Notes under the pieces: model-generated | What the model was told of the DNA's origin: nothing | Database searches by the model: none | What the model saw: only the letters and a program-made list of their open reading frames with translations | Part shown: piece by piece, positions 1 through 32,146 of the stretch | How the letters are laid out: each line of letters begins with the position of its first letter | How positions within the stretch are numbered: the stretch's first letter is position 1 | Virus record (IMG/VR): IMGVR_UViG_3300017727_000075 | Span: 1 to 32,146 of that record | DNA: 32,146 bases | DNA from: a virus | Reading direction: 5' to 3' (one strand) | Translations under genes and position numbers: made by a program

Positions 1-123
1 AAAAACAAATGAACCATCTACAAGAGTTAATCTTGCTGCAGCTACACTTGCTATAATTCCTCTATTTACTCCACTTGTATTTAAATAAGTATTTTGACAT
101 AACTCAATAGAATCATCAGCTTT
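1..123. repeat. Terminal direct repeat, left copy
   Basis: Bases 1-123 are identical to 32024-32146. This is the signature of a circular molecule written out linearly with a short overlap, so the unique length is 32,023 bp. The reading frame of the tail-fibre gene continues through the join without a shift, which supports circularity. It could be an assembler overlap or, less likely, a short physical terminal repeat. Confidence 0.95.
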
Positions 124-3100
124 ATAAGCAGTTAAAAAACTTGATTGACCCATACCTAAAACTGCATAACCACCACCAGAAGCAGTATAAACATCAGTAG
201 GTAAATCAGGAGCACCTATTCCTACTTGACCTAAAGTATCTATTCTCATACGAACTTCAGCTTGATTATTATCATAAAAATAAAGGTCGTTTTTATAACC
301 TGCTGCTGCTCCACTTCCTCCTACTCCTATATGATATCCTTTAACATCTGATTGTATTGCTAATCTTGGATAATGAGTAGAAGTAGTATTTTTTATATGT
401 ATTACGCCATCATTAGCACCTGCACCTAATATATCTAGTTGATAAGTTGGGTTGGGATTTCCTACTCCTAAGTTTCCAGAACTGTCTATTGTTAATCTTG
501 GTGTTAAAGTACCTGCATTATCATTACTAAATATTATATTTGTTGGATAATTGTTTGAACTCCAAGTTCCGCCTCCTGTAAATTGTATTTGAGCACCAAC
601 AACATTAGCAGTTGGGTCATCAGCAGATACTTTAATTGTTCCAATAGTATTGTTTTCAAAAATTGAACTATCAGACCTATGTAAAATTAATTGTTCTGTT
701 CCGTCAGTTGTTATTTTAGTTGTTCCATTACCTTGTATTTTCAATTTTTCATTACCTGCTATTGTAAAAATAAAATCTGATGATGCTTCTGTGCCTGAAT
801 GAGCAAAAGTTACTGTATCGCTTATAGCATCGTTGCTTATATTAAGTTGTTGCCCTATTTGTAAATTAGTTTTATAAGTTGATGGAAATGTAGCTATTAA
901 TTTATGATATGTTCCAGAAGTTAAATTTAATTGACCAGAACTGTCAATAACCATTCTAGGGCTATTGTTTACTTTAAATGACATACTATCGTCATTATGG
1001 TCATAATCTATTCCACCCTGAACTGAAGCATCGGAATCACCAAAATAAATAGTTGAGTTAGTAGTTGTATCACCTGTTTGTATATAGTATTCAGAATTAC
1101 TTCCTGCTTCACTTTGTTGATGTAACAACCCATTTGGTGAGCTTCTGTTTATTCCTACGTTTCCATCACTGTCTATAATTATACCATCAGTACCACCACT
1201 TGTTGCAGTTAAAGACATTACTGTATTTGCAGTCGTTCCCATACCTATAAACATATTAGCATAACCAAAGTGGTTCAAAGAAATTTCAGCTTTATCTCCT
1301 GTAGCATTTCCTCGTAAATAAATTAAGTTTTTGCCACTGTTATTTGAAGCTGCTTTTAGTTGTATGTCTAAAGCATCTGGTCCAATAGATAAAGTTCCAG
1401 AACTGTCTAAACGCATTTTTTCTGTACTTCCAGTACTAAATTTAATAATCCCTGTACTACTTTGAGCATCTATATCCCAAGTATCGCCCTGATTTGTAGT
1501 TGTAGAACAATTAAAAACTAAACCTCTTGCTGTACCTGCGTCATCACCTGCTAATAATAATTTATCGCCTATTGCGTTATCATTAATAATAACTTTTCCT
1601 AAACTGTCTATTGTTAATCTTGGAGTATCTGCAGTTTTAATAGCAAATGAATGTGAGGTACTTGTACCAATAGACATTCTAATTGGACTTGAATCGTGAT
1701 AATCCCAATCACTTTTTACTGCTCCACCATTTCTTTTTGCTTCAAATAATTTTACTGAACCACTATTTGTATAAGCACCCTCTGCACTAACTACTGTTGT
1801 TCCTGCTACAGTACTAACAAAACTTGAAGTTAAACCTGTTATGCTTCCTGCAAAAGTTGAACTTAAATCTTTATTAATTGTAAGTGCGGTAGCGGCAGTT
1901 GCCCCACCGCTTTGTGTTTGGAATCTAAAATAATTTCCCGTTGTATTAGCGGCCCCACCGGTTATTTTAAAAGTAACACCATCCGCTGTATCACTAGCTA
2001 ATTCCCATGTTTCTCCTAAATAATTTCTTGTAGCATAATAGCTTGCATTAGCCCTAGCAATTATATTCCCAGTTACATCCACATTCCCTGCAAAGGTTGC
2101 ATCTCCGTCACTATCTATTGTTAATCTATTTGTTGAAGCAGTAACAAAATTTAAAGTGTCGGCTGCTGACCTATGAATAGCAACACCCATTGATGGCGTA
2201 GCAGTATTTGCACCAAATTGTAAAATACCATTAGTGTCTAATTTTAGCGTTCCATTTACATCTACATCCCCTGCAAAGGTTGAACCACTACCAGAAATTG
2301 TTAACTCAGTACTTCCTGCAGGTTTTATATAAACAGCAGTAGGAAACATAGAAATAGCATCTGAACCTCCAACACCTAAGTTTAATACATCACTTCCTGT
2401 ACGATACATTCCTGTATTTGTATCACCACTAAAAGTAATTGCAGGACTTGTTGAACTTCCATCTGGTAACAATATTTGGTCTCCAGTACTTACAACAATA
2501 TCAGTTCCGTCAGTAATATTGCCATTTGCTAAAACCTCAGAAAGCTCATTGTTTGCTCCAACTTGAGTATCTACATAATCTTTTACTGCTGCACTTGTTG
2601 GTAGAGTGGTGTCATTATCATTAGAAGCTATTGTGTCAGATTCTGTAACAAATGAAGCAATAGTCGTGGCATTTCCTCCAATAGCTATGCTCCCTGTAAA
2701 ATTAGCTTTTAAGTTAGCATCCAATGTCAATGCTTCAACATTACTAGAAGCAGCAGTTTTAACTGCAAATCTTAAACTGTCATTTGCATCTGAACCGATC
2801 TGTCCTCCATTCCAACTAGTATCAGCATTATTTCTAAATTTTAAATCTCCTTTAACTAGTAAATTACTGTCACTTTGTATGTAAGAAGTAGCTGTAATAG
2901 TGCTAGTTGAAGATATGCTACCAAAAAACTCAGTATTTTGACTAGAATCTATAGAAACAGCAGGTGTTGAATTAGTTCCAAAATTTATGCCACCATGCTT
3001 GCTAGTTATTCCTAAAATAGAATTTGATAAACTAATTATAGCTCTTTGACTTGCTGCATTATCAATCCATGTTATATCACCACTCGAAGCACTTCCTGAA

Positions 3101-3612
3101 CTATCAGAATCTTGTAAAGTAATAACAGGAATAGTGTCAAATATTTTTATGTCTTTTGTTAGTAAATATTGAGTAGATTCTTCAGTAATTGAACTATCTG
3201 TTAATACTGTAGAAGTACCTGAGCCACTCCAAAGAGCTATTTTACCACCTGTTCCTGATCCTGTTGGCTTACCTGCGTGGCTTTCTTGTACAAAAGCAGT
3301 AGTTGCTATTTTTGTAGTATTGTCTCCTGCTGTTTGTGTGACTCCTGTTGTTGCTGTGTTTATAGTCCCATTTAAATCACCACTAAAAGTAGTAGCTATT
3401 ACTGATGAGCTAGCTTTTATATTGCCAGAAACATGAAGAGCTTCTGTTGGAGTAATGCCTATTCCTATTTGTGTAGTAGAAACATATAAAGGAGTTACAT
3501 TTCCAAGTCCATCTGTAAGTTGTTTAGCTGTTCCTCCTATGGCATCATTATCTATTGTTTTTATAATTGCATCATAAGTAGCTGAAATTAATTGTCCTGT
3601 AAATGTTGCCAA
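1..3612 (-). CDS. Tail fibre / receptor-binding protein, N-terminal 1,204 codons (continues at 32023 across the join)
   Basis: The frame is open without a stop from 3612 to 1 and resumes in the same frame at 32023, ending at 31307, for a 1,442-aa protein. I chose the TTG at 3612 (protein start MATFTGQLISATYDAIIK) because an in-frame TAA lies three codons upstream and this N-terminus looks like that of related phage fibres. The body is low in aromatics, rich in Ser/Thr/Gly/Asp/Asn, and carries a recurrent element of the type PRLTIDSSGNLGVG, seen near 240, 480, 945, 1170, 1405, 1610 and 2110 with weaker copies elsewhere. This suggests a repetitive beta-structured trimeric shaft. The C-terminal chaperone is in the part at 31307-32146. 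The start overlaps the end of a 41-aa gene by 25 bases, suggesting translational coupling. Role as adhesin is inferred from position and architecture. Confidence 0.9.
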   Translation of the reverse strand, partial: MATFTGQLISATYDAIIKTIDNDAIGGTAKQLTDGLGNVTPLYVSTTQIGIGITPTEALHVSGNIKASSSVIATTFSGDLNGTINTATTGVTQTAGDNTTKIATTAFVQESHAGKPTGSGTGGKIALWSGSGTSTVLTDSSITEESTQYLLTKDIKIFDTIPVITLQDSDSSGSASSGDITWIDNAASQRAIISLSNSILGITSKHGGINFGTNSTPAVSIDSSQNTEFFGSISSTSTITATSYIQSDSNLLVKGDLKFRNNADTSWNGGQIGSDANDSLRFAVKTAASSNVEALTLDANLKANFTGSIAIGGNATTIASFVTESDTIASNDNDTTLPTSAAVKDYVDTQVGANNELSEVLANGNITDGTDIVVSTGDQILLPDGSSTSPAITFSGDTNTGMYRTGSDVLNLGVGGSDAISMFPTAVYIKPAGSTELTISGSGSTFAGDVDVNGTLKLDTNGILQFGANTATPSMGVAIHRSAADTLNFVTASTNRLTIDSDGDATFAGNVDVTGNIIARANASYYATRNYLGETWELASDTADGVTFKITGGAANTTGNYFRFQTQSGGATAATALTINKDLSSTFAGSITGLTSSFVSTVAGTTVVSAEGAYTNSGSVKLFEAKRNGGAVKSDWDYHDSSPIRMSIGTSTSHSFAIKTADTPRLTIDSLGKVIINDNAIGDKLLLAGDDAGTARGLVFNCSTTTNQGDTWDIDAQSSTGIIKFSTGSTEKMRLDSSGTLSIGPDALDIQLKAASNNSGKNLIYLRGNATGDKAEISLNHFGYANMFIGMGTTANTVMSLTATSGGTDGIIIDSDGNVGINRSSPNGLLHQQSEAGSNSEYYIQTGDTTTNSTIYFGDSDASVQGGIDYDHNDDSMSFKVNNSPRMVIDSSGQLNLTSGTYHKLIATFPSTYKTNLQIGQQLNISNDAISDTVTFAHSGTEASSDFIFTIAGNEKLKIQGNGTTKITTDGTEQLILHRSDSSIFENNTIGTIKVSADDPTANVVGAQIQFTGGGTWSSNNYPTNIIFSNDNAGTLTPRLTIDSSGNLGVGNPNPTYQLDILGAGANDGVIHIKNTTSTHYPRLAIQSDVKGYHIGVGGSGAAAGYKNDLYFYDNNQAEVRMRIDTLGQVGIGAPDLPTDVYTASGGGYAVLGMGQSSFLTAYKADDSIELCQNTYLNTSGVNRGIIASVAAARLTLVDGSFVF

Positions 3613-3713
3613 TTTGTTTTATTTTTTAATGATTCTACTTTATTTTCTAAATATTTTTTAAGCAAGATTTCGTTTTTCTCCTGCTCATTTGTTTTTTTTA
3701 ACTTAACTGCCAT
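3588..3713 (-). CDS. Small basic protein of 41 aa between connector and fibre
   Basis: An ATG inside the last codons of the connector gene opens a 41-codon frame starting MAVKLKKTNEQEKNEILLKK and ending at 3588, inside the fibre gene. It overlaps both neighbours (16 bases upstream, 25 downstream), a pattern typical of coupled phage genes. The peptide is rich in Lys, Glu and Asn, probably helical, with no signal peptide or membrane segment. I do not recognise a family. It bridges the 85-base gap between connector stop and fibre start, and its translation may carry ribosomes to the weak TTG start of the fibre. Confidence 0.6.
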   Translation of the reverse strand: MAVKLKKTNEQEKNEILLKKYLENKVESLKNKTNWQHLQDN

Positions 3714-4204
3714 CCACCAAAATTTGCTGAGTCGTCTGGATATATGTCTGGAAAACTATTTGCATAGTATTCAGGAAAGTTTGCTGCTGCATTATCTTGT
3801 AAATAATCAATCAGTCTGTTACTAAAATATTGAGCAGTCGTTCTTTCTTTTTCTATTAAAAAGTCTACTTCGTTTTTATCAGCATTAACTGCATTTTCAG
3901 AAGTGTGTTTGTATATGCCATTATTAGAAATTGAATAGGCAGCGAAAGGAAGATATTCTACCATTGCCCAATGACATAAACTTGGTTTTATATAATCTGT
4001 CACTAAAGTCAAATAATGACCTGCTAAATTGTTATTAGCAATTTTAGTTTCAAGTTGATTATATAATTCAGTTCCTAAAAATCTTTGTATTTGAATTTCC
4101 TGTGCAATAAAAATATATTGAATAAATTTATCTGTATCAATATTTCCATTAGCTGATGTGAACCTTACTAAGTCGTCTCTGTTTATAAATAATACCTGTG
4201 CCAT
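3698..4204 (-). CDS. Head-tail connector protein (DUF6712-like)
   Basis: A 168-aa protein with the pattern I know from Bacteroidota phage head-completion proteins. The N-terminal part has FINRDDLVRFTSANGNIDTD followed by a helix with IQRFLGTELYNQL (residues 38-50). The centre has IKPSLCHWAMVEYLPFAAY, and the end of the domain has EVDFLIEKER. The C-terminus is Pro/Tyr/Asp rich and finishes with NFGGWQLS. Family members are thought to sit under the portal as an adaptor in the neck. It lies ten bases after the portal gene, which fits that role. Assignment is by remembered family pattern and position. Confidence 0.75.
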   Translation of the reverse strand: MAQVLFINRDDLVRFTSANGNIDTDKFIQYIFIAQEIQIQRFLGTELYNQLETKIANNNLAGHYLTLVTDYIKPSLCHWAMVEYLPFAAYSISNNGIYKHTSENAVNADKNEVDFLIEKERTTAQYFSNRLIDYLQDNAAANFPEYYANSFPDIYPDDSANFGGWQLS

Positions 4205-4214
4205 AGTTTAAATT

Positions 4215-6227
4215 TTATTTTGGGTATGCTCCTCTATTAGGCATATTTTCAGGAGCTGTTGCTGCCTGTTTTGAACCTCTAGGATTTCTGTTATATGTTT
4301 TAGGAATAGTTCTAGTCTTTTTATAATTAGAAAGATTTTCAGATGGCTCAGTATTGCTTTCTAATCTGTATAAAACTTTTCTCCATTTATGTCTGCAATA
4401 AATGCCTCCTTTAAATTTAAATAAATCGTAAGCTCTACCTTTATGACCTAACTCTCTGTTTACACCCTCTCTGCTTGCTCTATCAATATCTTCTAAAGTC
4501 CATACAATACCTGCTCTAGCCATGTCCATCATATTTGCACAAAAGTCTCTTTGTGTTTTACTTGGCTTGTTTGATCCTATTGCATAAGTGTATCTTATCT
4601 TATATAATCCATTTTTAGAATCTAAGTCACTATATGAACTACCTTTCTTTTTAGAATCTATTTCATCAGCAAGTCCTAGCAGTCCTTTGATTTTAGAAAG
4701 AGTACTTTTTTTCTCATTTATAAGGTAGTTTGCCCAGTCCTCATTGTCAATATCTTCATCGTTGTCAATTTCATCAACAAAAACATAATTATCACTCATT
4801 TTCTCACCTGCTTCTGCTAGAATACCTAAGATGTTTTTAGTTTCCTCTTCATTTAAATCATCTTTAGTCAAACTCATAGACTGTGGGTAGTCATCATGTG
4901 ATTCACATGGCATATACCAAGTTTTTCCATCTTCGTCTTTATGTGTATGTGAACCTTTACAACCTAACTTCTCGGCTTGCTCCTCAGCTTCTTCAGGAGT
5001 TTCAAAAACAAGTTTGCCATCTATTTTCTTTAAATCTACCTCTACTTTTTCTTCATCTATATCTTCTTGCTTTATTCCTGTTTCTTCTTCAACTTGATCG
5101 TCTGTTAAATCAGTATCTTCATCCATAAAGTCTAATGGTTTAAGAGTTTTGAAGTAAAGATTAAGAGCTATGTCATTAGTTGTTAAAAGGTCATCTAAAG
5201 CATCAATAACAATGTCCTGAGCAGGCTTAATAACGATGTTTAAGAATAAATCGGTAGCTGTTTGTATTTCATCAGCATTATTCCCTAGTCCTCCTCCAGA
5301 TTCTCTAATTCCTAGTAAAAGAGGAGAAGTAATTCTGTGACCTACCATTAATTTCTTAACACACTCCTCAGCTAAATAAGCATAATGTTCTGGAGCATTG
5401 TTTAGTGATATATCTTCAACAGTTGTAGCAGATTCTTGATTAGAATTAAAGGCAACTATTACTTTGTCACCAATAGAACCTGTAAGCTTGCCTAAGATGT
5501 CGTTTTTTATTTGAATTTGTTTCTCTTTGTCAGGTACTCCATTGTTAAAATTAACAACTTTAGTTCCTGAGAAAGAATTTTGTGTCTCATTGATTAAGTA
5601 TGCTGAAATTTCTTCTTCTAAAAGTGCATAAGGCATTGAAGCAGCATAGCTAGGTAGGCTATAATAGTGAAATCCAACAACGTATTTTTTGACAATAAAT
5701 ATTTCATTTAACTCTTTAGATGTCCCAAATACAGGTATTCTTTTAAGTTTATCGTTTCTGTTGTAGTCTTTCCAGTCAGGGTGGTAGTAATAGGCATCTA
5801 TTTCGCCCTTATCGTTGCATTTCTCGGCTCTTAAAGTTTGTCTTGGGAAGTAGGTTAGCTTGCTTATTTTTCTCTCTGTATTATAAGTTACTTGAAACGC
5901 TCCTTCTCCTAAAATTACAAAGTCTTGTACTACTCTAAATAGGTCTTTATTTTTAAGTAATGATCTCATCTGTGCATACTGCTCTGGTTTTTCGCTAGAA
6001 TCAGTAGCATCTATTCCATGACCATAAACAAAATTGGTAACTCCATTTAAAATAGCATGGTTAGTAGTTGAACCAATATATCTGTCTATGACATATTGAT
6101 AGTAATCGTTATTATCTCCAATGGAGACAAAATCTTGGTTTCTTTCTTCATAAACTCTTGGTGCTTCGTAAGAGTTAAGATTTAAAATGTGAATGTCGCT
6201 TTTATGCTTCATAGAATATAAATTCAT
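4215..6227 (-). CDS. Portal protein with long C-terminal extension
   Basis: A 670-aa protein. Residues 15-360 look like a phage portal: HILNLNSYEAP near the start, then YIGSTTNHAILNGVTNFVYG (50-69), VILGEGAFQVTYN (104-116), RITSPLLLGIRESGGGLGNN (298-317) and a helical stretch to about 350. An acidic linker follows (365-400). Residues 407-447 form a small Cys/His module with C423, H427, H429, C441 and H444, possibly metal binding. Residues 545-622 form another domain (IRYTYAIGSNKPSKTQRDFC, then GHKGRAYDLFKFKGG and C611/H613). The portal forms the dodecameric vertex for DNA packaging. M6 at 6212 is an equally good start and would shorten the overlap with the upstream gene from 26 to 11 bases. 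The gene lies far from the large terminase, which is unusual. Confidence 0.8.
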   Translation of the reverse strand: MNLYSMKHKSDIHILNLNSYEAPRVYEERNQDFVSIGDNNDYYQYVIDRYIGSTTNHAILNGVTNFVYGHGIDATDSSEKPEQYAQMRSLLKNKDLFRVVQDFVILGEGAFQVTYNTERKISKLTYFPRQTLRAEKCNDKGEIDAYYYHPDWKDYNRNDKLKRIPVFGTSKELNEIFIVKKYVVGFHYYSLPSYAASMPYALLEEEISAYLINETQNSFSGTKVVNFNNGVPDKEKQIQIKNDILGKLTGSIGDKVIVAFNSNQESATTVEDISLNNAPEHYAYLAEECVKKLMVGHRITSPLLLGIRESGGGLGNNADEIQTATDLFLNIVIKPAQDIVIDALDDLLTTNDIALNLYFKTLKPLDFMDEDTDLTDDQVEEETGIKQEDIDEEKVEVDLKKIDGKLVFETPEEAEEQAEKLGCKGSHTHKDEDGKTWYMPCESHDDYPQSMSLTKDDLNEEETKNILGILAEAGEKMSDNYVFVDEIDNDEDIDNEDWANYLINEKKSTLSKIKGLLGLADEIDSKKKGSSYSDLDSKNGLYKIRYTYAIGSNKPSKTQRDFCANMMDMARAGIVWTLEDIDRASREGVNRELGHKGRAYDLFKFKGGIYCRHKWRKVLYRLESNTEPSENLSNYKKTRTIPKTYNRNPRGSKQAATAPENMPNRGAYPK

Positions 6228-6558
6228 TAGTTGAGGTCGTGGTTGTGTACTCTCCAGAATTAACAGTAAATGTGCTTATTGGTGATTGATTAGTGCAAAA
6301 GATTCTTCCCCTAAAAACTTCTTTTTGGTATCTTGTTATACTTAATGTGTAAAAATTATTTTCCTCTAAACCTGTAAAGAAATCACTAAACTGATACCAA
6401 TATTTATCTAAAGTAAACTCGTCAGTAAAATTGTGAGAATAAACATTCTTATTTTCAGAATCACTAGTTATGTTTACTGCATAAGTAGTATTGGTGCTAT
6501 ATTCTCTAGGAATTACTTTTATTGTCTGTAATGTATTCACATCCCTTAGTATTATCAT
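6202..6558 (-). CDS. Small beta-rich virion-associated protein (118 aa)
   Basis: The 118-aa protein has alternating polar and aromatic residues throughout, with YWYQFSDFFTGLEENNFYTL near residues 53-72 and VFRGRIFCTNQS after it, then a Thr-rich tail. This suggests a beta-sandwich. I recognise the pattern as a conserved protein of Bacteroidota siphophages, always in the capsid/portal region, but know no demonstrated function. It is the first gene after the terminator at 6575-6607 and overlaps the portal start by 26 bases, so it is probably translated together with the portal. Confidence 0.6.
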   Translation of the reverse strand: MIILRDVNTLQTIKVIPREYSTNTTYAVNITSDSENKNVYSHNFTDEFTLDKYWYQFSDFFTGLEENNFYTLSITRYQKEVFRGRIFCTNQSPISTFTVNSGEYTTTTSTNEFIFYEA

Positions 6559-6574
6559 AACTTAATTTTTAAAT

Positions 6575-6607
6575 AAAAAGGGGTGACTCGTTAAAGTACC
6601 CCTTTCT
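6575..6607 (-). terminator. Rho-independent terminator after the tail tube gene
   Basis: On the minus strand the sequence forms AAAGGGGT, a 13-base loop and ACCCCTTT (6605-6577), followed by a T-rich run. It lies between the tail tube stop (6647) and the next start (6558) within the structural operon. Its probable effect is partial termination, so that the abundant capsid and tail tube proteins are made in excess of portal and connector. Confidence 0.75.
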
Positions 6608-6646
6608 AACCTAAACAAAACTTAATGAAAAGAAACCTATCGTTTT

Positions 6647-7195
6647 TTAGCTATTAGTACCTACTACTATTGTTTCAGTTGCACTTGACAAGCCTGCAAA
6701 AGGATTAGCCAATGTTGCACCTGATATAAAATTAGCAGGAAGTTTTTCTTGTGCTGTAAGTGTTAAAGTGTATCCACTTAAATCACCCATAGCTGTTCCT
6801 GTAGCAACTGTTCCTCCAGTTACTTCAGCTCCAAACTCAACACCCATCAAGAAACCATTTCCGTTGTTGTCAACGACTGCTACTTGTGGTCTTCCGTAAG
6901 CTAATAGCTTTATTTGTACATTATCTTCTTTACTTAATTTAGTAAGATTTAGAGTAAGGACTTGTTCAAAGAAAGTCGTTCCTGTTTCTCTTGAGCTTGT
7001 TATTGTTTGCTCTAAAGAACTACCTCCTTTTAAATCGTACTCGTATGCTGAGAAAGTTCCACTTGCATCTGTTATTTCATCTGCTGTGTATGTTATTGTT
7101 CCCAGTCCACCAAAGTCAACAAAGAAAACCTTTTGTATCCCCCCTACTACATCTTTACATGGGACTGCTCTACCTGCACTTAAATTACATGACAT
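6647..7195 (-). CDS. Major tail tube protein (probable)
   Basis: The 182-aa protein starts MSCNLSAGRAVPCKDVVGG, then has a beta-rich body with YEYDLKGGSSLEQTITSSRE (52-71), FFEQVLTLNLTKLSKEDN and a Gly/Thr-rich second half. Length, beta content and the position immediately after the major capsid protein and just before a strong terminator fit the tube subunit of a long non-contractile tail, of which hundreds of copies are needed. I recognise the N-terminal CK-DxxGG pattern from Bacteroidota phage tail tube candidates. A decoration or head-fibre protein is the main alternative. Confidence 0.6.
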   Translation of the reverse strand: MSCNLSAGRAVPCKDVVGGIQKVFFVDFGGLGTITYTADEITDASGTFSAYEYDLKGGSSLEQTITSSRETGTTFFEQVLTLNLTKLSKEDNVQIKLLAYGRPQVAVVDNNGNGFLMGVEFGAEVTGGTVATGTAMGDLSGYTLTLTAQEKLPANFISGATLANPFAGLSSATETIVVGTNS

Positions 7196-7235
7196 ATTTA
7201 TTTATTTTAAAAGGTTAAACTTTATTTACTTACTA

Positions 7236-8183
7236 TTAAGCGTATAATACTACTTCGCTCCCTATTCCGTATTGAATACCTGCTTTCCATCTCATAATGA
7301 ATCTAACATTTTGTGATCCATCAATGTCTTGCATATCAATAATTCGAATCTCGTTCATATCTGAAAGCAAACCGACACCAAAATATAAATTTGATGACTG
7401 AGCAGCTACTGCTTTGTTAGCAGGCATACCTGGAGAGTGGAATAATTTAATTCCATCAATAGTTAAAGGTACTCCGTTGTACCAAAGTGTTCCTTTGTTG
7501 TCAATACCTGAACCTGCACCTACTAAGCCTAAAGCTTGAATGTAGAATCTTAAAATATCAGTTCCTATATAAACGTGCATATCTTCTTTTTCGTAAACAG
7601 TTGCAGGAATAGCAGCTACTATTTTTTGTAATTCAGCAATTACATTTGCAGCATTAATTCCACCACCTACAGCAGCAACATCAATTACATCTCCGTCAGC
7701 AGCAAATAAAGTTGTAAATCCATCAAACTCACCTGTGTTTCCGTTAGTTCCGTTCCAAATAACTTGCTCATATTTGTCTGCAACTTTAGCAGCAAATTGT
7801 GTAATGATAAATTCTTGGAATGAAGCAGGTAAATCTTGATTTAACACAGAATAACCCATTTCAGCAGCTTGCCAAGTTTGAGAAAATTCTTTTTTACAAA
7901 ATTCAGAATTGATTTGGAACTCCTCTAAAGTAAGTACTCTTTCAGTAAGAGTTACAGCTCCTGTATCTGTGAAGTCACAGGTTGCATCTTTAATAAAGTT
8001 TGAATCAAATGCTCCTTTCTGGATGACATATTTGTAGTCAATGTTTGGCATAATTGTTACACCTCCATTGTCTAAAGTTTTACCACTTAATAAAGCGATT
8101 GAGACATACTTATTTGCCCAAGAACCGCTAAAAGTAGAGGTAATGTTAACTGTTGTCGCTAAATCGACTTTGTGATTACTCAT
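7236..8183 (-). CDS. Major capsid protein (HK97-fold, probable)
   Basis: The 315-aa protein follows the scaffold gene by 17 bases. It has a Ser/Thr-rich N-terminus, a Cys-containing segment (CDFTDTGAVTLTERVLTLEE), a long helix-like central part (QEFIITQFAAKVADKYEQVI), then a Gly/Ala/Val-rich domain with a loop at ADGDVIDVAAVGGG and a C-terminal beta region ending IQYGIGSEVVLYA. Size, composition and order protease-scaffold-capsid are as expected for a HK97-type shell protein. The N-terminal region has no long charged delta domain, consistent with a separate scaffold. The leader upstream of the ATG is A/T-rich without Shine-Dalgarno motif. Confidence 0.75.
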   Translation of the reverse strand: MSNHKVDLATTVNITSTFSGSWANKYVSIALLSGKTLDNGGVTIMPNIDYKYVIQKGAFDSNFIKDATCDFTDTGAVTLTERVLTLEEFQINSEFCKKEFSQTWQAAEMGYSVLNQDLPASFQEFIITQFAAKVADKYEQVIWNGTNGNTGEFDGFTTLFAADGDVIDVAAVGGGINAANVIAELQKIVAAIPATVYEKEDMHVYIGTDILRFYIQALGLVGAGSGIDNKGTLWYNGVPLTIDGIKLFHSPGMPANKAVAAQSSNLYFGVGLLSDMNEIRIIDMQDIDGSQNVRFIMRWKAGIQYGIGSEVVLYA

Positions 8184-8200
8184 GTTTTAAAATTTAATTG

Positions 8201-8839
8201 TTATTTGTAATTATTTAATTTTTCTAATACTCTATCCATAGTGCTTCTCGCTCTTCCTTTTGCTAAATGCACTCTTTCTTTTTTCTCAACCTTTTCTGGG
8301 TTGTGATTAATTGGTTCAGCAGAAACTTCAACTTCATTTAATTCAACTTTAGCTGCTTCTACTTTTTCTTCTACTTTTTCTTCTTTTGAATACACTTCTT
8401 CTTCTTTAGAATTTCTGTCTTGTTTATCTGATTTTAAATCAGCAATAGCATCTTCTAAGTTTTTAATTCTTTTTTCCATGCCTTTCCAGTCTGCTACATC
8501 AGCTTCCTCATCCATTTCTTCTTCTTCTTTCATTTCTTCTTTTTCTTCTCCTGCTTCTTCCTTTTGTGGAACTTCATCGTCAACATCTTCTCTTACATCT
8601 CCAATGACTCCCTCTTCTTCAACTACTAATAAAGTGCCATCTTCAAATAAGTACTCACCAACTGGCATAGCTACTTTTTCGTCATCTGTCAAAATAAATA
8701 CAGCTTTACCTTTTTCAAAAGATTCAGCTTCTATTCTAGTTCCGTTTTCACGTTTTCTTTCCTCTAACTCTACTTTAACTTCTGCTAGTTCCATTCCTAG
8801 AACTTGTTTTATTGATTCAACTATTTCTGATGCTTTCAT
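8201..8839 (-). CDS. Capsid scaffolding protein (acidic, coiled coil)
   Basis: The 212-aa protein begins with a short amphipathic segment (MKASEIVESIKQVLG), has a small beta domain up to about residue 80 (FILTDDEKVAMPVGEYLFED), a very acidic Glu-rich tract (85-120), a predicted coiled coil (MEKRIKNLEDAIADLKSDKQ near 121-140), more Glu/Lys repeats and a basic C-terminus (KGRARSTMDRVLEKLNNYK). Acidic coiled coil plus basic tail just before the capsid gene is the usual build of a scaffold, whose C-terminal end binds the capsid protein and which is removed during maturation. One copy of the 27-bp element lies 23 bases upstream of the ATG. Confidence 0.75.
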   Translation of the reverse strand: MKASEIVESIKQVLGMELAEVKVELEERKRENGTRIEAESFEKGKAVFILTDDEKVAMPVGEYLFEDGTLLVVEEEGVIGDVREDVDDEVPQKEEAGEEKEEMKEEEEMDEEADVADWKGMEKRIKNLEDAIADLKSDKQDRNSKEEEVYSKEEKVEEKVEAAKVELNEVEVSAEPINHNPEKVEKKERVHLAKGRARSTMDRVLEKLNNYK

Positions 8840-8862
8840 TTAAATATTTTTTAATTGCTTAT

Positions 8863-8889
8863 TATATGTACAACAAAATTCAAAAGTGT
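8863..8889 (-). promoter_or_regulatory. 27-bp bipartite element, copy 3 (before scaffold)
   Basis: On the minus strand it reads ACACTTT, nine variable bases, TTGTACATATA. The same two blocks with the same nine-base spacing occur at 9681-9707 and 17459-17485. Here it lies between the stop of the 49-aa gene (8901) and the scaffold ATG (8839). It is a candidate late promoter or operator, possibly used by the phage sigma factor. Confidence 0.6.
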
Positions 8890-8900
8890 TTCCACTTTTT

Positions 8901-9050
8901 TTAGCTTGCCTGAGTTTTACCTATGCCCTGTGCATGAAGTGAACCATCACAACAATCCACACTATAAGTGTTGTCTTTACACAAACACCCTCTGCGACTG
9001 GCTTTTGGAGAATTATGTGCTAGGTTTTTAAATTTTTTCTTTCTTATCAT
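8901..9050 (-). CDS. Small Cys-rich conserved phage protein (49 aa)
   Basis: The frame starts at an ATG inside the last codons of the protease gene and encodes MIRKKKFKNLAHNSPKASRR, then C24, C26, C35 and C36, and a C-terminus with CDGSLHAQGIG. The basic N-terminus followed by four cysteines suggests a small metal-binding or nucleic-acid-binding protein. I recognise very similar peptides (NLAHNSPKASRRGCLC...CCDGS...AQGIG) in other flavobacterial phages, always in the structural region, but know no function. It overlaps the protease by 23 bases and is followed by a copy of the 27-bp element. Confidence 0.8.
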   Translation of the reverse strand: MIRKKKFKNLAHNSPKASRRGCLCKDNTYSVDCCDGSLHAQGIGKTQAS

Positions 9051-9678
9051 ATTGTTTGTTTTGATTATCACAACCTTTGCAAATAATATCCTTTATTTTT
9101 GCTATTAATTCTTCAGAAAGCACTTCTTCAGATAATTCTTCCTCTATTTGCTCTTTAGGTCTGTTAGCTTGATCTGAGAAAAATCCTTCTATTGAAAATC
9201 CTTTGACTTTGCCTGTTTTTACATAATCATTCCAAATTTTGTCATTATTGACTTTCATTGAAACCATCCAAGTCCCTTTTGGAACATCTAAACCATATTT
9301 TACTGATTTATCCATTTTAGGGTCATCTACTAACCAAGATTCAACAACTGTTAGGTTTTGTATAGCCATTTGATGCTCTAAAGTTGCTTTTGATTGATTG
9401 CCTCTTATTAAAAACATTTCAGATGCCTTTTTTACAGTATCTGTGGAGAAATAGACATAATAGCCTTCATCTTTCTCATTCTTTCTATAAATGGGCTTGT
9501 TAGGTATTAAAGCAGCACCCATAAGGATTCGTTTTTCCTTATCTACCTCTGCCATTTTGATTTCTTGGTTTTTAAGTGCAATAAAATCTGATTCTATTGC
9601 AGGAGATTCAACAACTGAAATAGCTTCTATTCCTGAATGTTCGTTTTCTTCGTCTAAAAATAATTCTATTATATCCAT
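9028..9678 (-). CDS. Prohead maturation protease, XkdF-type (S78-like)
   Basis: A 216-aa protein. The N-terminus MDIIELFLDEENEHSGIEAI and VVESPAIESDFIAL (22-35) match the start of XkdF-like proteins. The catalytic core has the His motif TLEHQ (residues 99-103) and the Ser motif VKGFSIEGFF (158-167), with ESWLVDDPKM and VPKGTWMVSMKV in between. These are the serine protease features of phage prohead proteases, which cut scaffold and capsid protein during maturation. The C-terminus is acidic and then Cys/Lys-rich (CKGCDNQNKQYDKKEKI). The 27-bp element ends two bases before the ATG. Order protease, scaffold, capsid supports the call. Confidence 0.85.
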   Translation of the reverse strand: MDIIELFLDEENEHSGIEAISVVESPAIESDFIALKNQEIKMAEVDKEKRILMGAALIPNKPIYRKNEKDEGYYVYFSTDTVKKASEMFLIRGNQSKATLEHQMAIQNLTVVESWLVDDPKMDKSVKYGLDVPKGTWMVSMKVNNDKIWNDYVKTGKVKGFSIEGFFSDQANRPKEQIEEELSEEVLSEELIAKIKDIICKGCDNQNKQYDKKEKI

Positions 9679-9680
9679 AA

Positions 9681-9707
9681 TATATGTACAATAATTTTTG
9701 AAAGTGT
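9681..9707 (-). promoter_or_regulatory. 27-bp bipartite element, copy 2 (before protease)
   Basis: ACACTTT, nine bases, TTGTACATATA on the minus strand. It fills the gap between the tape-measure stop codon (9707-9709) and the protease ATG at 9678, with only two bases between element and start codon, exactly as in copy 1. Confidence 0.65.
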
Positions 9708-11656
9708 TACCCTATACTTGCTCCTTCGACAATATTTCTGTCTAAACTCTGTGCAGTAGTTACATCATTAGCCACTACAAAAGCTTTGACTGGTTGCTGT
9801 GTCTGGCTTCCTATTGCTCCCGCTAGTTGATTTTCTGATGAAGCTCCTACTATATTAAATGCAGGAGGAGTTGAAGGCACAGATGCACTTGCACTACCAC
9901 CTATTGACGGAGCAGAAGGAGTCCCTGACGATGCACTGCCTCCTCCTTTTACTTGAGTCAAAATATTTTTGGCTTGACCTACAGCACCTAATACTGCTGC
10001 TATTTGTGTAGCATAAAAAGCAGGAAAAGCAAAGGCTGCTGCAGGCCCAGTTCCTGCTGCTGATTTTTGTGCTATATCTAATCCCTGAACATATCCAACT
10101 CCAGTTTTTATTAAAATTTCAGCTAGTGCTGCTGCTTTTGCTGCTGCAGTACCTTTCTCAAATAAACCTCCTAATGCTCCTATTGCACCACCAATGGCAG
10201 AAACATAATCTAACTCTGATTTTAGTTTGGCTTTTAGAATTAAATCATTATTTTTTTTATCAAGTAATTTTGCTTTTATTATTTGATTGTCCCAATAATT
10301 TATTATATCATTTCTTTGTTCTAAACTAGCTTGTAGCTCATCTAATTCAGCAATAGCTTTTTCTTTTTCTAATTCGGCTTTAGCCTGTTCAGTTATAGCA
10401 TTTTCTTCATCAACCATTGTTTTAAATGCTGTTTGTACATCTCTTATAGCTTGTTGTCTTTTGGTTTCTTTATCAGTAGCAGCTAAAACCATATCGACAA
10501 GCTCCTGCTGTTCTTCTTTTTTCTTTTGTTCTTTTTCTGCTTTCTCCTGATTTGCTGCTGTTGTTATTTGTGTTTGCAGTAATCTTTGACTTCTTAATTT
10601 TTTAGTATCTAAGTTTATTAATTCAGCCTGAAGTTTTGCAAGTTTGTCTTTATCTTCAATATTATTTTTACTTAAAGTCATTTCTTGCTCTTGTGCAGCT
10701 ATTACAAGCTTCTTAGCTTCAATTTCTTTTAAAGTAATATCTTCCTCTATTTTTTGTGCTTTTCTAAGTAGTGCTACTCTTTCTGTAGCATTATATTTAT
10801 CTCTTTTTTCAGCTTCTAATCTAATGTCATTTATTTCTCTATTTGCTTTTGCTCTTTCAACAATAATGTCTCTTTCAATATGATGAGCTTTAGCTCTTTG
10901 GTCAGCAATTTGACCTGCAATTTTCATTTCTTTTTGAGTTTCCTCTCCAAAGTTTTTTATTGCATCAGTAGCATCATTTATGTTTGTTTTAGCATCATTA
11001 AAGGCAACAGCCATTCCTGACAAATCTCCTTTTGCTAATTTTAATAAACCTTTACCTACATTTAGAATACTTGTTCCAAAATCTGAGAGAATGTCTACAA
11101 CATTGTTTATTGCTACCTGACCCTGCTTTATTAGTTTTGTAAATCTTTCCTGCCCTTCTTCAGAAGCTTTAAATGCAGCAGTTACAGCAGCTATAGTAGT
11201 CACAAACAAACCAAGTAAACTAAGTTTTAAAATGCCATCAAGAGTTTTAAAGCTTTTACCTAAATTTAAAACACCACCTTTTAAAGCCATTAATCCACTT
11301 ACAGCACCTCCTGTTTGACTGTCTACAGCTTGCAAAGCTCCTCCAAAATCTAAGGCTTCAGCTTTAGCTTCACTTAAAGCTTTAGTCGCTTCTGTTCTTT
11401 TACCTTTAAGTTCAGTAAGTGCCTTTTTTTCTGAGGCTAATTCTTTTTTAGTTTGTTTTATCTGCTTATTTAAATCTTTTCTTCTATTTAAATCTTTAGC
11501 TGAAGTTTGTTCTAATTGATTTTCATAATTCTTTAAATCTTTAGTAATTCGCTGTAGTGCTTCGTCTTGTAACTCTAACAGTTCATTAACTTCATTAAGA
11601 TTTTTTTCTGCTGCTTTTATATTAGCATCAATAATAATAACCTTTTTAATTGCCAT
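9707..11656 (-). CDS. Tail tape measure protein
   Basis: A 649-aa protein. It has an N-terminal coiled coil (about residues 10-115, rich in Lys/Glu/Leu/Gln), a hydrophobic segment near 143-165 (LKLSLLGLFVTTIAAVTAAF), a second long charged helical region (about 240-480), a second Ala/Gly-rich hydrophobic region (about 485-565) and a flexible Gly/Ser/Pro tail. This is the standard build of a siphovirus tape measure, which sets tail length and helps DNA pass the inner membrane. At about 0.15 nm per residue, it would give a tail of roughly 100 nm. It is preceded by tail-tip genes and followed by head genes, the reverse of the usual head-then-tail order. Confidence 0.85.
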   Translation of the reverse strand: MAIKKVIIIDANIKAAEKNLNEVNELLELQDEALQRITKDLKNYENQLEQTSAKDLNRRKDLNKQIKQTKKELASEKKALTELKGKRTEATKALSEAKAEALDFGGALQAVDSQTGGAVSGLMALKGGVLNLGKSFKTLDGILKLSLLGLFVTTIAAVTAAFKASEEGQERFTKLIKQGQVAINNVVDILSDFGTSILNVGKGLLKLAKGDLSGMAVAFNDAKTNINDATDAIKNFGEETQKEMKIAGQIADQRAKAHHIERDIIVERAKANREINDIRLEAEKRDKYNATERVALLRKAQKIEEDITLKEIEAKKLVIAAQEQEMTLSKNNIEDKDKLAKLQAELINLDTKKLRSQRLLQTQITTAANQEKAEKEQKKKEEQQELVDMVLAATDKETKRQQAIRDVQTAFKTMVDEENAITEQAKAELEKEKAIAELDELQASLEQRNDIINYWDNQIIKAKLLDKKNNDLILKAKLKSELDYVSAIGGAIGALGGLFEKGTAAAKAAALAEILIKTGVGYVQGLDIAQKSAAGTGPAAAFAFPAFYATQIAAVLGAVGQAKNILTQVKGGGSASSGTPSAPSIGGSASASVPSTPPAFNIVGASSENQLAGAIGSQTQQPVKAFVVANDVTTAQSLDRNIVEGASIG

Positions 11657-11786
11657 AATATCCGTCTTTTATTTGTTGATATGCTTCTTTAAAGGTTTCT
11701 GGCATTTTGTTTTTGCCCATAGCAATCTGAGAATACTTCCCTTTGCATTTTGTTAGTTTAATAAGTTCGAGTAATTGTTCTATCAT
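11646..11786 (-). CDS. Small protein (46 aa) upstream of tape measure
   Basis: The start codon overlaps the stop of the 698-aa tail gene as ATGA, and its stop lies ten bases inside the tape measure gene. The product begins MIEQLLELIKLTKCKGKYSQ and contains MGKNKMPETFKEAYQQIKDG, probably a short helical protein. The exact coupling at both ends argues that it is real. I do not recognise a family. A role in tape-measure expression or tail assembly is only suggested by position. Confidence 0.7.
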   Translation of the reverse strand: MIEQLLELIKLTKCKGKYSQIAMGKNKMPETFKEAYQQIKDGYYGN

Positions 11787-13879
11787 GATAATTCGTTAAG
11801 TAGTTCTAAGCTGCTTTCTCCTGTGAGCATATTGGTTCTAACTGTGTTTATTTTATAACTAATGTCATTGATAATAAACTTGTCATTTAAATTGTAGTTA
11901 AGTAAAATGCTTAAAGGCAAGTAAGCTTTAACCTTAGTTATTCTTCTTTTTATGTTAAATACATCAGAGATGTAAGAAGAGTAGTAATTTTGAAATAGGC
12001 TTTGGTTGTTTGTAGTTCCTGTATACTCATCTACCTCACTACCAAAATTAATAGTCTGTGAGGAGTTTAAATTAACATTAGAAGGTCTATTGTAAGTTGT
12101 TAAACCTGCTGCCTCATTAGAAGTGACTCCATCTTTAAATGAGAGTTTAGAATCTGCACTACTAATAGTCTGGTTAACATTATAAAATATTAAAGGTTTT
12201 GTCAGATCAGTTTCTTGGTCTGCATTAACACTCCATCCCCATTGTATTTCACTTTGATTGTTAGTAAGAGTTGATGAACTGTTTTGGTCAGACAACCTTT
12301 CATAAACCATTTTAGCGAAGGGTAGTTCTATGGTGTATTTAGTACCAACATCAATAGAAGTATCTCTTGATGGAGGACTAAGCAAATCTCCAAACACTTG
12401 GTTTTGTATTCTGTTAAAATTTATAGCTAAAAAAGAATCTGGCTCTTGAAATTTAAACTGTATGTCGTTATAAGGCAAAGCCATTTTAATTTCACTAGTA
12501 TTCATTTCAACATGAGCAGTAATATCATAAGAATTGCTAGTCGCATAAAAACTATCTAATGTTTTTACCTCAATAATGTTCTGGTCATTAACAAAAGCAG
12601 TTAAATTATAAGTCTGAAATAAGCCTGTAAGAAAATCAATAATTTTAATGTCAGGCACATTTTGATTAATATAAACAAAGCCTAGTGTATCGTTAGTGCC
12701 TCCATTTACTACATAGTCGTTAGTTCCTCCACCAAAGTTTAAAATATCATTTGCTGTTAGTTCTAAAGTTGGAGTAAATGATAAGGCTGAGGTGCTTTCT
12801 ACGACCCATTGTATTTCATAATTGCCCGCAGTATTTTCATCCAATGTAAAGTCAACAGAATTATTGCCTGTTACATTTGTTATTTCAGCAATTCTAGTGT
12901 TAGATACATTGTCAATAGCATAAGCTGTGTAGACTATTGAGTTGTCAGTCGGAACTATGCTTAATATAGCAAAATAAACTATTTTGTCTGCAGTGTTTAT
13001 ATTCACACTCCAAGTGGTGTTTCCTATGTTAAAAGAATAATTGTCACTTCCTGAAAGTTGCCAGTTACCAATTACTTTATTTAAAACTTGTTGTCCGTCT
13101 GTATTTGTTCCTATTCTTCCTTTATTTCTAGCAAGCCATAAATATAAACTGGCAAAAGGCTCAGAATTATTAAAAAAGTCTGATGAAAATACAATATCAC
13201 TTGAAAATCCATTAGCTACTGTATATCTAGCTTCAATAGCATCTATAATTTCTTGTAGTCTTATGGCAGGTTTTAAATTAGTATATTCAACTCCATGATT
13301 TAATGAACCCTGTCCGTTACTTTGATAATGAACATTATAATCTTCTTCATTTGTTGCATCTGAATTAAAAAAATATCTTCCTGCTTCAGCTTGTATTAAA
13401 GGATAGACAATAGCTCCACTACTGAGATAGGTGTCAGATTGTAAAGCATTTTTAACTATAAGCTTTGAATAAGTATGGTCATAAGCAGAAAGGTTTAAAA
13501 CGTCTAGTTTATCTTCAGCTAATAAAGTTTTTAGGTTTACTGTATTTCCAAAAAATGTTACATTGTATGAGCTAGCCTGATTGTTTTTCATTTTAACTCC
13601 ATTGAGCTGCAATACTCCTGTCTTAAATTCTAAAAAGTTTAATTCTAGCTTACTACTAATTTTAGTTCTGGCATCAAAGCCTGCATCAATATTGAAGTTG
13701 TAAAAGTGTTTAAATATCTTATTGTTATTTTTTGAGGCAGGTAAATTAAAAGACTTAGTGAAATCAGTAAATATTTTACCTACATCTCTTACGTTTTGTA
13801 TAGATTGAGTGATAGAGACTGATTCGTCTTTAAACATATCAGCTCTTAACCCATTAATATAAATTTGTAGTGCTAGCAT
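11783..13879 (-). CDS. Large tail-tip / hub structural protein
   Basis: A 698-aa protein, beta-rich, rich in Asn, Ser, Thr and aromatic residues. The N-terminal 150 residues (MLALQIYINGLRADMF, then VGKIFTDFTKSFNLPASKNN and FKHFYNFNIDAGFDARTK) form a pattern I know from structural proteins of Bacteroidota siphophages. The middle (about 270-390) reads like beta-sandwich inserts, and the C-terminus ends with YNLNDKFIINDISYKINTVR. It sits between another large tail protein and the tape measure, the position of distal-tail or hub proteins. There is no visible enzymatic motif. The start is TCATTATT-coupled to the upstream gene, which ends at the same base. Confidence 0.65.
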   Translation of the reverse strand: MLALQIYINGLRADMFKDESVSITQSIQNVRDVGKIFTDFTKSFNLPASKNNNKIFKHFYNFNIDAGFDARTKISSKLELNFLEFKTGVLQLNGVKMKNNQASSYNVTFFGNTVNLKTLLAEDKLDVLNLSAYDHTYSKLIVKNALQSDTYLSSGAIVYPLIQAEAGRYFFNSDATNEEDYNVHYQSNGQGSLNHGVEYTNLKPAIRLQEIIDAIEARYTVANGFSSDIVFSSDFFNNSEPFASLYLWLARNKGRIGTNTDGQQVLNKVIGNWQLSGSDNYSFNIGNTTWSVNINTADKIVYFAILSIVPTDNSIVYTAYAIDNVSNTRIAEITNVTGNNSVDFTLDENTAGNYEIQWVVESTSALSFTPTLELTANDILNFGGGTNDYVVNGGTNDTLGFVYINQNVPDIKIIDFLTGLFQTYNLTAFVNDQNIIEVKTLDSFYATSNSYDITAHVEMNTSEIKMALPYNDIQFKFQEPDSFLAINFNRIQNQVFGDLLSPPSRDTSIDVGTKYTIELPFAKMVYERLSDQNSSSTLTNNQSEIQWGWSVNADQETDLTKPLIFYNVNQTISSADSKLSFKDGVTSNEAAGLTTYNRPSNVNLNSSQTINFGSEVDEYTGTTNNQSLFQNYYSSYISDVFNIKRRITKVKAYLPLSILLNYNLNDKFIINDISYKINTVRTNMLTGESSLELLNELS

Positions 13880-15441
13880 TATTTAATATTGTTTATAGTG
13901 CTAAAGGCATAATCGAAGCTCATTGTATAATTTATAAGTCCTTCATTAACTCCTTTTTTAAATCTCAAGCTTTTAGTTTTTATGTTTATTGGCAAGACAT
14001 TGTTTCCGTCGTCTACAAATATTTGTTTACTAAGCATTATTTCTTCAATGACTTCATTAAAGCTCTCGTTAATAAACCCTGTATTCATTTCAATAGATTC
14101 ACTTCCATTAACTCCATAAGTTGCTATACTGTGTTTAGAAATATCATAGCTAGGAGAAGAGGTAAAGTCCATTATATTTCTGTTGTAAGTACTTCCTTTA
14201 ACACTTAAGCTTTTTTGTGACCTTTTAAAAAATGGCATGATCTGTAAAGCTCCAAACTTGTTATAAAAGATTACTTGTAATTGCTCATACTTAGGCTCAC
14301 ATACAGCCTCTAAGGTTAAAGTAAAACTTTGCTCATAGCCTGTTTTAGTAGAAACTACTGTAATAGTATCTCCCGTTTGTAACGTCAGAGTCGGAGTTAC
14401 TCTTATGTAAACTATCTTTTCTGTTGAATCGGTAGAATCAGGAACTACAATAGGAGTTAAAATAGAACCCCAGTAATTTTGGTATAAGTTCCAGAACTCA
14501 TCAGTCCTTTCCCACTTAATGTTTGCTCCTCCTCCACTAATAAAAGTAATAGTAGGCTCTGCTTCTGCAAATACTGGAAAGACAATGTCTGTACCCTGTT
14601 TAAAATATATAGTTGTATTGCTTTGTAATAAAGCAGGTGTGTAATCAGGTCTAGCTACAATGCTATAATTGTCAGGAGTTGAAACCATAATATCAGCAGC
14701 TAATGCCAATGATGTATTACTTTCTATGGCACTAATTGTAGTACTACCTCCCTCACTTAAATTGTTTACAGTATCTCCTAGACTTACTGTGTCTAAAAAG
14801 TTTTGAGTTGAGTCTTGTAATTTAAAAGCTACTGTTACTCCATCTGTTGTTCCTGTGACTACTGTGTTTATAGGATTAGTAGCTGTTCTAGGGTTTACAC
14901 CTTCTTCAAAATATCCAAACCCATCAAAAGCTAAGTAAGGAGTGGCATCTTCTGCTGCGGCTGTTTGTCTTATGTTATAAGTTTCTCCACTTGTCATAAT
15001 ATCGGAACTTAGACTAAGAGTAGTATTGCTATCTATTGCAGAAATAGTTGCTGTTGTTCCGTCTGTTGTATTGTTAACTGTATCACCAATTTGAACTGAA
15101 CTTGTAAAGTTTTGAGTGCTGTCTACTAGCTTGTTTGCTGTTGTTGCAGTTGTTGTTCCAGAATCTTTAGTTATAACAGTAGAGGTTTTAACCCACACTC
15201 CGTCTGTTGAAAAGTTGCCATATTCTGTCTCTAAATAATCTTTAACAAGTGAGCTTATTTCAAAGGCTATGTAGTTGTTTCCTGATATGGCTGTTTTTGT
15301 TAATGTGTATTGTGATGGAGATGGAGAAGCTGTATAAGTACCTGAGTAAATATACAATGTCATTGTTGCTGATTCTATGCTTCCCTGTGAGGGAGTTATT
15401 TTTATAAAGTATGGACTTCTTGCGTTAATTATTGCACTCAT
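13879..15441 (-). CDS. Large tail-tip protein with two tandem inserted beta modules
   Basis: A 520-aa beta-rich protein. Residues 1-90 (INARSPYFIKITPSQGSIES) and 265-520 look like a conserved tail-tip framework, with C-terminal features VIFYNKFGALQIMPFFKRSQ and the Gly/Ser-rich HSIATYGVNGSESIEM. Two related modules of about 63-65 residues are inserted at 95-157 and 197-261. Each contains DSTQNF, GDTVNN, ATISAI or TTISAI, and SNT-L-L--DIM. Such modules often behave as exchangeable surface domains, so the protein may contact the host or decorate the tip. No enzymatic motif is visible. It abuts the gp10-like gene upstream without a gap. Confidence 0.65.
   Translation of the reverse strand: MSAIINARSPYFIKITPSQGSIESATMTLYIYSGTYTASPSPSQYTLTKTAISGNNYIAFEISSLVKDYLETEYGNFSTDGVWVKTSTVITKDSGTTTATTANKLVDSTQNFTSSVQIGDTVNNTTDGTTATISAIDSNTTLSLSSDIMTSGETYNIRQTAAAEDATPYLAFDGFGYFEEGVNPRTATNPINTVVTGTTDGVTVAFKLQDSTQNFLDTVSLGDTVNNLSEGGSTTISAIESNTSLALAADIMVSTPDNYSIVARPDYTPALLQSNTTIYFKQGTDIVFPVFAEAEPTITFISGGGANIKWERTDEFWNLYQNYWGSILTPIVVPDSTDSTEKIVYIRVTPTLTLQTGDTITVVSTKTGYEQSFTLTLEAVCEPKYEQLQVIFYNKFGALQIMPFFKRSQKSLSVKGSTYNRNIMDFTSSPSYDISKHSIATYGVNGSESIEMNTGFINESFNEVIEEIMLSKQIFVDDGNNVLPINIKTKSLRFKKGVNEGLINYTMSFDYAFSTINNIK
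14659..14853 (-). repeat. Protein-level repeat, module B of the 520-aa tail protein
   Basis: This segment encodes residues 197-261 and aligns with module A (14971-15159) over about 63 residues: DSTQNF, GDTVNN, TISAI, SNT-L-LA-DIM and NYSI versus TYNI. It is visible at protein level and only partly at DNA level, indicating an old duplication or two separate acquisitions. Confidence 0.75.
14971..15159 (-). repeat. Protein-level repeat, module A of the 520-aa tail protein
   Basis: This segment encodes residues 95-157, with KLVDSTQNF, VQIGDTVNN, ATISAIDSNTTLSLSSDIM and ETYNI. It pairs with module B at 14659-14853. Modules with this signature are, to my knowledge, widespread inserts in environmental phage virion proteins. 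Confidence 0.75.
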
Positions 15442-15984
15442 TTACTTTTTATTTAATTGTTCATTTATATTTCTTTCTATGTCTATTGCAAAATTTTCTA
15501 CAAAACCTTCTGGTAGGCTATTCCAATATTTTTCAAAGGGTTCAGTAAAAAATAAACTAGGCTTTATTCCTTTAAGAAATACACTTCTAGCGAGTAGAAA
15601 ATCAGTAATTTTTCTTGGCAAAAACCTTCCTTTTTTGTCTCTAATTCCTTTTAATCCTTTTTTTCTTACTGCCCATTGGTCAAAAGCTGATGGAGGTGGC
15701 ATACCTTTTAAACCTCTTTTACCACCTTTGCTTTTATAAGAAAAAGGTGTATCAAATTTTTGTTTTACTCCACTAACCCCTTTATCTTGAAATTCTCCAT
15801 ACTGTTCCATTAAAAAAGCAAGACTAAATCCAGTAGGAGTTTTACTTGGTTGATATGTTAATGAATTAGATAGTTTGCCAGTAACATCTTTTTTTTCTTT
15901 TTTTAAATTAGCTTTAGCAGCACTAATTACATTAAGAGCAAAAGCATTTAAAATTTTATATGCGTGTTCATTTTTCATTAGCAA
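15442..15984 (-). CDS. HK97 gp10-like neck/tail-completion protein
   Basis: A 180-aa basic protein. The N-terminal helix (NAFALNVISAAKANLKKEKK) is followed by VTGKLSNSLTYQ, and then MEQYGEFQDKGVSGVKQ near residues 59-75. The pattern of an N-terminal helix, then T/S-G-x-L--S and YG-F-D-GVSG, is that of the HK97 gp10 / SPP1 gp16.1-like family that joins head and tail. A Lys/Gly-rich loop follows (FSYKSKGGKRGLKGMPPPSA). The position in the tail-completion cluster supports it. The gene overlaps the upstream one by seven bases. Confidence 0.7.
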   Translation of the reverse strand: MLMKNEHAYKILNAFALNVISAAKANLKKEKKDVTGKLSNSLTYQPSKTPTGFSLAFLMEQYGEFQDKGVSGVKQKFDTPFSYKSKGGKRGLKGMPPPSAFDQWAVRKKGLKGIRDKKGRFLPRKITDFLLARSVFLKGIKPSLFFTEPFEKYWNSLPEGFVENFAIDIERNINEQLNKK

Positions 15985-16433
15985 ATAGTCATGTCTGTTG
16001 GAACTACAACGTCAAAAGTTACTGCCCATCCTGTTAAACTATTCTCAAACCTTTCGTTAAAAGGCTCACAGCTTGCTGTTCCCTCTACTTGATACAAGTC
16101 GCTAAATAAATCTCCTCTCATTAGCTTACTAACTATTCTAGCTGCTACATTGAGCTGAGTGTTTAGAATGTCTTGTTCGTTAGAGTTTCCTAGAAATGCA
16201 GAAGCACTTTCTGTTTTAGGATCGTCTACAATATCCATGCACATAATAGTCACATTAAATGTTGTTGTTGGAGCAGAGATAGTAGCTTGATTGACCATAA
16301 TGTGTGACAATGGAAATATTGTTTGTTTAGCTAAGTCAATGTCATAGATATTTCCATAGCTTACAGTATTAACAAAAGGTTCTGCTTCTAAAGCTGTTTT
16401 TAGTGTGTCAATTATATTATAATAAGTTGTCAT
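15978..16433 (-). CDS. Tail terminator / completion-like protein
   Basis: A 151-aa protein with an N-terminal helix (YYNIIDTLKTALEAEPFVNT), then VSYGNIYDIDLAKQTIFPLS and strands such as TTFNVTIMCMDIVDD, a helix (NTQLNVAARIVSKLM) and a C-terminal beta hairpin (TGWAVTFDVVVP). The alpha-beta order resembles tail terminator proteins of the lambda gpU type, which cap the tail tube, and the place next to the gp10-like gene fits. The start overlaps the upstream stop by four bases (ATGA). Assignment is by pattern and context. Confidence 0.55.
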   Translation of the reverse strand: MTTYYNIIDTLKTALEAEPFVNTVSYGNIYDIDLAKQTIFPLSHIMVNQATISAPTTTFNVTIMCMDIVDDPKTESASAFLGNSNEQDILNTQLNVAARIVSKLMRGDLFSDLYQVEGTASCEPFNERFENSLTGWAVTFDVVVPTDMTIC

Positions 16434-16717
16434 ATCGTTTTTATAAATATTGGTGTGAATGAGTTTATATCACTATTGTTTGCTTCTTTTATGTAATCGT
16501 CTAGCCATTCTAAAGCTGCATCAAATTCAAAAACTTCCTGTGTGACTTTTGCTTTTATTAAACAATCCAGACATTTCCAATAATCGTATATAGCTCTTTT
16601 AGGGTTTGTGGTAGATATGCCAACCATAGCATCTTCAAAGCCTTCAGCTAAAACAATGCTTTCATCATAAGGAATTAGTCCCCTTTCATACAACTCTTCT
16701 ACTAAAAACTCTTTCAT
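16430..16717 (-). CDS. Conserved small phage protein (95 aa)
   Basis: The 95-aa acidic protein has the core GFEDAMVGISTTNPKRAIYD (residues 26-45), then YWKCLDCLIKAK, FDAALEWLDDYIKEA and TPIFI. I know this pattern (an acidic start, then G-EDA-VG, AVYDY, EA-EF or EWLD, TP-F) from small proteins of many phages. Their function is unknown to me. Here it is enclosed by tail-assembly genes. The start codon shares a base with the upstream stop (TAATG). Confidence 0.6.
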   Translation of the reverse strand: MKEFLVEELYERGLIPYDESIVLAEGFEDAMVGISTTNPKRAIYDYWKCLDCLIKAKVTQEVFEFDAALEWLDDYIKEANNSDINSFTPIFIKTI

Positions 16718-17456
16718 TATTTAATTTTACTTCTTATCATTCTTTCTTCTAGTTCATTTTTATCTTTTTCAAATGTTAGAAACATTAAACATTGATGTAA
16801 GGGTAGTTTGGTAACTTGGTCAATGTTGGCAACATTTCCTGAAGCAAGTCGGTATATACTTGAATACCAATTCCATCGTCTTGCAAAATTTGCTTTTGCT
16901 GTAAGGTCAGATTCTGTAGTTCCTCCCTCAAATAGATCGGTATATGATTTACTAACTCGCTGCTTAAATTCCAAAAAAAAATCAATGCTCCAAACACTAA
17001 ATCTAAAGGCATTTTCTGCATATCGTATTTATCATAAGTCTCATACTTTTCAATTAGATATTTATTTTTTTTCCTGTATGTTACTGGTCTAAATAAAACA
17101 CCCATAGCTTTGTGCATAGTTTCCCAGTCATTTAAAGTAGAATCAATGTCAACATATTCTCCAAAAGTCATTTCATCTAAATTTGGTATAAATCCAAATT
17201 CTAACTCTCCTCTTTGAAAAGAAGAATTAAACTTAGGTTTGATTTTAAAGATTTCGTTTAGGTGAGTTGTAATTTCTTTTATTGAAGAATATCTTGTAGC
17301 AAAGACAGTACTCATTTCTATATTACAGAATATCGAAACCATTTTTTGATTCACAAACAAACTATCTTCATTGTCTTTAGAAATCTTTAGAAACTTTTGA
17401 TATTGCTCTAATGTTATTTCTGATAGTGTTTCAGGTACTAGGATTTTAACTTTCAT
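16717..17456 (-). CDS. Tail assembly chaperone, -1 frameshift fusion product (246 aa)
   Basis: The 223-aa frame contains the heptamer T TTT TTT in the right phase at 16980-16974. A -1 shift there joins its first 161 residues to an 85-codon frame ending at 16717, giving about 246 aa. The -1 frame reads LEFKQRVSKSYTDLFEGG, later FARRWNWYSSIYRLASGN and TKLPLHQCLMFLTFEKDKNE, a pattern I know as genuine coding sequence in flavobacterial phages. It has no ATG in a sensible place, only the TTG at the slip site. Lambda gpG/gpGT and many other phages make a tail chaperone pair this way. Unlike lambda, the two frames overlap for 190 bases after the slip site. Confidence 0.7.
16785..17456 (-). CDS. Tail assembly chaperone, unshifted product (gpG-like, 223 aa)
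   Basis: A 223-aa protein. The N-terminus has VPETLSEITLEQYQKFLKI (7-25). The middle has LDEMTFGEYVDIDSTLNDWE (93-112), MGVLFRPVTY (118-127) and KMPLDLVFGALIFFWNLSSE (148-167), and the end is DLLQEMLPTLTKLPNYPYIN. I recognise the pattern as a conserved Bacteroidota phage protein. The slippery run inside codons 159-161 and the overlapping -1 frame suggest that it is the short member of a tail-chaperone pair. Its stop comes 190 bases beyond the slip site, so both C-termini are encoded by the same DNA. The 27-bp element ends two bases before its ATG, so it may open a late transcription unit. Confidence 0.65.
   Translation of the reverse strand: MKVKILVPETLSEITLEQYQKFLKISKDNEDSLFVNQKMVSIFCNIEMSTVFATRYSSIKEITTHLNEIFKIKPKFNSSFQRGELEFGFIPNLDEMTFGEYVDIDSTLNDWETMHKAMGVLFRPVTYRKKNKYLIEKYETYDKYDMQKMPLDLVFGALIFFWNLSSELVNHIPIYLREELQNLTLQQKQILQDDGIGIQVYTDLLQEMLPTLTKLPNYPYINV
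16974..16980 (-). promoter_or_regulatory. Slippery heptamer T TTT TTT (programmed -1 frameshift site)
   Basis: A run of nine T on the minus strand (16981-16973) lies at codons ATT TTT TTT TGG. The heptamer is in the canonical X XXY YYZ phase, and after a -1 slip the next codon is TTG, which opens the 85-codon frame. I did not identify a stimulatory structure downstream. Confidence 0.7.
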
Positions 17457-17458
17457 AC

Positions 17459-17485
17459 TATATGTACAATAAAATCACAAAGTGT
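17459..17485 (-). promoter_or_regulatory. 27-bp bipartite element, copy 1 (before tail chaperone)
   Basis: ACACTTT, nine bases, TTGTACATATA on the minus strand, in the 41-base gap between the large terminase stop (17498) and the chaperone ATG (17456). The spacing to the ATG is two bases, identical to copy 2. Confidence 0.65.
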
Positions 17486-17497
17486 ACTCCACCCTAT

Positions 17498-18667
17498 TTA
17501 ATAAAAGTGATATTCTCCTCTGTTTGGATTTTCTAGTTGCATCATAAGTGCATAGCGAGCTGCATCAATGCAGTCTGGATGTGAGCCTGTAGGTTTTTGT
17601 AGATCGTTACCTTCTTTATCTTTAGCCCATATATAACCCTGAAGCTCTTTGATTAGATTCTTGCTTCTTCTAGTTACATAAATTTCATTTTGATTCATTA
17701 GGTTAATTCCATAGACTATTGAATCTCTACCTTTTGTTACAGGATAAACTGCATGACCATAGTTTTTTAATTCAGCTATAGATTTAGGCTCTGCTGAATC
17801 AGCATAAATGTTTTCTCTTATATGTTGGTTTGTAAAAAATAAGCTAATGTCTCTATTGTGCATACCTTTTCTATAAAGCATTTCATCAAATAGGTAAGCA
17901 CTATTCCATTTGTATAATCTTATATAAGTTGAAGGGTCAACAGAATAGCCAAAGTCCATTCCTCCACAAAGCAGTCTTGCATCTTCTGGTATTTTATCAA
18001 TCTCTTTCCAGTCTGGAATACAAACTCCCTCTAAGCTTCCTATCTCACCTAAGCCATATACTTTCCACCAATTAGCCCAGTAAGTAGAAGTCTTAGCTTT
18101 GTCTCTTGCTTTCTCTATTTCTTTAACTATTGATTCTGGTAGACTGTCATTGTCTTTGTAGGTTAGTGTAACAAAGTCAGTATCACTCTGTCCTATTAGT
18201 TCTTTATCTACCCAAAATAGATTTGCAGGATTATAGTCTAGCCAGATGTTTCCACTTGTTCTGACTGCTAACTGTTGGTAAGCATCAAATGGCACATTGT
18301 TACATTCGTTTATGTACAAGTCTGTTCTTCTTGCTCCTCTAAGTTTGTCTGGTTGATCTGTGGAGAAAAACTCTATATAAGAGCCATTACTAAATTCGTA
18401 TTTTAAAGTACTTCTATTAAACTTCTTTTCATAGTACCTGTTTAGGCTCTTTAATATACTTAGAAAGTCTTTTAAAGCTCCTCTACGCAAGTGAGGAATA
18501 GATTCGGATACTACACTTATTTCTTTGCCTTTGTTTTTAATAGCATAGTCAATCAGTATTATCAATATTGCTATTGTTTTTCCTGCTGAACTTCCTCCTC
18601 TAATAATCTTAGTTCTACTGTTTAGGTTTAGTAGTTTATTTAAGGCTAAGGTTTTTTTGACTTGCAT
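17498..18667 (-). CDS. terL: Terminase large subunit (PBSX/Terminase_3-like)
   Basis: A 389-aa protein. The ATPase half has the Walker A GGSSAGKT (24-31), a Walker B-like strand DLYINECNN with E121, and the coupling motif LDYNPAN (143-149). The nuclease half has the RNase H-like acidic residues D238 (GMDFGYSVDP), D290 (YADSAEP) and D368 (HPDCIDAARYA). It cuts concatemeric DNA and pumps it through the portal. The length is slightly short for the family but all motifs are present. It lies one base after the small subunit. PBSX-type terminases mostly belong to headful-packaging phages, which agrees with a circularly permuted assembly. Confidence 0.93.
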   Translation of the reverse strand: MQVKKTLALNKLLNLNSRTKIIRGGSSAGKTIAILIILIDYAIKNKGKEISVVSESIPHLRRGALKDFLSILKSLNRYYEKKFNRSTLKYEFSNGSYIEFFSTDQPDKLRGARRTDLYINECNNVPFDAYQQLAVRTSGNIWLDYNPANLFWVDKELIGQSDTDFVTLTYKDNDSLPESIVKEIEKARDKAKTSTYWANWWKVYGLGEIGSLEGVCIPDWKEIDKIPEDARLLCGGMDFGYSVDPSTYIRLYKWNSAYLFDEMLYRKGMHNRDISLFFTNQHIRENIYADSAEPKSIAELKNYGHAVYPVTKGRDSIVYGINLMNQNEIYVTRRSKNLIKELQGYIWAKDKEGNDLQKPTGSHPDCIDAARYALMMQLENPNRGEYHFY

Positions 18668-18668
18668 A

Positions 18669-18941
18669 CTAATCTATAAACAAAGGCATATCTTCATTTA
18701 TTGTTATGTCTTTAGTTTCAATAGGCCTTCCCCTACGATAATTTAGATAAAGCTGTATGGCTCTTAAATCTCCGTCTGCTATTAATTCTTTAAGTTGTTT
18801 TATAACATCTTCTTCATTAATAATCAAATCTAATTTTTCTATTAAATCTTGCTCTTCAGACTTAGGCTTTCTACCTGCTCCTGTTCTTTTACCTCCATTA
18901 TATTTTCTTTTATCCATAATTGAAAAAGATTGATTAATCAA
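18669..18941 (-). CDS. Terminase small subunit-like protein
   Basis: A 90-aa protein directly before the large terminase. It contains the basic motif GGKRTGAGRKPKSEE typical of small terminase N-termini in this group, then helices (EQDLIEKLDLIINEEDVIKQ) and a C-terminal stretch with IQLYLNYRRGRPIETKDITI, common at the end of small terminase subunits. It would recognise packaging DNA and regulate the large subunit. The second Met (M9, at 18917, MDKRKYNGGKRTGAGRKPK) is probably the true start, because residues 1-8 add nothing conserved. Confidence 0.75.
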   Translation of the reverse strand: MINQSFSIMDKRKYNGGKRTGAGRKPKSEEQDLIEKLDLIINEEDVIKQLKELIADGDLRAIQLYLNYRRGRPIETKDITINEDMPLFID

Positions 18942-18961
18942 TTTTTATATTCTCTTAAATA

Positions 18962-19192
18962 TTAACGATGTAACTTGTTTTTTTTATAATCATTATACCA
19001 TTTTTTTAATTTGTTATATTTAAGATTTTCTGTACTAAAATAACTTAACCTTATATCGTCATAAACTCTTATATAATAGTTGTTAAAAGTTTCTGTTTTG
19101 GGAATTAAAAAATCTGGATTTTTAATTTTTGGCCATTTTATTTTCAAATAATACTCCACATATTTTCGATTGCTATTATTTTGTTTTATCAT
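18962..19192 (-). CDS. Hypothetical basic protein (76 aa)
   Basis: A 76-aa protein rich in Lys, Asn and Tyr, with KYVEYYLKIKWPKIKNPDFL near the start and LKKWYNDYKKNKLHR at the end. Its start codon shares bases with the stop of the NinB-like gene (TAATG-type overlap). I do not recognise a family. Its place between a NinB-like gene and the small terminase, and its basic aromatic composition, would fit a DNA-binding role, but this is a guess. Confidence 0.55.
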   Translation of the reverse strand: MIKQNNSNRKYVEYYLKIKWPKIKNPDFLIPKTETFNNYYIRVYDDIRLSYFSTENLKYNKLKKWYNDYKKNKLHR

Positions 19193-19623
19193 TATTCAAT
19201 TTTTATATTTTCATTAGGTAGTGGCACTTCTACATTAAACCACTCCCTTAAAAACTCTACACATTTTAAATGATACTCCTCTTGTTCTATTGTAGAGTTA
19301 TCAGTTGTAGACTTAGGTATCTGTATTATCTCAGCTGTCTCTTCATTTACTCTTTCATCAAATAGAAATCTATTTTTAAAAAACTCATGAGCTTTCTCTT
19401 TAGACCATACTTCTCCCCATTCGTTATATATTGCATTTACTGCTATTGGAATAATTACTCCAAAGTAGTATGCGTTTTGAGGGGAGCTTCTGTACTTTCT
19501 TTTCATCTTAATTATTACTTCGACATCCTTTCCCTCAAAGTGTTTAACAGCATTAGCTATCATGCTTTTGTTTCTCACTAGCTTTCCATTTAAAACTCGT
19601 GACATAACAGCTATACTCTTCAT
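19192..19623 (-). CDS. NinB-like recombination/DNA-binding protein
   Basis: A 143-aa protein. The core VIIKMKRKYRSSPQNAYYFG (residues 36-55) corresponds to the R-RS--QN---W motif of lambda NinB (Orf), followed by a helix (VIIPIAVNAIYNEWGEVWSK), a loop with PKSTTDNSTIEQEEYHLKCV and a C-terminal helix ending PLPNENIKIE. NinB binds single-stranded DNA and SSB and helps phage recombination in place of RecFOR. The protein could work with the SSB-like product at 24090-24725. Assignment is by motif and length; sequence similarity to lambda itself is low. Confidence 0.6.
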   Translation of the reverse strand: MKSIAVMSRVLNGKLVRNKSMIANAVKHFEGKDVEVIIKMKRKYRSSPQNAYYFGVIIPIAVNAIYNEWGEVWSKEKAHEFFKNRFLFDERVNEETAEIIQIPKSTTDNSTIEQEEYHLKCVEFLREWFNVEVPLPNENIKIE

Positions 19624-19770
19624 TTAATCTCTATATATAAATAACTTATTTTTTTTATCATTTACAGAAAAGCCATTTTTTTTGAGAATGTTAATTGCAA
19701 TTTTAACCTCTCTCTCTTGCTTTCTGAAATGTTCAAAAATTTCATTACTTATTGCTTCCGATTTTGGCAT
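19624..19770 (-). CDS. Small protein (48 aa)
   Basis: A 48-codon ATG frame ends immediately before the ATG of the NinB-like gene. The product begins MPKSEAISNEIFEHFRKQER and continues EVKIAINILKKNGF, then a short Lys/Asn-rich tail. It is probably a helix-turn-helix-sized all-alpha peptide, and the KIAINILKKNGF part resembles a helix followed by a strand start. No family recognised. Exact head-to-tail packing with its neighbour supports a real gene. Confidence 0.65.
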   Translation of the reverse strand: MPKSEAISNEIFEHFRKQEREVKIAINILKKNGFSVNDKKNKLFIYRD

Positions 19771-19779
19771 AATTAATTT

Positions 19780-20040
19780 TTAAATTTTACTTCTATTTAA
19801 TTTCAAATTATAAATTGAAATTTCTATACTTTGGATTTCTTTTAATAAACCTGTCATTTCATTGTGTGTTATATGTATTCTGTTGTTATGCTTTTTCATG
19901 TTTTTATTAGAACTATAAGCAACCATATAACAACAATTATTTATAATAAACTGACATAGTTTTTTTTTATAATCTTCAAAATATTCAATATCCTTATTAA
20001 AACTTTTAATTAATCTATCATGTTCACAAATATCCATCAA
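19780..20040 (-). CDS. Hypothetical protein, helical (86 aa)
   Basis: An 86-aa protein with two probable helices: an N-terminal one with IKSFNKDIEYFEDYKKKLCQ and a C-terminal one with MTGLLKEIQSIEISIYNLKL, separated by a Cys/His/Asn-rich loop. A short helical hairpin or coiled coil is likely. No family recognised. It sits between the 135-aa Cys-containing protein and the 48-aa gene in the same orientation. Confidence 0.55.
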   Translation of the reverse strand: MMDICEHDRLIKSFNKDIEYFEDYKKKLCQFIINNCCYMVAYSSNKNMKKHNNRIHITHNEMTGLLKEIQSIEISIYNLKLNRSKI

Positions 20041-20051
20041 ACTATGTACTC

Positions 20052-20459
20052 CTATTTTTTATATTCCAGATATAATTTTTTCATTACGTTAACCATTTCT
20101 CTTACACATGATCCACATGAGCTGACTTGCCTTCTTGATGCTAGCACCCTATTGTGTATAGCTACCATTTTTGTTTGCTCCTCGTGTGTTAGTGTTGACT
20201 TTCTGCTTTTATAAAAAACATCAAGCCACTTGTACTCCTCATCATTCAAACATTCTGTTGACCTGTATGGAAACATCTTATTTAGTAATGCTTTCCTTTC
20301 ATCACATCCACAGTCAATTCCTGTGACTTCACTGACTTTCTCCACTACTTTTTTTATTCCTGTTTTCTTAGTAAATTTTTCTATGCTATCTCCAAGACCT
20401 TTAGATTTTGGAGCAGCTTTTTTTCTTGTTGCCTTTTTAGCTTTAGCCTGTTTTGCCAT
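20052..20459 (-). CDS. Conserved phage protein with Lys-rich tail and Cys pairs (135 aa)
   Basis: A 135-aa protein. Residues 1-20 form a Lys/Ala-rich histone-like tail (MAKQAKAKKATRKKAAPKSK). Then come a helix and the pattern TGIDCGCDERKALLNKMFPY (46-65), a second motif ECLNDEEYKWL, and SSCGSCVREMVNVMKKLYLE at the end. CxC and CxxC pairs suggest metal binding. I know related proteins with G-DCGCDERKE-LN--FPY from marine Bacteroidota and other phages, but no function. DNA binding is suggested by the basic tail. It overlaps the end of the sigma-like gene by 17 bases, so the two are probably co-translated. Confidence 0.7.
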   Translation of the reverse strand: MAKQAKAKKATRKKAAPKSKGLGDSIEKFTKKTGIKKVVEKVSEVTGIDCGCDERKALLNKMFPYRSTECLNDEEYKWLDVFYKSRKSTLTHEEQTKMVAIHNRVLASRRQVSSCGSCVREMVNVMKKLYLEYKK

Positions 20460-20985
20460 AATAATATTCTTTTGCTACTTCTTTTTTAATTGTTAGTTTA
20501 CACCTCTTTAGTGTTTTAAATACAGCCTTACTGCTTATTGCAGTAGCTGTAGATATTTTTCTAATACTTGGTATGTGGTAAACATATAAGTTTAACATCT
20601 TTTTATCATACCAGTACATATTGCTAATAGTCTTTTCTATTTTGTTAAAGACTACTTCCATTTGTGGTTTGCTAGGTGTTTCTTCTGGTTGGTCTATGTT
20701 AGGAAAGTGATTATTAATACTTACTGTTAGTATTTTCTTTTTCTTGTAGTCATTAATTATTAAGCTCTTTAATGTTCTGAAGAAATACTTTTTATTTATT
20801 TTTCCGTCAAACTCATAATATTTGACAGGATCAAATGAAGAATGTAAAAGAATTTTTAAATAAGCATCTTGAACAAAATCTTCAGCATTTTTTTTCTGTG
20901 TAAAGTTTAAAGAATTTTTAATCACATATCTAACCCATTCCACATGGAACTTAGATATGTCTATTATTACTTGATCTTTACTCAT
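20443..20985 (-). CDS. RNA polymerase sigma factor (ECF-like), candidate late activator
   Basis: A 180-aa protein. Residues 33-48 (NAEDFVQDAYLKILLH) match the region 2 helix of sigma-70 family proteins (the E/D-D-hQ-hhh pattern). Residues 62-82 (KINKKYFFRTLKSLIINDYK) match the following helix, and residues 136-162 (YHIPSIRKISTATAISSKAV) resemble the region 4 helix-turn-helix. It would direct host RNA polymerase to phage promoters. The gene is made just before the terminase and structural genes, the usual place of a late regulator. The region 4 part is degenerate, so an adaptor that binds polymerase without a standard -35 contact is possible. The start overlaps the DUF1064 gene by four bases. 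Confidence 0.7.
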   Translation of the reverse strand: MSKDQVIIDISKFHVEWVRYVIKNSLNFTQKKNAEDFVQDAYLKILLHSSFDPVKYYEFDGKINKKYFFRTLKSLIINDYKKKKILTVSINNHFPNIDQPEETPSKPQMEVVFNKIEKTISNMYWYDKKMLNLYVYHIPSIRKISTATAISSKAVFKTLKRCKLTIKKEVAKEYYYGKTG

Positions 20986-21353
20986 TTGACTAAAACTAAT
21001 GTTGCATTAGGTTCTAGTTCATCAAGTAATGCTTCGGTTAGTTTCCATTTTAGTCTCCAGACATCAGTCTCAAAACCTTTAACTTCAACAAGCTCTATTG
21101 AGCCATCAGGATAAATTACTTTAAAATCAATAAAGTAATTACATATTTTCTTTTCATTTACATACAGTCTCAATGGATGTTGAGGTATGTACTCAACTAT
21201 TTCTCCTGCTTTTAATCTCCATTCTAATTCAGCAGCATAGGCAGCTTCTTTTTTACTATGGTAGGTTCTACCATTAAACTTCTGCTTAATTGCTTTGTAC
21301 TTATTTCTGTTTTGATATTTCTTAGTGTACATACTAAGCAATACATTATACAA
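20982..21353 (-). CDS. DUF1064 family nuclease-like protein
   Basis: A 123-aa protein. NKYKAIKQKFNGRTYHSKKEAAYAAELEW (residues 17-45) has the typical DUF1064 start with the helix carrying E36. IVEYIPQHPLRLYV follows, then FIDFKVIYPDG (D76) and ELVEVKG (E90, K92), and a Trp/Arg/Lys-rich segment. D and ExK arranged in this way are the catalytic residues of PD-(D/E)xK nucleases, so it may cut branched or concatemeric phage DNA. The better start is probably M8 (21332). It overlaps the sigma-like gene by four bases. Confidence 0.8.
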   Translation of the reverse strand: MYNVLLSMYTKKYQNRNKYKAIKQKFNGRTYHSKKEAAYAAELEWRLKAGEIVEYIPQHPLRLYVNEKKICNYFIDFKVIYPDGSIELVEVKGFETDVWRLKWKLTEALLDELEPNATLVLVK

Positions 21354-21378
21354 AAAATATCAATACAAAACAATACTT

Positions 21379-21555
21379 TCAAATACTTTTTTTCTGAACA
21401 ATCATTTCTCTATCTAAATCTTCTACAACTTTTATAATAATGTTTTCTTTTTCTTTTAATGTTTTAGTGTACTTATTGACTTTAACCCAAAGTCTTGGGG
21501 TTTCTAATTCTTTAGTAAAAGTTGGAAATAGAAACTGCTTCATAAATTTTAACAT
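21379..21555 (-). CDS. Small protein (58 aa)
   Basis: A 58-codon frame that starts four bases after the stop of the 151-aa gene. The product is MLKFMKQFLFPTFTKELETP and continues RLWVKVNKYTKTLKEKENII, ending with VEDLDREMIVQKKSI. The second Met (M5) is also a possible start. It looks like a short N-terminal hydrophobic patch followed by a coiled coil. No function known. Similar short peptides with a L-FPT--KE start occur, to my recollection, in related phages. Confidence 0.7.
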   Translation of the reverse strand: MLKFMKQFLFPTFTKELETPRLWVKVNKYTKTLKEKENIIIKVVEDLDREMIVQKKSI

Positions 21556-21559
21556 AACT

Positions 21560-22015
21560 TTATTTTTTATCGATTTGTTTTAATTTTTTTATTGCCCATT
21601 CAATTCCTGAAGCACCTCCCCACGCATCCCACATAATTCCTCCACAACCTTCTGTGTAGGGAACATCTTTATGTTGCTGATGTCTTTTGAATGAAGCCAT
21701 TCTTGCAATGGTATCTCGGCTTATTTTTTTCTTGTCAGCAAGTTGCCTAGCTCTAGTCCATCCAACTTTTGTTCCACAGCTTGAGCCGTTTTCTTCTTTG
21801 TACTTAATTGCTTTCTTAGCATTGTTAGAAGCAGAAGCAGGATAGTCATTGTATGATTCAAGATTTACTTCTTCATACTTGTCTCTGTATTGTTTTGAAC
21901 AGACTGCTAGTCTTTGATCGGTATTTGGAAATTCGCTTACAGTTACTGAATCACTCATGCACCTTTGCATAAAGTCTTTCCTAGATTCTGTACCTTTTGG
22001 TTTTGGTAGTGGCAT
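21560..22015 (-). CDS. Conserved phage protein with DFMQRCMSD and zinc-like C-terminal domain (151 aa)
   Basis: A 151-aa basic protein. The N-terminal part MPLPKPKGTESRKDFMQRCM and the following VCSKQYRDKY is a module often seen attached to phage prohead proteases or portals. The second part, SYNDYPASASNNAKKAIKYK (54-73) with CGTKVGWTRARQLADKKKIS (80-99) and CGGIMWDAWGGASGIEWAIK (124-143), is another module seen fused to capsid-maturation proteins. Here both are in one free-standing protein among replication genes, some 12 kb from the head genes. I know no biochemical function; it might be a DNA-binding or virion-internal protein. Confidence 0.65.
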   Translation of the reverse strand: MPLPKPKGTESRKDFMQRCMSDSVTVSEFPNTDQRLAVCSKQYRDKYEEVNLESYNDYPASASNNAKKAIKYKEENGSSCGTKVGWTRARQLADKKKISRDTIARMASFKRHQQHKDVPYTEGCGGIMWDAWGGASGIEWAIKKLKQIDKK

Positions 22016-22020
22016 AATAT

Positions 22021-22560
22021 TTATTTAAATGTGAATTTTTTAGCTCTTCTAGTCCATCCTTCTGAAATAGAAGCTTCTGTTTTTTTTGTTTCTTCGTTAT
22101 GGTTTCTTATTGAATTGTCTGCAGCAAGTTCAAATCTTTCATCTAGGTATGTTCTAAAAAAGGTTAGTATTTTATCTATTGACAGTCTTTCATAAAACTC
22201 ACCATATTGCCCTGAAATAATTCTTTTAAACAGTAGAGTTAGATCAGAGATTTTAAGCATATAAAACTCCTCAACAACCATGCTAGAACATAAATTAATT
22301 TGTTCCTCACTCATTGGTTTGTTAAGATTTAAAACTTTATTTAAATACAATAGCCAGAAAGTAATTAACCCCTCAGTAAATTGTCTACCATGTTCTCTTT
22401 GAAAACTTGCTACACTTGGAGCTTTACTTTCAATAGCCTGTTGAATGTTTGCTATTTTACCTGAATGAAGCATACAGTTTTTAGGACTGTATTTTTCGAG
22501 CAAGTTCTTCTTGGAACTCTTTTGAATAGCTGAGTCCATTTTTATTACTTTGTTTTTCAT
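22021..22560 (-). CDS. Conserved Bacteroidota phage protein, possible replication partner (179 aa)
   Basis: A 179-aa mostly helical protein. The central segment MSEEQINLCSSMVVEEFYML (98-117) followed by KISDLTLLFKRIISGQYGEF (118-137) and YERLSIDKILTFFRTYLDER is a pattern I recall from small proteins encoded next to DUF1376-type replication genes in Bacteroidota phages. A role as helicase loader or loader partner fits the position but is unproven. The start lies 80 bases inside the upstream gene; M8 at 22539 would shorten this to 59 bases. Both frames look like genuine coding sequence. Confidence 0.55.
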   Translation of the reverse strand: MKNKVIKMDSAIQKSSKKNLLEKYSPKNCMLHSGKIANIQQAIESKAPSVASFQREHGRQFTEGLITFWLLYLNKVLNLNKPMSEEQINLCSSMVVEEFYMLKISDLTLLFKRIISGQYGEFYERLSIDKILTFFRTYLDERFELAADNSIRNHNEETKKTEASISEGWTRRAKKFTFK

Positions 22561-23185
22561 TTATTATTTTTTGTGGGTAGATACCTTTCCACCCATTAGC
22601 CATAGCAGCTTCAATAGATTCTACTGCATGAGATTCATTGTCTGATTCGTTAACAAGCTTTTTTAAGGCAGCTTGTTCACTTTGTAAAGTCCTGTAATTA
22701 AACTTAAATTCCTTAGCCTTATATATTTTCCAGTTACTCCAAGTATTTAAAAATTGTTTAGAGTTATAAGGATATACTACTATTTCTTTTTCTTCTTCTA
22801 TCTTCTTCTTCATCTTCATCTTCATAGAAGAGGTTTTTTTGGGTTTTGTTTGGGTTTTTACCTTAGGAGGTCTACCACCTTTATATCCGTTTATTGTTTG
22901 TTTTTTTATAAAAGCTATTCTTTCTAAAATAACATTGTTTAATCTTTCATTAAAGAAGTAATCACCATTATCAATAAATTTCTCTTTGACCATTTCTGGT
23001 AGGTTTTCCCAGTCATAACCCAAAAATAACCTAAGCCTTTTTTTGGGTATTCCGTTTTCATTATATAAGCTCCACTGTTTGCATAATAGAGTAATATATA
23101 CTCCTCTCTCCTCCATAGTTAAATCCATAACTCCAGTCAAGAAATCTTGAGCATATAATTGAAAGGCAGGTGATTTAGCTGACAT
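22481..23185 (-). CDS. DUF1376-type replication initiation protein
   Basis: A 234-aa protein. Residues 5-80 (SPAFQLYAQDFLTGVMDLTM, EERGVYITLLCKQW, IPKKRLRLFLG and FFNERLNNVILER) have the pattern of the DUF1376/YdaU N-terminal winged-helix domain. A basic Lys/Met-rich linker follows, with KMKMKMKKKIEEEKE encoded by a trinucleotide-like tract, then a C-terminal domain (WSNWKIYKAKEFKFNYRTLQ and VESIEAAMANGWKGIYPQKI) found in phage replication initiators. It probably binds the phage origin and recruits host helicase. It follows the DnaA-like gene with an 11-base overlap. Confidence 0.7.
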   Translation of the reverse strand: MSAKSPAFQLYAQDFLTGVMDLTMEERGVYITLLCKQWSLYNENGIPKKRLRLFLGYDWENLPEMVKEKFIDNGDYFFNERLNNVILERIAFIKKQTINGYKGGRPPKVKTQTKPKKTSSMKMKMKKKIEEEKEIVVYPYNSKQFLNTWSNWKIYKAKEFKFNYRTLQSEQAALKKLVNESDNESHAVESIEAAMANGWKGIYPQKIINEKQSNKNGLSYSKEFQEELARKIQS

Positions 23186-23603
23186 AGTGTATTTCTTTTT
23201 TTAAAACATTATTTAATGAAAACATATTATTGGCTCTTACATAAAGCTCTTCCTGTTGACTGTCACTTAGCTTTGAAAAAATTATATCTATTTTTTCTTT
23301 ATAAGTTGCTGTCTTATGGTTTAAAATATTTCCTAATTTATTTGTGCAGTAGCTGACTTTATTTCTAAAATCTTTATCAACTTGCATTAGGTCATTACAC
23401 TTAGCTATTGCTATACAGACAGTAGAATGAGACCTGTTTATTAATTTTGAAATCTCAACAGTTCCGTAGTTAGTTTTTTTTCTAGCTATATAGGAATAGA
23501 TTTTTATTGCATCAGGATAAGGCTTTCTCCTAGTTTTTATGGAGATGTCAATGTCCTCATACAAACTCTCTACTACAGCTTTAATTTGAATTAAATCTTT
23601 CAT
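23175..23603 (-). CDS. Free-standing DnaA domain IV-like DNA-binding protein
   Basis: A 142-aa protein. Residues 29-68 (YPDAIKIYSYIARKKTNYGT followed by VEISKLINRSHSTVCIAIAK) match the C-terminal DNA-binding domain of DnaA: the helices leading to I-x-x-x-(G/N)R-HSTV. The HSTV signature is intact. There is no AAA+ domain. The rest is helical. It could bind DnaA-box-like sites in the phage or host, acting as origin-recognition part or as competitor of host DnaA. It overlaps the upstream gene by 23 bases and the DUF1376 gene by 11. Confidence 0.7.
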   Translation of the reverse strand: MKDLIQIKAVVESLYEDIDISIKTRRKPYPDAIKIYSYIARKKTNYGTVEISKLINRSHSTVCIAIAKCNDLMQVDKDFRNKVSYCTNKLGNILNHKTATYKEKIDIIFSKLSDSQQEELYVRANNMFSLNNVLKKEIHYVS

Positions 23604-24087
23604 TTTTTTTTTCTTTATAATGACTTAAAGCTTTGTAAAGTCTATTGACCTGAGACTTAAATTTTATAAGTTTTTTATTTAAAATCTCAATAGAAGTTTC
23701 AGAAATAAACATCATTTGATTTATAGTTTCAATGTCATTTGTTAACATATTTATATTGTTTTCAAACAAAGTAATCTCTCTTTGAATTACTCCTATACTA
23801 CCCATAACATTTAAAACTCTATAGGTAGTATTATTTAGTCCAGTCATAGGGTTTATAGAGCTTTGTTGCTCTTCAATTAAATATGAATTTTTAAGTTCAT
23901 TTAATCTTGATCTAGCTGACTGAACTGAAATAGTTTTTATAACTGACAGTCTTGTAATTCTTGAAATATCAGAAGCAGATAAAGGCTTCTCATTTCTTTT
24001 CATTATATCAAGTATTCTTTCTCTGTCGCTTTTAAATTCTTGTTCTTGATTTATTAGTGAATCGTTTCTGTTTATAAGTGTTTCCAT
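23581..24087 (-). CDS. Winged-helix protein with C-terminal coiled coil (168 aa)
   Basis: A 168-aa protein. Residues 21-80 (DRERILDIMKRNEKPLSASD and ISRITRLSVIKTISVQSARS) form a winged helix-turn-helix ending in a basic wing (RLNELKNSYLIEEQQ). Residues 105-160 are heptad-like and probably form a coiled coil for dimer formation. No exact family recognised. Its position between SSB-like and DnaA-like genes suggests a part in replication or transcription control of this cluster. Confidence 0.6.
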   Translation of the reverse strand: METLINRNDSLINQEQEFKSDRERILDIMKRNEKPLSASDISRITRLSVIKTISVQSARSRLNELKNSYLIEEQQSSINPMTGLNNTTYRVLNVMGSIGVIQREITLFENNINMLTNDIETINQMMFISETSIEILNKKLIKFKSQVNRLYKALSHYKEKKNERFNSN

Positions 24088-24089
24088 AA

Positions 24090-24725
24090 TTAAAAAGGTA
24101 AATCGTTAGGTTCATCATTATTCATGTCATCTTCTGAAATAGTTTCAGCATTGATGCCATTTTTCATTCTCCACTCTGAAGAAGTTTTTATTGTTTCTTG
24201 TAACCAAGAGGGTACTAAGTCATTGTCAGAAGTTATTGCATCTGCATTGAAATTGTCATTGTAATCCCAGATAAAGCTGTGATTGAACTGTGCAGGACAT
24301 TCAAGTCCTTTAGGTAAGGTAGAAATGCCACCTATATTAGCATAAGTCTTATCACCTACAGAGTTGTGAACTATTGAGAGCATACACTCAGCTCCTAGCA
24401 GTTTACTTAAATCAAAGGCTTGACAATCGTCAGCAGTTAATGCTTTACCTCTCCAGTTATTTAAAAAAGGAAGTAAGGCTGACTTTTCATGTAATGACTT
24501 AGTAAATTGTCTTTCTATTACATAAGGTTGCTCACCTTTGTCAGGATTAAATACTTTAGTTAAGGTCGGTAGCTCAAACTTTAATCTTATTAATGTTCTG
24601 CTTTTTTTCTCTCCCTGCCATTCTGTTGCTATTGTTCCAATGTCAATCATTGAAATACATCTTGCAGGGTAACTTCCTGAGGGAATAATGTCTCTTTTTT
24701 GAGAATTTGAATTAGTTAGTATCAT
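24090..24725 (-). CDS. SSB-like single-stranded DNA-binding protein
   Basis: A 211-aa protein. The N-terminal half (SGSYPARCISMIDIGTIATE, then RTLIRLKFELPTLTK) is a five-strand OB-like beta region of the type found in phage DNA-binding proteins of this size. The C-terminus is strongly acidic and ends EDDMNNDEPNDLPF, the D/E-rich tail with terminal LPF that resembles the DDDIPF tip of bacterial SSB, which binds partner proteins. I infer an SSB role at the phage replication fork. It is the first gene of the replication cluster. Confidence 0.6.
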   Translation of the reverse strand: MILTNSNSQKRDIIPSGSYPARCISMIDIGTIATEWQGEKKSRTLIRLKFELPTLTKVFNPDKGEQPYVIERQFTKSLHEKSALLPFLNNWRGKALTADDCQAFDLSKLLGAECMLSIVHNSVGDKTYANIGGISTLPKGLECPAQFNHSFIWDYNDNFNADAITSDNDLVPSWLQETIKTSSEWRMKNGINAETISEDDMNNDEPNDLPF

Positions 24726-24727
24726 AG

Positions 24728-24961
24728 TTATTTATTTAGGGTTTGTTTAGGTTTATGTATTTTTAAAATAGGATCGAAGTAGCCTTTATCAATTAATTGG
24801 TAGGTGATACAATCTCCTGCATTAATTGACGAATGAGGAATGTTGTTAAACCATACTGCTACATCTCCGTTTTCCATAAAAACATCAAAGACAAAGTTTC
24901 CATGTTTTGTTCTTCTAGGTAGACTTACAGATTCTATTTTTTGATTAAGTTTAATTATCAT
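24728..24961 (-). CDS. Hypothetical protein, possible small OB-like fold (77 aa)
   Basis: A 77-aa protein, beta-rich and basic, with IKLNQKIESVSLPRRTKHGN and VFDVFMENGDVAVWFNNIPH, then SINAGDCITYQLIDKGYFDP. The alternation of strands and the short loops would fit a small OB fold. It overlaps the end of the HTH gene by 11 bases and lies two bases before the SSB-like gene. No family recognised. Confidence 0.5.
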   Translation of the reverse strand: MIIKLNQKIESVSLPRRTKHGNFVFDVFMENGDVAVWFNNIPHSSINAGDCITYQLIDKGYFDPILKIHKPKQTLNK

Positions 24962-25136
24962 GAAATTGTGCTTTTAAAATTCTTAGTTGTTTACCATGAC
25001 AAGTAGCTTTAATCTTGCCAAGTTTAATTCTATTTCTTACTGTTCTATGACTTAGATTAAGGTATCTAGCAGTTTCATAAATAGTCATCTGCTTGTCTAA
25101 AGAATTAGCTTTTATTATTTGCTCGTAAACTGTCAT
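24951..25136 (-). CDS. Excisionase-like HTH protein (61 aa)
   Basis: A 61-aa protein of the MerR-like/HTH_17 type: MTIYETARYLNLSHRTVRNR (residues 17-36) with the helix-turn-helix, followed by the wing IKLGKIKATCHGKQLRI (37-53). This size and build are typical of phage excisionases and small transcription regulators. In this phage it is the natural candidate for the directionality factor of the integrase, made early in the lytic operon, or a control protein for early genes. The function is inferred from fold and position. Confidence 0.65.
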   Translation of the reverse strand: MTVYEQIIKANSLDKQMTIYETARYLNLSHRTVRNRIKLGKIKATCHGKQLRILKAQFHDN

Positions 25137-25138
25137 AA

Positions 25139-25387
25139 TTAAAATGCTAAAGGGTCATTCATTAATTTACTACTCATCTCATTCATTATTTTTCTGTCAA
25201 GAGAATCGTAGTCTATTTCTCTATGATTAATATTAGCATAAGGAGCTTCAGAAAAATAGATTACTTTATTGTTGTGAGTGTCTATCAGGTTATAAATAGT
25301 GTCGCCTATTAACTCTGCTGCTGCTTTATCACTTTCAGCATAAACATCAAACTGCACTTGAACTCGGTATCTTTTTTGTTTTGTCAT
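25139..25387 (-). CDS. Hypothetical early protein (82 aa)
   Basis: An 82-aa protein with a beta-rich N-terminus KRYRVQVQFDVYAESDKAAA (5-24), a helix (AELIGDTIYNLIDTHNN) and a C-terminal helix with DSLDRKIMNEMSSKLM. The order strand-helix-strand suggests a small ferredoxin-like domain. No family recognised. It is encoded in a run of tightly packed early genes. The start codon touches the stop of the upstream gene. Confidence 0.5.
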   Translation of the reverse strand: MTKQKRYRVQVQFDVYAESDKAAAELIGDTIYNLIDTHNNKVIYFSEAPYANINHREIDYDSLDRKIMNEMSSKLMNDPLAF

Positions 25388-25602
25388 TAGGATTGTGGTG
25401 TTAGGTTAAATAATTCTATTCTTCTTTGTAAGATTCTTAAAACCTCTGATTGATACTGGTTAGGTATTTGTTTATAACCAGAAAACCAGTTATTTCTAAT
25501 TGATAGAGGTTTTTTTCTGTAGTGTTCAGCTAATACTTTTATTAACTGTTTTTGTTGGTTGCTGTCTAATAAATTAAATAGCTGTTGAATGTTCTGTTCC
25601 AT
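25387..25602 (-). CDS. Hypothetical early protein (71 aa)
   Basis: A 71-aa all-alpha protein: IQQLFNLLDSNQQKQLIKVL (5-24), AEHYRKKPLSIRNNWFSGYK and QYQSEVLRILQRRIELFNLT. The last part could be a helix-turn-helix followed by a long helix. No family recognised. It overlaps its upstream neighbour by 29 bases. Confidence 0.5.
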   Translation of the reverse strand: MEQNIQQLFNLLDSNQQKQLIKVLAEHYRKKPLSIRNNWFSGYKQIPNQYQSEVLRILQRRIELFNLTPQS

Positions 25603-25882
25603 TAGTTACAATGTTGTTTATTACGTTAATTTTTAAAGTTTTGTATTGTTGTGGTGTAAATTCTAAAGCTTGATCGTCTTTGTCCCAAACTGTTATATGT
25701 ATGTCAAAAGAAGAAAGCCTGTTGTTGTAGTGACAATAGCCTGCAAGTTCAACAGCATAATCTCCAGACTTTAAACAATGATTATTTAAATCATAATTAG
25801 TTGAAGTGTATTCGTCTGAATAAAAAGGTAGGCTAATTGGTTGTAAATCAGATATTAATTTCGTAAATTGTATGCTTGTCAT
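25574..25882 (-). CDS. Hypothetical first early protein (102 aa)
   Basis: The first gene of the leftward lytic operon, 102 aa. It has an N-terminal helix (IQFTKLISDLQPISLPFYSD), a beta-rich middle with YAVELAGYCHYNN and IHITVWDKDDQ, and a helix near the end (FTPQQYKTLKINVINNIVTN). No family recognised. Its start is 131 bases from the TATATTTG-flanking operator farthest away and 38 bases downstream of that -7-like element. As an immediate early product, it may be a regulator or host takeover protein. Confidence 0.5.
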   Translation of the reverse strand: MTSIQFTKLISDLQPISLPFYSDEYTSTNYDLNNHCLKSGDYAVELAGYCHYNNRLSSFDIHITVWDKDDQALEFTPQQYKTLKINVINNIVTNGTEHSTAI

Positions 25883-25994
25883 TACTGTTTATTATGTATT
25901 ATTATAATTATTACACTTACAAATATATAAAAAACAGTACAATAAAAAAATAAAATATACAATTAAAATGAAAAAACCTTAAAAAACAGTACAA
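25883..25994. promoter_or_regulatory. Divergent control region with three AAACAGTA operators
   Basis: Between the early operon (leftward) and the repressor (rightward) there are 137 bases. The 14-mer AAAAAACAGTACAA occurs at 25929-25942 and again at 25981-25994 in the same orientation, 52 bases apart. A shorter match in reverse, TACTGTTT (AAACAGTA on the minus strand), lies at 25883-25890, directly at the first early start codon. Such repeats between a CI-like gene and the divergent early operon are most simply repressor operators. Confidence 0.65.
25920..25927 (-). promoter_or_regulatory. Early promoter -7 element TATATTTG
   Basis: On the minus strand TATATTTG matches the Bacteroidota -7 consensus TAnnTTTG, 38 bases before the first early ATG. 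The operator copy at 25929-25942 touches it on the upstream side, in the spacer between -33 and -7. I found no good TTG at the usual -33 distance, so the match is incomplete. Confidence 0.5.
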
Positions 25995-26019
25995 ATAACA
26001 ACAAGCAACCTAACAAAAA

Positions 26020-26688
26020 ATGAAAGATACTTATCAAAGAATTAACAAGATCATTGCTCATTATAGCATTACACTTAACACATTTTGTGAAAAACTTGGA
26101 TTAATGTCTACAGCTACTATTTCAAAAATTATTCACGAAAAAAGAACTCCTTCTCAAAAAACAATAGGAAGAATTATTAATGCTTTTCCAGAAATTAGCT
26201 ACGACTGGCTAGTTAATGGAGAGGGAGAAATGTTAAAAGCATCTAAAGAAAAAACACAAACAGTAAACAATGATGACTTAACAGTAACAAGTAAACAAAT
26301 AATAGATTTTATTTCAACTGATATTAAAAAATTTATTGACACTCGTATTGGAAAAAATACAGATAATTTTAATAATAAATTTCTTGATGTTAAAGACGAT
26401 ATACTTGACAAAATTAATATGCTAATTAAACAGTCTCACAATAACACTCTAAATACAATGAAAAAATTGTATACCCCTAAAGTTGTTGAAAATTTAATAA
26501 ATCAGGTAGACATTATAAAGAAAAAATCAATAGTTACTAATAATAATTTTTTAAAAGCTCATGACAATACTTTGGATAAAATAGATGAGTTAAAAAATAA
26601 AATAATCGAAATAAGCAAAACAATTTCAGAAATTGAAACTTATAACCTATTAGAAGAAAAAAGAAAAGAAAAAATTGATAAAAAATAA
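26020..26688 (+). CDS. CI-like HTH repressor with C-terminal coiled coil
   Basis: A 222-aa protein, the only large gene on the plus strand. Residues 5-70 form an XRE-type helix-turn-helix: RINKIIAHYSITLNTFCEKL, GLMSTATISKIIHEKRTPSQ, then IGRIINAFPEISYDWLVNGE. Proteins of this type in Bacteroidota prophages have the same YDWLV-GEG-M ending of the domain. The C-terminal two thirds are a Lys/Asn/Ile-rich helix or coiled coil, with no S24 peptidase domain, so induction would not be by RecA-driven self-cleavage. It probably maintains lysogeny by binding the operators in 25883-25994. Confidence 0.75.
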   Translation: MKDTYQRINKIIAHYSITLNTFCEKLGLMSTATISKIIHEKRTPSQKTIGRIINAFPEISYDWLVNGEGEMLKASKEKTQTVNNDDLTVTSKQIIDFISTDIKKFIDTRIGKNTDNFNNKFLDVKDDILDKINMLIKQSHNNTLNTMKKLYTPKVVENLINQVDIIKKKSIVTNNNFLKAHDNTLDKIDELKNKIIEISKTISEIETYNLLEEKRKEKIDKK

Positions 26689-26701
26689 AATAAATAGACA
26701 T

Positions 26702-26727
26702 AACGGAAAGAAGGTCTTCTGTTTTTA
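26702..26727 (+). terminator. Possible weak terminator after the repressor
   Basis: GGAAAGAA, GGTC and TTCTGTTTTTAA can form an imperfect hairpin (AGAA/TTCT core with A-T and G-T extensions) followed by a T run, 14 bases after the repressor stop. The stem is short and A/T-rich, so this is only a candidate. Confidence 0.35.
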
Positions 26728-26745
26728 ATCATAATATAATAACAT

Positions 26746-26898
26746 ATGAACTTTGAAGATTTTACAGAAGCAATTCACCACACTAAACATTTATCTAAAG
26801 AGGAAAAAGAAATTCTCTATAACAGATGGAGAAAAGAATATTTAAAAAAATTAAAAAATAAATACTCTTTTTTAAAAAATAAAAAAAGTAAAACTTAA
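26746..26898 (+). CDS. Small basic protein (50 aa) convergent with integrase
   Basis: A 50-codon ATG frame on the plus strand after the repressor. It encodes MNFEDFTEAIHHTKHLSKEE, then KEILYNRWRKEYLKKLKNKY and a Lys-rich end. The first half is probably helical and the second strongly basic. Its stop codon overlaps the stop of the integrase gene on the other strand by four bases. No family recognised. It might be a partner of the repressor or of the integrase. The compact fit between two genes supports it, but A/T-rich DNA also yields chance frames of this size. Confidence 0.5.
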   Translation: MNFEDFTEAIHHTKHLSKEEKEILYNRWRKEYLKKLKNKYSFLKNKKSKT

Positions 26899-28085
26899 CT
26901 CCAAAGTTTATTACTTGTCTGAATTAAAGTATTTAAATTAAACTTTTTATATTTTAATAAAGTCTTTGCATCTTTTATGCCTGCAATCTGCATTAATTGG
27001 TGGTCTGGCATACCTCTTTCACTCATCAAAGTTATAAATGTTCGTCTAGCTGTATGACTACCTATAAGTTTCCATTTAGGAAAAACTTCTTCTTTCTTAT
27101 TTTTACCCATGTATGAAACTTTTTTTATGCTATCATTAATCTTTAGTTCTTTACAAATCTCTTGTATTTTTAAATTAAATTTTTGACTAGATATTTTAGG
27201 CAACTTCCACTCGTATTTATCTAATAATTTTTTTAATTTATTGTGTAGAGGAATAAAAGAAGTAATTTTAGTTTTCTTAGCTTTTTTCACTATAGCTCCA
27301 TCTCTTACATCTGCTTTTTCAAACATAGAATAATCAGAAAACCTTTGACCTGTATATGCTCCGATTAGAAATAAATCTCTAGCTCTTTCATTAGATGCAC
27401 TTAACTTTGCATCTTCTAATAATTTAAGTTCTAATTCTGTTAGATGCACATCATTAGTCTCATACTTAGCTATCTTTATATTATTATAGTCAGTCAATAC
27501 TTTATAGCCTTTTTTACTGCACCATGAGATCATTGTTTTAAAAATACTCATATACCTATGCAAAGTATTGTCATTCAAATTATATTCTTTTCTCATAAAT
27601 GTTATAAATTCAGCATAAAAATTGTCATCTAAATCATTTAATTTATATTGTTTTTTATTTAGCTTTTCGAAGTGAAGAGTTTTTGTCAGCATGGCTCGAT
27701 ACTTTATAAGCATTTTTACACCTACCTCCTGCATTTCTTCTCTTTCTTTTATAAATGCTTTCCAGAAATCTTTTAAATAAATTAATTGTTGTTTTTTTAT
27801 GCTGAAATGCTCTTTTAAATGTCCTATAGTAAGCTCTTTACCATGATTATCTATAGCTTCATGTAGTTTGTCATTTATTCTGTTAAGCTTATCTGTAATA
27901 CGTCTTAGCTTATAACTATCTCCACCTCTTTTTAATTTAGGAAGTCTATTTTCTTTTGACCAGTCTTTTGGATGTATAGATAAACCAGAACTTATTTTAA
28001 AATAGTTTTTTTCTTTTTTAACATAATATCTTATATAAATAATACTTTTTTTATCTTTATTAGGTTCTTTTAAAGTAAAATACAT
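26895..28085 (-). CDS. int: Tyrosine recombinase / integrase
   Basis: A 396-aa protein. Residues 1-95 form the arm-binding domain typical of Bacteroidota integrases (IYIRYYVKKEKNYFKISSGL, IHPKDWSKENRLPK). Residues 100-200 form the SAM-like core-binding domain. The catalytic domain (215-396) has R248 (GAYTGQRFSD), a Lys-rich beta hairpin near 267-273, H344 and R347 (SHTARRTF) and the nucleophile Y379 (LLKYKKF). The usual second His/Trp position (G-H) is I370 here (IAGIKDAKTLLKY), which is odd. It integrates the phage at attP, lying just upstream of its start. The gene is on the same strand as the lytic genes. Confidence 0.9.
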   Translation of the reverse strand: MYFTLKEPNKDKKSIIYIRYYVKKEKNYFKISSGLSIHPKDWSKENRLPKLKRGGDSYKLRRITDKLNRINDKLHEAIDNHGKELTIGHLKEHFSIKKQQLIYLKDFWKAFIKEREEMQEVGVKMLIKYRAMLTKTLHFEKLNKKQYKLNDLDDNFYAEFITFMRKEYNLNDNTLHRYMSIFKTMISWCSKKGYKVLTDYNNIKIAKYETNDVHLTELELKLLEDAKLSASNERARDLFLIGAYTGQRFSDYSMFEKADVRDGAIVKKAKKTKITSFIPLHNKLKKLLDKYEWKLPKISSQKFNLKIQEICKELKINDSIKKVSYMGKNKKEEVFPKWKLIGSHTARRTFITLMSERGMPDHQLMQIAGIKDAKTLLKYKKFNLNTLIQTSNKLWS

Positions 28086-28091
28086 ATTACT

Positions 28092-28307
28092 AGGGTACTG
28101 AAAAGGGTACTGTAAATATATATTTAATTTACAATATTATTGGAATGTAATGGAAAATAAAAAGTGACAACATCTTATTTTTACCTTAAAATACAATAAA
28201 ACTGTAAATTAATATAAATAAATTCAACTCCTGCCACCCCGACTAAAACCTTTGTAAGTTATTGATTTACAGGGGTTTTGTTTTTTTAGGGTACTCAATA
28301 GGGTACT
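28092..28307. other. attP: tRNA-3'-end-like core with paired arm-type repeats
   Basis: Directly upstream of int, the octamer AGGGTACT occurs four times in the same orientation: 28092-28099 and 28104-28111 on one side, 28288-28295 and 28300-28307 on the other, each pair with a 12-bp period. Between them, 28223-28242 reads TTCAACTCCTGCCACCCCGA, which has the T-loop consensus TTCRANY followed by five and seven bases and an A, i.e. the 3' end of a tRNA gene (acceptor strand CACCCCG, as in a tRNA-Pro). A TGTAA/TTACA dyad with a nine-base spacer follows (28253-28271). This is the layout of a phage attachment site: arm, core, arm. The dyad with its T run could also work as a terminator for the lytic operon. 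Confidence 0.75.
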
Positions 28308-28319
28308 ATTATTAAATAA

Positions 28320-28424
28320 TTAGCCTATACAAACTACGTTAAAACAAACAGAGCAATAGTAGAAATAGCCATTTTGATTGCTGCCATTTATTTTCATTAC
28401 TGTTTTACATTTACTGCAATTCAT
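28320..28424 (-). CDS. Zinc-ribbon peptide (34 aa)
   Basis: A 34-codon ATG frame that starts 14 bases inside the end of the phosphoesterase gene. It encodes MNCSKCKTVMKINGSNQNGY and then FYYCSVCFNVVCIG. Two CxxC pairs (C3/C6 and C24/C27) separated by a short hairpin make a classic minimal zinc ribbon. It is the last gene of the lytic operon before attP. Similar zinc-ribbon peptides occur widely in phages without known function. Confidence 0.75.
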   Translation of the reverse strand: MNCSKCKTVMKINGSNQNGYFYYCSVCFNVVCIG

Positions 28425-29145
28425 TTTTTTTTCCTAAATCCATAAGCTCATTAATGCAGGTTTTACCACCAAAAACAACAGCACAACCAATAGCAGGCTT
28501 TTTTCCTCTTTTAGCATAAGCAAAACTATACTGGTCAAAGTCAATACCACAACCTACTTGACAACCAAATATTTTAAAGTTAGCTCCTACAAAATACTCC
28601 GTATAAGCCTGCGTGTGTAAATGTCCCTGTACTGTACTCATCAAATCAGCTTTGCATTTTGTTCTAGCTGTTCCTGCTTCTCCATGTATGTATTGCACAT
28701 TATCATAGACTACTCGGTCTTTAAACTTCCATTTAGGAGTATTTAAAACATCTTTATAAGATTTAATCCATGCCTTTGGTATATTTCCAGTAAAAGCTTT
28801 TCTTCTTATAAGTCTATCGTGGTTTCCAATAATAACATCTGCTTTTGGAAAAGCCCTATACCACCTAGCTATTCTTTTTATTGCGAACTCTAATTCTTCA
28901 CCTCCACTCATTCCGTCAGGATCAGTTTCATGGTAGGAGCTAAAATGATTATCAATTAAATCTCCAATAAATATTACTTTGTTACAGTTATATTTTGCAT
29001 AGACATAACTACAATGGTCTAAATAAGAATCTTTACAAAATGGCTCATGGAGGTCTCCTATTATTAAAATACGAGATTCTTTTTTAATAATATTTTGATA
29101 AGCAATTTTTTTATTGCCTTTAATTCTCGGTCTAAAATCTTTCAT
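28411..29145 (-). CDS. Calcineurin-like metallophosphoesterase
   Basis: A 244-aa protein with the full set of metallophosphoesterase motifs: GDLHEP (D31, H33), GDLIDNH (D62), GNHDR (N108, H109, D110), HGE (H154) and GHLHTQ (H175, H177). These bind a dimetal centre. Phage members of this group have been proposed to act as nucleases or phosphatases on nucleic acid ends; the substrate here is unknown. It is placed in the late region between the holin cluster and attP, away from replication genes. The start overlaps the 44-aa gene as ATGA. Confidence 0.9.
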   Translation of the reverse strand: MKDFRPRIKGNKKIAYQNIIKKESRILIIGDLHEPFCKDSYLDHCSYVYAKYNCNKVIFIGDLIDNHFSSYHETDPDGMSGGEELEFAIKRIARWYRAFPKADVIIGNHDRLIRRKAFTGNIPKAWIKSYKDVLNTPKWKFKDRVVYDNVQYIHGEAGTARTKCKADLMSTVQGHLHTQAYTEYFVGANFKIFGCQVGCGIDFDQYSFAYAKRGKKPAIGCAVVFGGKTCINELMDLGKKNELQ

Positions 29146-29276
29146 TTACCCTGTCCTTTATATCTTTTCAAATAATGTTTTGAGGATTTGAGTTTGCTAG
29201 ATTTATTTTTAGAATGTATTCCTTTTCTTTTTTTTGATTTAGATTTATATACTGTTAAAATTTGATTCTTAGCCAT
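29142..29276 (-). CDS. Small strongly basic conserved phage protein (44 aa)
   Basis: A 44-codon frame whose ATG overlaps the holin stop (TAATG) and whose stop overlaps the phosphoesterase start (ATGA). It encodes MAKNQILTVYKSKSKKRKGI, then HSKNKSSKLKSSKHYLKRYK and GQGK. The pattern KRKG-HSKNKSSKLKSSK-Y-K-Y-GQG is one I know as strongly conserved in many marine phages, often near lysis or structural genes. The composition suggests binding to nucleic acid or to the virion interior. No function is known to me. Confidence 0.85.
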   Translation of the reverse strand: MAKNQILTVYKSKSKKRKGIHSKNKSSKLKSSKHYLKRYKGQGK

Positions 29277-29671
29277 TATTTTCTTTTAATTTTCTCAAAT
29301 GACCTACCTCCAAAATAAGCTGAAATAACAGTAATTAAAGTGAGCTGTAAAAGGTCAATCCATGTGTCTTTAACTTCAAAATTTAAAACACCTGCATCAA
29401 TAAAAATCATTAATACTGTGGAGATGACTAGGAATAACAAAACTATTGGTCTAACATTTTTAGAAAGCCATGAGCCTTTATTATCACTAACCCATCTTTC
29501 AGTTACGTTTTGTTGCATATCAGCTTCAGCATCTACAAATACCTTAGTCATTTCATTCTCAAACTTTGCTCTATCTTCTTTTGAGAAAGTATGTTTAGCT
29601 ATAATGTTACTTATTTTTTCTGCTACTCCACCTGCTGCTCCACCAAATAGTTTTAATAATATATTTTTCAT
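29276..29671 (-). CDS. Holin, three-TM family
   Basis: A 131-aa protein with the pattern of the Holin_3TMs family: a Gly/Ala-rich N-terminal helix (LLKLFGGAAGGVAEKISNII), a charged amphipathic region (EDRAKFENEMTKVFVDAEAD, then TERWVSDNKGSWLSKNVRPI) and two strong membrane helices (VLLFLVISTVLMIFIDAGVL and WIDLLQLTLITVISAYFGGR) with the ending FGGRSFEKIKRK. It would form lesions in the inner membrane to release or activate the amidase. It lies in the lysis cluster. Confidence 0.85.
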   Translation of the reverse strand: MKNILLKLFGGAAGGVAEKISNIIAKHTFSKEDRAKFENEMTKVFVDAEADMQQNVTERWVSDNKGSWLSKNVRPIVLLFLVISTVLMIFIDAGVLNFEVKDTWIDLLQLTLITVISAYFGGRSFEKIKRK

Positions 29672-29768
29672 AAATTAATTTTAAAGCAATTATTGATAAT
29701 ATAATTGTGTAAATGTTTACATGGCTTTCACCACAAATGCCAAGTAAGTGTCTAAGTGTTTCTATCAT
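29607..29768 (-). CDS. Small membrane protein (53 aa) overlapping the holin start
   Basis: The ATG overlaps the stop of the 101-aa gene (ATGA). The product starts MIETLRHLLGICGESHVNIY and continues with the hydrophobic segment TIILSIIALKLIY, then a tail encoded by the same DNA as the first 21 codons of the holin gene (65-base overlap). The N-terminal ETLRHLLGICGE-H-N-- is a pattern I recall from short membrane proteins in lysis regions of marine phages. One membrane helix, short polar N-terminus. It may be a holin accessory or antiholin. Confidence 0.65.
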   Translation of the reverse strand: MIETLRHLLGICGESHVNIYTIILSIIALKLIYEKYIIKTIWWSSRWSSRKNK

Positions 29769-30070
29769 TTTAGTTCTTTTAGTATTGTATATATTTCTTC
29801 TAATTCTTTTTCCATGTACTCAATTTTCAAATCTTGTCTGCCGTCTGCAGGCAAAGCACCTAATTCTCCTCTTGGCCATTTTATTCTAAACTCATCATTT
29901 AGACTTTGATTATATCGTAGTCGTGCTACATCCATTTGTAGTGTAGCAATTTCTGCAGTCAAAGTGAACCAAACACCTGTTATAGATAATATGCCAAATA
30001 TTATACCTATTAAACTTTTTATGTCTAATTGTATTTTAGAATTTTCTGCTAATTCTATTGGTTTTGTCAT
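29765..30070 (-). CDS. Single-TM protein of lysis cluster (101 aa)
   Basis: A 101-aa protein with a polar N-terminus (MTKPIELAENSKIQLDIKSL), one membrane helix (IGIIFGILSITGVWFTLTAE, residues 21-40), a helical stalk (IATLQMDVARLRYNQSLNDE), a short segment with FRIKWPRGELGALPADGRQD and a C-terminal coiled coil (MEKELEEIYTILKELK). An N-in type II topology would place the C-terminal part in the periplasm, similar to an i-spanin or antiholin build. Function not known. Confidence 0.6.
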   Translation of the reverse strand: MTKPIELAENSKIQLDIKSLIGIIFGILSITGVWFTLTAEIATLQMDVARLRYNQSLNDEFRIKWPRGELGALPADGRQDLKIEYMEKELEEIYTILKELK

Positions 30071-30075
30071 ATTAT

Positions 30076-30156
30076 TTATGATAAAGGTAAAACTGTGAAA
30101 GAGCCTATAATTAATATGATAATTAACATAAACATAAACTCTATCAGCTTGTTCAT
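30076..30156 (-). CDS. Tiny membrane peptide (26 aa)
   Basis: A 26-codon ATG frame whose start overlaps the stop of the 98-aa gene as ATGA. It encodes MNKLIEFMFMLIIILIIGSF and TVLPLS, essentially one membrane helix. It fills the 82-base gap between the 98-aa and 101-aa genes almost exactly. Size and composition are like phage lysis accessory peptides. Real, judged from coupling and position, but too short to exclude chance. Confidence 0.5.
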   Translation of the reverse strand: MNKLIEFMFMLIIILIIGSFTVLPLS

Positions 30157-30449
30157 CTTTTATATATTTTATCTTCGATTTTATCTAGTCTTTTATCTTT
30201 AGCTTCTATTTGTCCTTCAAGAAATTCTATTCTTTGCTCAATAACTTCTAATGACTGTAAAGGAGGAAGCTTTTTAGCCACCTCTATTTCTTGTTTATTA
30301 AGTTCTATTTGTTTAGTTAAAGTGGAATAGGTCATAGTTAAGCTGATAATACCTCCTACTACCATTATAATAGTTTTTAAATCTAAGTTTAGATCAGGTT
30401 TGCCATCTCCATCAATATCTACATTGACTTTTTTATTTTCAATTCCCAT
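30153..30449 (-). CDS. Single-TM protein with Ca-loop-like motif and coiled coil (98 aa)
   Basis: A 98-aa protein. Residues 11-23 contain DIDGDGKPDLNLD, a DxDxDG loop as in calcium-binding EF-hand-like or dockerin-like motifs (D11, D13, D15, D19; position 12 is Leu, with D23 next to it). A membrane helix follows (TIIMVVGGIISLTMTYSTLT, 26-45), then a long coiled coil (KQIELNKQEIEVAKKLPPLQ and IEFLEGQIEAKDKRLDKIED). It overlaps the amidase by 11 bases. Build and position suggest a lysis regulator or spanin-like part. If the N-terminus is cytoplasmic, calcium binding would be unexpected, so the loop might have another role. Confidence 0.65.
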   Translation of the reverse strand: MGIENKKVNVDIDGDGKPDLNLDLKTIIMVVGGIISLTMTYSTLTKQIELNKQEIEVAKKLPPLQSLEVIEQRIEFLEGQIEAKDKRLDKIEDKIYKR

Positions 30450-30867
30450 TACTTATTTCTTTGTATTCTTCCTTAGCATCAAAACATGGACAGACTTTCT
30501 TATTAGTAAAATCTTTATGACCATATACTGTAGCTTCAGGATATTTTTCTTTTAAATTTTTTAATAGTTTCTCTAATGATTCTTTTTGTTCAGGTGTTCT
30601 AGTATCTATCCATTTGTCCATCGTTCTATCCATCCCTCCTATGTAACATATACCTATAGAATTTCTATTGTGACCTTTACAATGAGCACCTATCTTTCTT
30701 TCTGGTCTAGCATCTTGTATCTCACCACTAAGAGTAATAACATAATGGTAACCACAATCTGACCAACCATTTCCAGTCACGTGCCACTCTGTTATATCTT
30801 CTACATCAAACTCCTTATGTTCTGGAGTTGCCGAACAATGAACTATAAGCTTCTCTATTTTTCTCAT
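30439..30867 (-). CDS. N-acetylmuramoyl-L-alanine amidase (endolysin, T7 lysozyme-like)
   Basis: A 142-aa Amidase_2/PGRP-fold enzyme. The zinc ligands are H10 (LIVHCSAT), H117 (YGHKDF) and C126 (KVCPCFD). Y40 (CGYHYVI) and K124 correspond to the catalytic Tyr and Lys of T7 lysozyme. AHCKGHNRNSIGICYIGG (61-78) is the usual substrate-groove strand. It cuts the amide bond between muramic acid and L-Ala in peptidoglycan. There is no signal peptide, so release depends on the holin. It follows the 46-aa membrane gene with an ATGA overlap. Confidence 0.92.
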   Translation of the reverse strand: MRKIEKLIVHCSATPEHKEFDVEDITEWHVTGNGWSDCGYHYVITLSGEIQDARPERKIGAHCKGHNRNSIGICYIGGMDRTMDKWIDTRTPEQKESLEKLLKNLKEKYPEATVYGHKDFTNKKVCPCFDAKEEYKEISNGN

Positions 30868-31004
30868 AGTTTCTTAGTCTTTTTTATTGTATAGACAATA
30901 GTGCAGATAAGAAGAATTATCTTCAACCATGTTTCTATTTCAGTCATTGTCAAAGCCAAAACGACAGAGTTTAAAAAATAAATCTTCATATCTGCAGAAT
31001 CCAT
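30864..31004 (-). CDS. Small membrane protein (46 aa) upstream of amidase
   Basis: A 46-codon frame starting two bases after the stop of the 88-aa gene and ending with ATGA at the amidase start. It encodes MDSADMKIYFLNSVVLALTM and TEIETWLKIILLICTIVYTI, then a Lys-rich end. Two hydrophobic segments are visible, with a basic C-terminus, as in small holin-like proteins. I recall very similar short proteins (TD-ET-LK-ILL---I-YTI-K) beside endolysins in marine phages. It may be a holin or pinholin partner. Confidence 0.75.
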   Translation of the reverse strand: MDSADMKIYFLNSVVLALTMTEIETWLKIILLICTIVYTIKKTKKL

Positions 31005-31006
31005 AA

Positions 31007-31273
31007 TTAATTGATATACTCGTCTACTAACGGAGCTTCTTGTTTTTCTTCTATAGGCTCAAAACTTCCATCTTTTAAATCAATGTTGATTTTACCATAA
31101 GTTTCTTCAAGTTCCTTTTTAAATTCTTCTACTTTTTGCTGTGCTTGATTAAGTGCATGAAGCAAATGGAATTTTTGATTCTCTAAAGCTCCTATGTCAT
31201 GTAAGGCTTTCGATTGCGTGTTTACATGACCTTGTAAAGTTTCTAATTCTTCTTTTTTGATTTTGTTACTCAT
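31007..31273 (-). CDS. Coiled-coil protein after the tail fibre (88 aa)
   Basis: An 88-aa charged helical protein: KIKKEELETLQGHVNTQSKA, LHDIGALENQKFHLLHALNQ, AQQKVEEFKKELEETYGKIN, then DGSFEPIEEK. The GDIGxLExxKxxLLxxxxxxxxEx-pattern and the end KINIDLKDGSFEPI are familiar to me from short proteins next to phage structural genes, sometimes annotated as prefoldin-like coiled coil. It may be a fibre chaperone or a minor virion protein. It lies 33 bases after the fibre stop. Confidence 0.65.
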   Translation of the reverse strand: MSNKIKKEELETLQGHVNTQSKALHDIGALENQKFHLLHALNQAQQKVEEFKKELEETYGKINIDLKDGSFEPIEEKQEAPLVDEYIN

Positions 31274-31306
31274 TTTTATTTATTTAAGGGTTAATTTTTA
31301 TTTGTT

Positions 31307-32146
31307 TTATTTACAATTACATTTGTTTTTTAAATCATCTATTTCTGCTTTTAGCTCTTGTATTGCACCTACTAATAATGGCACTAATTTTGACTGGTCG
31401 ATACCTTGATAATCTGGAACTTGTCTAGTATCTTTGACTGCTTCAGTTTTTAATACGTTTTCAGTCCATTCCTCTTTAGCTTCTGTTATTACATTTCCAT
31501 CTTCGTCTAATTCTTCTTCTATTGCAGGATGTAAAACATCTTCATAAACAGCAGGACTTACTTCATATTCCTCATCTTGCATTGCATCTTTTTCTCCAGT
31601 AATAGCTTCAGGCACTATCTCTTGTACTTCGTGAGCTAAGAACCCATCTACTGTTTTGTCTGCATCTGCTATAAAGTTAAATCTACTAGGTTTTAATTGA
31701 CTTACTCTATCTAAAGCACCTGTCATTGAAACTACATTTTCTTTTAACCTATAATCAGAAGATGTGTTATATGAAACTGCTGAAGTTCCATTTTGTGAAA
31801 TAGAACCAATAACACTTGAACCTAAATAAAATAGTGTATAGTTAGAGCCTGTTGCTGTACCAGTAGCGTGTCCAATACGAAGTATTGAATCTGTACCTGC
31901 ATCAAATTTAAAGCCACCAGAAGTTGGGTCTCCATCTGTTCCAATTAAAACATTCCCCCCAGATGTTATACGCATTACATTTGTAGCATTTTGAGATTTA
32001 TCAGCACCTGTTGTTAAAGTAGCAAAAACAAATGAACCATCTACAAGAGTTAATCTTGCTGCAGCTACACTTGCTATAATTCCTCTATTTACTCCACTTG
32101 TATTTAAATAAGTATTTTGACATAACTCAATAGAATCATCAGCTTT
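31307..32146 (-). CDS. Tail fibre, C-terminal part with S74 self-cleaving chaperone (continues to position 1-3612)
   Basis: This is the C-terminal part of the 1,442-aa fibre; the section 32024-32146 repeats bases 1-123. From residue 1293, SDYRLKENV begins an intramolecular chaperone domain (Peptidase_S74, as in endosialidases and phage GA-1 neck fibre), with the Ser-Asp pair at 1293-1294. Later motifs are FLAHEVQEIVPEAITGEKDA and YQGIDQSKLVPLLVGAIQEL, and the end is a coiled coil (LKAEIDDLKNKCNCK). The domain trimerises, folds the shaft and is released by cutting just before the Ser. About 150 residues would be lost on maturation. An acidic insertion (EEELDEDGNVITEAKEEW) lies between helix and Lys-Val-Leu strand. 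Confidence 0.92.
   Translation of the reverse strand, partial: KADDSIELCQNTYLNTSGVNRGIIASVAAARLTLVDGSFVFATLTTGADKSQNATNVMRITSGGNVLIGTDGDPTSGGFKFDAGTDSILRIGHATGTATGSNYTLFYLGSSVIGSISQNGTSAVSYNTSSDYRLKENVVSMTGALDRVSQLKPSRFNFIADADKTVDGFLAHEVQEIVPEAITGEKDAMQDEEYEVSPAVYEDVLHPAIEEELDEDGNVITEAKEEWTENVLKTEAVKDTRQVPDYQGIDQSKLVPLLVGAIQELKAEIDDLKNKCNCK
32024..32146. repeat. Terminal direct repeat, right copy
   Basis: Identical to bases 1-123. See left copy. Confidence 0.95.

Follow-up and report, generated by a model that had tools for sequence, protein, structure and literature searches.

The window, by which we mean the whole stretch of DNA that was analysed, comprises 32,146 nucleotides and corresponds to positions 1 to 32,146 of the IMG/VR virus record IMGVR_UViG_3300017727_000075. 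On its minus strand, directly after the gene for the terminase large subunit, lies an open reading frame here called G, which is overlapped from a run of nine T's onwards by a second open frame, here called T, displaced by -1. The features that matter for the present analysis are the following.

17498 to 18667, minus strand: gene for the terminase large subunit, directly upstream of G (Pfam Terminase_3C and Terminase_3; PHROG terminase large subunit).
17441 to 17505, minus strand: leader of G with TTGTACATATA, a possible promoter element by sequence similarity.
16785 to 17456, minus strand: G, the 0-frame protein of 223 aa, probably a tail assembly chaperone and the unshifted product (open reading frame; relatives).
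16973 to 16981, minus strand: T9 run containing the slippery heptamer T TTT TTT (16980-16974), with T at all nine positions in 50 of 50 diverse relatives.
16785 to 16974, minus strand: dual-coding overlap of 190 nt (codon-position variability, substitution classes, avoidance of hidden stops).
16720 to 16974, minus strand: T, the extension read in the -1 frame, 85 codons that lack an ATG of their own (open reading frame; relatives).
16715 to 16719, minus strand: TAATG, in which the stop of T (16719-16717) overlaps the ATG of the next gene (16717-16715).
9707 to 11656, minus strand: gene for the tape measure protein, on which the chaperone is likely to act (tail length tape measure family phrog_167, E 5e-4; phrog_32985, E 8e-37).

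The preliminary description of this DNA had placed T TTT TTT at 16980-16974 (minus strand), in phase with the G frame (17456-16785) for a -1 slip into the 85-codon frame, and had counted 190 bases (16974-16785) shared by the two frames. Both statements were found to be correct, the run itself being T9, not T7, and the G codons across it reading ATT TTT TTT TGG (minus strand). The -1 frame becomes open no more than about 54 nt before the slip, has neither ATG nor GTG until 'CLMF', whose Met lies some 64 codons along, and terminates at the TAA at 16719-16717 (minus strand); in nearly all relatives the stop of T joins the next start as a TAATG-like sequence or as ATGA. Among the genes of the window, two in-phase T7 runs were seen as against 5.0 ± 1.7 expected from synonymous shuffling, and one run of at least eight T's was seen as against 0.9 expected from codon shuffling. 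The T9 is the sole T-run of at least eight on the coding strand of the minus-strand genes, as against many A-runs there, which matches the shuffling expectation. A genome-wide avoidance of T-runs, considered as support for the slipperiness of the site, was not significant and was dropped. Since a single in-phase T7 is unsurprising in such AT-rich DNA, it is conservation that counts, and it is the conservation of the T7, not its lone occurrence, that exceeds chance.

We looked for loss of the heptamer or of the -1 frame in relatives, as the preliminary description had proposed. In the first two scans an in-phase T7 was present in every locus readable through the site (113 loci, 83 distinct). 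An alignment-based scan of IMG/VR found the in-phase T7 inside a T9 or T10, with both frames open, in 144 of 146 distinct loci, the two exceptions being L116, whose contig is truncated, and L100, an 8-T variant that is an indel. A scan with the distant G protein of the Nonlabens phage gave T9 or T10 in 46 of 46 distinct loci and T in the -1 frame in 45 of them, the remaining locus being truncated. T9 or T10 with both frames open was likewise found in all 78 loci chosen by an upstream motif alone, that is, loci not selected on the slip site itself. The arrangement is kept in more than 200 related phages on distinct contigs, and the isolate Nonlabens phage P12024L also has the in-phase T9 and both open frames. 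Across 50 diverse representatives the nine T positions are invariant and the adjacent wobble positions variable, and Phe elsewhere in G is encoded by TTC in 19% of cases. The codon preceding the run is always of V/I/L/F type and the codon following it specifies W, Y, C, F or L. The locus and its homologues thus carry a conserved, in-phase slippery heptamer of the X XXY YYZ form. In L100 the run is a T8 (4996-5003) in place of T9 and the G frame is broken, owing either to a homopolymer error or to a defective phage.

No stimulatory RNA was detected downstream of the slip in 50 sequences (mean folding z about 0, consensus fold empty), no downstream stem-loop was found at the slip site, and Rfam and tRNA scans were empty. 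A downstream stimulatory structure is optional for -1 frameshift genes and is rare in phage tail genes. T-run sites of the P2 type do without a hairpin, which is not required for frameshifting (PMC3091744), and in E. coli the ribosome shifts less readily on U_UUU_UUU than on A_AAA_AAG (PMC5009743).

G has more than 200 relatives of 25-100% identity and matches phrog_32199, a family of unknown function (E 9e-12). In its AlphaFold2 model (pLDDT 81) a helix of residues 151-181 passes through the slip with good confidence, and pLDDT falls below 60 from about residue 185, that is, over the last ~40 residues. T carries the conserved motif FxxKWGWYxSIxxL and its model is helical (pLDDT 76). The joined product GT is predicted to have about 246 aa.

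That both frames beyond the slip are true protein sequence had been suggested from their appearance, along with a codon-by-codon substitution analysis of both frames across relatives, and the substitution classes and the avoidance of stops establish that the dual coding is real. Within the closest subfamily, sites at G codon positions 1/2/3 were variable in a fraction of 0.46/0.31/0.85 before the overlap, 0.29/0.60/0.61 inside it and 0.33/0.81/0.48 after the end of G. The wobble signal thus moves from position 3 of G (0.85) through even values in the overlap (0.60/0.61) to the wobble position of T (0.81), which is the pattern that would be expected of two active frames. Substitution classes were computed on 45-46 independent pairs. 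Changes that alter T and are silent in G occurred at 0.17-0.42 of the G-only synonymous rate throughout the overlap. Changes that alter G and are silent in T, taken relative to T-only synonymous changes, stood at 0.46, 0.28 and 0.58 in codons 1-11, 12-22 and 23-33 after the slip, and at 0.88, 0.73 and 1.10 in codons 34-44, 45-52 and 53-62. T is constrained throughout, and by these ratios residue constraint on G is clear over about codons 1-33, weak over 34-52 and absent over 53-62.

Avoidance of stop codons reaches further along G. When T was resampled synonymously, about 39 of 49 diverse sequences were expected to contain G-frame stops in codons 40-52; one was observed. Where Leu of T codons 38-52 stands before A or G, TTA or CTA was used in 0 of 42 cases, as against 261 of 400 in a single-coding control, and a general avoidance of this type of codon was not seen in the control regions. 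Beyond codon 52, G-frame stops occur at about the expected rate. The way the overlap is defined accounts for part of the absence of hidden stops, and the case for stop avoidance is therefore based on the control regions and the contrast in codon choice. Judged in this way, stop codons in the G frame are avoided to about codon 52, beyond the reach of residue constraint, and the comparisons among relatives show purifying selection acting on both frames in the overlap.

The length of the G tail past the slip differs among relatives, lying between about 18 and 90 codons, with about 18-25 in the Nonlabens group. The selected part of it would accordingly comprise the end of the helix (about 20-33 codons) and a loose tail of variable length. 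The earlier claim that the two isoforms have different C-terminal domains was therefore overstated and is supported for roughly the first half of the G tail only: residue constraint holds over codons ~1-33, but it is absent over codons 53-62, where the model is of low confidence (pLDDT <60) and the length is variable. It may be, and we put this forward tentatively as the less favoured view, that the 0-frame tail is a functional part of G absent from the shifted product, so that the two isoforms have alternative C-terminal parts and form a true overprinted pair. If so, there would be an overprinted pair inside a tail chaperone and not a G with a short leftover tail. In one group of relatives (L230-L265, e.g. 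L237 3979-4758) G extends about 84 codons past the slip and contains almost all of the T frame.

The reading that we consider probable is that a programmed -1 frameshift at the run of nine U's yields G and GT, a tail assembly chaperone pair of the gpG/gpGT type. Most ribosomes would presumably read G (223 aa), and a minority would slip back by one base on U UUU UUU and make GT of about 246 aa, in which the last 62 residues of G are exchanged for the 85-codon helical T domain. We infer that G and GT would coat the tape measure protein and recruit the tail tube protein, as do lambda gpG/gpGT or P2 E/E+E'.

Judged from the sequence, it is likelier that the ribosome slips than that RNA polymerase does. 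In transcriptional slippage the polymerase would stutter on the T9, adding an extra U to some mRNAs, from which GT would be made by standard translation. Such stuttering would fit a run that is never shorter than nine in intact loci, when T7 suffices for ribosomal slippage, and a site without stimulatory RNA structure; the +1 frame, moreover, closes 1-2 codons past the run in 138 of 140 sequences, so that a one-base deletion would merely truncate G. The two extra T's are, however, also explained by the protein sequence, given the V/I/L/F-type residue before the run and W/Y/C/F/L after it, and the first codon retains a T at its third base, as the ribosomal heptamer requires. We prefer the ribosome and regard transcriptional slippage as unlikely, because the phase of the heptamer is kept, this third base included, and ribosomal slippage is the mechanism in known phage tail pairs (PMC5009743). 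Either kind of slippage would give the same GT protein.

The pair is identified as a probable tail chaperone from its architecture and context. Tail assembly chaperones are characteristically encoded in tail modules by frameshift genes with two products (PMC5009743), and here a frameshift predicted from the sequence would give two products, G and G-T, within a structural gene block. The block runs from the terminase small subunit (assigned by position) and large subunit through G/GT, three small genes and two large genes to the tape measure gene, and continues with a protease, a probable scaffold, the capsid and the portal; one of the three small genes after G/GT has a weak neck-type match. 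G/GT does not lie just upstream of the tape measure gene: it adjoins the terminase gene, and five genes separate it from the tape measure gene (9707-11656). Known chaperone pairs lie close to the tape measure gene, which is usual and not strictly defining, and the position of G/GT beside the terminase is atypical. The C-terminal half of the portal protein (4215-6227) matches DUF3721 (E 2e-9). The leader containing TTGTACATATA recurs at 9676-9694 and 8863-8879 (minus strand), before the protease gene, whose start is at 9678, and the gene after it, which starts at 8839, and may possibly represent a shared late promoter.

Searches of Pfam, PHROG, PDB and Foldseek gave no match that names G/GT a tail chaperone, Pfam giving no match at all for the pair. 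PDB fold and sequence searches with G and a PDB sequence search with T gave nothing usable, and two BFVD matches labelled tail assembly were weak (E 0.08 and 0.29). A tail chaperone pair, as first proposed, is thus probable by architecture and context, but no family or fold search named one. The frameshift could be real and the pair another two-form structural or assembly protein, such as a head or neck component, and the place directly after the terminase, away from the tape measure, and the want of a family that names G/GT would both agree with this. We nevertheless think it improbable, as this is a small pair with a helical extension in a tail-gene block, no other pair of the kind was noticed upstream of the tape measure, and the Nonlabens phage has the same gene order. 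A tail assembly chaperone pair of the gpG/gpGT type remains the best reading.

T might also be a separate gene with an internal start, for example the TTG at 16974, and not a frameshift extension. A TTG does stand at the slip point of the -1 frame, and the deposited gp41 of Nonlabens phage P12024L begins at an ATG inside the T frame; but in that phage the T frame continues, open and with homology, as far back as the T9 run. The second frame is open from the slip and conserved, and the preliminary claim that it has no ATG of its own was borne out by relatives, with a T-frame ATG in the overlap in 0 of 140 sequences and a GTG in one. Internal initiation would not need the invariant phase of the T-run. 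BFVD includes proteins of 226-267 aa that seem to join both domains in one chain, their predicted models matching G as well as T; this evidence, which for each protein consists of two structural matches, in some cases weak ones, is consistent with a natural single-chain GT. An internal start is therefore very improbable. That one T was lost from the homopolymer by a sequencing or assembly error, the true gene being a single G-T frame, is refuted as the origin of the two frames by the relatives, for although homopolymers are error-prone and the 8-T variant in L100 does break the frame, the same T9/T10 with two open frames recurs in more than 200 distinct contigs and an isolate genome, and the openness of the G frame is under selection.

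The arrangement resembles lambda gpG/gpGT in having a small protein and a -1 extension from one start in a structural gene block, and in an extension that ends overlapping the next gene. The lambda site is G GGA AAG, followed by 18 nt of G, whereas here T9 is followed by 189 nt, so that the overlap is indeed longer than in lambda, as had been noted; also, the lambda pair lies between the tail tube and tape measure genes and the present one beside the terminase. P2 E/E+E' is alike in its T-run site (T TTT TTG), its -1 shift, an extension without a start signal and the absence of a downstream hairpin (PMC3091744, PMC3931495), but has only 21 nt of E past the heptamer and is followed directly by the tape measure gene. 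G/GT showed no relation to lambda gpG/gpGT in sequence or fold, nor to P2 E/E+E' in sequence. HK97 gp13/gp14 and Bxb1 gp20/gp21 are chaperone pairs that likewise have the extension in the -1 frame, and their frames allow an overlap of at most 52 nt and 151 nt, respectively. Long overlaps may thus not be without precedent, as in Bxb1; the 189-nt stretch is long, but it differs from known pairs in degree.

A true homologue is gp40-gp41 of Nonlabens phages P12024S/L, which has the same T9, the same T frame and the same place after the terminase (in P12024L, E 3e-14 for the T frame and 2e-32 for G), and for which likewise no frameshift is annotated; it differs in a G tail of only about 25 codons past the slip and in a gp41 annotated from an ATG of its own. 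In P12024L (NC_018272; L117 9001-9695) gp41 was deposited as an independent hypothetical protein, but it corresponds to the last part of a T frame that is open as far back as the T9. Gp10 of Flavobacterium phage 6H (L196 10050-10927) is a weak relative of G (profile E 0.007), after which an unannotated T-like frame ends overlapping the next start, the frames lacking a clean heptamer join. It was rejected as a bridge to better-known phages, the match being weak and the frame structure not clean. In the literature searched, most subscription papers lying outside the search, we found no description of a tail frameshift for this phage group.

The hosts of this phage group are aquatic Flavobacteria-type bacteria. 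In one scan of bacterial genomes the sole match was in a Flavobacteriaceae MAG, and prophages of this kind therefore look rare. Within this large group the unannotated frameshift gene is apparently universal, and it would supply the tail chaperone, previously unnamed in the databases searched; the T frame also corrects the annotation of the isolate P12024L. The more than 200 homologues offer a clean natural case of dual coding, in which one frame is normally constrained and the other passes from strict constraint to frame-only constraint along 60 codons, with natural G tails of about 18-90 codons available for comparison. What is new here would be a long-overlap, unannotated form of the known frameshift device by which phages build their tails.

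Follow-up and report, generated by a model that had tools for sequence, protein, structure and literature searches.

What kind of site occupies positions 28,092–28,307 of the viral record IMGVR_UViG_3300017727_000075, where short repeats stand on both sides of a tRNA-like segment next to an integrase gene? An earlier note on this 32,146-nt stretch (hereafter the window) had read the segment as the attachment site (attP) of a phage, and the paired arm sites, the tRNA 3'-end core, and the adjacent arm-binding integrase all support that reading. The pairs appear to be bound by the adjacent integrase, whose residues 1–42 would form an exchangeable module together with the arms, and they enclose a tRNA-Pro core that is followed by a terminator of the phage; on the strength of the sequence comparisons presented below, we assign a probability of about 90% to this interpretation.

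The phage and its integrase

Both ends of the window share 123 identical bases, and the sequence closes into a circle. A very long tail-fibre-like reading frame spans the contig ends (1–3612 and 31,307–32,146), and the terminal overlap indicates that this gene is where a circular genome was opened to give the record. The gene content (integrase, repressor-like HTH protein, terminase, amidase, and tape-measure-like protein) is that of a temperate siphophage, and the attP probably stems from such a phage of flavobacteria.

In lambda Int, an N-terminal sheet reads the arm sites and the other domains read the core, which is the basis of the bivalent-integrase model. The same organization is apparent in the tyrosine integrase of the window (int; 26,895–28,085, minus strand; 396 aa), which matches Arm-DNA-bind_5, Phage_int_SAM_5, and Phage_integrase (PF17293, PF13102, and PF00589; all above cut-off) and was assigned to the PHROG integrase, so that the putative attP adjoins an enzyme with both arm-binding and catalytic domains. 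The model of the full-length integrase aligned with lambda Int (1Z1G, 5J0N; Z 13.8, rmsd 18.0, 309 aligned residues), and the model of the N-terminal domain by itself had no significant match in the PDB. At residues 368–372, the protein carries AGI(K/R)D instead of the LGH of most tyrosine recombinases, which includes the last catalytic His/Trp; every relative whose sequence extends to this region shares the variant, apart from L062 with TGI.

Integrases in INPHARED and PLSDB were only about 24–37% identical, and genome scans with integrase peptides gave no matches; the output of a catalytic-domain profile scan was dominated by a low-complexity pattern. In Cellulophaga phages, int is not accompanied by an intergenic attP, and their integrases were unusable as a second test set.

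Two pairs of probable arm sites

The octamer AGGGTACT occurs on the plus strand at 28,092–28,099, 28,104–28,111, 28,288–28,295, and 28,300–28,307, which confirms the two pairs with equal 12-bp spacing described in the earlier note. The proximal pair (28,092–28,111) is located 6 bp from the start codon of int, and the distal pair (28,288–28,307) lies across the core from int. The repeats flank the core on both sides, an arrangement that characterizes the attP of arm-binding tyrosine integrases. Outside low-complexity sequence, AGGGTACT is the only octamer in the window that forms two equally spaced pairs within 400 nt (when any octamer was admitted, one low-complexity run did so as well), and no such case was encountered in 100 dinucleotide shuffles. 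The only other exact copy of AGGGTACT in the window is intragenic (24,209). Including their flanks, the proximal and distal pairs constitute a 36-nt direct repeat with 81% identity.

Two further elements accompany the pairs. CTAATTAT (28,316–28,323, minus strand), just outside the distal pair and conserved in all eight attPs compared below, is a possible site for an accessory protein; ATATATTTAC (28,112–28,121, minus strand), just outside the proximal pair and also conserved, may be the −7 box of the int promoter or an accessory site. Additional copies of CTGTAAAT that had been listed earlier do exist, but only the copy within the stem of the dyad discussed below is conserved in all relatives. 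The copy at 28,110 consists of the end of an arm site and its conserved flank, and that at 28,202 is retained in the two closest relatives only. A small, previously unlisted open reading frame with two CxxC motifs (28,321–28,425, minus strand; MNCSKCKTVMKINGSNQNGYFYYCSVCFNVVCIG) ends at CTAATTAT by the distal pair; some relatives have different genes in its place.

A search of IMG/VR for AGGGTACT-N4-AGGGTACT returned 37 contigs, none of which had a detectable relative of the window integrase. The two that were inspected in detail (L012 and L016) proved unrelated, and many others represent tandem arrays.

A tRNA-Pro-like core followed by a terminator

The core comprises an identity block at 28,223–28,243 (plus strand) that resembles the 3' end of a tRNA-Pro gene, with the T-loop TTCAACT, the T-stem CCTGC, the acceptor strand CACCCCG, and A73; the segment TTCAACTCCTGCCACCCCGA occupies 28,223–28,242. 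The T-loop and acceptor features noticed in the first reading of this DNA are thus those of a tRNA 3' end. A complete tRNA was not found, and the missing 5' half, which had also been remarked upon, is what an intact attP in a closed circle is expected to show. Over 22–24 nt, the core is 91–92% identical to tRNA-Pro 3' ends annotated in other phages, which agrees with the earlier proposal that tRNA-Pro is the likely target; the core is the same in five relatives up to TTCAA.

A search for a host attB or a lysogen among approximately 85,000 prokaryote species genomes gave no match with a pattern that demanded, beyond the tRNA, four positions that may stem from the phage, so that an empty attB could escape detection. 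The sequence to seek at the 3' ends of tRNA-Pro genes in genomes of Flavobacteriia is CTCCTGCCACCCCGA.

The tRNA 3' end is followed by an intrinsic terminator on the plus strand (28,244–28,287), in which a 17-pair stem precedes a T-run (28,244–28,280). The search for terminators found this one against 0.2 expected; its z score is −2.98, and it is conserved in all eight attPs. It holds the TGTAA/TTACA dyad that the first reading had implied to be the core-type site of strand exchange. The dyad itself is real, being part of the 17-pair stem, but its role as crossover site is improbable: although its conservation across the eight attPs and across tRNA targets would suit such a site, a stem with a T-run is the signature of a terminator, and the dyads in an integrated element point in the same direction.

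This element (L071, coordinates 2107–7632) resides in a Bacteroidota chromosome and adjoins an intact tRNA-Leu gene. The 19-bp block that is identical between its attL and attR is the end of the tRNA (TCCCACTTCGGGTACGTTA), and each end of the element has its own, different TGTAA/TTACA dyad outside that block, in two different terminators. Since the repeat common to attL and attR coincides with the tRNA end, and the dyads are not the same at the two ends, the dyad does not behave as a core-type site. The element shares the layout of the window attP and has arm-like repeats, with two copies of GGGTATAAATA just past the terminator and copies of AGGTATAAA near int. It was recovered by a dyad-pattern search whose matches were otherwise mostly due to chance, and its integrase was undetected with the profile of the window integrase family. 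By analogy with this element, the most plausible role of the window's dyad is that of a stem in a tRNA terminator supplied by the phage, and the crossover would fall inside the tRNA end of the core. One of the relatives of the window phage (L044) has a tRNA-Ser-like core, yet its terminator loop is the same as in the others, which is expected if the terminator travels with the phage.

A conserved layout with five arm classes

Seven phages from public metagenomes in IMG/VR encode integrases that are 61–95% identical to that of the window, and all of them possess an intact attP with the same plan; together with the window, they form a set of eight attPs. The 12-bp period is present in all 16 arm pairs, and the distance from the distal to the proximal pair is 204 bp, or 203 bp in L044. 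The arms themselves fall into five different sequences, and both pairs of a given phage always belong to one class. In the orientation of int, the arm sequences are AGTACCCT in the window, TTACCAC in L039 and L062, TTGCACC in L040 and L041, ATTCAAC in L042 and L043, and CTTACACT in L044.

Concerted replacement of arms and integrase tip

The contrast between variable arms and conserved surroundings is sharpest among the closest relatives. Over approximately 7.3 kb (24,070–31,364), the identity between the window and L049, which lies on one contig with L039, is 97.7%. The two arm pairs and codons 1–42 of int (27,960–28,085, minus strand) differ at 66 of 166 positions (40%), compared with 111 of 7124 (1.6%) elsewhere. 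The contig L050 (of phage L043) differs from the window at 61 of 166 positions in the arms and codons 1–42 and at 86 of 2509 elsewhere. The distal pair is located about 180 bp away, across the conserved core, yet it changed in concert with the codons at the start of int.

These comparisons also bear on the idea that a transcription factor, such as the phage repressor or an excisionase-like protein, uses the pairs as operators, in which case they would not be arm sites. The location of the proximal pair at the start codon of int and the proximity of genes for an HTH repressor (26,020–26,688) and an HTH_17 protein (24,951–25,136) are compatible with operators. However, both genes are 94–100% identical in the window and L039 despite the replacement of the pairs, int codons 1–42 alone among the nearby loci vary together with the pairs, and there is no pair at the repressor promoter, which makes operators a highly improbable explanation.

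The assignment of the pairs to the integrase is further supported by the covariation between arms and protein. Arm class matches the integrase tip in all eight phages. The identity of residues 1–42 is highest for exactly the three pairs of phages that share their arms (83, 83, and 81%; next highest 69%), and this pairing is the sole top scorer when the eight phages are combined into three disjoint pairs in all 420 possible ways; in a control with residue 43 to the end, 239 of the 420 pairings were as good as the observed one. Variable columns concordant with arm class are concentrated in residues 1–42 (18 of 32, against 16 of 154 in the remainder; p = 5.5e-8). The residues that separate the arm classes best are 10, 17, 19, 28, 30, 31, and 34, and all but residue 10 fall on two strands (14–22 and 27–37) that are predicted with fair confidence. 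Residues 1–42 are predicted to form the strands with which the arm-binding domain reads DNA, and their codons represent a putative exchangeable cassette for arm specificity. The class with AGGGTACT has a single member, and its link to the integrase tip is suggested by position and concerted change.

Origin and consequences of the proposed exchange

Did the arms drift through point mutations that were compensated by changes in the integrase, or was the cassette imported by recombination? Two distant islands that change together are not a product of simple crossovers, and the comparison of the window with L043 gave no clear synonymous excess in the cassette (p = 0.41), both of which fit drift. 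However, the cassette has an excess of synonymous differences in two comparisons, that of the window with L039 (p = 0.0003) and that of L039 with L043 (p = 0.002). This makes import by recombination the better explanation for at least some of the events. Moreover, the arm change of about 40% is embedded in DNA that is 98% identical. In addition, L039 and L062 share their arms and an identical 20-nt distal pair, and their residues 1–42 are 81% identical, although the integrases are otherwise divergent (46% identity in the SAM domain and 67% in the catalytic domain) and the tRNA cores differ; at the DNA level, 139 of 171 positions are identical in the islands, compared with 744 of 1140 in the rest. 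Drift without recombination of the cassette is therefore unlikely, and we infer from the synonymous excess in two of three phage pairs that recombination was involved.

In the reading preferred here, the N-terminal domain of the integrase would bind each pair of 12-bp period, and its other domains would act on the tRNA-Pro 3' end as core; after insertion, the phage-supplied terminator would re-terminate the tRNA. Residues 1–42 and both arm pairs would change together, probably by repeated recombination that spares the core, the spacer, and the remainder of the integrase. Because the proximal pair sits at the start of int, integrase bound to it probably represses its own gene. An overlap of this kind is common, and one was shown for IntS of KplE1 (PMC2951348).

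Tentatively, arm specificity may be a horizontally exchanged allele whose diversity is maintained by selection, so that phages using the same tRNA carry orthogonal arm systems. If so, the integrase of a co-resident or superinfecting relative would neither excise nor jam the prophage, a situation that resembles heteroimmune operators.

Comparison with known integration systems

Lambda lacks an arrangement of its arms in two identical direct pairs, and its core lies outside tRNA genes. The window shares with lambda the bivalent integrase fold and a core flanked on each side by arm sites (1Z1G, 5J0N). Closer parallels exist among the cluster K mycobacteriophages (CrimD, Anaya, and Adephagia; PMC3203893), where short arm repeats, arranged in two pairs, flank a core of the tRNA/tmRNA 3'-end type, and a terminator again separates the core from one of the pairs. 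In these phages, the arm consensus varies with residues 17 and 19 of the integrase N terminus, and Pixie and Tweety have a common core but different arms (PMC3203893). However, close relatives in cluster K differ at one or two arm positions and have inverted P3/P4 sites (PMC3203893), whereas all pairs of the present set are direct, there are five arm sequences, and the 42-residue tips are swapped between integrases that are otherwise 98–99% identical. Moreover, one arm class is common to phages with different targets.

Cluster J phages possess paired direct arm sites of 10 bp, similar to the pairs of 12-bp period described here, and their closely related integrases use the same attB with two kinds of N-terminal arm-binding domains (PMC3706429). 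The authors of that study saw no systematic arm difference that matched the N-terminal difference, whereas the match is complete among the eight phages compared here. The order of arm-binding, core-binding, and catalytic domains and their Bacteroidota-type Pfam families are shared with the IntCTnDOT subgroup (CTnDOT and NBU1; PMC8138268); the comparison is one of domain content alone, and the window integrase differs in being a phage enzyme that uses a tRNA gene.

The literature searched, which covered few subscription journals, yielded no complete concerted replacement across several classes among phages that are nearly identical; mycobacteriophages provide milder cases. Whereas arm sites are commonly deduced from nothing but repeated sequence, the five integrase tips, each with its matching arm sequence, represent natural swaps in an almost constant background, which nominates about seven putative specificity residues (listed above) in a DNA-reading domain of the beta-sheet type, offers a source of orthogonal integrase–attP pairs with one common core, and makes it testable why phages diversify their arm sites yet keep repressor and core. 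The 61-aa HTH_17 protein (minus strand) is a candidate excisionase and is unchanged between the window and L039 despite their wholly different arms.
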